The notes under the pieces are model-generated. The model was not told where the DNA came from, searched no databases, and worked only from the letters and a program-made list of their open reading frames with translations. From contig JALSRK010000016.1 of the NCBI GenBank assembly GCA_026984795.1, positions 1 to 64,000 on the forward strand: DNA of 64,000 nucleotides, read 5' to 3'. Position 1 is the first letter of the stretch. Every line of letters begins with the position of its first letter. The translations under genes were made by a program, and so were the position numbers. The stretch comes from Solibacteraceae bacterium (GTDB lineage: Bacteria > Acidobacteriota > Terriglobia > Bryobacterales > Bryobacteraceae). Below, in pieces: positions 1-64,000 of this stretch.

Positions 1-1073
1 TCCTGAGGCACCAGCTTGAAGACCGCCGCATTGCTGATGCCCATTCCGAGCCCGAGCAGGATCTCGGCGCCGACGGCGAAGCCGTATTGGTGCGAAACAG
101 TGAGGATCGCTGCACCGCCCAACATCGTCGATAGGGCGAGGATCGCCGTGTTCTCCCCGCCCAAACGGTCGGAGATCGCCCCGCCCGCGACCCGGATCAC
201 GGAGGTCAGGATCGAATAAAGCGCCGTCAGCCCGCCGGCAGTGACCGCACTGACAGCGAAGAACTTCGTCCAGTAAGTCGGCATCCACGCCGTCAAGGCG
301 ATGAACCCGCCGAACGTGGTGAAGTAGATTCCGACCAGGGCCCAGGTCTTCCAGACACGGGCGGAGTTCTTCAGGCTATCGGTAAGGTTGCCTTTCGGGA
401 ACAGCTCCTGGCCGCGCTCCTGGGCAAGTCTCCGGGCCTCGGCCGGGTCTGCACCCTGGTGCGCCGCCTGGAAGTACCACGCGTTGCGGCCCGTCATCGC
501 ATAGAGCGCCGTGCCGACGACCAGGAAGAGCAGCCAGGCGAGGTAAGAACCGGCGAGCCCCCAGGCGCCCAGCGCGATCGGCAGCAGGAACGAGAAGAGC
601 CCCGGCGCAATGTTGCCGACGCCCGCGTAAGTGCCCAGCGCCGTTCCCTGCCTGGCTTGCGGGAACCAATAGGAGACCTGGCTGATGCCCACCGAGAAGG
701 TGGCGATGCCGCAGCCGCTCAGGACCCCGAGGACCAGGATCAACGGATAAAGGCTGCGGCTGAGATGGTCCGGGTAGAGGAAATAGATGACGCCGAACAG
801 GCCCGCCATCCCGATAATGGAAAGCACCAGGAGGACAAGGAAAGGTTTGCGTCCCCCGGTGGTGTCCACCCACGCCGAGAACGGAATCCGGAGCAGCGAG
901 CCGGACAGCGACGGCACCGCCACCAACAACCCCACCAGCACCGGGCTCAGCGACATCGCCTCCTGGAACCGCGCCGCCGTCGGACCGAACAGCGACACCG
1001 CCGCAAACCCGATGAAGAAGCCGAGGGTTGCGCCGAACAACCCTTCCCCAGGACTGCCTTTGAACTTCACCAT
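1..1073 (-). CDS. narK: Nitrate/nitrite MFS transporter NarK, 3' end cut by window edge
   Basis: About 357 codons are visible, read leftward from an ATG at 1073; the stop lies outside the window. The protein opens with a short polar stretch (MVKFKGSPG), then repeated hydrophobic helices and the major-facilitator loop between helices 2 and 3 (DTTGGRKP). The second half starts after a charged linker (SLKNSARVWKTW) with a conserved TFGGFIAL stretch, as in NarK/NasA nitrate-nitrite carriers. It is the last visible gene of the nar operon, 13 nt after narI, with a GAGGAG-like ribosome site upstream. Role by family: inner-membrane nitrate uptake and/or nitrite export for the cytoplasmic nitrate reductase. 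The sequence does not show whether it is the symporter or the antiporter type. Confidence 0.9.
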   Translation of the reverse strand, partial: MVKFKGSPGEGLFGATLGFFIGFAAVSLFGPTAARFQEAMSLSPVLVGLLVAVPSLSGSLLRIPFSAWVDTTGGRKPFLVLLVLSIIGMAGLFGVIYFLYPDHLSRSLYPLILVLGVLSGCGIATFSVGISQVSYWFPQARQGTALGTYAGVGNIAPGLFSFLLPIALGAWGLAGSYLAWLLFLVVGTALYAMTGRNAWYFQAAHQGADPAEARRLAQERGQELFPKGNLTDSLKNSARVWKTWALVGIYFTTFGGFIALTAWMPTYWTKFFAVSAVTAGGLTALYSILTSVIRVAGGAISDRLGGENTAILALSTMLGGAAILTVSHQYGFAVGAEILLGLGMGISNAAVFKLVPQ

Positions 1074-1086
1074 GGTTTCTGTCTCC

Positions 1087-1800
1087 TCAGCTCTTGCCGG
1101 CCGGCGAAGGCCCCGGCCGCCGGTACCAGCGCACCACCTGCGGCCGCCGCCACAAGTAGGGATTGGGCACTACCAGTACGTGCACCAGCCGCGTGAACGG
1201 CATGAAGCCGATCACCAGGTATGCGTTGACGATATGGAGCTTCACCGAAAGCGGCATCGCCGCGATGCTGGTGAAGTCCGGATTCATCTTCACCAGCGAC
1301 CAGAGATATGGGGTCACCGAGGCCGCAAACCACGAAGAACCCCAGGGGTGGAATACGGCGACGTAGATGCCGCTGACGACCTGGACCAGCAGCAACGCGA
1401 ACAGGACCCAGTCCGAGACGCTGGTCACCTTGCGAATCTTCGAGACCTCGAAGCGCCGCGCGACCGACGCCACCAGCCCCACCAGCGTGAGCAGCCCGAA
1501 GATCAACGCCGAAGCCTCCAGAATATAGAGCCGTATGGGGCGGCTGTTGAACAGCAGCAGCTCCCTGGGAAACAGGAACGCCACTACGTGCCCGGTGAGC
1601 ACCACCAGGATCCCGTAGTGAAACGGCACCAGCCCCCAGAAGTGCCGCCGGTTCTCCAGGAACTGCGACGACAGGCTGGAGTAGCTGAAAGTGCGCATCC
1701 GGTAGCGCTGAATCGTGACCAGAAAGAAAGTAAAGAAGACGACATAGGGCAACACCGCAAACAGCAGCGGGTCCAGATACGATGACGCCGTGCTAACCAT
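1087..1800 (-). CDS. narI: Respiratory nitrate reductase gamma subunit NarI (cytochrome b)
   Basis: A 237-aa membrane protein with five hydrophobic segments; by family it takes electrons from quinol and passes them through two b haems to NarH. Histidines in the first and last helical regions (for example WGLVPFHYG and SVKLHIVNAY) fit the haem b ligands. The start is the ATG at 1800, not the in-frame ATG two codons upstream, because a GGAGG Shine-Dalgarno lies 6 nt before it and it overlaps the end of narJ by 8 nt. Length is normal for NarI (about 225-240 aa). Confidence 0.93.
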   Translation of the reverse strand: MVSTASSYLDPLLFAVLPYVVFFTFFLVTIQRYRMRTFSYSSLSSQFLENRRHFWGLVPFHYGILVVLTGHVVAFLFPRELLLFNSRPIRLYILEASALIFGLLTLVGLVASVARRFEVSKIRKVTSVSDWVLFALLLVQVVSGIYVAVFHPWGSSWFAASVTPYLWSLVKMNPDFTSIAAMPLSVKLHIVNAYLVIGFMPFTRLVHVLVVPNPYLWRRPQVVRWYRRPGPSPAGKS

Positions 1801-2331
1801 GAGCAACCTCCGCCAGAGAGCCGCTCCGCCAGGCTTCCACCAGCACCTGGACGGAGCGCATGACCGCTTCGTAAGGATTTCCCTTGCCTTCGATGGAGGC
1901 CAGCATTTTCCGCACCGCCGGGCCCAGAAACTCAGCGCAGAAAAGCGCTGCTTCGCCGGACTCCATGTGCTCGAGAAGCGGCAGCACGTGAATCAAATGG
2001 TCCGGGAGCTCTCCCTTTTCCGGAACGCCGCAATCGCGCAGCCGCCGCCGCATCGCCACCAGGAAACTGCCGCGGGCATATTCCTCGCCGTAGAGCTGCC
2101 AACCCACCTCCAGTGAGCAGACGGGGTTGAGATCGAAGGTGCGGGTGAAGAGTTCCTGGAGTTCCTCGAGGGAAAAGCCGGACACCGCCTCCTCAAACTG
2201 CGCCACCCGTTCGGCCGCCTCGGGACGGAATCGCTCCAGCGCCGCGCGGCAGGCGGCGATCTTCTCCCGGTAGTCCGGCCCCGGGTACTCAAAGAGCCGG
2301 CCGAGAGCTTCTGCCGGTCCCACGAGTTCCG

Positions 2332-2335
<4 letters not shown>
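1793..2335 (-). CDS. narJ: Nitrate reductase assembly chaperone NarJ
   Basis: A 180-aa acidic helical protein of the NarJ/TorD chaperone group, which keeps apo-NarGH in an insertion-competent state and is not part of the final enzyme. The N-terminus (GRLFEYPGPDYREKI) and the region NPVCSLEVGWQLYGEEYARG with its conserved tyrosine-glycine-glutamate stretch are typical. The start is a GTG at 2335 inside the last codons of narH; the GTGA overlap indicates translational coupling. A much longer open frame extends upstream through narH but has no coding support. Confidence 0.88.
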
Positions 2336-3825
<1,490 letters not shown>

Positions 3826-3851
3826 CCTCTTGCTCCTTTTTCAGCCGGCGG

Positions 3852-6800
3852 TCACCACTTCAGCTCCGGGAGCTTCCGCACCAGCACGTGGGTGTCGCGG
3901 TTGACGCCCGTCGGCCCCCAGTAGTTGAAGTGGTAGGTAAACTGGCCGTAGCCACCCACCATCAAGGTCGGCTTCAAACGAGTCCGCGTCAGGCTGTTGT
4001 GTCCGCCGGCGCGCCGGTGGCCCCGCAGCGGCGACTTGGGTACGGAATAGGTGCGCTCGGGCGAGTGGTACTGGATGGAAATGCCCCGGGGAATGCGGGC
4101 GCTGACGGCCGCGCGGGTCACGACGACACCGTGGTCGTTGTGCACCTCCACCCAATCGTTGTCCTTGATGCCCAGCTCTTCGGCATCCAAGTGATTGATC
4201 CAGAAAGGCTCCACGCCGCGCGACAGCGTCGTCATCCGCTGGTTGTCGCCGTAGGTCGAATGGATGTGCCATTTGCCGTGGGGCGTCAGGAAGTTCAGCA
4301 TCTTCGTGGGTCCGGCCTCCTTGGTGAAGCGCAGGTCGGCGTACTGCGCCGGAAGAGGCTTGGGTTTGTAGGCCGGCAGGTGCTCGCCGAAGTCCAGGTA
4401 GCCCTGGTGGTCCAGATAGAAGTGCTGGCGCCCGGTGAGCGTGCGCCAGGGCACCAGGCACTCGACGTTGTAAGTGAACGGCGAATAGGGCCGGCCGTCG
4501 TTGAGCAGGCCGGACCACATCGGGCTGTTGTTGAAACGGTACGGCCGGCTTTGCAAGCCTTGATAGTCGACGCGCCGGCCCCGGTCCCGCTCGACCAGGT
4601 GGACGAGCGGCAGCCCTACCTTTTCCTCCATGTTCTTGTAGGAGCGGTAGGCCAGCTCGCCGTTCGTCACGGTAGCCAATTGCAGGATCAAGTTGCACAC
4701 GTGCTCATCGTCGGCGAGCGAGGGGTACCGCCGGCCATCCCACTCCACCGCCGGGCCGGTCCCGGCCAGCTCGTCGTAGACGTCCTCGATGTCGTACCGG
4801 GTTCCGTGGGCTCCCAACCCGTTGGCCCGCGCCACGGGCCCGAACGAAATGAAACGGTTGTAAAGGTTCTTGTAATCGCGGGTGACGATCTTCAGCGCCG
4901 GCATCGTCTTGCCTGGAATCGGCTCGACCTCGCCCTCGAGCCAGTCCTTCACCTCGGGCTGGGCGATCTCGGCTGGGGTGTCGTGGGCCAGCGGCGCGGC
5001 GATGATGTCTTTCACCGGTTCGGGGAAGTGCTTGGCCGCCAGCTCAGAGAACTTCCTGGCGATGGCCTGGAAGATCTGCCAGTCGCTCTTCGACTCCCAG
5101 CAGGGCGGCACCGCGGCCGAAAGCGGATGGATGAAGCTGTGCAAGTCGGTCGAGTTGAGGTCGGCCTTTTCGTACCAGGTGGCCGCCGGCAGCACGATGT
5201 CCGAGTAGAGCGCCGAGGTGTCCATGCGGAAGTTCAGATCCACGACCAGGTCCATCTTTCCCCGGGGCGCGTGCTCGTGCCAGACGACCTCGTGGACCGC
5301 GTCTCCGGCCAGGTCTTCGGCAATGGCGTTGGTGTGGGTGCCCAGGTAGTGCTTGAGAAAATACTCGTGGCCCTTGGCGCTGGACATCAGAGCGTTGCCG
5401 CGCCAGATGTACCAGACCCGCGGCCAGTTCTCCGGCGCGTCCGGATCTTCCACCGCGAAACGCAGCTTCCGCTGCTTGAGCCGTTCGACTACGTAGGCGA
5501 CGATCTCCTCGTCGGTCTTGGCGCCGGCGGCCTCGGCCTCCCGCACCAGATCGAGAGGGTTGCGGTCGAACTGCGGGTAAAAGGGCAGCCAGCCGCTGCG
5601 CACCGCCCGGACTTGCAGGTCCATCGTATGTCCGCCGGCCAGCGAGCCTTCGCGGCCCTCCTTGGGCACGGTGTGATAGTCGGTGAACGACTTTTCGTAA
5701 CGCCACTGGTCGGTATGGACGTAGTGCCAGCTCGGCGCATTCTGCAGGCGCGGCGCCGGGATCCAGTCGCGCCCGAAGGCGACCACCCCCCAGGGCTCCA
5801 TCGGAGCCAGCTTCTCCTGCCCGACGTAATGCGCCAGCCCGCCGCCGTTCACCCCCACGCAGCCGCACAACATGAGCGCCTGGATGGCGGCCCGGTAGAT
5901 CAGATTGTTGTGATACCAGTGGTTGATCCCGGCCCCGATGATCACCGTGCACTTGCCGCCGGTGAGCCGGGCCGTGTTGCCCCACTCCCGGGCGAACCGG
6001 ATCAGCAGGTCGCGGCCCATGCCGGTGTACTTCTCCGACCAGGCCGGCGTGTAGGGCATGGACTCGTCGTTGTAATCGGCGGGATACTCGCCCGCAAGGC
6101 CGCGGTTGACGCCGTACTGCGCCATCAGCAGGTCGTAGACGGTGGCGACCGCGACCTTGGCGCCGCCAGCCGTCTCCAGATGGCGGATGGGAACGCCCCG
6201 CCGGAGGACGCGGCCTTCGCCGAAGTCGTCGAATCTCGCCTGCACGACGCCGTCGTTGCGCTCCAGGAAGGTGAGCGCCGGGCGGATCTCGCTGCCGTCG
6301 GCGCCGTCCTTGAGTGTCAGGTTCCACTTGCCTTTCTGTTTGCCCCAGCGGAAACCCGAGCTGCCCATCGGCATCTTCGGCCGGTCGTCCGCCTCGTCCC
6401 ACATCAGGAACTTCCACTCGCCGTTCTCCTCGCCGGCGTAACGGCTCAGGCGGTTGGCCCGCAGCAGACGGCCGGGCCGGTAGCCTTCGCCGTCCTCGAT
6501 CAACTCGACCAGGTACGGCGCGTCAGTGTACTTCCTGGCGTAGTCGAGGAAGTAGGGAATCTGCTGTTCGTGGTGGAACTCCTTCAGCAGCACGTGGTTG
6601 ACGGCCATCCACCAGGCCCCGTCCTGGCCGGCGTTGATGGCCACCCACTCGTCGGCGTACTTCGAAACCTGGCTGAAGTCCGGCGAGAAGACCCACATCT
6701 TGGAGCCGTTGTGGCGGGCCTCGGCGGCGAAGTGGCAGTCCGGCGTGCGGGTCATGTTCAGGTTCGACCCCATCACCGCCAGCAGCTTGGCGTTGTACCA

Positions 6801-7496
6801 GTCGGCCGACTCGTGGACATCGGTCTGCTCGCCCCAGGTCTCCGGTGAAGCCGGCGGCAGGTCGCAGTACCAGTCATAGAACGACAGCGCCACGCCGCCC
6901 ATCAACTGCAGCATCCGGGCGCCGGAGGCGTAGCTGATCATCGACATCGCCGGGATGGGCGAGAAGCCGGCGATCCGGTCCGGCCCGTATTTCTTGATCG
7001 TGTAGATGTTGGCCGCGGCCATCAGTTCGAGGACGGTGTCCCAGTCGGTCCGTCGGAACCCGCCCTTGCCGCGCGCCCGCTGCCAGCGCCCGCGCGCTTC
7101 CGGGTTCTCCACCAGGGACTTCCAAGCTTCGACCGGGTCCTCATGATCGGCCCGGGCCTTGGTCCACAGATCCAGCAGGGCGCCCCGGGCGTACGGGTAT
7201 TTCACCCGCAAGGGGCTGTAGAGGTACCACGAATAGGAAATGCCCCGCTGGCAGCCGCGCGGCTCGTAAGGAGGGAGGCCCGCCTGCAGCGACGGGTAGT
7301 CGAGACCCTGCATCTCCCAGGTCACGATCCCGTCCTTGACGTGGATCTGCCACGTGCATCCCCCGGTGCAATTCACTCCATGGGTGCTGCGAACGATCTT
7401 GTCGTGCTGCCAGCGATTGCGGTAGAACTCTTCCCAACGGCGGAGCTTCGGGTCGAACTGGTCTTTGATCCAGGTGATGCTGCCGTTTGTCTTCAT
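3852..7496 (-). CDS. narG: Respiratory nitrate reductase alpha subunit NarG (molybdopterin)
   Basis: A 1,214-aa catalytic subunit that reduces nitrate to nitrite on the cytoplasmic side. The FS0 [4Fe-4S] ligands are His39, Cys43, Cys47 and Cys82, the NarG-specific His-Cys3 arrangement. The molybdenum-ligand aspartate sits in [14 protein letters not shown] at about residue 210. The motif [11 protein letters not shown] and the C-terminal block RITxKPT-like ([14 protein letters not shown]) match NarG closely. The start is the ATG at 7496, which shares one base with the narC stop (TGATG); a 22-codon upstream extension of the open frame lies inside narC and is rejected. No cleavable signal is present. 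A 1,012-codon open frame on the opposite strand is a codon-bias shadow. Confidence 0.97.
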
Positions 7497-8347
7497 CACG
7501 CACCTCTCGGTATCTCGCCCTCGGTCAGCGGCTGCCGCACTCCGCGCAGGCGCCATCGCCACGCAGCGTCGAAGCAGACGAGCGCCAGGATGGCGCCCCC
7601 GAGTCCCAGGAAAAAGAAATTCAGAATGGCGACCGAAGTGTCCTCGCCGCCTTTGTGGGCGGCATCCTCCAGGAAAGCGATCAGTGGGAGGATCTCATCA
7701 GGCTGCAGCGGATGCTTGCCGAACAGCGGCCGCATCGTCTGGGTGGCAGGTGCCATCAGCCACGCTCCCAATCCCTGACGGCCCTTCAGCCGTTCGTAGA
7801 CCCGCGTGAGGTCCGGCCCGAGCCGGCCTCCGCCCAGGCCGCCGAGGCCCTTCATCGTGTGGCAAGAGAAACAGGCCGGGCCGCCGTTGGCCAGCTTCCG
7901 CGACCCGAGGAAGATCTCCCGTCCGATCTCGATCTCGCGCGGCGTAAAGGGCCGGTCGGTAATCTGGAGCCCCTTGAACTGGCTCTCTTCGAGCTTCGAT
8001 TCGGCCTCGATCAAATCGATCAGCTTCTTGGCCAGCTCCGGGTTCATCCCCGGCAGTGTGGGCATCAACACCCGCCTGGCTTCCTCGAACAGCTTCAGGG
8101 CGTATGGATCGCCGCTGTCGATCACTGCTCTGGGGTTCTGTATGAAGTTTTCCAGCCAGGCCCGGTCCTTCTGCTGCGTGACGTTTTTCAGGTCCGGACC
8201 CGTGAGCCTCCCGCCGCCGATCGTGTGGCAGCTCGTGCAGTTCTGCCGGAAGAACTCCACCGGATCCTGGGCCGCAGCCGCCCCAACCACCAACCACACA
8301 GCCCCGCATAAACTCAAGAAGCTCAATCTGTTCGTGAGCCGTTTCAC
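7496..8347 (-). CDS. narC: Membrane-anchored dihaem cytochrome c, NarC-like
   Basis: A 283-aa exported cytochrome: an N-terminal signal (hydrophobic to about residue 25), haem motifs CTSCH (37-41) and CFSCH (159-163), and one C-terminal membrane helix (about 237-257) that would leave a short cytoplasmic tail. Methionines in LMPTLPGM and TMRPLFG are candidate axial ligands. A dihaem cytochrome placed directly before narG is the arrangement known from Thermus thermophilus narCGHJIK, where NarC joins the nitrate reductase complex. The start is a GTG at 8347 with GGAGGT 9 nt upstream; GTGA overlaps the rrf2 stop. Its exact electron partner is inference. Confidence 0.82.
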
Positions 8348-8808
8348 CCTAAGTCACCTCCTTGCGGCAGGCCGCCTCCGGCGCCGCCCGCCGCGCCACG
8401 CACGGCCCGGCCTCGCCCGGCAATGTCGGCCAGGGTCGTGTTCTCGAGAAACCGGATGTAGGCGGTCCGTACGCCGCGCCACGCCTGGTGGGCCGAGCAT
8501 GGGTCGTGGTCCGAGCACTCCTCCTTGCCCAACAGACAGGCGGGCCTCGCCCTGGGGGCGTCGAAAATCTCCACAACGTCGATCAGATGGACTTCCTCCG
8601 GCAGCCTGCAGAGGCTGTAGCCGCCCCCGCTGCCACGCGCGGTGGACAACAATCCGGCGTTTCGGAGAGCCAGTAAGACCTTGGAGAGATAGTTCGCTGG
8701 GATGTCCGCCCTCTCGGCCAGCTCCCGGCCCAGCATCGACTGGCCTTGCGGCAGCCGTGCCAACTGAATCAGGGCCCGGAGCGCGTACTGGCAGGTGGCG
8801 GAGATCAT
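8344..8808 (-). CDS. Rrf2-family Fe-S transcriptional regulator (NsrR/IscR type)
   Basis: A 154-aa regulator with the Rrf2 winged helix (YALRALIQLA, then the recognition segment IPANYLSKVLLALRNAGLL and the wing GSGGGYSL). Three cysteines, Cys91, Cys98 and Cys104, are spaced C-x6-C-x5-C, close to the cluster-ligand pattern of NsrR and IscR, so a [2Fe-2S] or [4Fe-4S] sensor of NO, oxygen or redox state is likely. The C-terminus is a Gly/Ala/Arg-rich tail. It is the first gene of the nar operon and overlaps narC by 4 nt. An 18-bp palindrome just upstream is the likely operator, implying autoregulation and control of nitrate reduction. No strong Shine-Dalgarno is visible. Confidence 0.88.
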   Translation of the reverse strand: MISATCQYALRALIQLARLPQGQSMLGRELAERADIPANYLSKVLLALRNAGLLSTARGSGGGYSLCRLPEEVHLIDVVEIFDAPRARPACLLGKEECSDHDPCSAHQAWRGVRTAYIRFLENTTLADIAGRGRAVRGAAGGAGGGLPQGGDLG

Positions 8809-8822
8809 CGGAGAACTTGTTG

Positions 8823-8840
8823 ACTTCTACATGTAGAAGT
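8823..8840. promoter_or_regulatory. 18-bp perfect palindrome, candidate Rrf2 operator
   Basis: The sequence acttctacatgtagaagt is a perfect inverted repeat, 14 bp before the regulator's ATG and about 20 bp downstream of the promoter -10 element. A repressor bound here would block transcription of the whole rrf2-nar operon. Assignment to the Rrf2 protein rests on position only. Confidence 0.65.
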
Positions 8841-8859
8841 ATATTGAGTTCACGATCTA

Positions 8860-8888
8860 GATATATATAATCAGCTCGCTCGTGTCAA
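8860..8888 (-). promoter_or_regulatory. Sigma70-type promoter of the rrf2-narCGHJIK operon
   Basis: On the minus strand TTGACA (8888-8883) is followed by a 17-nt spacer and TATATC (8865-8860) within an AT-rich run. The predicted transcript would start near 8853 and contain the 18-bp palindrome at about +13 to +30. Confidence 0.7.
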
Positions 8889-9117
8889 GTAAAAAATCGA
8901 GGCCGAGTCCCCATGAGTCCGCTTTTCCCTTGTAAATCAATCAGTTATTTCGATAGCTCCAATCTCCGCGGCGGCCCCGGAGCCCGCCGCCTTCGGCGCC
9001 TCCTCGGCAGCGCAGTGAAAGAGGAGACCAACGAGGCACACCCCGGCTCAGCCGGCAGGCACATCTTTCCGCCACGGCGGCCGGGGAAGCAGGCCGTGTT
9101 CGCAGGACGGATGCCGG

Positions 9118-10113
9118 TCAGCGGAACCAGCCCAGCAGGATGTCATGGAGACGCAACAAGCCGGCACATTTGCCCGATTCGGGGTCTACCACCGGCAGGA
9201 GGGAGATCTGGGATGGGCGGTCCTCCATCAGGCGCATCGCTTCCAGGAGGCGTGCGCGGGGAGGCACGGTGACCGGCCGGGTCGTCATGATGTCGGCGGC
9301 CCTGAGCGGCCGGATGTCGTCGTAGGTCTGCAAAGCGCGCCGCAGGTCGCCGTCGGTGATCAAGCCGGCCAGCCGGCCGTCATCATCCACAACGCAGGCG
9401 GCGCCCAGCGGACGGCTGGTCATGGCGATGACGACCTCCTTCAACGGCGCCCGGGGAGACACCCAGGCGACGTCGTCTCCGGTGTGCATCGCCTGGCTCA
9501 CCGTGTGGCGCAGGTTCCGTCCGATCTGCCCGCCGGGGTGCCGCTCGGCGAAGTCCTCGGCTGAGAACTTCCGCGCGCACATCAAGGCCACCGCCAGAGC
9601 GTCGCCTAACGCCATCGCCGCGGCGGCGCTGGCGGTCGGCACGAGACCCTCGGGATCGGCTTCCCGCTCGACGGAGGCGTCCAGCACGACGTCCACCGCC
9701 GCCGCCAGAGGCGAGCGCCGCCTGCCGACGATGCCGACCAGCGGGCACTGCATCTGTTTGAGCGCCGGCAACAAGCGAAGCAGTTCGTCGCTGGCGCCGG
9801 CATTGGAGACGAGCACGACCGGATCGCCGGGGCTGCAGACGCCCAAGTCCCCGTGGACCGCCTCGGCGGGATGGAGAAAGACCGCCGGCGTGCCGGTGCT
9901 CGCGAGGGTGGCGGCGATCTTGCGCGCCACGTGACCGGATTTCCCCACCCCGGTGACGAGGACTTTGCCCGGGTGCGAAAGGATGATCTCTGATGCACGC
10001 AGCAAACTCTCGTCCAGACGCCGGGCGGCGGTTTCCACGGCCCGCGCCTCGACGAGCATGGCGGCGCGGGCCGCCTCGAGTGCATCCGCCTTGCTGGTAG
10101 GTCTCTGGCTCAT
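9118..10113 (-). CDS. kdsD: Arabinose-5-phosphate isomerase (KdsD/KpsF/GutQ family)
   Basis: A 331-aa enzyme that interconverts ribulose 5-phosphate and arabinose 5-phosphate, the first step towards Kdo of lipopolysaccharide. The N-terminal SIS domain (about 40-190) contains VTGVGKSGHVARKIAATLAS and FLHPAEAVHGDLG, with the conserved histidine HPGGQIGR following; two CBS domains fill the C-terminal half (about 205-331), with ITDGDLRRAL in the first. The start is the ATG at 10113, giving the usual KdsD length; 30 extra codons upstream are Arg-rich and unlike the family. It appears monocistronic. A Kdo pathway agrees with the O-antigen ligase and GDP-fucose genes downstream. Confidence 0.9.
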   Translation of the reverse strand: MSQRPTSKADALEAARAAMLVEARAVETAARRLDESLLRASEIILSHPGKVLVTGVGKSGHVARKIAATLASTGTPAVFLHPAEAVHGDLGVCSPGDPVVLVSNAGASDELLRLLPALKQMQCPLVGIVGRRRSPLAAAVDVVLDASVEREADPEGLVPTASAAAAMALGDALAVALMCARKFSAEDFAERHPGGQIGRNLRHTVSQAMHTGDDVAWVSPRAPLKEVVIAMTSRPLGAACVVDDDGRLAGLITDGDLRRALQTYDDIRPLRAADIMTTRPVTVPPRARLLEAMRLMEDRPSQISLLPVVDPESGKCAGLLRLHDILLGWFR

Positions 10114-10507
10114 AAGTATTCGCCGCCGGAACGCCTGCGGCATCGGTTCCCGCCGGCGCCTGAACCCGCGGCCCGACACCCTCCTCGGTTTTGGAGCCGC
10201 CACCCACTCGAAACCCCGGCCCCGCGCTTAGGCTCCCGCACGCGCCCCTGCGTAGTGTTTTAGCACGCCGCCCGGCGCGAGGCCAATTGCCGCCCGGTCC
10301 CAGGCCGGGCCCGATGGAATCAGCGGAGACGGCGTGCCACGTCTCAGCGCTGTTGGAATACAATGCCCAACGAGATTGCATACGAAGCGACGGGCTGCGT
10401 GGCCGGGGCCCCTAAGCATAACCGGGGCGAATTCGCCATAGAGCCGTGTTGCGGGCCGCCGGTTCACGGGGCGCACGCAACGACATGCCGGCGGCCCATC
10501 TGGCATC
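10114..10507. other. Intergenic region, no gene seen
   Basis: Separates divergent kdsD and the enolase-superfamily gene. Several open frames cross it but their codon use is not coding-like. A TACAAT hexamer at 10359-10364 has no partner -35 on the plus strand. I assign nothing. Confidence 0.5.
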
Positions 10508-11695
10508 ATGAAGATCACTCGGATAGAAACATTCCTGCTGAAAGCGCCGCTCGGCGAGGAGCGGTTCTGGTCGTCGCAAGCGAGCTTTCCGGAGCGTAAG
10601 AGCCTGTTGGTGCGGATCGACACCGATGCCGGACTCTCCGGCTGGGGCGAGGCCGGCCAGTACGGTCCCGCGGAACCTGTGGCATCCCAGATCCACGACG
10701 TCTTCGCCCCGATGCTGCTGGGCGAGGAGGCGCGGCAGCCCGCGGTCCATTGGGATCTCATGTACAGCCGCACGCGCGACTTCGGAGCGAAAGGCTCCAC
10801 CATCGAAGCGATCAGCGGACTCGACATCGCACTGTGGGATCTGATCGGCCGGTTTCACGAGGCGCCCATTTGGGAGTTGCTCGGCGGGGCGTTCCGCCGC
10901 ACGGTGGAAACCTACGCAACCGGCCTCTACTACCGCGGCCCCGACCCTACGGACTTGGCGGCCGGACTCACTCAGCTCCGCGAAGAGGCGGCGCGTTACC
11001 GCGAAGAAGGTTTTTCGGCGGTGAAAGCGAAAATCGGACTGTTGCCGCCGCGGGACGACCTGGAGCGGATTGCGGCAATCCGCGAGGCTATCGGCGACGA
11101 CATACTGCTGCTGGCGGACGCCAACCATGCTTATAACACCCATGTCGCTTGTACGGTCGCGCGCGAACTCGAAAGATTTCGTATCTATTGGTTCGAAGAA
11201 CCGGTGGTCCCGGAAGATCTCGAAGGCTACCGGCGGGTTCGGGCATCCACGACCATCGCCATCGCCGGCGGGGAGTGCGAACACACCCGTTATGGCTTCG
11301 TCCGCTGGTTCGCCGCCCACGCGCTGGACATCGCCCAGCCGGATCCGACTGCGGCCGGTGGATTTACTGAACTCGCCCGGATCTGCGCCGCCGCCTCCGC
11401 CTTCCACGTCCAGTGCCTGCCCCACGTCTGGGGAAGCGGTGTGGCCCTGGCGGCCGGGCTGCAACTCCTCGCAACGATCCCGCCGGCGCCGTACACTGCA
11501 AGCCCGCGGGCGCCTTACACCGAACCGCTGCTCGAATGGGACGCCAACCCGAATCCCTTGCGGACGGAAGTCCTCGAGGAGCCGATCGTACCCAGGGAGG
11601 GAAAAGTGCAGGTGCCGGACGGGCCGGGATTGGGCATCCGGATCGACGAGAGAGCGGTGGCCCGGTACACTGTAGCGCAGCGCTGTTCCGAGTGA
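10508..11695 (+). CDS. Mandelate racemase/muconate lactonizing enzyme family protein (enolase superfamily)
   Basis: A 395-aa sugar-acid enzyme with an N-terminal capping domain (1-125) and a TIM barrel. Catalytic elements are visible: the Lys-x-Lys motif in AVKAKIG, metal ligands Asp in LADANHAY, Glu in WFEEPV and Glu in GGECEH, and a His in CLPHVWGSG. This is the mandelate-racemase subgroup arrangement; the HVWG stretch recalls galactarolactone cycloisomerases and some acid-sugar dehydratases. The reaction should begin with abstraction of the proton alpha to a carboxylate; the substrate cannot be named. It stands alone between kdsD and a lipoprotein gene, so context does not help. Confidence 0.8.
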   Translation: MKITRIETFLLKAPLGEERFWSSQASFPERKSLLVRIDTDAGLSGWGEAGQYGPAEPVASQIHDVFAPMLLGEEARQPAVHWDLMYSRTRDFGAKGSTIEAISGLDIALWDLIGRFHEAPIWELLGGAFRRTVETYATGLYYRGPDPTDLAAGLTQLREEAARYREEGFSAVKAKIGLLPPRDDLERIAAIREAIGDDILLLADANHAYNTHVACTVARELERFRIYWFEEPVVPEDLEGYRRVRASTTIAIAGGECEHTRYGFVRWFAAHALDIAQPDPTAAGGFTELARICAAASAFHVQCLPHVWGSGVALAAGLQLLATIPPAPYTASPRAPYTEPLLEWDANPNPLRTEVLEEPIVPREGKVQVPDGPGLGIRIDERAVARYTVAQRCSE

Positions 11696-11763
11696 CGCCG
11701 GCTCGAGGGCCGGCCGCTCGAGGAGCGCGGCGACGGGAACCGAATGACGCCGCAGGCCTGGCT

Positions 11764-11769
11764 TATAAT
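11764..11769 (+). promoter_or_regulatory. TATAAT -10 element 6 nt before a GTG start (possible leaderless promoter)
   Basis: A perfect TATAAT ends 6 nt before the GTG at 11776, and no Shine-Dalgarno lies between. The transcript would start at or next to the start codon. No good -35 is visible. Confidence 0.5.
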
Positions 11770-11775
11770 CGGGGT

Positions 11776-12195
11776 GTGAAACCACTTGTTGCGATGCTCG
11801 CTGCCGTTGTCTGGCTTTCCGGCTGTAGCGGGGACATCCAGAACAAGGAAGCCGTACGCGAAGGCGTTATCGAGCACTTGTCGGCGAATTCAGGGCTGGA
11901 CGTGGGCTCGATGGACATCGAGGTGAGGTCCGTGGAGTTCCGTGGCGACGAAGCCGATGCGGTGGTATCGTTCCAGGCCAAGGGCTCCGATGATCCGGCG
12001 GCGAGCATGCAGATGCGCTATCTGCTCCAGAAGAAGGGCCGGCGCTGGGTGGTCAAGAGCAAGACCGGCGGCAGCGGGGCCCACGGAAGCGGCATGGGGA
12101 CGCCGCCGGGCATGCCGCCCAGCTCCGGCGGAGCGATGCCGCCAGGGCATCCGCCGGTCGTAAGGAACCCAAAGGGCCAGGGAAAAACTGAATGA
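11776..12195 (+). CDS. Small lipoprotein of unknown function
   Basis: A 139-aa protein with a short signal ending in the lipobox LSGC (Cys16), so probably an outer-membrane or periplasmic lipoprotein. The middle (about 25-95) is a compact alpha/beta stretch that ends in KKGRRWVVKSK, resembling small immunity- or NTF2-like lipoproteins only in outline. The tail is rich in Gly, Pro and Met (GMGTPPGMPPSSGGAMPPG). The GTG start is chosen because the signal begins there and a TATAAT lies just upstream; a longer open frame exists but its upstream part covers the end of the previous gene. It overlaps the next gene by 4 nt, so the two are probably co-expressed. Family not recognised. Confidence 0.65.
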   Translation: MKPLVAMLAAVVWLSGCSGDIQNKEAVREGVIEHLSANSGLDVGSMDIEVRSVEFRGDEADAVVSFQAKGSDDPAASMQMRYLLQKKGRRWVVKSKTGGSGAHGSGMGTPPGMPPSSGGAMPPGHPPVVRNPKGQGKTE

Positions 12196-13376
12196 TGCGT
12201 GTCGCCGTACTCGGCGGTGGTCCGGCGGGGGCGTACGCCGCCGAACGGCTGGCCAGCGCGGGACTGCCGACCTTCCTGTTCGATGAAAAGCTCGCCTGGG
12301 AGAAGCCTTGCGGCGGCGGCCTGACTTTCAAGGCCTACCACCGCTATCCGTTCCTGATCAGCAACAGCAGGCCCAAGAAACTGGTCACCCGGCTACGACT
12401 GGCGGCGCCCGGAGTGGGCGCATGCTCGATGAACTTGAAACGCCCGCTGATCGTCTACTCGCGGCGCGAGTTGAACGCGATGCTTCTCGAGCGCGCCGCG
12501 CAGGCAGGCGCCTCGCTCGAACGGGAGCGCGTGACGGGGCTCAGGCGAACCGAAGGCGGATGGGCTGTGGAGACTTCCCGGGGCACGGTCCACGCCCATT
12601 ACTGCATCATCGCCACCGGTGCGAGAAACCCGCTCCGTCCTTACGGCACCCGGTGGAGCGCGGCTGACACGATGCATGCCCTGGGGTATTATCTGCCGGG
12701 CGAACAGGACCACATCGATGTTCAATTCCTGGACCATTTCGAGGGCTACATTTGGGTGTTCCCCCGCTGCGGGCACCTTTCGGTAGGCATCTGCGGCAAA
12801 GGCGAGGCGGCAAGACGCTTGAAGCTCCGCCTGCACCGGTTCCTCGAAGAACGGGGCCTGTCATGGGAGGGAGCGCCGTTCTACGCCCATGTGTTGCCAT
12901 CTCTCGCACCCGGCTCGTGGCGCCGGAACCGCATCGCCGGTGAGGGCTGGATGGCTGCGGGCGATGCCGCCGGGCTGGTGGATCCAATCACCGGCGAGGG
13001 GCTGTATTACGCGGTGCGTTCGGCGGAGCTTGCCGCCCGGGCGCTGGTCGAAGAGGGACGGCAGGGCGAAGCGGCGGGCCTGGCTTACCAGCGCTGGGTT
13101 CTCGAAGACTTCGGACGCGACCTCGAGTTCGCCGCCCGCCTCTCCAAGCGCCTGTTTCTGGGGCGGTTGTTGTTCGGCAGCGTGCCGGCGCGGGTGGTGG
13201 GATTCTCCCGGCAGAGCCCACGGTTCCTGGATCTCGTCCAGGACCTCCTTGCGGGAACCCAGTCCTACCTCGGTCTCAAGAACCGCCTGGTCCACAGTCT
13301 GAACGGCACCTTGCATGAGATCGTGATGAGTTTCTTCTTCCGCCGGATGCTGCCCAGCCAGGCAAGCAGCCGGTAA
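12192..13376 (+). CDS. Geranylgeranyl reductase family FAD-dependent oxidoreductase
   Basis: A 394-aa flavoprotein. The N-terminal Rossmann motif VAVLGGGPAGAYAAERLA binds FAD, PCGGGL follows at about residue 40, IIATGAR is near 135-140, and GWMAAGDAAGLVDPITGEG (about 255) is the second FAD motif typical of the geranylgeranyl-reductase group. Members reduce isoprenoid double bonds of quinones or lipids, or act as halogenase-like monooxygenases; the substrate here is unknown. The start overlaps the lipoprotein stop (ATGATG gives two possible starts, 12192 and 12195). The hemL gene follows after 20 nt, so the set may be an operon. Confidence 0.75.
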   Translation: MMRVAVLGGGPAGAYAAERLASAGLPTFLFDEKLAWEKPCGGGLTFKAYHRYPFLISNSRPKKLVTRLRLAAPGVGACSMNLKRPLIVYSRRELNAMLLERAAQAGASLERERVTGLRRTEGGWAVETSRGTVHAHYCIIATGARNPLRPYGTRWSAADTMHALGYYLPGEQDHIDVQFLDHFEGYIWVFPRCGHLSVGICGKGEAARRLKLRLHRFLEERGLSWEGAPFYAHVLPSLAPGSWRRNRIAGEGWMAAGDAAGLVDPITGEGLYYAVRSAELAARALVEEGRQGEAAGLAYQRWVLEDFGRDLEFAARLSKRLFLGRLLFGSVPARVVGFSRQSPRFLDLVQDLLAGTQSYLGLKNRLVHSLNGTLHEIVMSFFFRRMLPSQASSR

Positions 13377-13396
13377 TCCACTGAGGGAAAGGCAAC

Positions 13397-14677
13397 GTGA
13401 AAGACAGCAGGACGCTCGACCTCAGCCGCTCGAGAGCGCTCTTCGAACGGGCGCAGCAGACAATCCCCGGGGGCGTAAATTCGCCTGTGCGGGCTTTCCG
13501 GAGCGTCGGCGGGACTCCGCCGTTCATCGCCCGGGGCGACGGCGCCCGCATCTGGGACGTCGACGGCAACGAGTACATCGACTACGTCGGCTCGTGGGGC
13601 CCCCTGCTGCTGGGCCACCGGCACCCGGCGGTGATCCGGGCGCTGGAAGAGGTGCTCGCCATCGGGACGAGCTTCGGCGCCCCGACCGAGCGGGAAGTGG
13701 AACTGGCCGAGCTGATCTGCGACGCGGTTCCATCGATCGAAATGGTGCGCCTGGTGAACTCCGGCACCGAGGCGACGATGAGCGCCATCCGCGTGGCCCG
13801 CGGCTACACCGGCCGGGATCTGACGGTAAAGTTCGCCGGATGCTATCACGGCCACGTCGATTCGCTGTTGGTCAAAGCAGGCTCCGGGGTGGCGACCTTC
13901 GGCATCCCGGACACGGCGGGCGTGCCGGCGCGGTTCGCCGAAACGACGATCACCCTGGCATACAACTCGATTGAGGCCGTGGAACAAACCTTCCGGCAGC
14001 GGGGTGGCGAAATCGCGGCCGTCATCGTCGAGCCCGTCGCCGGCAACATGGGCTGCGTGCCTCCGGCGGACGGTTTTCTGGAGTGTCTCCGAGACCAGTG
14101 CACCCGCCACGGGGCTGTCCTCATCTTCGACGAGGTGATGACCGGCTTCCGCGTGGCTTTCGGCGGCGCGCAGCAGCTCTATGGCGTCACCCCGGACATG
14201 ACGACTCTCGGCAAAGTGATCGGGGCGGGGCTGCCCATCGGCGCCTACGGCGGGCGGCGGGAAATCATGAGGCGGGTGGCGCCGTCGGGGCCGGTCTACC
14301 AGGCGGGCACGCTCTCGGGCAATCCCCTGGCCGTCAGCGCCGGGCTGGCCGCGTTGCGCGAGCTGCGGCGGCATCCCGAGATCTACGAGCGTCTGGACAG
14401 GCTGGCCGGCGAGCTCACCGCCGATCCCCCGGCCGGGGTCACGGTGAACCGCGTGGGCTCCATGTTCACCTTCTTCTTCACCGGCCGGCCCGTCCGGAAC
14501 TACGCCGACGCCCAGACTTGCGATACGGAGCGCTTTGCCCGCTTCCACCGGGCCATGCTCGAGCGCGGCATCTACCTGGCGCCTTCCCAGTTCGAGGCGG
14601 GCTTCGTATCGGCGGCGCACACCAGCGAGGACATCGCTAAGACAGTGGCGGCAGCCCGGGAGGCGGCGGTCGCCTGA
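13397..14677 (+). CDS. hemL: Glutamate-1-semialdehyde 2,1-aminomutase
   Basis: A 426-aa PLP enzyme of the C5 haem pathway that makes 5-aminolevulinate. Signature stretches are [49 protein letters not shown] and the PLP lysine in [18 protein letters not shown] (about residue 267). Start is GTG with GAGGGAAAGG upstream. Full length for the family. The haem need of the nar and decahaem systems in this window makes a complete C5 route plausible. Its last 41 nt overlap the 3' end of the convergent gene at 14637-15152. Confidence 0.95.
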
Positions 14678-15152
14678 ACAGAGGCAGGATTCGCCGGGCC
14701 GACACCCATCCGACAGCCGCCAGGAACAACAGGCTGAGGCCCAGTACGACGCTCCGGCGCCGGGGCGGCAGGGTGAGCGGTTCGGCCGCTCCGGGCACGC
14801 CGAACGCCAACGTCACCTTCAGAACCGCCTGCGCCGGCGAATCGCCTTTGTTGTCCACGACGATCTGATATTCCCCCGGCGCCGCCGCCAGATAGCGGTA
14901 CGGATGGTCTCGCGGCTTCGACGGGTCCATGTAGACCACGCGGCGAGCCCCGGCGCCCGGCGGGGGCAGCACGACTACGAGCACCTCATCGCCCTCCACC
15001 AGGCGGCAGGAGACTTCGATGACGGCACGCTCTTGCTGAAGAACCGCCGTAACGCCCTTCGCCGACCGCGGCGGAACTCTCACCGTTTCATCGACCAGCA
15101 CGACCCGCTGCACGGGGGCGGCGGCCAACAACAGCGCCAGCAACCGGATCAT
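14637..15152 (-). CDS. Exported membrane-anchored protein of unknown function
   Basis: A 171-aa protein: N-terminal signal ([13 protein letters not shown]), a beta-rich periplasmic middle, and one C-terminal membrane helix ([15 protein letters not shown]) followed by a basic tail, so type I topology. The middle includes [18 protein letters not shown] and [12 protein letters not shown], which reads like a beta-sandwich that may resemble pre-peptidase or emp24-like domains; I do not recognise a family. The ATG at 15152 overlaps the stop of the amidohydrolase (ATGA), so the two are coupled. A longer open frame upstream lies within the amidohydrolase and is rejected. Confidence 0.65.
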
Positions 15153-16777
15153 CTCCCCTGCTCCGAGTGGACGATTTCGCCGCCCACCACTGTCATCACC
15201 GCCTTGATTTCGAGAATCTCTTCGGGAGAAATCTCCATGATGTCCCGCGACCACATCACGAAGTCAGCGAACTTGCCGGGCGTCACCGAGCCCTTTCGGT
15301 TCTCTTCGAACGCCGCGTAGGCCCCATCCAGGGTCCAGCTCTTCAACGCTTCCTCGCGGGTCATTCTCTGTTCCGGCATCCAGCCGCCGTGGGGCCAGCC
15401 GGAGTGATCCTGACGGGTGATAGCGGCGTAGAAGCCCCACAACGGATTCGGGTCCTCGACGGGGAAGTCCGAACCGTTGGCGATGGGCAGGCCGAGTTCC
15501 AGGAACCGCCGCCAGGCGTAGGCGCCCCGCACGCGCTCTTCGCCGAGACGGTCTTCAGCCCACCGCATGTCACTGGTGGCGTGGGTCGCTTGCATGGAGG
15601 GGATCACCGAATACCGCCGAAACAGCTCGAAGTCGCCGGGGGCCACCACCTGGGCGTGTTCCACGCGGAACCGCCTGTCATTCGGACCCCCGAGGACGGC
15701 GCCGTAAGCCTGGAGCACCACGCGGTTCGCCCGGTCCCCGATGGCGTGCGTGTTCACCTGGAATCCATGCACGAGCGCTTGCCTGGCGATGCGTTCGATC
15801 TGCTCTCTTTTCAAGATCATCAGCCCCCGGTTGCCCGGATCGTCCGAATACGGCTCCAGCAGCGCCGCCCCCCGGGAACCCAGCGCGCCGTCGGCGATGA
15901 GTTTGATGCTGCGGACGGTGAGGCGGTCTCCAATCTCGATCCCGCGCATCAGATATTCCCTCCAGAGCTCGCCGGCGCCGCCGATCATCGCGTAGACGCG
16001 CAGTGGCAGGCGTCCGGCGGCGACCAGTTCCCGGTAGGCCCCGAGCTCCACCCGGTTCACGCCCGCATCATGGACGCCGGTGAGCCCCAGCCGGACGCAG
16101 AGTTGCGCCGCGCGCGCCAGGTCCTCCCGCACTTGCTCCGGCGCCGGCTCGGGAATCAACCGCGCCACCAGGGATTGGGCCCGGTCTATGAGTACGCCGG
16201 TGGGCCGGCCGGCGGCGTCCCGGTGGATTTTGCCACCTTCAGGGTCGCGCGTGGCCGCCGTGACGCCGGCGAGCTCCAGCGCCTTCCGATTGACCCACGC
16301 CGCGTGCCCGTCTATCCGGGTGAGGTAGACCGGGTGGTCCGGCGCTGCGGAAGAAAGCTGATCGGCATCGGGAAAGCGCCGCCCCGGCCACCGCGTCTGG
16401 TCCCAGCCGCGGCCCTGGATCCAGTTGCCCTTCGGGGTATGTGCGGCGGCTTCGCGGACCCTGGCGAGCACGTCCTCCACCGATGCGGCCCGCCGCAGAT
16501 CGAGGATCCTCAAGCTCCGTCCGAGGCCGGCCATGTGAGCGTGAGAGTCGATGAATCCCGGCGTGACAGCCGCCCCGCCGGCGTCGACAACGCGGGTGTC
16601 AGGGCCGCGATGCTCCGAGACGTCGCTGCCCACCGCGAGGAACCGGCCGTCCTTCACCGCCAGGGCGGAGGCCACGGGCAATGCTGCATCCACGGTATAG
16701 ATCCGTGCGTTCGTGACGATGAGGTCGGCCTCTTGAGCGCTCATGGCAGCCGCGAACAGAAATAGAATGAGAAACAT
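15149..16777 (-). CDS. Exported amidohydrolase family 3 (YtcJ-like) metal-dependent hydrolase
   Basis: A 542-aa protein starting with a signal peptide (MFLILFLFAAAMSA). The amidohydrolase fold is evident: DLIVTNARIYTVD at the front, the metal motif GFIDSHAHM (about residue 70), the middle motif GALGSRGAAL, HAIGDRANR (about 365), VEHAQVV, the late aspartate in IANGSDFPVE, and the closing GSVTPGKFADFVMWSRD. Members hydrolyse varied amide or imide bonds; the substrate is unknown. The ATG at 16777 overlaps, back to back, the start codon of the divergent gene. The annotated open frame runs 51 codons further upstream but those residues do not look like a protein. Confidence 0.85.
   Translation of the reverse strand: MFLILFLFAAAMSAQEADLIVTNARIYTVDAALPVASALAVKDGRFLAVGSDVSEHRGPDTRVVDAGGAAVTPGFIDSHAHMAGLGRSLRILDLRRAASVEDVLARVREAAAHTPKGNWIQGRGWDQTRWPGRRFPDADQLSSAAPDHPVYLTRIDGHAAWVNRKALELAGVTAATRDPEGGKIHRDAAGRPTGVLIDRAQSLVARLIPEPAPEQVREDLARAAQLCVRLGLTGVHDAGVNRVELGAYRELVAAGRLPLRVYAMIGGAGELWREYLMRGIEIGDRLTVRSIKLIADGALGSRGAALLEPYSDDPGNRGLMILKREQIERIARQALVHGFQVNTHAIGDRANRVVLQAYGAVLGGPNDRRFRVEHAQVVAPGDFELFRRYSVIPSMQATHATSDMRWAEDRLGEERVRGAYAWRRFLELGLPIANGSDFPVEDPNPLWGFYAAITRQDHSGWPHGGWMPEQRMTREEALKSWTLDGAYAAFEENRKGSVTPGKFADFVMWSRDIMEISPEEILEIKAVMTVVGGEIVHSEQGR
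16763..16768 (+). promoter_or_regulatory. TAGAAT -10-like element 7 nt before an ATG (possible leaderless promoter)
   Basis: TAGAAT ends 7 nt before the ATG at 16776 of the MauE-thioredoxin gene and no Shine-Dalgarno intervenes. It lies inside the coding region of the divergent amidohydrolase. Confidence 0.4.
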
Positions 16778-17699
16778 GGAAGACAGTATGGCACAGCCCC
16801 TTTCCCGTCCTGGTTCCTCTCGGTTACCGGCCTGGAAGTCCGTGGCCGGCTGGGTCTCGGCCGTGTTGCTGGCCGCCATCATGCTGGTGGCCGGCATATG
16901 GAAACTCACGAGCCCGCTTGAAGCCGCCACCCGAATGCATCAGGCGCTGGTGCCGGCATCCCTCAGTCTTCCGGCCGCCGTCGGCTTCGGTATCGCGGAA
17001 ACCTTCAGTGGAATCCTGCTCCTTTTGCCGCGCTTCCGCCGCTGGGGCGCCTGGCTGAGCGGATTGCTTCTGGTGGCCTTCATGGTCTACATCGGGATCA
17101 ACTATGACCAGTTGCTCGGTGAGGGGTGCAACTGTTTTCCCTGGATCGAACGCGCCGTCGGGCCTGAGTTCTTCGTAAGCGACGCGGCGATGCTGTTGTT
17201 CGCCGTCCTGGCCGGCGTCTGGTGCGCGCCGCCCAGGCGCTGGCAGGGCGCGATTTGGGCGCTGGCAGCGATCGCCGTCTTCGCCGGAGCGAGCCTCGCT
17301 TACAACCTGGCCGCGCCGCAGGGCAAACTTGCTCCGGCGACGATCACCGTGGACGGGCGTCCCTTCAACCTCCGCGAAGGGCGCGTGCTGATCTACTTCA
17401 TCGATCCGGAATGCACCCATTGCCTTTTCGCCGCACAAGACATGGCCCGTTATCAGTGGAAGGATGTGCAGATCATCGTCGTCCCTGTCGAGCGCGAGTT
17501 CCTGGCTCAGCAGTTCCTGGAAGCATCCGGCCTGAAAGCGCGGGTTTCCAGCGACGTGGCGAAGCTGCGCGAAGTCTACAGTTTCGGGGATCCGCCTTTC
17601 GCCGTGGCCCTGGAAAAGGGACGTACGCTCGCCGAGTTGCGCGTCTTCGAGGGGGATGAGCCGCAAGCGACGCTGCGCTCCCTCGGCTTCATCGAATGA
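16776..17699 (+). CDS. MauE/DoxX-like membrane protein fused to a thioredoxin-like domain
   Basis: A 307-aa protein. Residues about 20-165 form four membrane helices of the MauE/DoxX type (AAIMLVAGIWKLTSPLEAATRMHQALVP, then IAETFSGILLLLPRFRRWGAWLSG, and GEGCNCFPWIERAVGPEFFVSDAAMLL with a CNC motif). A fifth helix leads into a thioredoxin-like domain whose active site is PECTHC (CxxC). MauE-type proteins are needed for disulfide formation in exported enzymes, so a periplasmic thiol-disulfide role is likely. The CxxC sits on the side of the last helix where the domain would be periplasmic if the usual topology holds. The ATG at 16776 is chosen; an in-frame ATG at 16788 is an alternative. Confidence 0.7.
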   Translation: MEDSMAQPLSRPGSSRLPAWKSVAGWVSAVLLAAIMLVAGIWKLTSPLEAATRMHQALVPASLSLPAAVGFGIAETFSGILLLLPRFRRWGAWLSGLLLVAFMVYIGINYDQLLGEGCNCFPWIERAVGPEFFVSDAAMLLFAVLAGVWCAPPRRWQGAIWALAAIAVFAGASLAYNLAAPQGKLAPATITVDGRPFNLREGRVLIYFIDPECTHCLFAAQDMARYQWKDVQIIVVPVEREFLAQQFLEASGLKARVSSDVAKLREVYSFGDPPFAVALEKGRTLAELRVFEGDEPQATLRSLGFIE

Positions 17700-17759
17700 G
17701 TGGAAGAGTCCGCTCGCCCTCGTTGGTTCTATAACGGGGTCAGGTCGGCCGGGCAGCGC

Positions 17760-18770
17760 TCAGTTCCGGCGTTTCAGCGTCGGCCGCTCGTCCTCATCGT
17801 CTCCCGCCGGGATCGGGTTGCCCTGGCTGTCGACCTTGCCGGTGCCGCGCTTGCGCAACCGTGGCCGGCCCGCTTCCTTCTTGTCGCCGCCGACGTGGCG
17901 GTTGTGGAGCATCGCCAGCCGCGCTTTCACCTTGTTGAACTCCGAGGTGGTAACGACGTATTGGGGTTTGGCGGCCAGCAGTTCCTGGATGTTCCTTTGC
18001 GCAAACTTGATGCGGGCGCCGGTAGGGGGGTGGGAAGAGAAGATCTTCGCCATCGTGCCGGGCTTGCGTTTTTCGGCCGCCTGCAACTTCTCGAAGAAAT
18101 CGATGAACGCCGTGGGGTCGTAACCCGCTTTGTACATGTATTGCAGGCCAAGCAGGTCCGCCTCCTTCTCGAAGCTGCGGGAAAACTTCAGGAAGCCCAT
18201 GGGCACGAGAATTCCAGCCGCCTGCCGTATGCCGTAACCGGCCCACCCGCCGAGGAAGATCAACGGAATGGAGGCAAGGTTGGCGATCTGGGCGCGGGTC
18301 GCCTGGCGGGTGCCGTGGCGGGCCGCAATATGGGCGATCTCATGCGCCATCACGCCGGCCAGTTCGGCCTCGGTATCGGCGCGGAGAAGGAGTCCGCTGT
18401 TGACGAAGAAGAAGCCGCCGGGAAGAGCGAAGGCGTTCACCTCTTCGCTGTCGATCACTTTGATCGTCACCGGAATCCGCACATCGGAGTTCCGGACGAG
18501 GTTTTGCCCGACGCGGTTCACATACTCGGTGATGACCGGATCGTCGATGAGCTTCGCCTGCCGCTCGATCTCCTGGGCAAACCGCTTGCCCATGGCGATT
18601 TCTTTCTCGATCGAGTAGAAATTGACCCCTTTGCCGACGTTGCGCTCGCCGATCTTGTCCGGGTCTTTCTTGGGGGGGAGGTGCTTCTTGCCCGCCGAAT
18701 ACGCGCCCACGGGAGCCAGCAGGAGAAAGACGGCAAGAGTCCCCGCCGCCTGCTTCAGTTGCCTAGTCAT
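17760..18770 (-). CDS. M48 family zinc metallopeptidase (exported)
   Basis: A 336-aa protease with an N-terminal signal (AAGTLAVFLLLAPVGAYSAG). The zinc motif HEIAH is at residues 143-147; the third ligand region is FEKEADLLGLQYMYKAGYDP (Glu). It resembles BepA/LoiP-like periplasmic proteases that act on outer-membrane proteins. The C-terminus is a charged tail (LRKRGTGKVDSQGN to the end), unusual but short. The start is the ATG at 18770 with GGAAGGAG 7 nt upstream; a TATAAT at 18810-18805 on the minus strand probably marks the promoter. Divergent from the class V aminotransferase. Confidence 0.88.
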   Translation of the reverse strand: MTRQLKQAAGTLAVFLLLAPVGAYSAGKKHLPPKKDPDKIGERNVGKGVNFYSIEKEIAMGKRFAQEIERQAKLIDDPVITEYVNRVGQNLVRNSDVRIPVTIKVIDSEEVNAFALPGGFFFVNSGLLLRADTEAELAGVMAHEIAHIAARHGTRQATRAQIANLASIPLIFLGGWAGYGIRQAAGILVPMGFLKFSRSFEKEADLLGLQYMYKAGYDPTAFIDFFEKLQAAEKRKPGTMAKIFSSHPPTGARIKFAQRNIQELLAAKPQYVVTTSEFNKVKARLAMLHNRHVGGDKKEAGRPRLRKRGTGKVDSQGNPIPAGDDEDERPTLKRRN

Positions 18771-18804
18771 GACCAGCTCCTTCCCAGGGCCGCTGCCTAC
18801 TTTC

Positions 18805-18810
18805 ATTATA
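18805..18810 (-). promoter_or_regulatory. TATAAT -10 element of the M48 peptidase gene
   Basis: A perfect TATAAT on the minus strand 34 nt before the Shine-Dalgarno-bearing start at 18770. No clear -35. Confidence 0.5.
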
Positions 18811-18896
18811 GGACCCCGCCGGCGCTCCCCCTCGGAAAAGGATCACGCCGTCAGCCCCCCACTCGGGCCCCGCTGCGGCTCCTACTCGGTTTAACG

Positions 18897-18902
18897 TATA
18901 GT
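18897..18902 (+). promoter_or_regulatory. TATAGT -10-like element 7 nt before a GTG (possible leaderless promoter)
   Basis: TATAGT ends 7 nt upstream of the GTG at 18910; the intervening cttcgga is not a Shine-Dalgarno. Confidence 0.45.
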
Positions 18903-18909
18903 CTTCGGA

Positions 18910-20055
18910 GTGGGTTACCAAACGGTCACCGGCTCTCGGGACGATGCTCTCTGGAAACGTTACCGGGATCAGTTTCCCGTAACCGGGCATTTGGTGTATT
19001 TGAACCACGCCGCAGTGGCGCCGCTGGTGCGTCCAGCGGCGGAAGCGATGCAATGGCTGGCAGCCGATGCCCGCGATTACGGATCCCTTCACTACCCCCG
19101 GTGGCTCGAAGCCTACGACGGCCTGCGGCGCGAAGCCGCCCGAATGCTCAACGCCGAGCCGGGAGAAGTTGCAATTGTAAAAAACACATCCGAGGGCATC
19201 GCCACCATCGCCGCCGGCATCGATTGGAAACCAGGCGATAAGGTCGTCGCCTTCAAAGAAGAGTTCCCCGCCAACTACTATCCGTGGAAGCGGCTCGAGG
19301 CCCGGGGGCTCCGGGTCGAGTGGCTCTCGATTCACGATTCTCTCGACAAGATCGACGAGGCCTGCCGCGAAGCCCGCCTGTTGGCAGTCAGCTTCGTCAA
19401 CTATTTGTGCGGCTGCCGAATGGACCTCGAGGCTCTGGGCGGGATCTGCGCGCGGCACGGGACGTTCTTCTTCGTCGATGCCATCCAGGGGCTGGGCGCA
19501 TTTCCGCTGGACGTGCGCCGGGCGCGCATCGACGCCCTGGCCGCCGACGGGCACAAATGGCTCCTCGGCCCGGAGGGCTGCGGGATCCTCTACGTTCAAC
19601 GCGATCGGCAGGACGAGATCGAACCGGTCGAGTTCGGCTGGACGAACGTCGCCGGCTACGCCGACTATGCTAGCCGCGACATGACGCTGCGCTCGGATGC
19701 CGGCCGTTTCGAGCCGGGAACGCTGAACACGATCGGCTGTTTCGGGCTCCGCGCGGCGATGGCGTTCTTGAACGAAGTGGGGCTGGAGCAGGTAGCGCCG
19801 GCGGTCCTCGAGCGCGCCGGGCAGATCGCCGCCGCGGTCCGGGAAAAGGGCTATGAAGTGCTGTGCGGAGATTCCACGCTGGCCCGTTCAGGCATCGTCA
19901 GCTTCCGCAAAGACGGCGTGGACGAGCGCGGGCTGGTCAAGAAGCTGCGCGAGAACGGCGTCCTTGCCGCGCCGCGCCAAGGCTGGGTGCGGACGTCGCC
20001 GCATTTCTACGTGAGTCCGGAGGAGGTGGAAAGGATGTTGGAGCTGTTGCCATGA
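18910..20055 (+). CDS. Class V aminotransferase-fold PLP enzyme
   Basis: A 381-aa PLP enzyme related to cysteine desulfurases and isopenicillin N epimerases. The PLP lysine is in DGHKWLLGPEG, the cofactor aspartate in FFVDAIQGLG, and NTSEGIATIAAG binds phosphate. The loop that carries the catalytic cysteine in SufS/CsdA reads LAAPRQGWVRTSPHFY here, with no cysteine, so desulfurase activity is unlikely; an aminotransferase, epimerase or lyase role remains open. Start GTG at 18910, apparently leaderless. The stop overlaps the start of the DUF885 gene (ATGA). Confidence 0.8.
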   Translation: MGYQTVTGSRDDALWKRYRDQFPVTGHLVYLNHAAVAPLVRPAAEAMQWLAADARDYGSLHYPRWLEAYDGLRREAARMLNAEPGEVAIVKNTSEGIATIAAGIDWKPGDKVVAFKEEFPANYYPWKRLEARGLRVEWLSIHDSLDKIDEACREARLLAVSFVNYLCGCRMDLEALGGICARHGTFFFVDAIQGLGAFPLDVRRARIDALAADGHKWLLGPEGCGILYVQRDRQDEIEPVEFGWTNVAGYADYASRDMTLRSDAGRFEPGTLNTIGCFGLRAAMAFLNEVGLEQVAPAVLERAGQIAAAVREKGYEVLCGDSTLARSGIVSFRKDGVDERGLVKKLRENGVLAAPRQGWVRTSPHFYVSPEEVERMLELLP

Positions 20056-21854
20056 GCAGGAACCGGCGTGCCCCCGCCCGCGGCACCCCCAAGGGCCCGG
20101 CCCGCCGGGCGAGCGTTCTGGCGGCCGCGGCTCTCCTGCTTCTGAGTTCCTGCCGCTCCGCCGAAGAGCCCGCGGCCATCGACGGCCTGGTCGAGGACTT
20201 CGTTTTCTCCTCGCTGGCCATGTCGCCGGTCGCGGCCACCGGCGCCGGCTATCACGTCCACCACGGAGTGCGCCTGGACGAGCTGCTCGACGACATGAGC
20301 GAGCAGGCCATGGAGCGCCAGCGGCGATTCTACCGGGCGTTGCAGACGCGCCTCGAGGCGATCGACCCCGCCGCCCTCACGCCGCAGCAGCAGGCTGACT
20401 ACCAGATCCTCGCCGGCCAGATCGCTCTGGCGCTGCTCGAACTCGATACGATCCAGAGCTACCGCCACAACCCCACCGTATATGTCGAGCTCCTCGGCAC
20501 AGCCCTGTTCGATTGCTACAGCCGCGGGTACGCACCGCTCGAGGAACGCTTCGGGCACATCGCCGCGCGGCTCGAGAAAGCGCCGGCTCTGCTCGCGCAA
20601 GCCAAGACCAACCTGACGGATTCGCCGGCGATCTGGGCCAAGGTGGCCCGTGACGAACTGAAAGGCGTCGTACGGTTGGTGGACACGACGCTCCGGGAAG
20701 CGGCCCCCGGGAGCGTCTCCGATGACTACTCCGCGGCGGCGGAAAAAGCCCTCGCGGCGCTGCGGGACTTCGACCTGTTCTTGAAAGGCAAGCTGCCCCA
20801 GCAACAGGACACGTGGCGCCTGGGCGCGGAGAGATACGCGCAGAAGTTCCGCTATCAGCTCGCTACGGGCCTCACGCCGGAAGAGGTGCTCGCGGCGGCC
20901 GAGAAGGAGCTGGAGCGCGTCCGCCGCCAAATGTACAGGATCGCCGTCAGGCTGGAAGGTGGAGGGGGGAACGTGTCCGGCGAGGGTGGAAGAGAAGCCG
21001 TGATTCGCCGGGCGCTCGAGCGCATCGCCGCCCGCCACGCCACTCCAGAAACCTACTTCGACGAGGCGCGCCGGGACCTCGAGGAAGCGACCGGCTTCGT
21101 GCGCCAGCACGCCTTGGTGCCCCTGTTCGGGGTCGAGAACCTGAAGGTGATCGAGACCCCGGAGTTCATGCGCGGCATCTATTCCGTCGGCGGATTCAAC
21201 CCGGCGCCGCCGCTCGAGACCGAGTTGGGGGCCTACTACTGGCTCACGCCGATCCCCGACGATTGGCCGCCCGAGCGCATCGAGTCGAAACTGCGCGAGT
21301 ACAACTTCTACGGGCTGAAGCTGCTGACGATCCACGAAGCCATGCCGGGCCACTACGTGCAATTCCAGTACGCCGACCGGGTGACGCCGGAGCCGCGCCG
21401 CCTGCTGCGGGCCATTTGGGGCAACGGGCCGTACATCGAAGGCTGGGCCGTGTATGCCACGGAAATGATGCTCGACGAAGGGTATCTCGACTACTCTGAC
21501 GAACTCCGCTTGACCTTCCTCAAACAGGCCCTGCGGGTGCTGGCCAACGTGATCCTCGACATTCGCCTTCATACGAAGGGCATGACGGACGAAGAGGCGC
21601 TGTCGCTGATGATCCGCCGAACGTTCCAGGAACGCCAGGAAGCCGAGGCCAAGCTCGTCCGGGCAAAGCTCTCCTCTTGCCAACTGCCCACTTACTTCGT
21701 CGGCTGGCAGGCCTGGCGGAAGTTGCGGCGGCGGTACGAAAAAGAGGCGGGCGCCGGATTTTCCCTGGCGGGGTTTCACCGGCGGGCGCTCGAAACCGGG
21801 GCCGTGCCGCTGCCGGAGCTCGCCCGCCTGCTGCTCGGCCGGCCCCTGGATTGA
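20052..21854 (+). CDS. DUF885 family lipoprotein, predicted zinc carboxypeptidase
   Basis: A 600-aa protein with a basic N-terminus, a hydrophobic segment and a lipobox-like LLSSC (about residue 36), so probably an exported lipoprotein. The DUF885 signature is clear: HEAMPGHYVQ (HExxxxH-like zinc site) and, about 30 residues later, EGWAVYATEMMLDEGY. These proteins belong to the M32-like gluzincin fold and are found in many soil bacteria; a peptidase role is inferred. The N-terminal half is helical. Translation is coupled to the upstream gene. An antisense 785-codon open frame is a shadow. Confidence 0.85.
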   Translation: MSRNRRAPARGTPKGPARRASVLAAAALLLLSSCRSAEEPAAIDGLVEDFVFSSLAMSPVAATGAGYHVHHGVRLDELLDDMSEQAMERQRRFYRALQTRLEAIDPAALTPQQQADYQILAGQIALALLELDTIQSYRHNPTVYVELLGTALFDCYSRGYAPLEERFGHIAARLEKAPALLAQAKTNLTDSPAIWAKVARDELKGVVRLVDTTLREAAPGSVSDDYSAAAEKALAALRDFDLFLKGKLPQQQDTWRLGAERYAQKFRYQLATGLTPEEVLAAAEKELERVRRQMYRIAVRLEGGGGNVSGEGGREAVIRRALERIAARHATPETYFDEARRDLEEATGFVRQHALVPLFGVENLKVIETPEFMRGIYSVGGFNPAPPLETELGAYYWLTPIPDDWPPERIESKLREYNFYGLKLLTIHEAMPGHYVQFQYADRVTPEPRRLLRAIWGNGPYIEGWAVYATEMMLDEGYLDYSDELRLTFLKQALRVLANVILDIRLHTKGMTDEEALSLMIRRTFQERQEAEAKLVRAKLSSCQLPTYFVGWQAWRKLRRRYEKEAGAGFSLAGFHRRALETGAVPLPELARLLLGRPLD

Positions 21855-21920
21855 TCGCCGGGCCCCCCAGAGGCGCCGCGACGGGCGAATCACTGCTAGA
21901 ATTGGACTTCTCAGAGTATC

Positions 21921-22631
21921 ATGAAAGTCGCCGCCATTCTGCCGGCAGCCGGACTCGGAACCCGGATGCGGTCTCCCGAGCACGAGGGTACCAGCCGGAA
22001 GCAGTTCATGCTGCTGGACGGTTCCCCCATTCTGGTGCACACCGTACGCAAGTTCCTCGCCTGTCCGCTTGTCGATGAGATCATCGTGGCTCTGCGGACC
22101 GAAGACATCCGCTGGGTGGGCGAGATGATCGACCGCGAGCATCCGTCCAAGCCGATCCACCTTGTCGAAGGGGGCGACTCCCGGCAGGAATCGGTGCAGA
22201 ACGCTCTCGGTGCGGTCTCCGCCGGCATCGACCTCGTAGCCGTACACGACGCGGTACGCCCGTTCGTCGATCAGGAGATCCTCAGGAAAGTGATCGAGCA
22301 AGCCGGCGAGACCGGCGCCGCCATCGTGGGCATCGTCCCGGTGGACACGGTCAAGCAGGTCCATCTGAACAGGGTTCGGGCTACCTTGCCGCGGGACAAG
22401 CTGATCCTGACCCAGACGCCCCAGGTCTTCCGGCGCGACCTGCTGGTGCGGGCTTTCGACACAGCCAGAGCCGACGGATTCATCGGCACCGACGAATCCA
22501 GCCTTGTCGAGCGCCTCGAAGAGGTCGAGATCATCGTGATTCCGGGCAGCGACCGCAACATCAAGATCACCAAGCCCAGCGACATGGAGCTGGCCCGGTT
22601 CTTCCTGGCCGAGGAGCGGGCGCGCACATGA
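21921..22631 (+). CDS. ispD: 2-C-methyl-D-erythritol 4-phosphate cytidylyltransferase
   Basis: A 236-aa enzyme of the MEP isoprenoid pathway that joins CTP and methylerythritol phosphate. Motifs are ILPAAGLGTRM with GTSRKQFMLLDG (nucleotide site), VEGGDSRQESVQNAL, VHDAVRPFV, VPVDTVKQV and TQTPQVFRRDLL. A TAGAAT 18 nt upstream may be the -10 element. Full length. Confidence 0.95.
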   Translation: MKVAAILPAAGLGTRMRSPEHEGTSRKQFMLLDGSPILVHTVRKFLACPLVDEIIVALRTEDIRWVGEMIDREHPSKPIHLVEGGDSRQESVQNALGAVSAGIDLVAVHDAVRPFVDQEILRKVIEQAGETGAAIVGIVPVDTVKQVHLNRVRATLPRDKLILTQTPQVFRRDLLVRAFDTARADGFIGTDESSLVERLEEVEIIVIPGSDRNIKITKPSDMELARFFLAEERART

Positions 22632-23146
22632 ACCCGGCCGGGCCCAACACGGCGGACATGATGCGGTTCCGCGTGGGCTTCGGTTGGGATGTCCATCGCA
22701 CGGAACCCGGCGAGGCCATTATCATCGGCGGCGTGCCCATCCCGGCGCCCTTCCGTCTGGCGGGGCATTCGGACGCCGACGTGCTCTTGCACGCGATCAC
22801 CGACGCTGTCCTGGGGGCGGCCAATCTCGGCGACATCGGGATGCATTTCCCGGATACGGACCCGAAATGGCGGAACTCGGCCAGCGACGTCTTCCTGAAA
22901 CACGCCATCGAGCTGGCCGCAGCCCGCGGCTACCGGATCGTGAACGTGGATGCCACGGTCGTTCTCGAGCGCCCGAAACTGAAAGACTACCGGCGGCCGA
23001 TCCAGGAGAATATCTCCTCCGTCATGGGGCTGGACCGGGGCAGGGTCTCGGTGAAGTTCAAGACCGCGGAAAAGACCGGACCCGTGGGCGAGGGCCGCAG
23101 TGTCGAAGCCCAGGCGGTGGTGCTGTTGGTCAGTGGCGGCCAATAA
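22628..23146 (+). CDS. ispF: 2-C-methyl-D-erythritol 2,4-cyclodiphosphate synthase
   Basis: A 172-aa enzyme that cyclises the IspE product in the MEP pathway. The metal site is in VGFGWDVHR (usually GFDxH; here Trp precedes Asp) and GHSDADVLLHAITDAVLGAA; the C-terminal KFKTAEKTGPVGEG is standard. The first ten residues (MNPAGPNTAD) are an addition, and an internal ATG at residue 11 or 12 could be the true start, but the ATGA overlap with ispD favours 22628. The ispDF pair is a common arrangement. Confidence 0.95.
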   Translation: MNPAGPNTADMMRFRVGFGWDVHRTEPGEAIIIGGVPIPAPFRLAGHSDADVLLHAITDAVLGAANLGDIGMHFPDTDPKWRNSASDVFLKHAIELAAARGYRIVNVDATVVLERPKLKDYRRPIQENISSVMGLDRGRVSVKFKTAEKTGPVGEGRSVEAQAVVLLVSGGQ

Positions 23147-23161
23147 ACCGGCCCGTCCGCT

Positions 23162-24715
23162 TCACGGTAGATCCGCCGCCATGCGGCCGGCCAGGAAGGC
23201 GAACTCTACAATCCGCGCCAGGGCGGCGCAGTCCCAGTCAGCGTGAAATTCGTCCGTGGGCCGGTGGTAATCCCGGCTGAGATACGACCGCCAGAGCGCA
23301 GCCCCAGCGCTGTCCCGGCGTCCGGCCAACCGGGCCCCCATCCGGACCCGGTAAGCGGCCACCCCCGCTTGGACGAACCAGTATGGAGAGGCGCAGAAGC
23401 CGTTGTCTTGTCCCGAGCCGGATTCGATCGGGAGCCGGAGCCGGCGGGCGGCATCCCGGATCTGCGCCCACACGCCCGCATCGGCCGGCCCGGCAACCGC
23501 CACCGAGGCCGGCACCCCCACTGGCAGCAACGAATCGAAGGAAAGCAACAGGCGGGTCTTCTCGAGCGGCATGAGAGGATGCCGTACGTACCATCGCGAA
23601 CCAGCTTCGACCGGCTCTCCGGCGGTGACCGCCAGGAACAGCGCCGTCCGGGCGGGTTCCTTCTCGAGCGAGGCCCACAACCGCGCCAACTCGAGCAGCG
23701 CGGCGCAGCCCGTCGCATTGTCCACCGCCCCGTTGTAGACCCGATCCTCTCCCTCGGCCCGCGTGCCCAGATGGTCCCAGTGGGCCAGGAACACTACCGT
23801 CTCCTGCCGGCGTTCCGGTGCGCTGCCGGGGATCATGGCAACCGCGTTGGCGGACCGAAGGCGCCGTGTTACCAGTGGGATATGCATCTGAATCTCAAGT
23901 TTCAGGGGAAGTCGAAGCGGCTTCTGCGTGCTCTCCAGTTTCCACAGCGCTTCCGCCGAATGTCCCGCTCGCGTGAGCAGCCGCTGGCCGGCTTCCCACG
24001 ACAGCCAACCGGCGAAGCGGAGACCTGTCCGGGCGTCCTCTTCGAGACCCACGGCCTCCCTGCCCCACGTGGCGCGCACCGCCTCCCACGGGTAGCCGGA
24101 AGCTTCCTCGGAGTGGATGAGCAAGGTACCTGCGGCGCCGGCCCGGCGAGCTGCTTCGAGCTTCTGCCTCCAGGACAGGCGCCCGGAGCTTTTCCCGCCA
24201 GGGCTGCCCTTCTCGCGCCGGCCGGGAGGAGGCTCCGCGAACGCCACTACCACTTTGCCTTGGATCTTGGCGGCCCCCGGGGGATCGGCGGCGCTTTCGG
24301 AGCCGAAGCCGCCGGAGCCCACGAACACCAGCGGAGCCGACAGCGAGACCTCGCCGGCTTCCCGGGCGCCGGGAATCCCCACGAAATCCTCGAGCCAGAC
24401 AAGGTCGATCGGCTCTCCACCTCTCCCGCCACGAATGCGCAGGATGGCGCCCGCCCTTACCCGCACGCTCACGAGGGGAACCTCCTGGAAGTACGTTCCC
24501 TTCTCCCCGGCCGGTAGAGCGCCGGCAACGGCGAACTGGGAGGCAAGGTATTCCGCAGCCAGTCGGCCGCCGCGCGTCCCCGGCGCCCGCCCTTCCAGCA
24601 GGTCGTGGGCCAGGAAGCGCACGTGCGCCGCCAGACGTTGAGGAGAGGGCCGATCCGCCGGGCGCGCCGCCGGCAAGGCGGACAGTAGCGCCAAGAGCCA
24701 CAAGGAGCGTTTCAA
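23162..24715 (-). CDS. Exported M28-family peptidase-like protein with altered Glu-Glu pair
   Basis: A 517-aa protein with a signal peptide, an inserted PA-like domain (about 120-270), and a C-terminal M28 zinc-peptidase domain. Zinc-ligand blocks HWDHLG, DNATGCAALLELA and the late DYHRPTDEFH are retained, and LLSFDSLLP supplies the aspartate. The usual adjacent glutamates (GEExGLxGS) read AGEPVEAGS, so one of the pair is replaced by proline, and activity may be lost or changed. Start is a TTG at 24715 with a -10-like TAGACT 6 nt upstream, so probably leaderless. Convergent with ispF, 15 nt apart. Confidence 0.8.
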   Translation of the reverse strand: MKRSLWLLALLSALPAARPADRPSPQRLAAHVRFLAHDLLEGRAPGTRGGRLAAEYLASQFAVAGALPAGEKGTYFQEVPLVSVRVRAGAILRIRGGRGGEPIDLVWLEDFVGIPGAREAGEVSLSAPLVFVGSGGFGSESAADPPGAAKIQGKVVVAFAEPPPGRREKGSPGGKSSGRLSWRQKLEAARRAGAAGTLLIHSEEASGYPWEAVRATWGREAVGLEEDARTGLRFAGWLSWEAGQRLLTRAGHSAEALWKLESTQKPLRLPLKLEIQMHIPLVTRRLRSANAVAMIPGSAPERRQETVVFLAHWDHLGTRAEGEDRVYNGAVDNATGCAALLELARLWASLEKEPARTALFLAVTAGEPVEAGSRWYVRHPLMPLEKTRLLLSFDSLLPVGVPASVAVAGPADAGVWAQIRDAARRLRLPIESGSGQDNGFCASPYWFVQAGVAAYRVRMGARLAGRRDSAGAALWRSYLSRDYHRPTDEFHADWDCAALARIVEFAFLAGRMAADLP

Positions 24716-24721
24716 ATCCCC

Positions 24722-24727
24722 AGTCTA
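24722..24727 (-). promoter_or_regulatory. TAGACT -10-like element 6 nt before a TTG (possible leaderless promoter)
   Basis: Minus strand TAGACT, then ggggat, then the TTG at 24715. No Shine-Dalgarno fits. Confidence 0.4.
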
Positions 24728-24754
24728 GCGAAGGCCGCCCGGTGGCGCCCGCCG

Positions 24755-25477
24755 CTAGAGCGTGAGCCCGCCGTCGAGGACCAGCGCCTGGCCGGTGACG
24801 TAGTTGTCCGGCTCCAGGAAGAACCGCACCGCCCGTGCCACATCTTCGGGCCGGCCATACCGCGGGATGACGTCCTCGTCGAGGAACCGCTGGTACTTTC
24901 CCCGGGCGATGGAAGCTTCGGCCATCCCCGCGGCGTTGACCCCCGGGCAGATTACGTTCACCCGGATGTTCACGCGCCCCCGGCATTCTTTGGCCAGGAC
25001 ACGCGCCGCCTGCACCAGCGCGGCCTTTGGCGCGGCGTAGGCCGTGGATCCGGCGAAGACCGAAACCGCCTGCATCGTCGAGAACAGGACGATCGCACCC
25101 GGCGTGCCCGCTTCTTTCATCCGCCCGGCCGCCTCCCGGGCCAGCAGGAGCGGCCCCAGGAAGTTCACCTCGATCGACCGCCGCAGCGCCTCCTCGAACT
25201 CCTGCGGCCCCCCGGCCCGGGCCGGTATCCCAGCGAACACCACCAGCCCATAGAGCCGTGGCGCGGCATCCAGAAGACGGCTCCGGTCGGCCGCCCGGGT
25301 GATGTCAGCCTGGACGACCCTGCCCAGCTCCGCGAACTGCTGCGCGCGTTCGGCGTTGGAGCGGTAGGCGACTACCAGCTCGGCGCCCTCCTGGGCCAGG
25401 AGCCGCACCGACGCCGCCCCGAGGCCGCCGGAGCCGCCCACCAGGATCACCTGCCGGCCGCCCAGTGATTCAGCCAC
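24755..25477 (-). CDS. Short-chain dehydrogenase/reductase
   Basis: A 240-aa Rossmann enzyme: the cofactor motif VGGSGGLGAASVRLL (GxxxGxG), NAG-equivalent FAGIPARAG, catalytic Ser in LFSTMQA, Tyr-x3-Lys in YAAPK, and the closing VTGQALVLDGG. SDRs of this type reduce keto or 3-oxoacyl substrates with NAD(P)H; the substrate is unknown. Start GTG at 25477, overlapping the O-antigen ligase gene by 8 nt, so co-transcribed with it; a role in envelope sugar or lipid metabolism is possible but only from context. Confidence 0.8.
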   Translation of the reverse strand: MAESLGGRQVILVGGSGGLGAASVRLLAQEGAELVVAYRSNAERAQQFAELGRVVQADITRAADRSRLLDAAPRLYGLVVFAGIPARAGGPQEFEEALRRSIEVNFLGPLLLAREAAGRMKEAGTPGAIVLFSTMQAVSVFAGSTAYAAPKAALVQAARVLAKECRGRVNIRVNVICPGVNAAGMAEASIARGKYQRFLDEDVIPRYGRPEDVARAVRFFLEPDNYVTGQALVLDGGLTL

Positions 25478-26705
25478 GACTCACCTCCGCAGTCCTGCGT
25501 TCCCCGGCCCGAATCCACGCGTATCCGGCGCCCACCATTGCCAGAAAGATCGTCAGCACCTCGGTATCTCCCAGGTTCAGCTCGAACATCCCGGAGGTCA
25601 TGATCGCAATCACTCCGGCGCACGCCCCGTGCAGGTACCAGCGCTCGGTCTCTGGAGCCCGCCGCCGGGCCCGCCAGAAGTCCCGCAAGCCGCGCACCAG
25701 GAACCAGACCAGGAACAGCATCGCCGGAATGCCGCGCTCGGCGGCATAGTGCAAGTAGATGTTGTGCAAGTGCCCGTACCAGCCCTCGGGCAACGGCCGC
25801 GGCACGTCTTCCGGGACGTACTCCTTGAAGTGCATGCCGACGTGCTCCGGCCCCAGGCCCAGCAGCGGATGGGCCTGGATCATCCGCAACCCGGTCCGGA
25901 AGGTGACCACACGGTGTCGGTTCGAATCGACATCGCCGTGCGGTCGCACCAGCGAGACGACCCGGTTCCGCAAGGACGCCGGGCCGACGGCCAGGACGAC
26001 GGCGATTGCCACGGGCATGGCAGGAATCAAGCGCCGGTTCCAGAACCAGAGCAGGTACACCACACCTACGAAAACCCCCAGCCAGGTGTTCCGGGTAAAT
26101 CCCAGCACGATCGCCGCGGAGAGGATGGCGCCCGCAGCCAAGGCGAGCAGCAAGCGGCGGCCTCTCGGACGGGCAAACAGCACCCAGGAGGCCAGCAGCA
26201 GGAACACGAGCATCATCTCGCCCCCGAACGTTTGCCAATGCGACATGAAGCCGGTGATGCGCGCCGCTACGTAGTACACATAGAAGGACGTGCCGATCTC
26301 GCGCGCTTCCCGCCATTTCCAGGCGAATTGCCCGAGCGCCACCACCGCCGAGGCCGACGCCGCCGCCGACCATGCCAACACGAGCCGGGTGACATATTCC
26401 CGGCGCGCCAGCGCCGTATAAACGACGGGCAAGATGAGAAACACGTAGAACTTCCGGATTTGAGGCCACCCGGCGGCCGGATCCTCGGCGAATGCCAGCG
26501 ACACGAGGGTGGCGGCCATGAACAGCGCCAGAGGCAGCTTCACCCGCGGCAGGCTGAGCCCCAGGCGCGAAACCAGCAGCGCCACCACGGCCAGCCCAAG
26601 CAGGATCTGGCTGGCGGCGATGGATATCAGCGGGCCGATCGCCGCCCCGAACGACAGCGCAACGGCGGCACGGCGCAGCTGTTCCTGGCGTAACTCGAAA
26701 AACAT
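25470..26705 (-). CDS. O-antigen ligase/polymerase family (Wzy_C) membrane protein
   Basis: A 411-aa protein with about 11 hydrophobic segments. The Wzy_C signature is the periplasmic loop with LLGLGPEHVG followed by HLHNIYLHYAAERGIPAML. Such proteins either ligate O-antigen to lipid A-core (WaaL) or polymerise repeat units (Wzy); sequence alone does not tell. The ATG at 26705 is the only good start. Neighbouring kdsD, gmd, fcl and the ABC-2 permease fit an envelope polysaccharide. Followed immediately by the SDR gene. Confidence 0.8.
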   Translation of the reverse strand: MFFELRQEQLRRAAVALSFGAAIGPLISIAASQILLGLAVVALLVSRLGLSLPRVKLPLALFMAATLVSLAFAEDPAAGWPQIRKFYVFLILPVVYTALARREYVTRLVLAWSAAASASAVVALGQFAWKWREAREIGTSFYVYYVAARITGFMSHWQTFGGEMMLVFLLLASWVLFARPRGRRLLLALAAGAILSAAIVLGFTRNTWLGVFVGVVYLLWFWNRRLIPAMPVAIAVVLAVGPASLRNRVVSLVRPHGDVDSNRHRVVTFRTGLRMIQAHPLLGLGPEHVGMHFKEYVPEDVPRPLPEGWYGHLHNIYLHYAAERGIPAMLFLVWFLVRGLRDFWRARRRAPETERWYLHGACAGVIAIMTSGMFELNLGDTEVLTIFLAMVGAGYAWIRAGERRTAEVSRG

Positions 26706-26776
26706 AATCCGAGTGGGGACCTTCAGTATGCCAGAATAAAGTGAGTACTCGGGGAGCGGGACACGGAGAAGCCGCC

Positions 26777-27274
26777 ATGGAGATCTACATCTTGCGCCAC
26801 GGGATCGCCGAGGCCCGTGGAGCCTGGACGAACGACGCCGACCGCGCCCTGGTTCCCGAGGGGAAAAAGAAGCTGAAGGCGGTCCTCCGGGTGGCGAAAG
26901 CCGCCGGCGTGGGACCGGTGCAGATCCTTACAAGCCCTTACCGCAGGGCTTTGGAAACCGCCGAGATCGCCGCCGAGGAACTCGGCTGCGAGGGCAAACC
27001 GATCCGCTGCGACGCCCTCCGGCCCGGCTCGGAACCCGAAGAGGTCTGGGCCGAAATCCGCGGCTTCAAGCCCGGCGAGCAGATCCTGCTGAGCGGCCAC
27101 GAGCCGCTGCTGAGCCATCTGGCCGCTTTCTTGCTGGGCGCGCCGTCTCTGCGGATCGACTTGAAGAAAGGCTCACTGTTGCGGATCGAGATGGACCGCT
27201 TCGGCGTGCAGCCGCGGGGCGTCTTGCGGTGGTATCTCACCCCGAAGCTCGCCGTGGCGGCGTGCAAGACCTGA
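26777..27274 (+). CDS. sixA: SixA-like phosphohistidine phosphatase (histidine phosphatase family)
   Basis: A 165-aa protein with the RHG motif ([11 protein letters not shown]) and the second catalytic histidine in [18 protein letters not shown]. SixA dephosphorylates the phosphohistidine of HPt domains or of PtsN-type proteins; in other bacteria homologues have unknown targets. Start is the ATG at 26777 with GGAG 8 nt upstream; an upstream GTG open frame is not supported. It lies 46 nt before gmd. Confidence 0.85.
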
Positions 27275-27320
27275 CCGGCCCGGGAAGGAGACCGGCATCC
27301 AGGTTCATGGAACGAGAGGA

Positions 27321-28376
27321 ATGAGCGAAACGAGAATCGCACTACTGACGGGGATCACCGGCCAGGACGGTTCGTACCTGACCCGCCTGTTGCTGGAGAA
27401 AGGCTACATCGTGCACGGCATCATGCGCCGCGCCTCAACTTTCAACACCGACCGGCTCGACGAGATCTACACCGATCCTCACGAGTCCGGCGCGCGCCTC
27501 CTGCTCCATTACGGGGACCTCACGGACGCCACCGGCTTGCGCCGCATCCTGCAGAAGACGCGTCCCCAAGAGATCTACAACCTCGGCGCCCAGTCACACG
27601 TCCGGGTCTCCTTCGAGCAACCCGAATACACGGCCGATACCGTGGCCACCGGGACGTTGCGCTTGCTGGAGGCCGTCCGGGACTACTGCGACCTCACGGG
27701 CAACCAAGTCCGCTTCTACCAGGCGGGCTCCTCGGAGATGTTCGGCGCCTCGCCGCCGCCGCAGAACGAGAAAACGCCCTTCTACCCCCGAAGCCCCTAC
27801 GCGGTGAGCAAGACCGCCGCCCATTGGTATGCCGTCAACTACCGCGAAGCCTACGGCCTGTTCGTTTCGAACGGCATTCTCTTCAATCACGAGTCTCCCC
27901 TCCGCGGCGAGACCTTCGTCACCCGAAAGATCACCCGGGCCATCGGGCGGATCGTCAACGGGCTCCAGAAGAAGCTCTACCTCGGGAACCTCGACGCCCG
28001 GCGCGACTGGGGCTTCGCCGGGGACTACGTGGAGGCTATGTGGCTGATGCTCCAACAAGACGAGCCGGACGACTACGTGGTGGCCACCGGCGAGGCGCAT
28101 TCGGTCAGGGAGTTCCTCGAAGCGGCGTTCGGGCATGTCAACCTCGACTGGAAAGATTTCGTCGAGCACGATCCGCGTTACTTGCGGCCGACCGAAGTGG
28201 ATTTCCTTCTCGGCGACGCGTCGAAGGCCCGAGAGAAGCTCGGCTGGAAGCCCCGCGTCGGCTTCCGCGAGCTGGTGCGCATGATGGTCGAGGCCGACTT
28301 GGAGCTCGCCGAGCGCGAACGCGTCCTGGCCGAGGCCGGCCACCGCATCGCGTTCCGCGGCGCGGCCACCCGCTAA
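27321..28376 (+). CDS. gmd: GDP-mannose 4,6-dehydratase
   Basis: A 351-aa SDR-fold enzyme that makes GDP-4-keto-6-deoxymannose. Motifs: [19 protein letters not shown] (NADP site), the catalytic threonine/serine region [32 protein letters not shown] (Tyr-x3-Lys) and [22 protein letters not shown], all diagnostic for Gmd. An AGAGGA touches the ATG. It forms an operon with fcl (23 nt gap) to supply GDP-L-fucose for glycans. Confidence 0.95.
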
Positions 28377-28399
28377 CCAGGAGGTCGCTGGAGGCCAAC

Positions 28400-29368
28400 A
28401 TGGAAAAAGAGGCAAGAATCTATGTTGCCGGCCACCGGGGCATGGTTGGGTCGGCGATCGTGCGGCAGCTTCGACAAAACGGCTTCACCAACTTGCTGCT
28501 GCGGACTCGCGAAGAGTTGGACCTGACCCGGCAGACCGACGTGGAAGCCTTTTTCCGCGATCGGCGCCCCGACTACGTGTTCCTGGCCGCCGCCCGGGTG
28601 GGTGGGATCCACGCCAACCGCACCTACCCGGCCGATTTCATTTACAACAATCTCGCCATCCAGACCAACGTCATCGACGCCGCCTCGCGGTACGGCGTCC
28701 GGAAACTTCTGTTCCTGGGCTCCTCGTGCATCTACCCGCGGGAATCGCCCCAGCCGATCAAGGAAGAATACCTGCTTGCCGGCCCGCTCGAAGAGACCAA
28801 CCAGTGGTACGCCGTCGCCAAGATCGCCGGGCTCATGATGGTCCAGGCATACCGCCGCCAGTACGGCTTCCACGGCATCAGCCTGATGCCGACGAACCTT
28901 TACGGGCCTGGCGACAACTTCGACCTCGCCACCTCGCACGTCCTGCCCGCGTTGCTGCGCAAGTTCCACGACGCCGCCGCCGAAGGGCGCCCGGAAGTCA
29001 CCGTCTGGGGAAGTGGGAGACCGCGCCGCGAATTCCTCTACGTCGACGATCTCGCCGAAGCGGCGGTCTTCCTCATGGAGGAATATGACGCCGAAGAGAT
29101 CGTCAACGTCGGCGCGGGCAAAGACATCTCCATCGCCGAACTGGCGGAGCTGATCGCCGAGACCACCGGATACCAGGGGCGCATCGTCTACGACACGTCG
29201 ATGCCGGACGGAACCCCGAGGAAACTGCTGGATATCTCCCGCCTTACTGCACTGGGCTGGAAGCCGAGGACCAGTTTGCGGGAGGGAATCCGGAAAACTT
29301 ACGAATGGTTCCTCTCGGAGGCCGAGCCGCCTGAGCGGAGACGGTCCGGCGCCGGATCTCTATTTTGA
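28400..29368 (+). CDS. fcl: GDP-L-fucose synthase
   Basis: A 322-aa epimerase-reductase that turns the Gmd product into GDP-L-fucose. Motifs: [38 protein letters not shown], the catalytic SSCIYPR and YAVAKIAGL (Tyr-x3-Lys), and [20 protein letters not shown]. The ATG at 28400 has GGAGG upstream; the open frame before it runs through gmd and is rejected. Its end overlaps the convergent sulfatase-like gene by 9 nt. Confidence 0.95.
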
Positions 29369-30778
29369 ATAGCGCTCCGTCCACTCGTCCACGCGGCGGC
29401 GCAAGCGGTCGCGAACGGTCACGTACTCCAGATTCTCGTACTCGTTCTGGAACTCGCGTGGATCCCGGCGCAGGTTGTAGAATTCGTTCGGCCCCTCGCC
29501 GTCGTTGCGCACGACCAGTTTGAATCGGTTGTCGCGGGCCATCCGCGTTTCCCGATAGTAGCCGAAGACCGTCCTCGGCCACTCTTCCTCCGGCGGCAGC
29601 GCCCGCCGGCTGAACTGGTACAGGAAGCTCCGTCCCGGCAGGTTGCGATCCGGCGGAGGGGCCGTGCGGCAAGCTTGCGCGATCGTCGGCAGCACGTCGG
29701 TGAAGGAGACCATTTCCGGCCGGGTGGACTCCACCGGAATCTCGCCGGGCCACGAAAAGATCAGCGGCGCCCGCATCACTTCGTCGAACATGTTCGGCGG
29801 GTTCGAACCGAGTCCCGCGCCCCACAGCCCGTGCCGGCCCATCGTGTGGCCTGTCACGCTGGTGAACACGACGAGCGTGTCACTCCACAGCTTGGTCTTG
29901 CGCAGGTGGTCGAGCAGTGTCTTCACCTGCGCATCGACGGCCGAGACCGCCGCGGCGAACTTCCTCATGCTCGCCACCGGGTCTTTCATGTACTCCTTGC
30001 CCCGCAAGGCGTTGGCGGCCAGGGGCTGCCAGCCGATCGATTCGAAACGGACGTCCTTGTACATGTCGTAGAACTGCTCCGGATGCCCCTCATACGGCTC
30101 ATGGGGATTCGGGTAGCTCACGATCAGCAGGAACGGGTCGGGGCCACGGTGTTCATCGAGGAACTGCACCGCCGCCTCGGTGATGATGTCCGGCAGGTAA
30201 CCGTTGCGGTTCTCCATCTTCCCTTGGCGGCTCATGGTGGGATTCCGATAGGGCATGTCGGGCGCGGCCATCGTGTAAGTGAACTCGAAGCCGTGCCCGG
30301 GCGCGGCGTCATTGCCCATGTCCCACTTGCCGGCGAAACCACACCGGAAACCTTTCGCCGCCAGCAGGTCCGAAAGCATCTTCTCCTCGGCGAACCACTG
30401 CGGCGGAGCAGCCTGGCCCTGGGGCGGGTCGCCGGCCGGATGCGGCGTCAAGAAGTCGTGAATGCCGTGCTGCATCGGCGTCCGCCCCGTCAAGAGTGTG
30501 GCTCGGCTGGCCGAGCCGGCGGGGGTCACGACAAAGGCGTTCGTGTACCGCACCCCCAAGCGGGCGAGCAGATCGATGTTCGGCGTCCGGATCTCCTGGT
30601 TGCCGTAACAACCGCACAGCCAGGCGCCGAGGTCCTCGGTCAGGATCACCAGCACGTGGGGCGGCTTCATCGCCGCAATCCGCTGCTCCTGCTTCTTATG
30701 TCTCTTCTTTTTCTTCTTCTTGGCGAACAGGGGCGCCGCCGCGCCGCCGAAGAGAAAATAGCGCCGGGATAAACGCAT
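29360..30778 (-). CDS. Sulfatase-fold protein lacking catalytic residues, Tat-type signal
   Basis: A 472-aa alkaline-phosphatase-superfamily protein. It begins with a twin-arginine-like signal ([13 protein letters not shown]), then a lysine-rich stretch (residues 19-30). The sulfatase nucleophile motif CxPxR is GSASR at 88-92, followed by the conserved ATLLTGR; Gly88 replaces the formylglycine cysteine. The first metal site DD is ED (48-49), GKWHxG is GKWDMG (151-155) and the FTSDxG site reads FTSVTGH. So several metal and catalytic residues are missing. It may be a binding or regulatory pseudo-enzyme or have a different chemistry. A TATAGA 5 nt before the ATG suggests a leaderless transcript. 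Its intact relative is at 31675-33135. Confidence 0.85.
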
Positions 30779-30783
30779 ATGCT

Positions 30784-30789
30784 TCTATA
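30784..30789 (-). promoter_or_regulatory. TATAGA -10-like element 5 nt before an ATG (possible leaderless promoter)
   Basis: Minus strand TATAGA, then agcat, then the ATG at 30778. Confidence 0.4.
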
Positions 30790-30801
30790 GCCTCTACGTA
30801 T

Positions 30802-31611
30802 CTAGAGTACGTCAGCGAAACCGCGCTTCAGGTGGCGGAAGAACAGCCCTCCAGCGACGAACGCCGCCACCGCGAAGCCCGCCGGTACAGCGATGGAACC
30901 CAGGTCCGGCAAACGTGACGTCAGCAAACACTCGCGATAGGCCCGCACCAGATAGCGCATCGGATTCCACGCCAGCAAAAAGCGCACCTGGCGAGGGTAC
31001 ATCTGCTCGGAGATGAAGATCGGCGTCAGCCAGAACCACAGCGTCAGCACTACCATCGTCACCTGCGCGGTGTCGCGCAGGTAGACGTTCAACCCGGCCA
31101 CGATCCACCCCAGGCCGGTGGCGAACAGGCCGAGCAAGAGCATGTAAGCAGGCAGCAGCAGGATTCCCGGGCTGACGACGCCGACGGCGACGGCTACCGC
31201 AATGATCACGATCGCCAAAGTCAGCAGGTGTGAGATCAACGTGGAGAGGTACACCGTCACCGGCAAGATCTCCGCTGGGAATATCGTCTTTTTGATGAGC
31301 GCCGCATTCTCCACCAGTGACGTCGCCGAGCGCTGAAGCGTCTCCTGAAACAGCAGCCACGGCAAGAACCCGCACAGCAGAAAGACAACGTAGTTCTGCG
31401 TCACCTCATGCCGCGGCAGCTCCACCTTGATGCAGATCTGGAACACGAACGTCCAGGAAATGAGCAGCACCAGGGGATGAATCAGACCCCACAGCCACCC
31501 GGCCGCGGAACCGACGTACCGCTGTTCGAAGTCGCGGCGCACAAGCTGATAGATGAGGGCCCGCCGCTCAACGAGATTCTGGAGAAAGTATCTGCCCGGT
31601 ATGCGCCCCAA
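30802..31611 (-). CDS. ABC-2 type polysaccharide export permease (Wzm/KpsM/TagG family)
   Basis: A 269-aa permease with six membrane helices and the family N-terminus LIYQLVRRDFEQRYVGSAAGWLWGLIHPL; LIKKTIFPAEILP and WNPMRYLVRAYRECLL are also typical. It should export an O-antigen, capsule or teichoic-like polymer or lipid-linked glycan together with an ATPase (Wzt/KpsT), but no ATPase gene is adjacent or elsewhere in the window. Start is a TTG at 31611 with TATCCT 6 nt upstream, so probably leaderless. The sulfatase-like gene follows after 23 nt. Confidence 0.88.
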   Translation of the reverse strand: MGRIPGRYFLQNLVERRALIYQLVRRDFEQRYVGSAAGWLWGLIHPLVLLISWTFVFQICIKVELPRHEVTQNYVVFLLCGFLPWLLFQETLQRSATSLVENAALIKKTIFPAEILPVTVYLSTLISHLLTLAIVIIAVAVAVGVVSPGILLLPAYMLLLGLFATGLGWIVAGLNVYLRDTAQVTMVVLTLWFWLTPIFISEQMYPRQVRFLLAWNPMRYLVRAYRECLLTSRLPDLGSIAVPAGFAVAAFVAGGLFFRHLKRGFADVL

Positions 31612-31617
31612 GCGACT

Positions 31618-31623
31618 AGGATA
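31618..31623 (-). promoter_or_regulatory. TATCCT -10-like element 6 nt before a TTG (possible leaderless promoter)
   Basis: Minus strand TATCCT, then agtcgc, then the TTG at 31611. Confidence 0.35.
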
Positions 31624-31674
31624 ACGGATCGGCGCGCAGCCGGCGCTTCCGCCCCCAGGGAGTGTTCCACGAGC

Positions 31675-33135
31675 CTACCGGCCCCGCCGGGACTGCGGCT
31701 GATATCGCGCGCGGATGGCCATCAAACGGCTGACGATCTCCGGACGTTCCTGCCACAGGTTGTGCCTCTCGCCGACGTCCGTCTGGAGGTCATAGAGCTG
31801 TCCCTCAGGGCCGCCCGGGGGAGGTTGAATCCTCCGGGGCCTGCTGAACCCGCCGGAGCCAAGGTGCGTGATCAGCTTCCATCGCCCTTGCCGCACCACG
31901 GCGGCGTTCTCCTTCAAGATCAGGTGCTCATGGATGGGGCCCCCGAGGCGCCGCCCGAGCAGCACGGGCAGGAAGCTCCGGCTGTCCACCGCCGTTTCCG
32001 GCGCCTGGACTCCGACGACCTCGGCGAGGGTGGCCATGATGTCCGTGAAAGCGATCAGCTCATTACTCTCGGTTCCCGGCGCCACCCGTCCGGGCCAGCG
32101 CACGACGAAGGGCTCCCGGTGGCCGCCCTCCCAGGAGTCGGCCTTCATGCCTCGCAGCGGTCCGGCCGCACTGTGGTGGAAACGCTCGACGTCAGCCGGA
32201 TACCAGACCGGCCCGTTGTCACTCGTGAAGATGACCAGGGTCTCCGAGGCCAACCGCTCCCGGTCGAGCGTTTCGAGAATCCGTCCGACCGTATGGTCCA
32301 CTTGAACCACGAAGTCGCCGTACAAGCCGGCGTGGCTCTTGCCCCGGAAATCCTCCAACGGCAACCACGGGGTGTGCGGCGCGGTGAGAGCCACGTAAAG
32401 GAAGAAGGGACTCCGCACGCGCCGGCGGGCGAAGAGCTCAATCAGCCGAACCGCCTCTTGCTCCAGGCGGGGCAGGACGTCCCGGTGATGGAAACCCGGC
32501 GCCACCGCACCCGCCCGCCAGAAGGCGCCCTGGATCGGGCTCCAGCCGGGAGTGTTGCTCGCCTCGATCCGCTCCGTTGGCGCCTCTTCGGGGCGCCGGT
32601 CCCGGATGTAGAAATAAGGCGGGATGTCCAGTGACGCCGGGATGCCGAAGTAGTAATCGAAGCCCCGATCACACGGCCCGCCGGTCAGCGGCTTGCTGAA
32701 GTCGTAGGCCTCACCGCCGTCGAAACCCAGATGCCACTTGCCCACCATGGCCGTGGCGTAGCCCCGGGCTTTCAGCATCGTCGCCAAGGTCGCTTCTTCC
32801 GGGCGAACCACCGCTTCCCGGCGCCATTGGAGCCGGCTCCGCAGCGGGTACCTCCCGGTCAGCAGACCGTACCGGCTCGGCACGCACAGCGCCGCCGCTG
32901 CATGCGCGTCGGTGAACCGCATGCCTTCGGCGGCGAGGCGGTCCATGGCCGGCGTGGGAATCTTCGATTCGGGGTTGTTGAACGCCGGGTCTCCATAGCC
33001 CAAATCGTCCGCCAGGATGATCACGACGTTGGGGGGATGGGTTTTCTGCGCCGGCAGGCCGGCGGCCGCCAACAGCAACGCCGCGGCTGCGTGCAGGAAT
33101 GGATCTCGGATACGCCGTATCAGCATCGGATTCAT
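31675..33135 (-). CDS. Exported type I sulfatase (formylglycine-dependent)
   Basis: A 486-aa sulfatase with a signal ([19 protein letters not shown]). The active-site motif is intact, [12 protein letters not shown], whose cysteine would be converted to formylglycine. Metal and catalytic sites ADDLG, GKWHLG and FTSDNGP are all present. It should release sulfate from a sulfated glycan or similar ester in the periplasm or outside. No formylglycine-generating enzyme is encoded in the window, so it must lie elsewhere. The ATG at 33135 is preferred; 33126 is an alternative. Located 145 nt downstream of rpoD. Confidence 0.88.
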
Positions 33136-33280
33136 TCTCTGACAATTGCGCCGCCGAAGGGAAACAGAAGGGACCATTTCCGGCGCGGGCGCCCGCCCGC
33201 GAAACGCCGGCGGCAAACAGACGCAATCCGCCCGGCGCCTCGATTCGAAGGGAACCGAACGGGTCGCGCGGCCGGATGCC

Positions 33281-34996
33281 TCAGTCCCGGCGGCCGCCTT
33301 CCAGGAAGACCCGCAGGCGGTGGCTCCGGCTGGGATGGCGCAGCTTCCGCAACGCTTTCGCCTCGATCTGCCGGATCCGTTCCCGGGTCACGGCGAAATG
33401 CTGTCCCACCTCTTCCAGAGTGTGTTCTCCGCCGTCCTGGAGCCCGAAGCGCATCTTGATGATCTTTTCTTCGCGAGGGCTGAGAGTCTTGAGAACCTCG
33501 GCCGTCTGCTCCCGCAGGTTCATCTTGATCACCGCCTCCGACGGCGACACCGTCTGCTTGTCCACGATGAAATCGCCGAGGTGGGATTCCTCCTCTTCGC
33601 CCACCGGCGTCTCCAGGGAGATCGGCTCCTGGGCTACCCGCAGCACCTTGCGCACCTTGGCCGGCGTCATCTCCAAACGCCGCGCCAACTCCTCCACCGT
33701 GGGATCGCGCCCCAGCTCCTGCTGCATCTGGCGCTGGGTCCTGACGAGCTTGTTGATCGTTTCGATCATGTGGACCGGGATCCGGATGGTGCGCGCCTGG
33801 TCCGCTACCGCCCGGGTGATCGCCTGCCGGACCCACCAGGTAGCGTAGGTCGAGAACTTGTAACCGCGGCGGTAGTCGAACTTGTCCACCGCTTTCATCA
33901 GTCCGATGTTGCCTTCCTGGATCAAATCCAGGAACTGGAGCCCGCGGTTCGTGTACCGCTTGGCGATGGAGACCACCAGCCGCAGGTTGGCCTCGATCAA
34001 CTGCTTCTTCGCCTCCACCGCCTCGCGTTCCCCGCGCTCGACGACGCGCAGCGTGTGGCGCAGTTCGGGCGCCGTGGCGCCGTACTCGTTCTCGAGCTGC
34101 TGCAGCCGCTGACTGAACTCGCGCAACTGCCGCCGGAGGTCGCGCATCTCGTTCCGCGACAGCCCATCGGGAACCTCGAGCTTGCGTTGGGCCTGGGCGA
34201 TCTCGCTTTCCACAAGACGGAGCTGCTCGACCGCCTCCCGGAGCTCACGGACGAGCTTCGTCCGGAACTCGTGGTCCAGGTCGAGGCTCCGGACCAGCTT
34301 GGAAATCCGCACCGTAGTCCGCGCCAGGTTCATCCGCAGTGTCCGGTGCTGTTTGGGCTTCAAGCCCGGGGAAACCGCCAGCAGCCTCTGCCGGTAGCCG
34401 TTCGCCTTCCGGAAGAGCCGCTCAACCTCCTGCAAGGTCTTCAGGAACTCTTTCTTCCGCTTCTCGACCTCGTCGTTGGAAGGAAGCGGTTCGGCCATGT
34501 TGACGATCTCCCGAATCGACGCCGTCCCTTGCTGAACGTCCCTCTTGAGTTCGAGCAGTTTCTTGATCACCAGGGGGCACCGCGACAGCGCTTTGTACAC
34601 GGTCTGCCGGCCGCGCTCCATGCGCTTGGCGATCTCGATCTCGCCTTCACGGGTCAGCAAGGGCACCGTGCCCATCTCGCGGAGATACATGCGGACGGGA
34701 TCGTTGGTCTTGTCACCCGCCAGGTCGGCCGAGTAGTCCAGCTCAGCACTCTCGTCCGGCTCCTCTTCGCGCCTGACCGGGACCTTTCCGGCATCATCGA
34801 TCACCTCGATGCCGGCGCGGTCGAGGTCCGCCAGCAGCTCGTCGAGCTCCTGCCCGTCTACGACGTCGTCCGGGAGAAACTCGTTCACCTCGTCGTAAGA
34901 GATGTACCCTTTTTCCCGGCCAGCGTCGATGAGCTGCTGGAAGCGGCTGGATTTGTCGTCACTCGCCACCGATTCCCCAGAAGAGACCGCCTTCAC
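33281..34996 (-). CDS. rpoD: RNA polymerase primary sigma factor (sigma70)
   Basis: A 571-aa group 1 sigma factor. Region 1.1 is at the N-terminus ([14 protein letters not shown]), region 1.2 reads [11 protein letters not shown], a long charged helical spacer (about 150-320) follows, and regions 2-4 are standard: [41 protein letters not shown], region 3 [13 protein letters not shown], region 4 with [30 protein letters not shown]. Start GTG at 34996 with AAGGA and an upstream TACAAT. It lies 43 nt after dnaG, the partial macromolecular synthesis operon without rpsU. Confidence 0.97.
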
Positions 34997-35039
34997 CAGC
35001 GGTCCTTGCCATTGTACAACACGCGGTTGCAGCCCTGTT

Positions 35040-36776
35040 TCAGCGCCGGGCGAGCCGTTCGAGCTCTTCGGTCAGCCGCCTCGCTGCCGCCAAGTCGCCG
35101 GAGCGCTCCGCATCACGGATCTGCTCTCGCAAGGCCGCCATCCGCGACTCGCGATCTTTGCGTTCGAGCTTCGGCAGGAAGGCCGCCGCCTGCTCCAGCG
35201 CCGACTCCTCGTCTTCTAGTGCATCGGCAAAAACGAGGCTTGCCAGTAGGCGCTTCTCCTCTTCGCCGAGCCGGTTCTCGATGTCCAGATACCCCCAGCC
35301 CGGCTGCTGCTGCTCCAACATCAACATCGTCCGCAACAGCGGCCACGTCCGGAACTCCCGCACGGCGTTCAGCTCCGCCAGCCGCGGCAGCACGACCTTC
35401 CGGGCCTCGGCGCTCTTCAGCAGGAGGTTCACGAACATCTTTTCCTTGGCGTCCACCTGCGTCTGCGCGGGAGTGTCGCTACGGTCCGCGGCCACGCCCA
35501 GTTTCCGGAACTCCCGGCGCACCAGCCCCGCATCCACTCGCAGCAGCGCCGCCGCTTCCTCGGCCGCGGCCGCCCGCTGTAAGCGGTCCGGAAGACGTTT
35601 CAACGCCGGCAGCACCACCTGCCGGAATCCCTCCACGCGGCCCTCCGCCGTCGAGCAATCGAAGCGCTTCCGCGCCCGCGCCACCAGCCATTCGAAACAT
35701 CCCGGCGCCTCGTCCAACCGCTCCCGGTAGGCTTCGGCGCCCCGCTGCTTCACATATTCATCCGGATCCAGACCGCCCTCGAGCTCCAAGACCCGGACGT
35801 TCACCCCCTCGGAAAGCAGCATCTCGATAGAGCGCTCCGCTGCTCCGGAACCCGCGGCGTCGGGATCGAAGTTCACCACCACTTTCCCGGCGTGCCGGCG
35901 CAGCCCCCGGATCTGTTGTTGCGTCAGCGCGGTGCCGCAACTGGCCACGACTTCTCCCACGCCGGCCTGGTAGAGGCCGATCACATCCATGTAGCCCTCG
36001 ACCAGAATGGCCCGGCCCGCCTGGCGGACTGCACGCTTCGCCCGGTGCAGGTTGTAGAGTACGTAACTCTTCCGGTAGATCGGCGTCTCCGGCGAGTTCA
36101 AATACTTCGGCTCCCCGCCCCCGCCCAGCGCCCGGCCGGCGAATGCGATCACCTTCCCGCTCTCGTTGTGGATCGGGAACATCAGACGCCCGCGGAAACG
36201 GTCGAACCAACCGCTGCCGTCGTCGCGCTCCAACACCAGCCCCGAAGCGGCCATCTGGTCCCGCGTGAATCCACGCCGCTGAAGCGCCTGCACGAGGGTT
36301 TGCCCGGACCGGTCGGCGAAGCCGAGGCCGAACTCTTCGACCGTCTCCGGCGCCACTCCCCGAGCCAGGATATACTTCCGCGCCGCCGCGCCGGCGCCCG
36401 ACTCCAACGTCTGCCGGAAGATCTGCTGCGCCAGCTCGTGCATCTCGTACACGGCCGCCCGCAAGCGAGTTTCCTCATCGCTGTAGGCGGGCTGTTTCGG
36501 CACCGGGATTCCGTGCCGCTCGGCCAGCAGCTTCACCGCCTCCCAGAACGTGAGGCCCTCGATCTCCATCACGAACTTGATGACGTCGCCGCCCTGGCCG
36601 CAGCCGAAACACTTGTAGAACTGGTGCACCGCATGAACGCCGAAACTCGGGGTCTTCTCGGTGTGAAATGGGCACAGTCCGACCCACCGCGAGCCCGCCT
36701 TTTTCAGCGTCGGCACGTACTCCCGGACCACGCTGACGATGTCTACCTGGGACTTGACCTGCTGAGCGAACTCCAT
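35040..36776 (-). CDS. dnaG: DNA primase
   Basis: A 578-aa primase that makes RNA primers at the replication fork. The N-terminal zinc-binding domain shows CPFH and CFGC (CHC2 type); the Toprim catalytic site is [16 protein letters not shown] with NFDPDAAG later; the C-terminal helicase-binding part is Gln/Glu-rich and weakly conserved as usual. Start ATG at 36776. Upstream of rpoD and probably co-transcribed. Confidence 0.97.
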
Positions 36777-36851
36777 GGCCCGGCTCTGTCCATTATGCTA
36801 CCCGGGCGCGCCCGCCCACGTAAGAGCGGCGAGACGCTGGAGCCCTCCGCC

Positions 36852-37463
36852 TTAGCGCTCCATGCGGTCTTCGATCAGCACACGGATGGTGGCGGAGACT
36901 CCTTTCACTCCACGCGTGCCGTCGATCGTCCAGATATCGGCCTTCGGATAATATGCCCGGAGCATGTCCATCTCTTCGTGGTAGCGTGCCAGCCGCTGGC
37001 TGACGATCTCTGGAGCGTCCTCGGGACCGCCCCGTTTCGCGCACCGCTCCCGCACCACCTTGTCAGGGATGTGAATCTGGATGACGATCGGGCTCGGCAA
37101 GCCGAACTCCCGCACCAGACGGCCGAGATAGTCGGCTTGGGCGCGGGTCGCCGGGTAGCCGTCCAGAACAAACCCCCGGCTGATCTCGGTTCGTTGTAAG
37201 CGTTCCCTCAGCAATTCGTCCAAGTGGGAGGACGTGCGTGGCAGCTTGTCGCCCGCGGCGCCGGCGTCGGCCGCCACTAGCTCTTCCACCGAGATCACCG
37301 GCAGGCCGTATTTCCTTTTTAAATACTCCGCCTGGGTCGATTTGCCGCTTGCCGGCGGCCCAACCAGGACCACCACCAGCGGCTCCGGCAGCACGTCCCC
37401 GGCCATCAAGCCGGTCGCAGCCACGGCTAACCACCCAGCCAGCAACCAGCGCCTCGATTTCAT
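36852..37463 (-). CDS. Exported adenylate-kinase-like P-loop protein
   Basis: A 203-aa nucleoside-monophosphate-kinase fold protein with the P-loop GPPASGKST at 35-43, RGFVLDGYP in the position of the adenylate kinase GFxLDGFPR motif, and a shortened lid. Before the P-loop is a clear signal peptide (SRRWLLAGWLAVAATGLMAG), supported by a GGGAGG ribosome site 8 nt before the ATG, so the protein is probably exported. The AMP-site arginine after DGFP is alanine here (DGYPATRAQ), and the STGDxLR block is ISVEELV. Function is uncertain; adenylate kinase activity may be lost. Confidence 0.7.
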   Translation of the reverse strand: MKSRRWLLAGWLAVAATGLMAGDVLPEPLVVVLVGPPASGKSTQAEYLKRKYGLPVISVEELVAADAGAAGDKLPRTSSHLDELLRERLQRTEISRGFVLDGYPATRAQADYLGRLVREFGLPSPIVIQIHIPDKVVRERCAKRGGPEDAPEIVSQRLARYHEEMDMLRAYYPKADIWTIDGTRGVKGVSATIRVLIEDRMER

Positions 37464-37480
37464 CCGATTTCCCTCCCTCG

Positions 37481-37498
37481 GCTACCCCTTAGGGTAGC
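37481..37498. repeat. 18-bp hairpin just upstream of the adenylate-kinase-like gene
   Basis: Arms gctaccc and gggtagc enclose a 4-nt loop (ctta). It lies in the 5' untranslated region or promoter of the gene starting at 37463. No U-run follows on either strand, so it is not an intrinsic terminator; an operator or mRNA hairpin is possible. Confidence 0.4.
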
Positions 37499-37648
37499 AA
37501 GTCCCGGCGGCGCCCACCTGAAGCCTGCCGCCGCCCAGCCACGGAGCGAACCCATTAGTACTTTGGTTTGAGTACCGCACCGGGCCGTAAGGGGTTCTCC
37601 TGCGAACAGTTCAGGTCTAGACTGGAATCGAGGAGGTAAGGCGTAAGG

Positions 37649-37948
37649 ATGAGGCCCGCTCGGGATATGCGCCGGTCGCGCCGGGTACCCATGGAAGGCC
37701 GGATTGCGCTGGCCTGGAGCGACGACCGCGGCAGGCTGTGGGAGACCCGCGGGCGCCTGCGGGACGTGTCAGGGCAGGGCGTCGGCGCCGAGGTCCGCGA
37801 CCCGGTCCCGAAGGGCGCCTTGGTTTCGGTCAGCGTGCGGCCGGCCGGCTGGCGGCGCAGCGGCATCGTTCGTCACTGCAGCCGGGCCGGCAACCGTTAC
37901 CTTCTCGGCATCGAGGGCTGCGATATTACGTGGTGCCGTTACGGCTGA
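37649..37948 (+). CDS. PilZ domain protein (predicted cyclic-di-GMP receptor)
   Basis: A 99-aa single-domain protein. The RRSRR stretch (RxxxR-like) near residue 10 and DVSGQGVGAEV (the D/NxSxxG motif) about 30 residues later are the two parts of the PilZ cyclic-di-GMP site. A strong GAGGAGGT lies upstream of the ATG. It stands alone between divergent genes, so its target is unknown. Confidence 0.75.
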   Translation: MRPARDMRRSRRVPMEGRIALAWSDDRGRLWETRGRLRDVSGQGVGAEVRDPVPKGALVSVSVRPAGWRRSGIVRHCSRAGNRYLLGIEGCDITWCRYG

Positions 37949-38041
37949 CGCCCAGCCACGCCGCTGAGGCGTGCCCGCCTGGGGTGAGCCAGGTGCTCCT
38001 CGGCCTTTCGCTTTCAGCGGTGCGGATCGCCGGCGAAGTCG

Positions 38042-38536
38042 TCAGCTCCCGTCTGATTCCGGCCGTTCTTTCTTGAACATGGCGATCGCCTCGATCTCGA
38101 CAAGCAGCTCCGGCCGGCAGAGTTTTGCTTCGATCCCCGTAGATGCCGGATAGGGATCGAGCCCCTGCTCGTCATAAAAGCGCTTCCGCTCCTCGTTGAA
38201 CTCCTTGTAGTCGCGGTCGATATCCCGCAGGTAGCAAGTGGTGCGGATCACGTCCTTCCACGTCGCGCCCTCGGACTCCAACAGCTTGGTGATGTTATGA
38301 AAGGTCCGGCGGCACTGGGCGCGGAAGTCGCCCACATGGACGCTGTTGCCATGTTCGTCTACGCTCGCCGTGCCCGAGATGAACAGGATCACCAGCCCAT
38401 TGAGATCGACACGCATCCCGCGGGAGAAGGCGCTTCCGTATTCGCAAGCCTCGTTCAGCACCTCAGGAGCCCTGATCGCCCGCTTTTTCACAGTCGCACC
38501 CTGAATCTCATTGATGATTTCGTTGATTTTCAACAC
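38042..38536 (-). CDS. RidA/YjgF/YER057c family protein
   Basis: A 164-aa protein of the Rid family, whose archetype hydrolyses reactive 2-aminoacrylate and related enamines. Visible blocks: ILFISGTASVDEHGN, FRAQCRRTFHNITKLLESEGATWKDVIRTTCYLRDI and the closing LCRPELLVEIEAIAM (the Cys-Arg-Pro-Glu-Leu segment carries the substrate-carboxylate arginine). It is longer at the N-terminus than RidA itself (about 128 aa), as in subfamilies of unknown function. Start GTG at 38536 with GGAGGT 9 nt upstream. The TATAAT on the minus strand at about 38712-38707 may be its promoter. Confidence 0.85.
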   Translation of the reverse strand: MLKINEIINEIQGATVKKRAIRAPEVLNEACEYGSAFSRGMRVDLNGLVILFISGTASVDEHGNSVHVGDFRAQCRRTFHNITKLLESEGATWKDVIRTTCYLRDIDRDYKEFNEERKRFYDEQGLDPYPASTGIEAKLCRPELLVEIEAIAMFKKERPESDGS

Positions 38537-38913
38537 TAGCTCTACCTCCAGGCGCGCTCGGCCGGGACGTCAGCCCGGAACCGCGGCATTCCGCCGGTCC
38601 GTTGTACCTGGCGTGCTGCCCGGCCGCCTGGCGTGCCCCCTGAAGTACGCAACGGCGCCGAGGCCCCAATCTGAAACAGACCATGAGACCTGAGAGTCAG
38701 AATCATTATACTTTAGTTCGCAACCCCGGTGGCAAGCAATCGGCCGCGCCGGCGGGTATCGCAAGTTTCAGCCGGGTTGCCGCACGACTCGAAAACCCCC
38801 GGCTGCACGCGGACCCGCTGACCGCCCCACCGTCGCCCGCGCAGCGCTGGCGGGGCCACTTGACAACCCCGGCGGGCCGCCGATAGGCTCGTATATAGAA
38901 GGGTCTTGAGCGT
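38537..38913. other. Intergenic region between RidA gene and tRNA-Arg
   Basis: Contains a TATAAT on the minus strand at about 38707-38712 (possible RidA promoter with a long leader) and, on the plus strand, the tRNA promoter at 38860-38889. No protein gene is supported. Confidence 0.5.
38860..38889 (+). promoter_or_regulatory. Promoter of tRNA-Arg
   Basis: TTGACA (38860-38865), 18-nt spacer, TAGGCT (38884-38889). Predicted start near 38896, 18 nt before the mature tRNA. Confidence 0.65.
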
Positions 38914-38990
38914 GCGCCCGTAGCTCAGCTGGATAGAGCGTCTGGCTACGAACCAGAAGGTCGCGTGTTCGAATCGCGCCGGGCGCACCA
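38914..38990 (+). tRNA. tRNA-Arg (anticodon ACG)
   Basis: A 77-nt cloverleaf. The acceptor arms GCGCCCG and CGGGCGC pair perfectly, the D arm is GCTC-AGCTGGAT-AGAGC, the anticodon loop is ctACGaa between TCTGG and CCAGA, and the T loop is ttcgaat. The discriminator A and CCA are encoded. ACG, read as inosine, serves CGU, CGC and CGA. No second copy of its 3' end is seen downstream, so there is no sign of an integrated element. Confidence 0.97.
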
Positions 38991-39328
38991 TTCTTTATTT
39001 CTTGATCACTCGGCTCGCTTAACAGAACCGACCGCCTCCTCAGCTCGAGCCGCGGCGGCCCCGCACAGGAAGCCGTGGAACAGGCCAGTTCCCCGATCCG
39101 TTGAGCACATACCGCTCTGCCTCATCCGGCAGTTGGCCGGATCCGCTCTTCGGCGGCGCGCCACACTCCACCCCCTGCCCGGCTCCACCGGCTCGGGAAC
39201 CATCAGACTTTGCCAGCCGGATGTCCGTTTACTTCTCCACATTCGTTGGCTATACTTGACTATGACCGTTCGCGGTCGTGAGAGGGGGACGCAGTTCAGG
39301 GCCATGAGCAACGGCAGTGGGTGCTGGT
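38991..39328. other. Region between tRNA-Arg and the haem-protein operon
   Basis: Holds no full gene. It contains the operon promoter (39228-39256), a small GNRA-free hairpin with a TTCG loop (39264-39277) at the predicted transcript start, and a short open frame that overlaps the first gene. Confidence 0.55.
39228..39256 (+). promoter_or_regulatory. Sigma70-type promoter of the six-gene haem/propeller operon
   Basis: TTTACT (39228-39233), 17-nt spacer, TATACT (39251-39256). The transcript would begin near 39263, right at the hairpin with arms gaccg/cggtc (39264-39277). Confidence 0.6.
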
Positions 39329-39339
39329 ATGTGGCATGA
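39304..39339 (+). CDS. Possible leader peptide (11 aa) overlapping the next start
   Basis: ATG AGC AAC... encodes MSNGSGCWYVA and stops at 39339, 11 nt inside the next gene, in another frame. An AGGG lies 4-5 nt upstream. It may couple translation of the following gene or be chance. Confidence 0.3.
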   Translation: MSNGSGCWYVA

Positions 39340-41089
39340 TCCCAGGCTGACTCCTCTCGCAACCAAACCATCGCTCGCCGCACTCCTCCTGCTCTGCCTT
39401 TCCTGGCCCGCTTTCCCGTACGGGCGGCGGATCCCCGCCCCGATCGTCTTCACCCAGGCCGCAACCCACGCTACCGCCGCCGGGAAGCCAGCGCCATGCC
39501 GGCTGGTGCGTCTCGACCCAGGCGGAAGCCTTCACGTGCTCACGCGGGACTTCTATTCGGCGCGGGACCCCGAGGTATCCTTCGACGGCGACTACATCCT
39601 CTTCTCCGGCCGGCGCCGGCCGGAGGATCGCTGGCAGATCTTCGAGATGAAGGCCGACGGAACCGGCTTGCGCCAGGTGACCTCCGAACCAATGGACTGC
39701 CGCCGGCCGGTCTACCAGTCCTACTTTTACGTCATCACCGCCGACAAGCCCTGGCGCCAGATCAGTTTCGTGGGACTCCAGCCGGGACGTGAACCAGCGA
39801 TCTACTCGACCCGGCTGGACGGTACGGCGCTGCGCCGGCTGACGTTCAACCCTTACGGCGCCACCGACCCTTTCCTGATGCCCGACGGCCGCATGGTGAT
39901 CTCGAGCCGCCAGAGTCACCGCGTGGAACCCGGCCCCGAAGACCGCGCTCCGCTGTTCGGCGTCAATGTGGACGGGACGGATTACGCAGCGTTCACCGGC
40001 GGCCAGGGCGCAGCCTGGAAGTGGGCGCCGGCCGTCACTTCGAACGGACTGGTGGTCTTTGTCGAGTCTGACCAGCCCCGTCCCGACCGGGCCGGCTGGC
40101 TGGCCGCCGTGACCACGCGGCGTCCGTTGCATTCGTACCGGAAGCTAACCGAGCCGGGCGAATGGCTCTACCGGTCGCCGTCCCCGCTCCGGGACGGCTC
40201 GATCCTCGCGGCCCGCAAGCGCGCCGGCGACGGCTCCACCTTCGCCATCGTCCGGTTCGACCCGGCGGCCAGCGCCGCGGAGGAGGTTTTCGACGCCGCC
40301 GATTACGATGACATACAACCCCGGCTGCTGGCGCCTCGCCCGGTCCCCGACGGCCGCAGTTCCGTGGTCAACGAACAAGACCCGACCGGTATTCTGTACT
40401 GCCTGAACGTCAACATCTCCGATTTGCAGCCACGGGACGGCTGGACGGCGGGGGTGGCGAAACGGTTGAGGGTCATCGAGGGCATGCCGCGGACTCGCGA
40501 GTCCGACGGTTTCCCTCCGCCGGCGCGGCGAGTGCTCGGCGAAATCCCGCTCGAGAAAGACGGCTCGTTCAACGTCCGTGTGCCGGCCAATATTCCGATC
40601 CAGTTGCAGCTCATCGATGAGCACGGCCTGGCTCTGCGGAGCTGCCAATGGATCTGGGTGAAGAACAAAGAACCGCGCGGCTGCATCGGCTGCCACGAGG
40701 ATGGAGAGCTGACGCCGGAGAACCGCATGGTGGATGCGGTGACGAAACCTTCCGTCCGCCTCACCTTGCCGCCGGAACGCCGCCGGCGGGTGACCTTCGA
40801 GAAGGACATCCTGCCGATCTTCCGTAGCAAGTGCGCCACCGCGGGCTGTCACGGCGAGACGGCTTCCGTCCGCTTGACGTCCCTTGCCGAAGTTCGCGCC
40901 CACGTTGGGGCCAGCGCCCGGACGTCGCCCTTGGTCTGGCATCTGTTCGGCCGGAACACCTCGCGGCCGTGGGACCATCCCCTGCCGGCGATCCAGACGG
41001 TGGAAGGAATGCCCCCGAAAGGCGGAACGTCTCTTACCGACCTGGAGCGGCGGCTCATTCTTGAATGGATCGATCTGGGGGCCGAATGA
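39329..41089 (+). CDS. Exported TolB-like/hydrazine-synthase-alpha-like dihaem protein
   Basis: A 586-aa protein with a signal (KPSLAALLLLCLSWPAFP). Residues about 35-330 form a TolB/WD-like propeller (EMKADGTGLRQVT, STRLDGTALRRLTFN, GVNVDGTDYAAFT). The region around IPIQLQLIDEHGLALRSCQWIW to GCIGCHEDGEL (haem motif CIGCH at 452-456) matches the middle domain of hydrazine synthase alpha-like proteins, which are common outside anammox bacteria. The C-terminal domain has a second haem motif of unusual spacing, CATAGCH (502-508, CX4CH), after ILPIFRSK, with MPPKGG as a likely axial-Met region. First gene of the six-gene operon; its stop overlaps the next start. The reaction is unknown; hydrazine synthesis is not implied. 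Confidence 0.75.
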   Translation: MWHDPRLTPLATKPSLAALLLLCLSWPAFPYGRRIPAPIVFTQAATHATAAGKPAPCRLVRLDPGGSLHVLTRDFYSARDPEVSFDGDYILFSGRRRPEDRWQIFEMKADGTGLRQVTSEPMDCRRPVYQSYFYVITADKPWRQISFVGLQPGREPAIYSTRLDGTALRRLTFNPYGATDPFLMPDGRMVISSRQSHRVEPGPEDRAPLFGVNVDGTDYAAFTGGQGAAWKWAPAVTSNGLVVFVESDQPRPDRAGWLAAVTTRRPLHSYRKLTEPGEWLYRSPSPLRDGSILAARKRAGDGSTFAIVRFDPAASAAEEVFDAADYDDIQPRLLAPRPVPDGRSSVVNEQDPTGILYCLNVNISDLQPRDGWTAGVAKRLRVIEGMPRTRESDGFPPPARRVLGEIPLEKDGSFNVRVPANIPIQLQLIDEHGLALRSCQWIWVKNKEPRGCIGCHEDGELTPENRMVDAVTKPSVRLTLPPERRRRVTFEKDILPIFRSKCATAGCHGETASVRLTSLAEVRAHVGASARTSPLVWHLFGRNTSRPWDHPLPAIQTVEGMPPKGGTSLTDLERRLILEWIDLGAE

Positions 41090-42711
41090 AAAGAACCTGC
41101 TTATGCGTGCTGCTGGCGCTGGCCGCCGGTCCGGCGGTGGCGAACGACCTCCCTGTCTTCACCGAGGTCACCCGGGAGGCCGGCATCGATTTCAAACACA
41201 GCTACGGCGATTTCGAACTCGACAACATCGTCGAGGGCACCGGCGCCGGAGCGTGTTTCTTCGATTACGACAACGACGGGTTCCAGGACCTCTACCTCGT
41301 CAACGGCGCCTGGACCCGGGGCGTGAGCGACAACCGGGGCCGCCGCCTCCGCGGCAAGCTCCATAACCGCCTTTACCACAACAACGGCGACGGGACTTTC
41401 ACGGACGTCACGGAAACCTCCGGCGCCGGCGATGAGACTTTCTCGAGCGGCTGCTCGGCGGCCGACTACGACAACGACGGCGACGTCGATCTCTACGTCT
41501 TGAACTACGGCCCGAACAGGCTCTACCGCAACAACGGCGACGGGACGTTCACCGAGGTCTCGCACCAGGCAGGCCTGGACTTTCCCCGCTGGAGCCTTCA
41601 CGCCGTCTGGCTCGATTACGACGGCGACGGGTGGCTCGACGTCTACGTCGCCAACTACCTGCGCTACGACGAGGGCAAGTTCCGCGACTTCTACGCCGCC
41701 CGAGGCTATCCGGGCCCGCTGAGCTACGACGGCGAACCCGACGTGCTCTACCACAACAACGGCGACGGCACGTTCACGGACGTGACCGACGCGATGGGCG
41801 TCTACGTAGCCGACGGGCGCGCGATGAGCGTCACCGCCGCCGATCTCACCAACAGCGGCCGCTTGGGGATCTACGTCACCAACGACGCGATGGAAAACTA
41901 CTATTGGGAACAAGGGCCCGACGGCAAGTTCCATGACCGCGCCGCGGAACTGAACCTCGCTTGGGGCGAGAACGGCCAGAACGTCGCCTCCATGGGTCCC
42001 GCGATCGGCGACATCGACCGCAATGGCTGGCTCGACGTCTTCGTTCCCGACCTCCGCTACTGCACCCTGCTCATGGGCAACAAGAACGGATGGGACTTTC
42101 GAACCGACACCGTCGGCCTCTCCGTCGTCATGGGCCAATACACGAGCTGGGGGCCGGCGCTGTTCGATTACGACAATGACGGCTGGCTCGACCTTTACAC
42201 CAGCCACGGCAACGCCCACCACGAATACGTCGAGGAAGACACCCTCGTCCGCAACAAGGGCGACGGAACCTTCGAGGACGTTTCCGATCTGTCCGGACCC
42301 TTCTTCCGGGAGAAATATGTCGGCCGAGGCGTGGCCTACGCCGACTACGACAACGACGGCGACATTGACCTGCTGGTCGTGAACCTGAACGACTACCCGA
42401 ACCTGTTACGCAACGACGGCGGCAACCGGAACAACTGGCTCATGATCGACGCCCGGCTCGTCTTCCCCACCGGTGAGCGCACGGCCATCGGCGCCCGGGT
42501 GAGCGTCGAGACCGAGGGCCTGAAACAGATCGCCGACCTCGTGCCCATGAGAGGCTATCTTTCCCAGCACGACTCCCGCCTGCACTTCGGACTCGGCCGG
42601 GCCCCGGCGGCGCGCACGGTGACCATCCGCTGGCCCGACGGCGCCGTGGAGACCTTCCACAACGTGCGGGCGAACCAGGTGCTGAAGCTTCGCAGGGAGG
42701 TGCACCGGTGA
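41086..42711 (+). CDS. Exported CRTAC1-like protein (FG-GAP/VCBS repeats plus ASPIC/UnbV domain)
   Basis: A 541-aa protein with a signal peptide (CLCVLLALAAGPAVA). At least six FG-GAP repeats carry calcium-binding DxDxDG loops (FDYDNDGFQDLY, DYDNDGDVDLY, DYDGDGWLDVY, DIDRNGWLDVF, DYDNDGWLDLY, DYDNDGDIDLL), predicting a seven-bladed calcium-binding propeller. Each is followed by NNGDGTFTDVT-type strands. The C-terminal ASPIC/UnbV domain runs from about 460 (GARVSVETEGLKQI to VTIRWPDGAVETF). Such proteins are abundant in Acidobacteriota and Planctomycetes and are thought to bind or assemble extracellular partners. It overlaps its neighbours on both sides by 4 nt. Confidence 0.85.
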   Translation: MKRTCLCVLLALAAGPAVANDLPVFTEVTREAGIDFKHSYGDFELDNIVEGTGAGACFFDYDNDGFQDLYLVNGAWTRGVSDNRGRRLRGKLHNRLYHNNGDGTFTDVTETSGAGDETFSSGCSAADYDNDGDVDLYVLNYGPNRLYRNNGDGTFTEVSHQAGLDFPRWSLHAVWLDYDGDGWLDVYVANYLRYDEGKFRDFYAARGYPGPLSYDGEPDVLYHNNGDGTFTDVTDAMGVYVADGRAMSVTAADLTNSGRLGIYVTNDAMENYYWEQGPDGKFHDRAAELNLAWGENGQNVASMGPAIGDIDRNGWLDVFVPDLRYCTLLMGNKNGWDFRTDTVGLSVVMGQYTSWGPALFDYDNDGWLDLYTSHGNAHHEYVEEDTLVRNKGDGTFEDVSDLSGPFFREKYVGRGVAYADYDNDGDIDLLVVNLNDYPNLLRNDGGNRNNWLMIDARLVFPTGERTAIGARVSVETEGLKQIADLVPMRGYLSQHDSRLHFGLGRAPAARTVTIRWPDGAVETFHNVRANQVLKLRREVHR

Positions 42712-45566
42712 AGAAACGACCGAGTGCGGCGCTCGCCACCGCCGCGCTGGCGGCGCTGGTCGCGGCGCCGGCCTGGGTGAGCGCCCAACGGGTGAAACCC
42801 GTCTACGTCGGCGCCCGCGTCTGTGGGCAGTGCCATTCCGGGTCCGGGATGGGCAATCAGTACAGCGTCTGGCTCCATTCCCGCCATGCTCAGGCCTACG
42901 CGGCCCTCGCCGAACCTGAGTCGCGGGAGATCGCCAAACTCAGCGGCATCCGCCAGGAACCCCAGGAAACCTTTACGTGTCTCGGCTGCCACTCGAGCGG
43001 CGCCAACGCTGAGGACTGGGAGAAGGACGAGACCTTCCGGGTTGAAGACGGCGTACAGTGCGAGAGTTGCCACGGCCCGGGAAGCGAGTACATCGACCCG
43101 GAAGTGATGAGCGACCCGCAACGGGCGAAGGCGGCCGGCCTGATCATGCCCGGCCCCGACACCTGCGACCGGTGTCACCAGGAGAAAGGTACACACATCG
43201 CGGTGCTGAACTCCCCCGTACTCGATGTGAAGGAGGGATTGAAAAAGATCGCTCACCCGACGCCGGAGAATCCGGAAATGGGAGGAGTGCCGGAGTACCC
43301 TGCCGAGGCTCCGAAACGCGAAGGTCCGAAATACATCGGATCGGCCAAATGCGGCGAGTGCCATCGGGGGCGCAAATCGGGTTTCCAGTACTCGAAGTGG
43401 CTCCTTTCCCGCCACTCCCGCGCTTGGGCCGCGTTGGGCACGGCGCAGGGCATGAAGATGGCTCGGGCAAAGGGCATTCAAGGCGATCCCCAGAGGGCTC
43501 CCGAGTGCCTGAAGTGCCACTCCACCGGCTATCAGGAAGGCGCCGAGGCATTTGCACCCTCCTTCTCGATCGACGAGGGAATCGGTTGCGAAGCCTGCCA
43601 CGGGCCCGGCAGCGATTATTCGGTGGAAGCCGTGATGATGGATCCGCTGGCCGCCCGGAAGGCGGGGTTGAAGAAGGTGACCAAAGCCACCTGCATGCCG
43701 TGCCACGAGAACGCCCACGGCAAACCGTTCGAAGCCGACCTTAGCGCTGTCTCCCACCCCTCTAAGCTCCCCGACGTAGCCGAGGAACCGCGTTACAAGA
43801 CGCCGCTGAACATGGCGCTGCGTCCGGGGACGAAAGAAATCTGGGTCACCTGCTCCGGATCGGACTCGGTGATTCTCGTCGACGCCTCGGGCCGCGAAAA
43901 GATCGCCGAGATTCCCGTGGGCGGCATGCCGGAAGATGTCGCCTTCTCGCCGGACGGCGCCCGCGCCTTCGTTTCGAATCTCTTCGACGACACGGTTTCC
44001 GTCATCGATGCTTCGGCCCGGAAGATCGTCCGGACCGTCCCGGTGGGAGACGAGCCGCACGGCGTGTTGATGGACGGTAAGGGCCGCCGCCTGTACGTCC
44101 TGAACTCGATTTCGGACGACATCACGGTCCTGGACGGCGCGACTCTGAAGCGCGAGAAGAACCTCGTGGCCAGTCGCCGCCCCTGGTCACTCGCCTCTTC
44201 CCCGGACGGCGCCCTGATCGCCGTCAGCCATGCCCTGTCGCGGTTCGTCCCCTTCCGCAAGCCGTCGCGGGCCGAGGTGACGATCATCGACACCGGGCGA
44301 GGCGTGGTCGAGGACCGCTTCGTGGCCGAGGGCGCCAACCTGCTGTTGGGCATCGCCTGGCATCCCTCCGGCGATTTCGCCTTGACTACCTTGAACCGGA
44401 CAAAAAACCTCGTGCCTATGACCCGCCTGCTTCAGGGCTGGACGATCACCAATGGCCTGGCGATCTTCTGGCGCGACGGGACTGTGGACCAGGTGCTGCT
44501 CGACGAGCCGGGCATGTGCTTCCCCGATCCCACCGATGTAGCGATCACCCCCGACGGGCGCTACGCGCTGGTTACCAGCTCCGGCTCGGACCGGGTCGCC
44601 GTCGTGGACCTGCGGAAGCTGATTGCTTTGATCCAGTCCTCCTCGCCTTACGAGCGGCGGCACGTGCTCCCCAACCACTTGGGAAAACCCACTGAGTTCG
44701 TCATCAAGCATATCGCCGTCGGGCGGAGTCCCCGGGGCGTGCTGATTCTGCCCAATGGCGAGACGGCCTTCGTGGCCAACTCCCTCGACGATTCGCTGTC
44801 GGTGATCGATCTGAAAACTTTCAAGGTCGTGGGCAGCGTGGATCTGGAAGGCCCGAAGGTGATTACCAAAGCCCGCCTGGGCGAGCGCCTCTTTCATAGC
44901 GCCAAGATCACCTTCCGCCGCCAGTTCTCCTGCCATACCTGCCACCCGGACGGACATATCGACGGCATCACGTATGACATCGAACCGGACGGGATCGGCG
45001 TCAGTCCGGTGGACAACCGCACCCTCCGCGGAATCCTCGACACGGCGCCTTTCAAGTGGGAAGGAACCAATCCTACGTTGCGCCGCCAGTGCGGCCCTCG
45101 CCTGGCCGTCTTCTTCACCCGGATCCAGCCGTTCACCCCGAAGGAGCTCTCCGCGCTCGAGTACTACATCTCGACGATCCCGCGTCCGCCCAACCGTTTC
45201 CGTCCCCTCGGCGCTGAACTCACTGAAGCTCAGCGCCGCGGCAAGGAGATCTTCGAACGCAAGTACACCAACGACGGCCGCCTCATTCCCGAAGGAAACC
45301 GCTGCATCACCTGCCACTACCCGCCGTACTACACCGACCGGCGGCGCCACAACGTCGGGACCCAATTCCAGTTCGACCGCGAGTCGGACTTCGACACGCC
45401 GCACCTCAACAACATTTACGATTCGGCGCCCTATCTCCACAACGGAATCGCGCACTCCCTGGAAGAAATCTGGACGGTCTACAACCCGTACGACAAGCAC
45501 GGCGTGACAAACGACATGACAAAAGATCAGCTCAATGATCTGATCGAGTATTTGAAGACATTATAG
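42708..45566 (+). CDS. Decahaem cytochrome: duplicated tetrahaem module, YVTN propeller and peroxidase-like tail
   Basis: A 952-aa exported protein with ten CxxCH motifs. Haems 1-4 (Cys39, 91, 118, 153) and 5-8 (Cys215, 267, 294, 329) form two tetrahaem modules of cytochrome c554 type; all four pairs are exactly 176 residues apart. Residues about 350-730 are a YVTN-type propeller (GGMPEDVAFSPDGARAFVSN, VPVGDEPHGVLMDG). The last 220 residues resemble the MauG/cytochrome c peroxidase family, with CHTCH (742) and CITCH (866) and DTPHLNNIYDSAPYLHNG at the end. This suggests a periplasmic or outer-face electron conduit with a peroxidase-like active module. GTGA overlap with the upstream gene. Confidence 0.85.
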   Translation: MKKRPSAALATAALAALVAAPAWVSAQRVKPVYVGARVCGQCHSGSGMGNQYSVWLHSRHAQAYAALAEPESREIAKLSGIRQEPQETFTCLGCHSSGANAEDWEKDETFRVEDGVQCESCHGPGSEYIDPEVMSDPQRAKAAGLIMPGPDTCDRCHQEKGTHIAVLNSPVLDVKEGLKKIAHPTPENPEMGGVPEYPAEAPKREGPKYIGSAKCGECHRGRKSGFQYSKWLLSRHSRAWAALGTAQGMKMARAKGIQGDPQRAPECLKCHSTGYQEGAEAFAPSFSIDEGIGCEACHGPGSDYSVEAVMMDPLAARKAGLKKVTKATCMPCHENAHGKPFEADLSAVSHPSKLPDVAEEPRYKTPLNMALRPGTKEIWVTCSGSDSVILVDASGREKIAEIPVGGMPEDVAFSPDGARAFVSNLFDDTVSVIDASARKIVRTVPVGDEPHGVLMDGKGRRLYVLNSISDDITVLDGATLKREKNLVASRRPWSLASSPDGALIAVSHALSRFVPFRKPSRAEVTIIDTGRGVVEDRFVAEGANLLLGIAWHPSGDFALTTLNRTKNLVPMTRLLQGWTITNGLAIFWRDGTVDQVLLDEPGMCFPDPTDVAITPDGRYALVTSSGSDRVAVVDLRKLIALIQSSSPYERRHVLPNHLGKPTEFVIKHIAVGRSPRGVLILPNGETAFVANSLDDSLSVIDLKTFKVVGSVDLEGPKVITKARLGERLFHSAKITFRRQFSCHTCHPDGHIDGITYDIEPDGIGVSPVDNRTLRGILDTAPFKWEGTNPTLRRQCGPRLAVFFTRIQPFTPKELSALEYYISTIPRPPNRFRPLGAELTEAQRRGKEIFERKYTNDGRLIPEGNRCITCHYPPYYTDRRRHNVGTQFQFDRESDFDTPHLNNIYDSAPYLHNGIAHSLEEIWTVYNPYDKHGVTNDMTKDQLNDLIEYLKTL

Positions 45567-45580
45567 GAGCAAAATCCGCA

Positions 45581-46729
45581 ATGTTAGCGAAACTCGTATG
45601 GCCGGCCGCAGTGGCAGGATGCCTCCTGGCCGCACCCGCCAGGCCCGAGGCCCTGCCGTACGTTTACACGCATTGGAAGCAGTTCACGGTGAAAGACGGC
45701 TTGCCCAACGACCACATCTTCGCCGTCAAAGTCGATGGACCCCGAGTCTGGATCGGAACCGAAGGCGGCCTCGCAATGCTCGACAAGCGTACCGGTCGCA
45801 TCCGTTCCTGGACCGAGAAGGACGGCCTGCCCTGGAAGGTCGTCTCCGCCATCGACGTCGATCCCAAGACCGGCGACGTCTGGCTGGGACTCTTCGGCGG
45901 AGGCCTCGCCCGCTTCAGCGGGGGACGTTTCGATCATTGGCATCAGCTCAACAGCGGGCTGGTAAATGACGTGGTCTACGGCGTGGCGGTCGAACATGAA
46001 AACATCTGGGCGGCGACCACCGCCGGCGCCAGCCGCTACAACACCGTCACCGGCGAATGGACCATCTTCACCGAGAAGAACGCCCCCATGGAAGAGATCT
46101 GGAACTACACCGTCACGTACAACGACGGCAAGGTGTACCTCGGCGTCTGGGGCAGCGGCGTGCTCGAGTACGACGTCAAGCGCGAGCGGTGGAAAGACTA
46201 CCTGGATCCGGACGGCGAAATGGAGATCGACCTGTATCGCGACGACGGCGTCGTCCACGTGATCACCACCGGCGTCAGCTACGTTGACGGCATCCTGTGG
46301 ACCGGCTCCTACTTCGGCGGCTCCCGTTACGACGGCCGCAACTGGCGGGGCTATTTCAATAAGGATTCCGGCCTCCCCAGCGACTTCATCAACTTCGTCA
46401 AAGCGCGTTCCGCGAACGAAGCCTGGTACTGCACCGACAAAGGCCTCGGAGTCATCACCGATTTCAAGACGAACACCTGGGTCGTCTACACGCGGGACCC
46501 GGAAAAGCACACCGGCAAGGCGGTCGTCATGCGCGACCGCGACGTTTTGAAGACCATCGACACCGGCATCAATATTCCGCACAACTACGTGCTCTGCGCC
46601 GATCTGGACGGCAACGACGTCTGGGTCGGCACATCGAAAGGACTGGCCTGGGGCATCGGCGACGCCTATTACGCCGGGCTCCGGGAGCAACCGGAAAGCG
46701 AACCGCAACAGCGCGCTGGAGGTGAGTGA
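45581..46729 (+). CDS. Exported two-component-regulator-type propeller protein
   Basis: A 382-aa protein with a signal (MLAKLVWPAAVAGCLLAAP) and Reg_prop-like blades: FTVKDGLPNDHIFAVKVD, VWIGTEGGLAMLDKRTG, WTEKDGLPWKVVSAIDVD, VWLGLFGGGLARFSGG and VWVGTSKGLAWG at the end. No membrane, kinase or DNA-binding domain follows, so it is a stand-alone sensor or scaffold propeller, likely periplasmic. AGGAG lies 11 nt before the ATG, and 14 nt separate it from the decahaem gene. It shares one base with the next gene (TGATG). Confidence 0.8.
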   Translation: MLAKLVWPAAVAGCLLAAPARPEALPYVYTHWKQFTVKDGLPNDHIFAVKVDGPRVWIGTEGGLAMLDKRTGRIRSWTEKDGLPWKVVSAIDVDPKTGDVWLGLFGGGLARFSGGRFDHWHQLNSGLVNDVVYGVAVEHENIWAATTAGASRYNTVTGEWTIFTEKNAPMEEIWNYTVTYNDGKVYLGVWGSGVLEYDVKRERWKDYLDPDGEMEIDLYRDDGVVHVITTGVSYVDGILWTGSYFGGSRYDGRNWRGYFNKDSGLPSDFINFVKARSANEAWYCTDKGLGVITDFKTNTWVVYTRDPEKHTGKAVVMRDRDVLKTIDTGINIPHNYVLCADLDGNDVWVGTSKGLAWGIGDAYYAGLREQPESEPQQRAGGE

Positions 46730-48252
46730 TGAAGAAACGAGCGGCGAGCGGCGGCTTCCGAAACCGCGCCTTGTGGCGGCTTCTCACTGCGGCGGCCCTG
46801 GCAGCTTCATTGGCCCCGCTGGCGGCCGCGGCCGGCCGCGAGTCTGGGAACTGCGATCCCGAAAAGGACATGCCGCCGAAGCTGAGAGCCATCGTGGACG
46901 ACGACACCCTCGAGGTGCTCCGCGCCATCGATTGTCTCAGCCCTTATGAAGTGCCCAAGCTGCCTCTCCGGCAGGATCACAATTATGCCCGCACCCCCGA
47001 AGACCTGGAACCTTACGGCGGCATACGTCCCTACAAGGAGCACTTCTTGCTCCAGATCGAATACACCGGCCCTGGAAGAGCGATCCCGGAACCGGAGCAC
47101 GTCGATAGCGTCAAGATCGGCTTCATCGGCCCCATCATGTCCACGGTCTCGGTGGCCACCGGCGGCAAGAGCCACGAAGAGCCCCTCGGCATCAAGATGC
47201 TTCAGGGCGCCCGCCTGGCTATCGAAGAGGCCAACGCCAGGGGCGGCTACTTCCGGCGAAATATCCCATTCGAGCTCGTCGTGCACAACGACAACGGCCT
47301 GTGGGGAGCCTCGGGCAACGAGATCATCAAGATGGCTTACGACGAAAAGGTCTGGGCCATCCTCGGCACCATCGACGGGGCCAACTCCCACATCGCCATC
47401 CGCGTGGCCCTCAAAGCCGAGATCCCGATGATCAACAGCGGCGATACCGACCCGACCTTCGTTGAGACCAACATCCCCTGGGTGGCCCGCGTGATCAGCG
47501 ACGACCGCCAGCAGGCTTACCTGCTGGTGGACTACATGATCCGCAAGATGAATTACAAGCGGATCGGCATCATGCGCGCCTCCAACCGCTACGGCCGCTT
47601 CGGCGTCCGCGAGGTGAAGGACTCTTGCCGGCGCCTCGGCCGCCCCATCATCCTCGAAATGGCTTACAAGCTCGGCCAGAGCGATTACTCTCTGCAGCTC
47701 GAACGCCTGAAGTCCGAGAACCTCGACGCCATCGTCCACTGGGGCGACGCCGAGGACGCCGCCACGATCCTCAAGCAAATGCGCGCCATGGGGATGAACC
47801 AGCCCTTCCTGTGTAGCGACCGCGCTGTCAGCGACCGGTTCGTCAAAGCCGTCGGCCCCGAACTGGCCGAGGGCGTCATCTGCGCCTATCCCTGGAACCC
47901 GGACCGGAAGGATCCCAAACTCGAGCGGTTCCGCGAAGCTTTCCGCAAGCGCTTCAACGAGGAACCGGAAACCTACGCCGCCCACGCCTATGACGGCATG
48001 AACCTCTTGATCTGGGCGGTGCAAGTGGCGGGCCTGAACCGGGCGAAGATCCGTGACATGATCGCGTACCGCCGGAAGCCCTGGCCCGGCGTCACCGGCG
48101 ACATCCCGTTCAGCGCCGCGCTGGACGACCTCGGCGAGGTCTTCCTCGCCAGATTCGAGCACGGCCGCTGGCACTATTACTCGCGCGACGACCTGGGCAT
48201 CCCCCGCGGCTACATTCCGCCCCGTGACCGCACCAGCCGTGCTTCGGAATGA
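46729..48252 (+). CDS. Periplasmic binding protein, leucine/isoleucine/valine type (Peripla_BP_6)
   Basis: A 507-aa exported protein. After the signal, about 95 residues form a Cys-bearing preamble (ESGNCDPEKDMPP, LRAIDCLSPYEV) not found in ordinary amino-acid binding proteins. From about residue 125 the LivJ-like fold begins: VKIGFIGPIMS, MLQGARLAIEEANARGGYF, AILGTIDGANSHIAIRVA, PMINSGDTDPTF, KRIGIMRASNRYGRFGVREV and AHAYDGMNLLIWAV. No permease or ATPase accompanies it. It may present a small ligand to the haem or propeller proteins of the operon. The ATG at 46729 has GGAGGTGAG 7 nt upstream. Confidence 0.85.
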   Translation: MKKRAASGGFRNRALWRLLTAAALAASLAPLAAAAGRESGNCDPEKDMPPKLRAIVDDDTLEVLRAIDCLSPYEVPKLPLRQDHNYARTPEDLEPYGGIRPYKEHFLLQIEYTGPGRAIPEPEHVDSVKIGFIGPIMSTVSVATGGKSHEEPLGIKMLQGARLAIEEANARGGYFRRNIPFELVVHNDNGLWGASGNEIIKMAYDEKVWAILGTIDGANSHIAIRVALKAEIPMINSGDTDPTFVETNIPWVARVISDDRQQAYLLVDYMIRKMNYKRIGIMRASNRYGRFGVREVKDSCRRLGRPIILEMAYKLGQSDYSLQLERLKSENLDAIVHWGDAEDAATILKQMRAMGMNQPFLCSDRAVSDRFVKAVGPELAEGVICAYPWNPDRKDPKLERFREAFRKRFNEEPETYAAHAYDGMNLLIWAVQVAGLNRAKIRDMIAYRRKPWPGVTGDIPFSAALDDLGEVFLARFEHGRWHYYSRDDLGIPRGYIPPRDRTSRASE

Positions 48253-49301
48253 CCCTGAGTCCCCTACTGCGGCTTGGCGTAGCGGCCCTTCTGACCGGCG
48301 CGCTGGTCTGCCCCGGCGCTGGGGCCGTCAAGATCGGCTATTACGGGCCGGTTGATCCCAACCACCCCCTCGGCGGCGCCGTCTGGCAGGGACTGCAACT
48401 GGCCCTGGAAGAAACAAACGCCGGCCCCGGCGAACCGCTCGTGCTGGTCCACTTCTGGGACGAGAACCCGTGGACGGGCGGCGCCGCCGGGGTCGTCCGC
48501 ATGGTTTATCAGCAACGAGTCTCGGCCCTCATCGGATCCATCGACGCCACGGCGACCCACCTGGCGGAACAGGTCGTCGCCAAGGCCCTCGTCCCGCTCG
48601 TCGATCCGGCCAGCACCGATCCCTCCGTCAACGCCGCCTTCGTCCCCTGGATGTTCTCCGTCATGCCCAGTGATCGGGCCCTGATGGGGTTGCTCGCGGC
48701 GGACCTCGGCGCGCGCCCCTTCGTCCTGCTGAGCTCGACGGCCCACGACGCGCGCGTCATGACGGCCGAGTTCCTCAAAACCCTCGGCAAGCGCCACCCG
48801 CAGCGGCACATCGAGTTCCGCCGGGCAGAGCTTCGGATCGCCGAGGAGGCGGCCGCCGTCCGGCCTCGGACTGTCGTCCTGCTCGCCGGACCCTTGGAGA
48901 GTGCGAGGCTGGTGCGCGACCTGCGTACCCTCCTCCCGGGGGTCGAGATCTTCGCTTCCCACTATGCCGGCCGGCGGGTCTTCCTCGAACGCGCTGGAGA
49001 CGCGGCTGAGGCGGTACGATTCCCTTTGCCCGCCCGGCTCAGTCCCGGCTTCGTCCAAAGGTACCGCCGCCGCTACGGTACGGAGCCCGACTACGCCGCC
49101 GGCTACGGCTACGACGCCATGAGACTCCTCATCCGGGCCATCCGTGAGGCCGGACCGCGGCGGGACGCGATCCGGCAAGCTCTCGAGAAACTCTCTCCAT
49201 ATCAGGGCGTGACCGGTGCGATCCGCTGGAACCGGCTCCGCCGCAACGACGCCAGGCCTCTTTCCGCGGTCATCCGCGGCGGCCGCATCCGCGTGGATTA
49301 G
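48249..49301 (+). CDS. Second periplasmic binding protein of the LivJ type
   Basis: A 350-aa exported protein (signal to about residue 26). The fold matches its upstream neighbour: VKIGYYGPVDPNHPLGGAVWQGLQLALEETNAG, VSALIGSIDATATHLAEQV, PLVDPASTDPSVNAAFVPWMF and YAAGYGYDAMRLLIRAI. It lacks the long preamble. Two related binding proteins in tandem suggest a heterodimer or two ligands. PQQ-linked alcohol dehydrogenase loci also pair YVTN propellers with a substrate-binding protein of this class, so a redox-linked role is possible. Overlaps the upstream gene (ATGA) and, by 4 nt, the convergent M61 gene. Confidence 0.8.
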   Translation: MTLSPLLRLGVAALLTGALVCPGAGAVKIGYYGPVDPNHPLGGAVWQGLQLALEETNAGPGEPLVLVHFWDENPWTGGAAGVVRMVYQQRVSALIGSIDATATHLAEQVVAKALVPLVDPASTDPSVNAAFVPWMFSVMPSDRALMGLLAADLGARPFVLLSSTAHDARVMTAEFLKTLGKRHPQRHIEFRRAELRIAEEAAAVRPRTVVLLAGPLESARLVRDLRTLLPGVEIFASHYAGRRVFLERAGDAAEAVRFPLPARLSPGFVQRYRRRYGTEPDYAAGYGYDAMRLLIRAIREAGPRRDAIRQALEKLSPYQGVTGAIRWNRLRRNDARPLSAVIRGGRIRVD

Positions 49302-51181
49302 CGTGGCTCGGCGTGTCTGCTCGAGGTCCCGGCCGCCCGTGACCCCAGCCACTCGCCCCGGAACCGTGTGACCGCTTCCGGGATTTTGCGCCCCGCATCT
49401 TCGAACGGGATGATTTCCAGCCGTGGCGAGGCAGCCAGCCGGACCCGCGCCCTCGCCCGCCGCCCGCGCTGCTCGTAGTCGAGCACGATCACGTCTCCGG
49501 GCCGCTTCTTGGCCAGCATCCGCCGCCATTGTTTCCGGCCGCGGATGCGCTTGCCGTCCATCGACAAGATCTTCGCCCCACGGTCCAGCCCCGCCTCGTA
49601 CAGCGGCGTCCCCTCGAGCGGGGCCACGCTCAATACCACCCCGTCGCGCCGGAACGAGAGCTGCGATGCGCCGAGGAACGCCTGTTCCGGCTCCGCCGGC
49701 CGCAGCAGGAAGCCCGCCGCCGCCAGCAGCCGCCCGTAGTCCGGCAGCTCGCCCCCGTGGATCGACGCCCGGAAGAACTCCCGCGCGAACGCTTCGTCCC
49801 CCGCCACCCGGCCCAGCACGGCCTCCAGATCGGCAAGCGTATAGGGCCTCTCCCTCCGGCCGAATTCCTCCCACATCGCCCGCATGTAGTCGTCGAGCGA
49901 ACGGCCGGGAAAGCGGCTGCGCAGGGTAAGGTCGAGCCCGAGGCCAAGGGCGAATCCGTATGAGTAGTACGAAAGGTGCGTGTTGCGGAAGTTCGTCGGG
50001 TCCTTTGCTACGGCGCCGTCCGTCAACGGCGCCAGCAGACTGGCGAGCACGGGCGGCTCGTGGCGCCGCGCCGGAGAGTTCAGCACCGCGTCCAACGTCC
50101 GGGACAACCGGTCTGCGAACTTCCCTTGATCCAGCATCCCCGCCCGCTGCAGTACCAGCGCCGTGTAATAGCTCGTGAAACCCTCGGCGAACCAGAGCTC
50201 GCCGGACAGGTTGCACCGCTCGAAGTCGAACGGTTCGAGAGACTTCGGCCGGAGACGCTCGACGTTCCAGGCATGGAAGAACTCGTGAGCGATCGTGCCG
50301 ATCAGTTGCTCGCTGTCGGCCAGTTGGCGCGTGCTCGTACAGTAGGTCGAGTTCCGGTGCTCCATGCCGTCGCCCGCGGCCCACGGCAGATAGTCGGCCA
50401 GGAAGGTATAGGTTCCGTAATCGAACCGCGGCAGCTCGCCGAAGATCCCGATCTCCTCACGCACCACCTTCTTCACCATCCGGGCGAAGGCGTCCACGTC
50501 GGCGGCTTCCCCGGTATGATGCACCGCCAGCCGCAGCGTCTGCACCCGGCGGCCGTCGTCCACCTTCCATTCGCGCAAATCGAACCCGCTCAGCTCGACC
50601 GGGCTGTCCATCAAGTAGTCACGATCGCGGGCCTCGAAGGTGAACGCCTCGCCCACAGGGTGCAGTTGGGTCGCCGCCCGCCAGCCGCAGCCTTCCGGGA
50701 TCTCGAAACGAACCCGCACCGGCCGGTCTTCGGTCCCTCTCGCCCACATGTAGGTGGCTGGACCGTTCAGGTGCGCGTGAGTGCCGTCGATCTGGTCGTA
50801 GGTGCCGTCTCCCCGGTCGCCGAAGAGGGTGTAGCGGAGCCGTACCGTTCCGTCGTGCCCCGAAACGTTCCAGCAGTGCGGCTTCGTGCGCTCTACCCGC
50901 AGCTCCCGTCCGGCTCCGTCCCACGCCGCCACGTCGTAGACGTTCTTGGCGAACTCGTGCAGCGCGTAGCGGCCCGGCGAGGTGCGGCTCATGCAGACCT
51001 CCAGGTCCGGCCCTTCTACATCCCGCCACCAGACTTCGATTTGCGCCTCATGGTGCACCCGGTTCGGGAAATGGATCTGGTACTCGACCGGCGGCGCGGC
51101 TATGGCGCCGAACGCCAGGATGGCGCCGGCGCAAACAATGCGGGACGGCACGGAAACACTCTTGGCTGCCAAACAGACCAT
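49298..51181 (-). CDS. M61 family (glycyl aminopeptidase-like) peptidase with PDZ domain
   Basis: A protein of about 627 aa with an N-terminal signal segment (IVCAGAILAFGAIAA), an N-terminal beta domain (about 35-220), a gluzincin catalytic domain with HEFFHAWNVERLRP and the zinc glutamate in ELWFAEGFTSYYTALVLQRAG, and a C-terminal PDZ domain (LGASQLSFRRDGVVLSVAPLEGTPLYEAGLDRG). M61 enzymes cut N-terminal Gly or Ala peptides in the periplasm. The true start is uncertain: ATG at 51181, an ATG at 51229 or a GTG further inside are all possible. Divergent from the RuBisCO-like gene. Confidence 0.85.
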   Translation of the reverse strand: MVCLAAKSVSVPSRIVCAGAILAFGAIAAPPVEYQIHFPNRVHHEAQIEVWWRDVEGPDLEVCMSRTSPGRYALHEFAKNVYDVAAWDGAGRELRVERTKPHCWNVSGHDGTVRLRYTLFGDRGDGTYDQIDGTHAHLNGPATYMWARGTEDRPVRVRFEIPEGCGWRAATQLHPVGEAFTFEARDRDYLMDSPVELSGFDLREWKVDDGRRVQTLRLAVHHTGEAADVDAFARMVKKVVREEIGIFGELPRFDYGTYTFLADYLPWAAGDGMEHRNSTYCTSTRQLADSEQLIGTIAHEFFHAWNVERLRPKSLEPFDFERCNLSGELWFAEGFTSYYTALVLQRAGMLDQGKFADRLSRTLDAVLNSPARRHEPPVLASLLAPLTDGAVAKDPTNFRNTHLSYYSYGFALGLGLDLTLRSRFPGRSLDDYMRAMWEEFGRRERPYTLADLEAVLGRVAGDEAFAREFFRASIHGGELPDYGRLLAAAGFLLRPAEPEQAFLGASQLSFRRDGVVLSVAPLEGTPLYEAGLDRGAKILSMDGKRIRGRKQWRRMLAKKRPGDVIVLDYEQRGRRARARVRLAASPRLEIIPFEDAGRKIPEAVTRFRGEWLGSRAAGTSSRHAEPR

Positions 51182-51289
51182 GATACGGGATGCCGGGCTG
51201 CCGCCGCCCCCGGCCTGGGCTTGGGACATCGAGCCGCCCTGGTTCCGTAAGTGTGGCGGGCAATTTGCTGAATCATTCTCGGCGGGGCG

Positions 51290-51303
51290 TGGTATACTGA
51301 TCA
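51290..51303 (+). promoter_or_regulatory. Candidate GntR operator at the RuBisCO-like gene promoter
   Basis: TGGTATACTGATCA fits TGGT-N6-ATCA. It overlaps a TATACT -10-like element (51293-51298) and ends 8 nt before the ATG at 51312. It matches the apnL operator at 12 of 14 positions. Confidence 0.6.
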
Positions 51304-51311
51304 CTCCACAG

Positions 51312-52589
51312 ATGACTGAGTTCGTCCGCGCCCGCTACCTCATCGAAACGGCTCTGCCTTTGGAAGAGGCCGCCGCCGTAATGGCGGGCGAGCAATCCAC
51401 GGGTACCTTCGTTCGCCTGCCGGGCGAAACCGAGGAACTCGTGCGGGCTCACGCCGCTCGCGTGGAAGAAATCCAAGAACTGGGCGCCGTAGACCAGCCG
51501 AGTCTCCCCGGGGCCATGGCGCCGCCGCCCGGAGGTCCGGGCAATGAGCGCTACCGCCGCGCCGAGGTGGTTCTAGCATGGCCGCTTTCCAATATGGGGG
51601 TTTCGCTTCCCAATCTCCGCTCTACCGTGGCCGGCAACCTCTATGAGCTGCGCCCGTTCTCCGGACTCCGATTGCTCGACATCGAACTGCCGGAGGCCTA
51701 CGCCGATGTCTACCCCGGCCCGCAATTCGGCGTCGAGGGAACGCGCCGGCTCTCCGGCGTCCGCGGGCGGCCTCTGGTCGGCACGATCGTCAAGCCGAGC
51801 GTCGGCCTGTCGCCGGAGGAAACCGCCCGCCTCGTCCGCACGCTGGCCGAGGCCGGCATCGACTTCATCAAGGACGACGAACTGCAGTGCGACGGGCCCC
51901 ACTGTCCCTTCGATGAGCGCGTGGCGGAGGTCATGCGGGTGATCAACGACCACGCCGACCGCACCGGCAAGAAGGTGATGTACGCCTTCAACGTCACCGG
52001 CGAGCTGGACCAGATGCGCCGCCGGCACGACCTGGTGCTCGAACACGGCGGCACCTGCATCATGGTGAGCCTGAACAGCGTCGGGCTGAGCGGCGTGGCC
52101 GATCTGCGCCGCCACAGCCGGCTGCCCATCCACGGTCACCGCAACGGCTGGGGCCTCTATACGCGCGCGCCGCTGCTCGGCATGAGCTTCATCGCCTACC
52201 AGAAGTTCTGGCGCGTCGCCGGCGTCGATCACATCCACGTCAACGGCCTCCGCAACAAGTTCTGGGAGCCCGACGATTCCGTCATCGCCTCGGCCCGCGC
52301 CTGCCTTGCCCCAATGTTCGCCCGGCCCGGCAAGGGCTACGAGGTGATGCCGGTCTTCTCCTCCGGCCAGTGGGCCGGCCAGGCTGCGGACACCTACCGG
52401 GCTTTGGGCTCGACGGACTTGATCTACGCCTGCGGCGGAGGCATCATGGCCCATCCGGGGGGCGTCGCGGCAGGCGTCAAGAGCATTCGCCTGGCCTGGG
52501 AGCTGGCGGTGGCGGGCCGCTCCCTGGAGGAGGGCGCAAGGGAGCACGTGGAACTGCGGCAGGCGCTCGAGAAGTTCGGCAAGCGATGA
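51312..52589 (+). CDS. RuBisCO-like protein, probable 3-oxo-isoapionate-4-phosphate decarboxylase or transcarboxylase/hydrolase
   Basis: A 425-aa form IV RuBisCO homologue. Retained elements: the catalytic lysine in GTIVKPSVGLSPEE, the carbamylation and metal site DFIKDDE, HRNGWG in the position of the His-Arg pair, the phosphate-binding SSGQWAGQ and ACGGGIMAHPGG. The loop-6 region differs from true RuBisCO (GLRNKFWE), so carbon fixation is unlikely. The adjoining DUF1537 kinase and 6-PGDH-like enzyme match the D-apionate pathway, in which RuBisCO-like proteins act on 3-oxo-isoapionate 4-phosphate (OiaX decarboxylase or OiaT transcarboxylase/hydrolase); I cannot separate these two. The open frame extends upstream into M61 territory but the ATG at 51312 gives the family N-terminus. 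Confidence 0.75.
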   Translation: MTEFVRARYLIETALPLEEAAAVMAGEQSTGTFVRLPGETEELVRAHAARVEEIQELGAVDQPSLPGAMAPPPGGPGNERYRRAEVVLAWPLSNMGVSLPNLRSTVAGNLYELRPFSGLRLLDIELPEAYADVYPGPQFGVEGTRRLSGVRGRPLVGTIVKPSVGLSPEETARLVRTLAEAGIDFIKDDELQCDGPHCPFDERVAEVMRVINDHADRTGKKVMYAFNVTGELDQMRRRHDLVLEHGGTCIMVSLNSVGLSGVADLRRHSRLPIHGHRNGWGLYTRAPLLGMSFIAYQKFWRVAGVDHIHVNGLRNKFWEPDDSVIASARACLAPMFARPGKGYEVMPVFSSGQWAGQAADTYRALGSTDLIYACGGGIMAHPGGVAAGVKSIRLAWELAVAGRSLEEGAREHVELRQALEKFGKR

Positions 52590-53935
52590 GCGGACTCTCC
52601 GATTACCAGCGCGTCGTCGCCTACTACGGCGACGACTTCACCGGCTCCACCGACGTGATGGAGGCCCTCACGGTCAACGGCCTGCCGGCGGTTCTCTTCT
52701 TCGAACCACCCAGCGACGACCGCCTCGCCCGCTTCCCCGCCTGCCGGGCCGTCGGCGTCGCCGGGACCAGCCGCAGCCGCAGCCCCGAGTGGATGAAGCA
52801 GCATCTCCGCCCGGTCTTCGAGCGCCTGAAGGAGCTCGGCACGCCGCTCGTCCATTACAAGATCTGCTCCACCTTCGACAGCTCCCCTGAGGTTGGAAAC
52901 ATCGGCTGCGCCATCGAGATCGGCCGCGAGGTCTTCGGGTCCCGCTACGTACCGCTCGTCGTGGGCGCGCCGGTCCTCGGCCGCTACACCGTCTTCGGCA
53001 ACCACTTCGCCGCCGGCGGGGGCGAAGTCTACCGGCTGGACCGGCACCCGACGATGTCCCGGCATCCGGTGACGCCCATGGACGAAGCCGACCTGCGCAC
53101 CCAGTTGAAGCGCCAGGCCGGTTTGAGCGCCGGGCTGATCGACATCCTCGCTCTCCGGGGCGAGCCGGAGCAGCCCGACCGCCGCTTCGACGAGGTCGTG
53201 AGCGCCGGCCCGGACGTGGTCCTCTTCGACGTGCTCGACGACGCCTCGCTCGTGCCCATCGGCCGGCTCCTCTGGGAGCGCCGCGCCGCCTCCGGTCCCT
53301 TCGTCGCCGGCTCCTCGGGGCTCGAGTACGCGGTGGCGGCCTACTGGCGAAGCGTGGGGGAACTGCCCGCCGCCGCGAACCGTTTCGACGCCGGTCCGGT
53401 GGATCGTCTGATCGTCGTTTCGGGTAGTTGCGCGCCGGTGACGGCGCAGCAGATCCGGACGTCGTTCGCCAACGGCTTCGACGGCCTGCGCCTCGACGTC
53501 AGGCCGCTCGCGCGGGGCGACGCCGCCGCCATCGAAGAGGCGGTGGAGGCGGGCCTGCAGCCGCTCGGACGCGGGCGCAGCGTCGTGCTGTACACGGCCC
53601 TCGGCCCCGACGATCCCGCCCTCGTCGAACCCGGCCTGAGGACTCCCGAGTTCAACGCCGCCCTGGGCCGGTCGCTCGGCGCCATTCTGCTCCGGCTGAT
53701 CGAGCGCTCCGGCGTCCGCCGCGTGGCGGTCTGCGGCGGCGACACGTCCGGCCACGCCGGCAATGTTCTGGGCGTCTACGCACTGACGATGGCGGCCCCG
53801 ATGGCGCCGGGCTCCCCGCTGTGCCGCGCCCATTCCGACAACCCCCAGCTCGACCGGCTGGAGGTCGTCTTCAAAGGAGGTCAGAACGGAAATGAACAAC
53901 TCTTCAGTCAGGTCCGCGAAGGGCGCGCTCGTTGA
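52586..53935 (+). CDS. oiaK: DUF1537 (four-carbon acid sugar kinase family), probable 3-oxo-isoapionate kinase
   Basis: A 449-aa kinase with the N-terminal substrate domain (VVAYYGDDFTGSTDVMEAL) and the C-terminal nucleotide domain (VCGGDTSGHAGNVLGVYAL). Family members phosphorylate acid sugars such as threonate, denominate and 3-oxo-isoapionate. The operon partner RuBisCO-like protein, which would use the phosphorylated product, supports the OiaK role. The ATG overlaps the upstream stop (ATGA); the 3' end overlaps the next gene by 44 nt. Confidence 0.8.
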   Translation: MSGLSDYQRVVAYYGDDFTGSTDVMEALTVNGLPAVLFFEPPSDDRLARFPACRAVGVAGTSRSRSPEWMKQHLRPVFERLKELGTPLVHYKICSTFDSSPEVGNIGCAIEIGREVFGSRYVPLVVGAPVLGRYTVFGNHFAAGGGEVYRLDRHPTMSRHPVTPMDEADLRTQLKRQAGLSAGLIDILALRGEPEQPDRRFDEVVSAGPDVVLFDVLDDASLVPIGRLLWERRAASGPFVAGSSGLEYAVAAYWRSVGELPAAANRFDAGPVDRLIVVSGSCAPVTAQQIRTSFANGFDGLRLDVRPLARGDAAAIEEAVEAGLQPLGRGRSVVLYTALGPDDPALVEPGLRTPEFNAALGRSLGAILLRLIERSGVRRVAVCGGDTSGHAGNVLGVYALTMAAPMAPGSPLCRAHSDNPQLDRLEVVFKGGQNGNEQLFSQVREGRAR

Positions 53936-54797
53936 CCGGGAGCGGACCGCCGCCGTCAGGACCGTGGCGCTGTTCGGCGCCGGCGGCAAGATGGGTCTGC
54001 GCCTCACGGCCAACCTGGCCAGGAGCAGCTACGAGGTCCGCCACGTGGAGATCAGCGAGGCCGGCCGGGCGCGGCTCGCCGAACGGGGCGTCACCCCGGT
54101 GGGCGTCGGCGAAGCCCTCGACGGGGCGGACGCCGTCATTCTCGCCGTTCCGGACAACCGCATCGGCCAGGTCCTGGCCGGGATCGAAAAGCAGCTCCGC
54201 CCGGGCACGCTCGTCGTCATGCTCGACGCCGCCGCCCCGTACGCCGGACAGCTCCCGCCGCGGGACGACCTCAGCTATTTCGTCACCCACCCCTGCCATC
54301 CGCCGGTGGTCGGCGACGAGACCGATCCGGAGGCCCAGCGGGACTTCTTCGGCGGCGTCAAGGCCAGGCAGCACATCGTCTGCGCCCTGGTCAGCGGCCC
54401 CGAGGAGGCCTACGCCGCCGGGGAGGCCATCGCCCGCACCATCTTCGCTCCGGTGATGAACGCCCACCGGGTCACCCTTCACCAGATGGCCATTCTCGAG
54501 CCCGCGCTCTCGGAGACCATCGCCGCCACGTGCATGAAGGTGATCGCCGAGGCCACCGACGAAGCCATCCGTCTCGGCGTGCCCCGGGAGGCGGCGCGCG
54601 ACTTCATCCTGGGCCACCTCAAGGTCGAGATCGGTATCGTCTTCGGCCTCTTCGAGGGGGCCAGATTCTCCGACGGGGCCCTCAAGGCGATCGAGAAAGC
54701 CAAAAAGGCCATCTTCCAGCCCGACTGGAAAAAGGTATTCGAGCCGGAGGCCATCCGCCGGAGCGTCGAGGACATCGTCAACCCCGAACCGCACTAG
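53892..54797 (+). CDS. apdH: 6-phosphogluconate-dehydrogenase-like oxidoreductase, probable D-apionate oxidoisomerase
   Basis: A 301-aa protein. A Rossmann NAD(P) domain (VALFGAGGKMGLRLTANLA, AVILAVPDNRI) precedes an all-helical PGDH_C-type domain (HQMAILEPALSETIAATCMKVIAEA). D-apionate oxidoisomerase ApdH, which forms 3-oxo-isoapionate, is of this family as I recall it. The start ATG lies 10 nt after AAAGGAGGT, an ideal Shine-Dalgarno, within the end of oiaK. The first 20 residues are a polar extension. Last gene of the plus-strand operon, converging on the permease gene. Confidence 0.72.
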   Translation: MNNSSVRSAKGALVDRERTAAVRTVALFGAGGKMGLRLTANLARSSYEVRHVEISEAGRARLAERGVTPVGVGEALDGADAVILAVPDNRIGQVLAGIEKQLRPGTLVVMLDAAAPYAGQLPPRDDLSYFVTHPCHPPVVGDETDPEAQRDFFGGVKARQHIVCALVSGPEEAYAAGEAIARTIFAPVMNAHRVTLHQMAILEPALSETIAATCMKVIAEATDEAIRLGVPREAARDFILGHLKVEIGIVFGLFEGARFSDGALKAIEKAKKAIFQPDWKKVFEPEAIRRSVEDIVNPEPH

Positions 54798-54825
54798 GCC
54801 GCCCCGGGGCGCACGCTTCGGGCCG

Positions 54826-55842
54826 TCACCGGCCGCCCGCCGAGATCACCACGATGGCGACGATCAGCAGGGAGATCCCGGCGAGGGAGGCGACGTGCGC
54901 CTTCCGCGGCGCGCCCTTCCACTCCCCACTGAGCGCGCCCAGCGCGTTGGAGGTCATCAACGCCATCGACATGAAAAGAGGCCAGCCGACGATGCCCCCC
55001 AACTCGCCGAGGGTTTCCGCCCCGGCCCCGTAGACGACGAAGCTGCCGAAGCACAGCACCCCCATCAGGCTCGCCCAGAACCAGTGCGAGGGCGCCGGTG
55101 TGTGAAGCCGGTAGAGGCTCCAGGTTCTCTTCTTCGTGAGCAGGTAGACCGGATAGGCCGCGTTCAAAACGAAGCCCGCCGTCAAGCACAGCGGCCACAC
55201 GGCGTTCGACGCCATCTGCGGAGCCGTCCCCATCTCGATCGCCCTCCGCCGCAGCTCCTCGCCGAAGACGAAGCTGAAGTTCAGCATCGGCGAAAGCACC
55301 CCCGCCGCAATGCAGATCAACAGCGCCGTCCAGAACCCCCCTTTGGGGGCCCGCCCGGAGCCGGCCGCATCCTCCCGGCGTTTGGCGGCCAGCGCGCAGA
55401 AGAAGACCCCGGCGATGACGATCAGCGTGCCGGCCATGAGCGTGTACCCCCGCCGGGTAAACAGTTGCTCGGGATGGAGCACGATCATCGGGTAGAACGT
55501 CCCGATCGGCGCCAGCAGCCCCAGGATGATCCCGTAGCCCACGGCCAGTCCCATCCGGTCCACGCCCACCCCGAACAGTACGCTGCCGAGTCCCCAGCCG
55601 AAGCCGAACAGCAGCGCCGAGGCAATCGCCCCCGGCGAGACAGACGAGTAGAGCTGCCACAGATCGGGAATCGTCGCCAGGGCCGCGGCCCACGGAACCA
55701 GAATCAGCCCGGCCGCGGAATAGACCAGCCACGAGTTCTCCCACTCCCACTGGCCCGTCTTCTTGATAGGCGCGACGAAGCTCCCGTTGAGAATGCCCCC
55801 CGCCAGCACGCCGGCCACGCCGGCCGCCACCGCGCTTTCCAT
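54826..55842 (-). CDS. RhaT-like sugar permease (drug/metabolite transporter superfamily)
   Basis: A 338-aa membrane protein with ten hydrophobic segments and the RhaT (L-rhamnose-proton symporter) features GGILNGSFVAPIKKTGQWEWENSWLVYS near the N-terminus and LLFGFGWGLGSVLFGVGVDRMGLAVGYGI. Placed between the two arms of the apiose-type cluster, it is probably the uptake system for apiose, apionate or a related sugar acid. GGAGGGAG lies 7 nt before the ATG; 14 nt separate it from the upstream dehydrogenase gene, so they share a transcript. Confidence 0.75.
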   Translation of the reverse strand: MESAVAAGVAGVLAGGILNGSFVAPIKKTGQWEWENSWLVYSAAGLILVPWAAALATIPDLWQLYSSVSPGAIASALLFGFGWGLGSVLFGVGVDRMGLAVGYGIILGLLAPIGTFYPMIVLHPEQLFTRRGYTLMAGTLIVIAGVFFCALAAKRREDAAGSGRAPKGGFWTALLICIAAGVLSPMLNFSFVFGEELRRRAIEMGTAPQMASNAVWPLCLTAGFVLNAAYPVYLLTKKRTWSLYRLHTPAPSHWFWASLMGVLCFGSFVVYGAGAETLGELGGIVGWPLFMSMALMTSNALGALSGEWKGAPRKAHVASLAGISLLIVAIVVISAGGR

Positions 55843-55856
55843 AGCCGCTCCCTCCT

Positions 55857-56885
55857 CTATACCGCCAGCGCTTGCCCCTGGGCCGCCGACTCGTAACTGC
55901 CGAACACCAGCCGCATCGTCTTCAGGTTGTCCTCACCGGTGGTTTCGGCCTCGCCCTCCCCGCGCAGCGCTTCCAGCAGGTTCCGCTGGCAATCGACGAT
56001 GCTCGAGTGCAGGATGGCGTACTCGGGATCCGCCCACCTGTACGTCGGCGGCGGATAGCGCCGGCTGTGGGTGCCGTCTTCGGTGGTCACCCGGATCCAG
56101 AAGTCCAGCTCCAGCCTCACCGAGCCTTTGTCGGCCTCGATGAAGACCCGGGTCTCGGGGAACTTGTCGTGTTCGAGGTAGTTCTCGGCGTAGGCCATCT
56201 CCACCAGCACCGTCATCGAGTTCTTCATCCCCAGCACGATCGTCGCTACGTCTTCGCCCCGGATGTTGGGGTGCACGCGCTGCGTGCGGCAGTAGACAGT
56301 GTCCGCTTCGCCGAAGAAAAACCGCGCCACGTCGAGCGTGTGGCTGCCCAGATCGGTGATGATGAACTGCTCGAGCTCGGCCAGGAACGGCTGGTTCCGG
56401 AACACCGGAAAGCCGCTGATCATGTCGATCCGCGCCCGGAAGGGCGTGCCGATGACGCCGGAATCCAGCACCCGCTTCAGCTCGCGCATCGGCCGCTGCC
56501 AGCGCCAGTTCTCGTTCACGTAGAACGGCACGGACGCCTTGCGGCAGGCTTCCACCATCCGCTCGGCCTGCTCGAGGGCCGGCGCCATGGGCTTCTGGCA
56601 GACCACCGGGATCCCCCGCTCGGCTGCCATCAACACGAACTTGGGGTGCGTGTCCGGGCTGGTGACGACGTCGAGGAAGTCGATCCGCTCCTTGTCGAGC
56701 AGCTCCTCGGCGTCACTATAGGTTCGGGCGACGCCGAACTTCCCGGCCAGCGCCTCGGCCTTCTCCGGTACGCGGTCGCAGACCGCCACGCACTCGCATC
56801 CCCCCACTTCCAGCCATCCGGCAAGCTGGAAGTGCGACCAGAACCCGGCCCCCAGGACCGCGAATCGCAGCTTGTTCCGTTCCAT
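55857..56885 (-). CDS. apsD: Gfo/Idh/MocA family dehydrogenase, probable D-apiose dehydrogenase
   Basis: A 342-aa enzyme with an N-terminal NAD(P) site (FAVLGAGFWSHFQLAGWLE), the family motif VCQKPMA (usually EKP), and NENWRWQRPMRELKRVL starting the C-terminal domain. D-apiose dehydrogenase (ApsD) is of this family and makes apionolactone. The neighbours (lactonase-like, ApdH-like, OiaK-like, RuBisCO-like) make that the best reading, but Gfo/Idh/MocA enzymes are functionally diverse. The ATG at 56885 has AAAGGAGG 4-5 nt upstream; the open frame upstream overlaps the lactonase gene and is rejected. Confidence 0.68.
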   Translation of the reverse strand: MERNKLRFAVLGAGFWSHFQLAGWLEVGGCECVAVCDRVPEKAEALAGKFGVARTYSDAEELLDKERIDFLDVVTSPDTHPKFVLMAAERGIPVVCQKPMAPALEQAERMVEACRKASVPFYVNENWRWQRPMRELKRVLDSGVIGTPFRARIDMISGFPVFRNQPFLAELEQFIITDLGSHTLDVARFFFGEADTVYCRTQRVHPNIRGEDVATIVLGMKNSMTVLVEMAYAENYLEHDKFPETRVFIEADKGSVRLELDFWIRVTTEDGTHSRRYPPPTYRWADPEYAILHSSIVDCQRNLLEALRGEGEAETTGEDNLKTMRLVFGSYESAAQGQALAV

Positions 56886-56928
56886 CCGCCCTCCTTTCGA
56901 ACCCGCCTCCCCGGGCCGGAGCGCGCCG

Positions 56929-58986
56929 TCAGGCTTCGCACTCCAGCCGCGCATAGGCGTATGGCAGCAAAGCCACGCTGAGCACGCCGCCGCGCACCGT
57001 GGCCGGCCCCCACTCCGAGCGCCGGAACTCCTCGGGCTCGCGCATGGCCCGTTCGGCGCTGTACTCGTCGAGCACGCGCTTCCGCCAGCGCCCCTCCCAG
57101 CCGGGCGTGGCGATCCGGAGATAGAGCACCTTCCCACTGACGTTGGCCGCCAAGACGCAGCGCCTGCCGTCCTTCTGCAGCATCATCGCCGCCGCTTCCA
57201 GCGGACGGCTCACCGCCGCCGGGACCACTTCGCCGCCGGCGAATTCCTGCACGTCGGCCAGCACGTGGTAGAGCGGAAAGACGGCCCCGGGAATCGACGG
57301 GAACCGATCGGGCATCGGCGGCCCGCCTTCCAGCTCCATCACCCCGCGCCAGCCCGTGGTTTCGTAGTAAGTCACGCTGCCGGCGCCGCTCTCGCAGAGC
57401 GCCTGCAGGCTTCCCAGCGTCCACCCGGCTCCGAACAGAGACATCTGCCGCGGATCCACCGAGGAAGGCAGCGCGTCCGGGTCTTGCTCCACCTTGCCCG
57501 TGGCCACCGGGTTGAACTGCTGCCGCAGCGTCACCGTGGTGACCGCGATCGTGGCCGCGCCGGCGAACGAGCGGGCCGTCCGCACCGTGTCCCGCAGCCC
57601 TTCGAAAGTCTCCACCAGGCTCGCGTTGTCGAAGGCATGCACCTGCGGATTGACGGCGTAGCAGATCACGTCCGGCTCCTGCTCGGGACGGTTGCGGTTC
57701 AGCTCGGTGAAGTTCGTGTCGGCGCCGGCGCCCACCGGCCCCTTCAAGAACCGGCGCGCCCGGCCGAGCAGCCCTGCCGTCGTCCAGCGCTTCTTCTCGT
57801 CGTAGACCAGCCAGCGGACGATGCGCGGCTCGAGTTCCGCTTCGGCCGCCGCCAACCGGCGCAACTGCGCTTCGGCGTCCTCGCCCGCGTAGACGGCCGC
57901 CTCGAGCGGCACGCCGAGTTCCCGGGCGAGAGAGGCGGCCTGCCGGAACACCTTCCCCCACCCCTCGTCCTCGAGATGCAGGTCCACCCGAAGATGCGAC
58001 GGGCTCATGGCCCGCAGACGGGCGGTCTGTGCCGGCGTGGGAACCGGCGACTCGTCGGCGTACCGCAACCCCACCGGGGGCAATGGCGCCGCCTCCCCGT
58101 CCACCGGCCGGATCTCCACCGCCGGCGAGCGTCTCCGGCCGCCGGTCTCCCGCGGCTCGCCCTCGAGCCGCAGCGTCACCGACTGCTTGATCCGGGTCCC
58201 TTTCGGCACCTTCACCGGAAACGGCCGGGCCAGCGGCGTACAGTAAGTCTTGTACGATGCGTCAGTCCAGTTGCGCTGGTCTTCCATCTCGAAGACCTCG
58301 CCTTCGAAGCGCACCTCGGCGGTGACGCCGGGCTCGACCTCGTGCGAAATCGCCGCGATATTGAAGAACGGCTGGTGCGGCGAGATCAGTTCCGGGAACC
58401 GCCCTTCCTCCCGGCCGCCGCCGGTCTGCTCGACGGCGCACGGGTTGCCGGCGCACTCCCGGATCGGGTGCAGCAGGCAGAACCCGATCCGGTTCCTCAG
58501 GAACGTGGACCGCGCTTCACCGTCCATCTCGAAGCGCACCGTCCCCTCTTCGCTGCCGCGGAGCCGCCCTTTCCAGAGAAAGTCGATCGGTCCCTGGCGG
58601 CAGACCACGTCGAAGGTAACCTCGAAGCCGCCCTCGTAAACAGTCGCTTTCAGATCGTTCACTTGCGGCGGGACCGTTCCCCAGTTGCGGTCGCGCACCG
58701 CCGCGTACAGCCCGCGGATCACCTCGTGGTCCCCAAGCCGGACGTAGCGTAAGAATGCGAGTTTCCGATCGAAGTACATCGTGAGCGGCCCGGCGCGGAG
58801 CGCCATCCAGTCGGGCACGGGTTGCGGCCGCCCATAGTAAAGCTGCCAGCGCGTCAGACGGTTCCCGGATTGCGCCCGGGCCGCGCCCGGAGCACTGAGC
58901 ATCCACGTAATGCCAGCCGTGCCGCTTCGCAACCAATCCCTGCGCCTGATCCCGGAGCTGGGAGGCCGCCTGCGTTTCTCGCTCAT
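56929..58986 (-). CDS. Exported protein, probable D-apionate lactonase (ApnL-like), with Tat-type signal
   Basis: A 685-aa protein. It starts with a twin-arginine-like signal (IRRRDWLRSG, then a hydrophobic segment ending ARA). The N-terminal half (about 45-300) is beta-rich with WKGRLRGSEEGTVRFEMDGEA; the middle is barrel-like with SPSHLRVDLHLEDEGW, RIVRWLVYDE, GADTNFTELNRNRPE and AVNPQVHAFDNASLVET; the tail is beta-sandwich. The layout suggests a glycosidase-like barrel, which fits the large ApnL lactonases known to me, but the assignment rests on context as much as on sequence. AAGGA lies 8 nt before the ATG. First gene of the minus-strand operon under a GntR-type operator. Confidence 0.55.
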   Translation of the reverse strand: MSEKRRRPPSSGIRRRDWLRSGTAGITWMLSAPGAARAQSGNRLTRWQLYYGRPQPVPDWMALRAGPLTMYFDRKLAFLRYVRLGDHEVIRGLYAAVRDRNWGTVPPQVNDLKATVYEGGFEVTFDVVCRQGPIDFLWKGRLRGSEEGTVRFEMDGEARSTFLRNRIGFCLLHPIRECAGNPCAVEQTGGGREEGRFPELISPHQPFFNIAAISHEVEPGVTAEVRFEGEVFEMEDQRNWTDASYKTYCTPLARPFPVKVPKGTRIKQSVTLRLEGEPRETGGRRRSPAVEIRPVDGEAAPLPPVGLRYADESPVPTPAQTARLRAMSPSHLRVDLHLEDEGWGKVFRQAASLARELGVPLEAAVYAGEDAEAQLRRLAAAEAELEPRIVRWLVYDEKKRWTTAGLLGRARRFLKGPVGAGADTNFTELNRNRPEQEPDVICYAVNPQVHAFDNASLVETFEGLRDTVRTARSFAGAATIAVTTVTLRQQFNPVATGKVEQDPDALPSSVDPRQMSLFGAGWTLGSLQALCESGAGSVTYYETTGWRGVMELEGGPPMPDRFPSIPGAVFPLYHVLADVQEFAGGEVVPAAVSRPLEAAAMMLQKDGRRCVLAANVSGKVLYLRIATPGWEGRWRKRVLDEYSAERAMREPEEFRRSEWGPATVRGGVLSVALLPYAYARLECEA

Positions 58987-59037
58987 ACGTCGATCCTTGT
59001 CCGATTAAACTGGGCCCGGCCCAGGCGGGCGGACAGG

Positions 59038-59051
59038 TGATCATCATACCA
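59038..59051 (-). promoter_or_regulatory. Candidate GntR operator at the apnL-like promoter
   Basis: Minus strand TGGTATGATGATCA (TGGT-N6-ATCA), overlapping a TATGAT -10-like element. A transcript would start near 59036, 50 nt before the gene start. Confidence 0.65.
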
Positions 59052-59171
59052 TCATGCACCGCGTTCGCAAAGCCAACGCTGGAACGGCCGCGCGCCCACT
59101 CCAGCCGCTCCCCCGCGTGCCGCTACGCCCGTGGGCGCTCACCCTGTCCGCGCCTCTGCTCGGGCCTTGAC

Positions 59172-59185
59172 TGGTATGATGATAA
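59172..59185 (+). promoter_or_regulatory. Candidate GntR operator at the regulator's own promoter
   Basis: TGGTATGATGATAA is identical to the site at 59038-59051 at 13 of 14 positions and in opposite orientation. It overlaps a TATGAT hexamer and ends 6 nt before the regulator's ATG, so autorepression is likely. Confidence 0.65.
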
Positions 59186-59191
59186 GCACGT

Positions 59192-59929
59192 ATGGGTTCC
59201 AGCCACCCCATCGAACGCAAGAAACTCTCCGACCTCGTCATGGAGCGGCTCCTCGAACGCATCGAACGAGGCGAGTTCCCGCCCGGCTCCCAGCTTCCCT
59301 CCGAACGCGAACTGATGAAGCAGTTCCAGGTGGGGCGCCCCGCCATCCGCGAAGCGCTACAGGGACTCCACCGCATGGGCCTCATCTCGATCACCCACGG
59401 CGAGCGGGCCCGCGTCGAAACCCTGAAGCCGAAGACCGTCTTCGACCAGATCGCCGCCCCCGTCCGCCATCTCCTCATCACCAGTCCGGCGACGCTCGAG
59501 CACCTCAAGCAGGCCCGTATGATGTTCGAAGTGGCCATGGTCCGTCTCGCGGCCAGCCAGGCGAAGCCGGAAGACATCGAGCTCCTGCGGGAAAGACTCG
59601 AACAGCACCGGGCCACGCTCGGCAAACCGGAAGAGTTCGTACGAACGGACATTGCGTTCCATACGGCCATTGCCTCAGTGACAGGGAATCCCATCTTCAC
59701 CGCGATCAGCGAGGCTATGTTGAGCTGGCTGTTCGAGTTCTACACCGAGTTGTTGCGTTTTCCCGGCCACGAGGAGATCACCCTCGCCGAGCACGAGCGA
59801 ATCTTCAACGAGATCGCTGCCCGCAAGCCCGAGGAGGCCGCCCGGGCCATGATCGAGCACCTCGCCCGCTCCAACCCCCGCCACCGGGCGCCGCCGGGTG
59901 GCGACCACCCTGCCGGCTCCAGGGCGTAG
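59192..59929 (+). CDS. GntR-family transcriptional regulator, FadR (FCD) subfamily
   Basis: A 245-aa regulator. The winged helix spans about 8-78 (LLERIERGEFPPGSQLPSERELMKQF, GRPAIREALQGLHRMGLI). The FCD effector domain (about 95-225) has the metal-site residues in DIAFHTAIASVTGN and EHERIFNEIAAR. FCD regulators respond to sugar acids and similar carboxylates, which suits control of an apionate pathway. No Shine-Dalgarno is seen and the -10-like element is close, so the transcript has little or no leader. Divergent from the lactonase gene, with matching inverted operators between them. Confidence 0.88.
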   Translation: MGSSHPIERKKLSDLVMERLLERIERGEFPPGSQLPSERELMKQFQVGRPAIREALQGLHRMGLISITHGERARVETLKPKTVFDQIAAPVRHLLITSPATLEHLKQARMMFEVAMVRLAASQAKPEDIELLRERLEQHRATLGKPEEFVRTDIAFHTAIASVTGNPIFTAISEAMLSWLFEFYTELLRFPGHEEITLAEHERIFNEIAARKPEEAARAMIEHLARSNPRHRAPPGGDHPAGSRA

Positions 59930-60099
59930 CCTTCCGCCGCCTCCGTTCGGCTCTCCAGTCGGCCCTCCGGACTTCACTCCATGATCCCCGCTTGCCGCAC
60001 CCAACACCGGCCGTTGGACCTTCCTGCTGCTCTCGGAGGTTTCGTAGGACAAATAGTACCGTGTTGGGCTTGGTCACTAAGCCGATCTGATTTTGGGTA

Positions 60100-60128
60100 T
60101 TGACCCGAAACTCACTCCGTGTTAGACT
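60100..60128 (+). promoter_or_regulatory. Sigma70-type promoter upstream of the glycosidase-like gene
   Basis: TTGACC (60100-60105), 17-nt spacer, TAGACT (60123-60128). The transcript would start near 60135, just before the operator at 60137-60150. Confidence 0.7.
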
Positions 60129-60136
60129 GAGCCGAA

Positions 60137-60150
60137 TGGTCTGATCATCA
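60137..60150 (+). promoter_or_regulatory. Candidate GntR operator at the predicted transcript start
   Basis: TGGTCTGATCATCA fits TGGT-N6-ATCA and lies at about +2 to +15 of the promoter at 60100-60128. Confidence 0.6.
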
Positions 60151-60722
60151 TGTCACGATACCCTTGTGGGTCCTACTGTCCCCAGCCAGACACTCCGGTA
60201 CTGGCAGCCACCAGTGCTCGGCAGGGCGGGTACCTCTCGACCGGGACCATTCTGTTGCCTCCAATGGCACGCTTGCCCGGTTCGAATGGGAGCGTCTCTG
60301 AGGTGTTGGGCGCCGGGTCAGCAAGCCACTCTCGAGCCGGCCGTCCGGCTGGCGCCTCCGGGATCCTGGAAGGCTACCTGGACATGTATGAGAAAGGCCG
60401 GAAGCATCTGTCGATGATCCGCGATCGGGCCGCCGGGCTCCCTCCTGAGCTCTCCTCCTACCCAGGCCGGCGGCCCACCGGATGCGCCCAAAACCATAGC
60501 GTTCGGGAATCAGGGACCGCCGAGTGCTCTTCCCGGCGGCGTGAAGCCCGCTGTTCCGGCGGGACCTCAGATCGTGGGGACGCCCAGGGCCGGCGCCAAC
60601 CAGGCCAGCAAGTTTCCGGAAACCCTCACCCGCAGCCGCCGCTCGGAGCGCCCGGCTCCCTCACAGCGGTTTCTGAGACAGCTCGGAAAACCTTCGATTC
60701 TTGGAGAAAGAAATGCACATGA
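60150..60722 (+). CDS. Doubtful open frame in the leader region
   Basis: A 190-aa frame that begins in the operator, without a Shine-Dalgarno, and runs 10 nt into the next gene. Composition (Gly, Ser, Arg, Pro) is not convincing apart from the segment GILEGYLDMYEKGRKHLSMIRDRAAG split over residues 70-95. No family recognised. It could be a short translated leader, a decayed gene or chance. Confidence 0.15.
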   Translation: MSRYPCGSYCPQPDTPVLAATSARQGGYLSTGTILLPPMARLPGSNGSVSEVLGAGSASHSRAGRPAGASGILEGYLDMYEKGRKHLSMIRDRAAGLPPELSSYPGRRPTGCAQNHSVRESGTAECSSRRREARCSGGTSDRGDAQGRRQPGQQVSGNPHPQPPLGAPGSLTAVSETARKTFDSWRKKCT

Positions 60723-63403
60723 TCAAGACGACTCGGAAAAGCAAATGGCGAGGGCTCCTGGCCCTCGTGGCGTTAGGCTTAGCCCTCGCGGGCCTGACCG
60801 CCACGGCGGTGCCATCCTTCGCCATGGACGTGGGGATCAACTCGTACGACCACCGGTGGTTCAACGGCGCGGCGGATCCATTCAAGACCGGTTACCAGAA
60901 CGTCGATCCGAATGACCCGAATCCGTTCAAGCAGATCTATTTGGACGAGATGGGCATTTTCACGGGCATACGGATGATGGACCCCAACCAGACCAACGAT
61001 GTTCCGTGGCAAGATCCTCACGACCCGGCCTGGGCGAACCGCAGGCAGAAAAGCAACCCCAACCAGAGCACCATGGCCTACGAGTATCAGATCGAACTGG
61101 CCAATCAACTGGGACGGGATCTCTGGGTCACCGTGCCCAACAACGCGGAGCCCGGCTATGGGTACAACCTGGCCGTTCTCATCCGCGACAACCTCGACCC
61201 GAACTTGAAGGTCTATGTCGAATACTCGAACGAGACGTGGAACTTCACGTTCGGCCAGGCCCAGTACTGTGTGGACCAGGGCGTGGCTCTCGGCCTCGAT
61301 CCCGATCAGTATGTCGCCGGCTATAAGTATTACGTCTACCGCGCCGTCCGGCTCTTCGAGGAGTTCGAGCAGGCCTTCGGCAGCCAGATGTCGACCCGTG
61401 TGGTGAAGGTTCTCGCCGGCCAGGCAGTGAACACGTGGTTGACCACGGTCCACATGGACGCCTTAAACGATCCCGTTATCAACCCGAACGGCACGCGGCC
61501 CGATGCCTACGCCATCGCCCCCTATGTAGGCAGCAGCGCGGCCTCCATCCAGGATCTCTATACTGAGTTGTCACAACTGCTTCCCACCATTGCCCAGCAG
61601 CACAGCATTGTCAGCGCCGAAGGACTCCAGCTCATTGCCTATGAAGGCGGCCAGCATGTGCTCAACAACGCCGACGTGCTCAACCGCGACCCGGCCATGT
61701 ACGATTTTTACACCTATTATCTGGACCAGATGGCCCCCTACTTCTCCGTTTTCTACCTCTATGCAAATTACAGCGCCTTCGACACAGGAAGCGCCTGGGG
61801 CCTGAAGGAATACCAAGGTCAGCCCATCGGCACCGCCCACAAATACCGGGCCGTTCTCGACTGGATCAATCAGCACAGCAGCGGCGATACTACGCCGCCC
61901 GCGCCGCCGTCCGGTCTTACGGCCACTGCCGGCGATGCCGTCGTCAACCTCGACTGGGCTGACAACACCGAGTCTGATCTGGCCTCCTATAGCGTCTACC
62001 GCTCCACGACCAGCGGCACCGGTTACACGCGTATCGCGTCCGGGCTGACCGCCAGCGCCTACTCGGATACCTCGGCCGCCAACGGGACTACTTACTACTA
62101 CGTAGTCACCGCCGTGGACACGTCTTCGAACGAGAGCGGCTATTCCAACGAGGCATCGGCTACTCCGCAGGCTTCCGGCGGCGGTGGTGGCGGCGGCGGC
62201 GGGGGGAGCGTTACCTTGACGCCGACCGATGACGATGCGAACACCTCCGGGCGCTGCGGGTCGTCCGACCTGCCCTTCAGCCAGTGGACTCACGCCTTCT
62301 TGCGCTTCGATCTGTCGAGCGTCAGCGGCACGGTGACTTCCGCTACTTTGCGTCTCTATTACACGCCGGAATCCGGCGCCCGGACGCTTTTCGTACACGA
62401 CGCCTCTACGGATGCCTGGAGCGAATGCGGGGCAGTGCCATCGAAAGGCAGCACCCAGATGGGCTCGGTCGCCGTCGATGCCGTCGGCTGGTATGAGATC
62501 GACGTCACCAGCTACGTGGACGCCGAAGCTCAGGGCGACGGCGTCATCACCTTCACGATTTCGAGCGATCAGAGCAGTTGGAAGTACTTCAGCTCCAAGG
62601 AAGGCAGCAATCCGCCGGAGCTCGTCATCAGTTCGACCGGCGGCGGAGGCGGCGGGGACACCACACCTCCCGCAGCGCCCACTGGCCTGACGGCCACCGC
62701 CGGCGACGCTGTGGTGAACCTCGACTGGGCGGACAACACCGAGCCCGACCTGGCCTCCTATTCGGTCTACCGCTCCACCACGAGCGGCTCCGGCTATACC
62801 CAGATCGCCTCGGGCCTGACCGCCAGCGCCTACTCGGATACGTCGGTGGCCAACGGAACCACCTATTACTACGTGGTCACCGCTGTGGATACGTCCGGGA
62901 ACGAGAGCGGCTACTCCAACGAGGCGTCGGCCACCCCGCAGGCCTCCGGCGGAGGCGGCGGTGGCGGGGGTAGCGCCACCCTGACGCCGACCGATGACGA
63001 CGCAAACACCGCGGGACGCTGCGGATCGGCCGACTTGCCGTTCAGCCAGTGGACCCACGCCTTCCTGCGGTTCGACCTCTCGAGCGTCGGCGGGCCGGTG
63101 ACCTCGGCGAAACTTCGTGTCTACTATGCACCCGAGACCGGCGCCCGCACGCTCTTCGTCCACGACGCCTCTACCGACGCCTGGAGCGAATGCGGGGCGG
63201 TACCGTCGAAAGGCAACACCCAGATGGGGTCGGTTCCTGTCGACGCCACCGGGTGGTACGAAATCGACGTGACCAGCTACGTCGCTGCGGAAGCGCAAGG
63301 CGACGGCGTGATCACGTTCACCATCTCCAGCGACCAGGGCACCTGGAAGTACTTCACTTCGAAGGAGGGCGCCAATCCTCCACAACTGGTGGTCACCTGG
63401 TAG
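60713..63403 (+). CDS. Secreted glycosidase-like protein with two FnIII-DNRLRE (CBM96-like) repeats
   Basis: An 896-aa secreted protein. After the signal (GLLALVALGLALAGLTATAVPSFA), residues about 33-388 look like a clan GH-A barrel: GIRMMDPNQTND, RDLWVTVPNNA, the acid/base-type VYVEYSNETWNF and the nucleophile-type LIAYEGGQHV. Two tandem units follow, each with a fibronectin III domain (LDWADNTExDLASYSVYRSTTSG), a polyglycine linker, and a DNRLRE/CBM96-like beta domain (WTHAFLRFDLSS, TLFVHDASTDAWSECG). The start is the ATG at 60713, 6 nt after GGAG; 60719 is an alternative. An intrinsic terminator follows. Substrate unknown; the regulator site upstream hints at an apiose-bearing glycan. Confidence 0.75.
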   Translation: MHMIKTTRKSKWRGLLALVALGLALAGLTATAVPSFAMDVGINSYDHRWFNGAADPFKTGYQNVDPNDPNPFKQIYLDEMGIFTGIRMMDPNQTNDVPWQDPHDPAWANRRQKSNPNQSTMAYEYQIELANQLGRDLWVTVPNNAEPGYGYNLAVLIRDNLDPNLKVYVEYSNETWNFTFGQAQYCVDQGVALGLDPDQYVAGYKYYVYRAVRLFEEFEQAFGSQMSTRVVKVLAGQAVNTWLTTVHMDALNDPVINPNGTRPDAYAIAPYVGSSAASIQDLYTELSQLLPTIAQQHSIVSAEGLQLIAYEGGQHVLNNADVLNRDPAMYDFYTYYLDQMAPYFSVFYLYANYSAFDTGSAWGLKEYQGQPIGTAHKYRAVLDWINQHSSGDTTPPAPPSGLTATAGDAVVNLDWADNTESDLASYSVYRSTTSGTGYTRIASGLTASAYSDTSAANGTTYYYVVTAVDTSSNESGYSNEASATPQASGGGGGGGGGGSVTLTPTDDDANTSGRCGSSDLPFSQWTHAFLRFDLSSVSGTVTSATLRLYYTPESGARTLFVHDASTDAWSECGAVPSKGSTQMGSVAVDAVGWYEIDVTSYVDAEAQGDGVITFTISSDQSSWKYFSSKEGSNPPELVISSTGGGGGGDTTPPAAPTGLTATAGDAVVNLDWADNTEPDLASYSVYRSTTSGSGYTQIASGLTASAYSDTSVANGTTYYYVVTAVDTSGNESGYSNEASATPQASGGGGGGGGSATLTPTDDDANTAGRCGSADLPFSQWTHAFLRFDLSSVGGPVTSAKLRVYYAPETGARTLFVHDASTDAWSECGAVPSKGNTQMGSVPVDATGWYEIDVTSYVAAEAQGDGVITFTISSDQGTWKYFTSKEGANPPQLVVTW
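61886..63400 (+). repeat. Tandem duplication of a FnIII-polyGly-DNRLRE unit (771 and 744 nt)
   Basis: Copy 1 covers 61886-62656 and copy 2 covers 62657-63400. The two protein copies are nearly identical over long stretches, and differ mainly in polyglycine length (10 against 8 Gly) and scattered substitutions, so the duplication is recent or kept uniform by recombination. Confidence 0.85.
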
Positions 63404-63429
63404 CTGAGCAACCACCGAGACGACGCTAC

Positions 63430-63466
63430 GCGCCCGCCCGGCCCCGCGCCGAGCGGGCGCTTTTTT
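63430..63466 (+). terminator. Intrinsic terminator after the glycosidase-like gene
   Basis: Arms gcgcccgc (63430-63437) and gcgggcgc (63453-63460) pair perfectly around a 15-nt loop and are followed by six T. Confidence 0.85.
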
Positions 63467-63618
63467 CTTCCGCGGTTTGGTCCCCCGGACTTCCCGGCCA
63501 TCCGTCCAGCGAATCCCGACTCCCAAGGGGAGGACTCCGGACGCCCGCCCACGGCATTCGTCCTACGCGAATGGATTCCCCTCGCAGGGCTTTCAGCATC
63601 CGGCGCCGGCGGGAGGAT

Positions 63619-64000
63619 TCACCGCGCCAGCGCATGCGCCCGCGCTCTCGTCTCGCGCCACGTCGCCAGATGCGGCTGCAGCTCCTCGACCATATCCCGG
63701 AACTCAGGGAAGGAGAGCGACTGCCGCCCGTCGCTCAGCGCGGCCGGCGGCTCGGGATGTACCTCCACGATCAGTCCGTCCGCGCCGATCGCCACCGCCG
63801 CCTTCGAGACCGGGGCAACCAGATCGGCCCGCCCGGTGGCGTGGCTCGGATCCACGATCACCGGAAGCCCTGTCATCTTCTGCAGCAGCGCCACGGCGGC
63901 GATGTCGCACGTGTTCCGCGTCGCCGCGCCGAATGTCCGGATCCCGCGCTCGCAGATCACCACCCCGGGGCACCCCCGCGCCCGGAGCAGCTCCGCTGCG
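63619..64000 (-). CDS. 3-deoxy-7-phosphoheptulonate (DAHP) synthase, C-terminal part
   Basis: The last 126 codons or so of a gene that continues past the window. ICERGIRTFG, TRNTCDIAAVALLQ, GLPVIVDPSHATGRADLV and GADGLIVEVHPEPPAALSDGRQSL are diagnostic of the AroF/AroA type I-beta DAHP synthase, the first enzyme of the shikimate pathway. The N-terminus, which decides whether a regulatory domain or chorismate mutase is fused, is not visible. The C-terminal tail is Arg/Ala-rich. Confidence 0.92.
   Translation of the reverse strand, partial: AAELLRARGCPGVVICERGIRTFGAATRNTCDIAAVALLQKMTGLPVIVDPSHATGRADLVAPVSKAAVAIGADGLIVEVHPEPPAALSDGRQSLSFPEFRDMVEELQPHLATWRETRARAHALAR

Follow-up and report, generated by a model that had tools for sequence, protein, structure and literature searches.

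A six-gene haem operon related to hydrazine synthase is genetically linked to Rid-family and DAHP synthase genes

A very tight operon of six genes (g1 to g6), two of which encode homologues of the hydrazine synthase (HZS) subunits, is genetically linked across genomes to genes for a Rid-family protein and a DAHP synthase. We describe it from a window of 64,000 nucleotides of a Solibacteraceae bacterium (GCA_026984795.1, contig JALSRK010000016.1, positions 1-64,000, forward strand), where it occupies 39317-49301 of the plus strand. Because the operon recurs beside genes for aromatic building blocks, the substrate of the machine it encodes is probably an aromatic compound and not hydrazine. The fuller reading that we favour, tentatively and with somewhat less than even confidence, is a periplasmic HZS-related haem machine for which a hydroxyaromatic compound derived from chorismate is the substrate or a reaction partner. 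Its features are as follows.

38042..38536, minus strand: Rid gene, divergent, upstream of the operon (PF01042)
39228..39256, plus strand: weak sigma-70-like promoter match upstream of g1 (promoter scan)
39317..41089, plus strand: g1, HzsA-like subunit (PF18582, NF052339, 5c2v_A)
41065..42711, plus strand: g2, FG-GAP propeller with UnbV/ASPIC, CRTAC1 type (domain search)
42708..45566, plus strand: g3, fusion of octahaem part, HzsB-like propeller and HzsC-like dihaem peroxidase, 952 aa (domains, structure match)
42795..43742, plus strand: octahaem part of g3, twice cytochrome c554-like, about residues 30-345 (Cytochrome_C554, eight CxxCH)
43791..44819, plus strand: HzsB-like YVTN propeller of g3, about residues 362-704 (PDB sequence and fold matches)
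44868..45563, plus strand: HzsC-like dihaem (MauG/CcP) part of g3, about residues 721-952 (5c2v_C, residue tally)
45581..46729, plus strand: g4, stand-alone Reg_prop beta-propeller (domain search; conserved in relatives by alignment)
46726..48252, plus strand: g5, LivJ-type substrate-binding protein SBP1 (PF13458, 4gnr)
48249..49301, plus strand: g6, LivJ-type substrate-binding protein SBP2 (Peripla_BP_6)
63619..64000, minus strand: short DAHP synthase, running to contig position 64431, 270 aa (TIGR01361, tree)

All six open reading frames lie at the places and on the strand first proposed for them, and their junctions are tight: g2/g3, g4/g5 and g5/g6 each overlap by 4 nt, g3 and g4 are separated by a 14-nt gap, and g1 and g2 overlap with the listed g2 ATG at 41065, an overlap that an alternative start at 41086 (MKRTCLCV...) would bring to 4 nt. 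The six-gene operon of the original prediction is real, and our reading of domains and haem motifs agrees with that prediction on a dihaem g1, a CRTAC1/ASPIC-type g2 (FG-GAP and UnbV_ASPIC), a Reg_prop propeller in g4, LivJ-type binding proteins in g5 and g6 (both Peripla_BP_6) and the lack of a permease, ATPase or kinase among the six genes. The periplasmic redox assembly with ligand-binding proteins that it envisaged also fits, signal peptides judged by eye suggesting that the putative complex is exported. The prediction overlooked the divergent Rid gene and the tRNA-Arg between it and g1, and its gene set was incomplete, since the set that recurs also includes Rid and DAHP synthase. Scanning the operon region for promoters and terminators gave chance-level results, with 3 promoter matches against 1.6 expected in shuffles, so the match upstream of g1 is no evidence on its own.

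Conservation of the neighbourhood had been set as the check on the operon, and the gene order is indeed kept across phyla and in many bacterial groups, being exact in 48 of the 56 loci that hold all six genes. Our tally comprises 122 loci, 121 of them distinct (L178 is the same fragment as L051, neither having Rid, DAHP synthase or all six genes; one 300-base word is identical in L080 and L116). Loci were picked through g1 (L015-L024), g3 (L039-L118), Rid (L119-L137) or g4 alone (L160-L178, n=19; L179-L192, n=14). Rid or a two-domain Rid occurs in 52 of the 122 loci (Rid in 45, the two-domain form in 7 others), a count that includes six loci picked through Rid and hence biased for it; DAHP synthase occurs in 22, and 19 have both. 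Stretches picked through g4 alone contain Rid or Rid2 in 16 of 33 cases (9/19 and 7/14) and DAHP synthase in 15 of 33 (9/19 and 6/14), while the g3-picked loci, 72 after 8 duplicates were dropped and many of them cut by contig ends, contain Rid or Rid2 in 21 and DAHP synthase in 5. Gene distances in the tally hold artefacts from open reading frames called too long, and its class 'inside' also covers genes that overlap the last gene's end. Near the operons, a nitrilase-family gene is found in nine loci (seven of them planctomycete by record title, and seven with the gene on the opposite strand), and downstream TPR and extra ASPIC genes, together with NtrC-like and MocA-like genes named by eye, recur without tight placement.

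At the level of whole genomes, Rid is present in all 16 genomes with an HzsA-like match versus 5 of 45 without one (Fisher 1e-10), and within the phylum of G455 the co-occurrence is 13/15 versus 23/279, with 23 genomes having a strong Rid2 match without g4. The association is not strict. Rid is also found unlinked to the operon and in module-free genomes, and of six long Rid loci from planctomycete module genomes (L193-L198, outside the tally) three adjoin an HzsA-like or BC-like gene, the other three having no such neighbour. In 14 of 49 well-flanked loci, Rid, DAHP synthase and nitrilase are all missing from the vicinity; 13 of these 14 genomes have a Rid-family match elsewhere and one has none, the matches scoring at least 180 bits in three cases, 76-108 bits in five and 32-53 bits in five, such as ordinary RidA could give. 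In the window itself, what speaks against our reading is that Rid lies on the opposite strand beyond the tRNA and that 14 kb separate the DAHP synthase from the operon.

The window Rid is a single-domain protein of 164 aa (PF01042, 77 bits). One might see in it an ordinary imine/enamine detoxifier for some reactive product released by the haem complex, the DAHP synthase being present because the same stress hits aromatic amino acid synthesis, and the substrate being non-aromatic. We consider this unlikely. The single-domain protein does have the common Rid fold and scores better against an ordinary Rid structure (2dyy, 49 bits) than against 5ag3 (27 bits), and sections of PMC4433059 describe Rid-family genes as clustering with amine oxidases. 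Yet the same sections make a catalytic arginine essential to imine hydrolysis, and the motif of the window Rid (PASTGI...CRPELLVEIEAIA) has Ser where RidA has that arginine: PASTGI stands for PARSCV, Arg105 of TdcF is absent, and all 19 Rid proteins aligned from the window and operon loci share this Ser. Moreover, two-domain chorismatase-like proteins replace Rid in other loci, and the Rid protein has no signal peptide by eye, whereas the complex looks exported. Comparison of the Rid model with the PDB matched, among others, 2uyj (TdcF; Z 15.5, rmsd 2.4, 122 aligned), and no chorismatase stands among the 50 matches listed, which to judge by their titles are Rid/YjgF-type or unnamed proteins; these matches do not separate the chorismatase reading from the ordinary Rid reading.

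We suggest instead that the Rid protein is chorismatase-like. An alignment of 22 Rid proteins from operon loci shows residues C140, R141 and E147 to be invariant, and the Cys and Glu of this CR..LLVE motif, which aligns in 5ag3, are presumably active-site residues of chorismatases. For the two-domain Rid of locus L107, the alignment to FkbO (4bps), 5ag3 and 5a3k, the last two of which we take to be Hyg5, spans most of both halves. Part of PMC7170507 presents such a Cys as typical of the Hyg5 type, which forms 3-hydroxybenzoate. From the alignment, the invariant Cys of Rid would correspond to it, and 3- or 4-hydroxybenzoate is our leading guess for the Rid product.

The DAHP synthase of the window has no N-terminal extension, and we infer that it belongs to the set of the operon: in the tree it forms, with its counterpart in G033, the sister (96/89) of an in-operon DAHP synthase group. 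A copy of the short enzyme at locus L138 scores 348 bits against TIGR01361. DAHP synthases in or beside operons fall into separate tree groups and include one class II enzyme, so that the enzyme was recruited at least three times, once as class II. Another DAHP synthase is present in 14 of the 15 genomes checked that carry a type I operon-linked copy.

The remaining operon products leave room for a sensory or scaffold assembly, in which a redox or aromatic cue would be sensed by haem and propeller proteins and relayed by the binding proteins to a receptor elsewhere, with no net catalysis. Four propeller proteins or domains, one of them the stand-alone Reg_prop protein, and two binding proteins with no permease would suit such a role, as would loci where two binding domains share one reading frame (in L119-L121 and L123, a long ORF consists of SBP1 and, after it, a second binding domain in shortened form). 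We nonetheless judge it improbable, as the conserved dihaem peroxidase core with its Trp and third Cys and the eight-haem arm suggest turnover, and the operon encodes no kinase or transducer. As to the ligand, the nearest solved structure to SBP1 is 4gnr (E 1.2e-28). That the nearest solved relatives of SBP1 are named branched-chain amino acid binding proteins counts against an aromatic ligand; SBP2, too, has its best matches among proteins named for such amino acids, and as a source for the ligands of SBP1 and SBP2 these best matches are not informative.

The homology to HZS lies in g1 and g3. The g1 protein has an N-terminal propeller, an HZS_alpha domain (PF18582, 68 bits, the sole such match in the genome), a CxxCH at residues 456-460 and a C-terminal cytochrome with a CX4CH, which are its two haem motifs as read from the sequence; it scores 134 bits against NF052339 (cut-off 800) and matches 5c2v_A with E 1.9e-32. 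The g3 protein contains Cytochrome_C554 and a YVTN-type propeller, matches CCP_MauG weakly (22.5 bits, below the cut-off of 25.6), carries ten CxxCH (8+2), as do 75 of 97 complete BC ORFs, and matches 5c2v_C with its C-terminal part (E 2.6e-19). The first reading of g3 had caught the ten motifs, the propeller and the peroxidase part while missing the homology of the whole protein to HzsB-HzsC. We conclude that g1 is an HzsA homologue and g3 a fused HzsB-HzsC homologue with eight extra haem motifs.

That first reading had instead placed the nearest analogy in PQQ-alcohol-dehydrogenase loci, which do pair a propeller with a binding protein, and g3 matches a PQQ-associated propeller model (112 bits) as well as YncE-type propellers. 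The analogy falls short of the HZS beta-gamma model, which scores 198 bits (cut-off 1250), and of the fold comparison, in which the g3 propeller (predicted model, pLDDT 76.9) matches HZS-beta 5c2v_B with Z 45.5 and the next structure with Z 38.9. Recurrent neighbour clusters, read by eye, show no obvious quinoprotein, and an accessory set of a PQQ-alcohol-dehydrogenase system is very unlikely.

Residues were tallied by alignment, which replaced a regular-expression count that had missed 37 of the 97 proteins. The proximal ligand of the alpha-I haem, alpha-Y591, is found in none of 76 homologues, 68 having Glu, against 8 of 8 anammox proteins, in a part where the alignment is loose; alpha-H772, the distal His of the alpha-II haem, is likewise absent from all 76, and the alpha-II haem cysteines align in 51. 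Neither gamma-H144 nor gamma-D168 occurs in any of 97 homologues, the former being Trp in 95, with one Ser and one gap. Conversely, all 76 decahaem proteins retain gamma-C165, the third cysteine at haem gamma-I, as do 14 of 21 others and 5 of 5 anammox proteins, which predicts a third thioether on this haem. With key HZS residues absent, the operon product is not an HZS. That it is a genuine hydrazine synthase of an unrecognised anammox-type host is scarcely credible: HzsA, HzsB and HzsC homologues do stand side by side, with gamma-C165 and the CxxCH motifs of gamma-I and alpha-I kept in most or nearly all homologues, but the four missing residues and scores far under the curated cut-offs rule out a true HZS, the conclusion also drawn in passages of PMC12758564.

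We propose that this multi-haem complex shares descent with hydrazine synthase and does other chemistry. In the cytoplasm, the dedicated DAHP synthase would raise flux through the shikimate pathway and the chorismatase-like Rid would turn chorismate into a hydroxybenzoate-type aromatic acid, which would then get to the periplasm. There, the HzsA-like and HzsBC-like proteins may be held by beta-propellers (the HzsA N-terminus, FG-GAP/ASPIC, YVTN and Reg_prop), and a redox reaction on or with the aromatic compound might take place at the MauG-type haem gamma-I, with its third cysteine kept and Trp for the HZS His, the fused eight-haem arm feeding or draining electrons. The two LivJ-type proteins, whose own permease is absent here, would take up either the aromatic compound or what is made from it and pass this along. 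Beyond this, we can imagine, as a speculation that we hold to be doubtful, a widespread pathway in which hydroxybenzoate is made in the cytoplasm and exported to a haem machine of the HZS type that converts it with two active sites, its product being caught by the paired LivJ-type proteins; the conversion might be coupled to, for example, NO-, H2O2- or metal-derived oxidants, or the product might be a redox shuttle. On this view, the ancestor of anammox HZS would have processed aromatic compounds; the haem arm and the aromatic partners would have been lost on the way, and the two active sites rebuilt.

The origin of hydrazine synthase, on which a large part of global nitrogen loss depends as its key enzyme, is still an open question. 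HZS relatives outside anammox bacteria are known without a function, and their repeated linkage to chorismate supply offers a concrete lead that can be tested, pointing to the chemistry that may have preceded hydrazine synthesis in evolution. A further suggestion is that anammox potential should not be inferred from metagenomic HZS-like genes unless Rid, DAHP synthase and the missing residues have been checked. Compared with the Kuenenia HZS (PDB 5c2v), the operon shares the alpha, beta and gamma parts, the CxxCH of alpha-I and gamma-I, the third Cys of gamma-I and, partly, the alpha-II motif; it differs in lacking Tyr591, His772, His144 and Asp168, in its eight added haem motifs, in the fusion of beta and gamma and in the extra ASPIC, Reg_prop and binding proteins, and none of 17 anammox genomes has a strong Rid2 match. 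With the FkbO/Hyg5/XanB2 chorismatases, the common ground is the alignment of the two-domain Rid and the Cys and Glu of the C-terminal motif, a similarity of sequence; the window Rid has a single domain and scores 38 bits against the FkbO/Hyg5 model TIGR04444 (cut-off 325), and the two-domain protein of L107 scores 58 bits over most of its length. Paludibaculum fermentans, a species to which we return below, is an acidobacterium.

In the Phycisphaerae UBA1845, an hzsA-like gene similarly adjoins a fused hzsBC-like gene; these bacteria were proposed as possibly anammox, and the sections concerned describe no Rid- or DAHP-type partner genes (PMC10732223). The closest parallel is the work of Hagglund et al. 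(2025, PMC12758564), passages of which divide HZS homologues into clades I, II and III and describe the alpha/CRTAC1/beta-gamma part and the binding proteins, so that the original description of the locus as having no described role was right on function and overlooked that its type was already known from these two papers. By gene order and motifs we assign the window operon to clade I, among whose members P. fermentans is named; Thermogutta terrifontis is another carrier that the paper names. As described there, clade I likewise combines HzsA-like, CRTAC1/FG-GAP and HzsBC-like fusion proteins, the last with eight extra haem motifs and, as in g3, two cytochrome c554 domains on beta-gamma, with ABC-type binding proteins downstream, and it lacks key HZS residues while keeping gamma-C165 and having Trp for gamma-H144. 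These passages give no function and no Reg_prop gene, the main text contains no "chorism-", shikimate, DAHP or full enzyme name, and we found no strong link between operon and chorismate in print. What the present analysis adds to this picture is that all six genes keep their order in the groups seen, that Rid and DAHP synthase are partners, and that DAHP synthase was recruited repeatedly.

The six adjoining genes of the operon (39317–49301, all on the + strand, with open reading frames that overlap or almost abut, as originally predicted) lie in a window that forms part of contig C16 of a 5.2-Mb genome. These genes, g1 to g6, and the features discussed with them are:

38042–38536, divergent from g1 and ~0.8 kb away: Rid gene (single-domain chorismatase-like Rid-family protein)
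38914–38990: tRNA-Arg
g1, + strand: HZS_alpha (Pfam, NCBIfam), HzsA-like; one CxxCH and one CX4CH in the sequence
g2, + strand: FG-GAP with UnbV_ASPIC (Pfam, NCBIfam)
g3, + strand: cytochrome c554 domains, YVTN-type propeller and a weak MauG-type dihaem match (BC protein); ten CxxCH in the sequence
g4, + strand: Reg_prop (Pfam, NCBIfam)
g5 and g6, + strand: Peripla_BP_6 (Pfam, NCBIfam), binding proteins SBP1 and SBP2
contig 63619–64431: DAHP synthase (shikimate-pathway entry enzyme), a short copy with 23 residues before the AGPC motif

Judged by eye, the six products appear to have signal peptides, as originally predicted, and are probably exported; assembly of the products, and any transport or ligands of the binding proteins, are likewise putative. 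Within the host genome, g1 is the sole match to PF18582.

Gene order and linkage are established well beyond the host. The order HzsA, ASPIC, BC, Reg_prop, SBP1, SBP2 is kept in same-family and same-class relatives, contrary to the loss of order proposed as a refutation. Further loci were taken from the top-ranking 80 of 264 relatives, and most of those with sufficient length also have this order; the record titles of the 80 include Acidobacteria/Bryobacterales, planctomycete groups, Verrucomicrobia, Deltaproteobacteria, Neomarinimicrobiota, Deferribacteres, Aminicenantes and Caldithrix, among others. A combined tally covers 122 loci, from which 8 duplicates had been removed beforehand and in which one more was recognised later. 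All six genes occur in 56 of them, in the stated order in 48; of the eight exceptions, seven differ by an additional or relocated ASPIC gene, and in L115 the binding-protein genes are swapped. In four loci (L119–L121 and L123) SBP1 is encoded together with a second, shortened binding domain in one long ORF of 604–676 aa, which suggests that the two binding proteins act together.

Loci of this type had been described in part, so that the original claim of an operon with no described role holds for function, none being in print in the text available, and fails for the locus itself. According to the accessible parts of Hagglund et al. 2025, alpha and beta-gamma homologues of hydrazine synthase (HZS) are co-located in clades I–IV. 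A CRTAC1 gene separates the two in clades I and II, clade I has eight haem motifs at the N-terminus, and further downstream come two genes for ABC binding proteins (PMC12758564). Fused hzsBC-like genes adjoining hzsA-like genes have also been reported, and a wider enzyme family suggested, as far as the available text goes (PMC10732223). Our literature search for the HZS-type locus, to which most subscription journals, preprints and supplements were out of scope, found only PMC12758564, the main text of which does not mention chorism-, shikimate or DAHP; searches joining HZS with chorismate, DAHP synthase or chorismatase, again mostly outside subscription journals and preprints, showed no such link, for chorismate by title and opening of the abstract and for DAHP synthase and chorismatase among the 30 papers listed of 104.

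Genes of this kind accompany the operon. The most frequent partner among clustered neighbouring genes is a Rid-family gene, which in other loci immediately precedes g1, separates g4 from SBP1 or follows SBP2. Across the 122 loci it lies on the operon strand in 43 of 45 cases and inside or within 300 nt of the operon in 41 of 45, with a two-domain version (Rid2) in 7 other loci; 22 loci carry DAHP synthase, which is of type I in 21 and class II in one, and 19 loci have both Rid/Rid2 and DAHP synthase. The class II enzyme, in L119, lies directly behind SBP1 and scores 606.6 bits against a curated cut-off of 614.7. When stretches were selected through g4 only, from two phylum surveys (positives in 19/396 and 15/294 genomes; 33 stretches once the window's own and that of genome G455 were dropped), Rid/Rid2 was found in 16/33 and DAHP synthase in 15/33. 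The presence of DAHP synthase in 13 of 49 well-flanked loci, which include three picked through Rid, one of them with DAHP synthase, has a probability of 3e-13 at a rough estimated chance rate of 1.5% per locus. Some planctomycete loci (L040, L055, L063, L085, L112, L118 and others) have a nitrilase-family amidohydrolase after the operon, 61–77% identical to the L055 copy and usually on the opposite strand.

Association with Rid extends to whole genomes. Among 61 genomes, 37 from one family, the Rid subfamily (>= 190 bits; next best genome, 62 bits) is present in 16/16 with an HzsA-like match (E <= 1e-10) and in 5/45 others (Fisher 1e-10); in the phylum of G455 (294 genomes), 13/15 genomes with g4 and 23/279 without it match the Rid2 profile strongly (E <= 1e-18). 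Such p-values overstate the association because the genomes are related and, in the second set, only six candidates were scored per genome. The 17 anammox genomes of that set (HzsA over cut-off) have no strong Rid2 match, two having weak ones, and no module genes adjoin Rid in the five Rid-positive genomes without the module. Of 20 module genomes picked for a Rid not beside the operon or a nitrilase gene beside it, 17 have a match to the Rid family at another place; several of these matches sit in long multi-domain ORFs, and others are no stronger than those of ordinary RidA. At six such long, chorismatase-like Rid loci, a BC-like gene adjoins Rid in L194 and L197 and an HzsA-like gene in L196, with neither in the remaining three; the BC-like or HzsA-like gene of L194, L196 and L197 is a second, more distant one, in planctomycete genomes that have the main operon as well.

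Is Rid a chorismatase? In favour, the two-domain Rid aligns over most of both domains with 5ag3 (E 5.1e-11), 5a3k and FkbO (4bps), the first two of which we take to be Hyg5 (named differently in the PDB listing), and scores 58 bits with the chorismatase model (cut-off 325), a family cut-off that Rid does not reach. The single-domain Rid shares both chorismatase motifs, PASTGI (PAATGI in 5ag3/5a3k/FkbO) and CR..LLVE, the Cys and Glu of the latter being invariant in 22 Rid sequences. In the available text, a Cys is typical of 3-hydroxybenzoate-forming enzymes (PMC7170507), presumably the Cys of this motif, to judge by the printed alignment. The arginine essential for imine hydrolysis in RidA (PMC4433059) is Ser in single-domain Rid. 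Against a chorismatase, the scores of single-domain Rid favour RidA structures, its predicted fold does not discriminate chorismatase from RidA, and the family cut-off is not reached.

DAHP synthase appears to have been recruited repeatedly. A tree was built from 43 type I sequences, 22 of them in or near operons. In it the operon copies fall into distinct groups, of which two are firmly separated from each other among the remaining copies and two more are placed less firmly; counting the class II case, there were at least three recruitments, perhaps five. Of 15 genomes in which a type I copy lies within or next to the operon, 14 have at least one further DAHP synthase (>200 bits), G523 being the exception. 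Residues before AGPC, in counts for which some ORF starts were called too early, number 25–73 in 16/22 operon copies (more in six) and 98 or more in 17/19 others. The window copy and its counterpart in genome G033 form the sister (96/89) of one operon group, so this partner has probably been retained in the host, at a distance of 14 kb from the operon.

Other genes surround the operon. A predicted Adenylate-kinase-family protein (PF00406; 36852–37463, −) has an apparent N-terminal signal peptide by eye; an M61 glycyl aminopeptidase (49298–51304, −), which also matches PDZ weakly, is convergent with and touches g6; and a 900-aa protein with carbohydrate-binding module CBM96 lies at 60701–63403 (+). 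An OiaX-like RuBisCO-like protein (497 bits), an OiaK-like kinase (530 bits) and a PGDH_C dehydrogenase (50982–54794, +; scores below NCBIfam cut-offs), with a RhaT-like transporter behind the OiaX/OiaK genes on the opposite strand, look like a D-apionate / 3-oxo-isoapionate catabolic cluster.

Homology to HZS, the haem motif count and the state of key residues are established. HZS alpha (5c2v_A) matches g1 (E 1.9e-32), and the one g3 chain matches both HZS beta (5c2v_B, E 2e-34) and gamma (5c2v_C, E 2.6e-19), its best NCBIfam match being the beta-gamma fusion model (198.5 bits, below the cut-off of 1250); conversely, profiles from these homologues also score anammox HzsA, HzsB and HzsC. The predicted structure of g3 (28 sequences, pLDDT 76.9, peroxidase part weak) has HZS beta as its clear top match (Z 45.5, 336 aligned, rmsd 2.1; next structure Z 38.9). 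When 97 BC proteins are aligned with 5 anammox counterparts and 76 HzsA proteins with 8, the gamma-I CxxCH is present in all but one and the alpha-I CxxCH in 74/76, gamma-C165 is kept in 76/76 decahaem proteins and 14/21 others, and Trp stands at the gamma-H144 place in 95/97. Absent are gamma-D168 (0 of 97), alpha-Y591 and alpha-H772 (0/76 each), and alpha-C303 (0/76; 1/8 anammox proteins also lacks it). We take gamma-D168 to be the aspartate associated with haem gamma-I. Such an aspartate is tied to that haem in the accessible text of PMC12607021, and MauG and cytochrome c peroxidases have Trp at the position of H144 (PMC12758564). Our data thus reproduce, on another protein set, the conclusion of Hagglund et al. 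that these homologues are without key HZS residues, and add Asp168 (PMC12758564). Any product and the direction of electron flow are putative. In anammox HZS, electrons are proposed, in the available text, to come from a separate cytochrome c (PMC12607021), whereas in the operon here an eight-haem arm is fused to the catalytic haem chain of g3, suggesting that the two may be directly wired.
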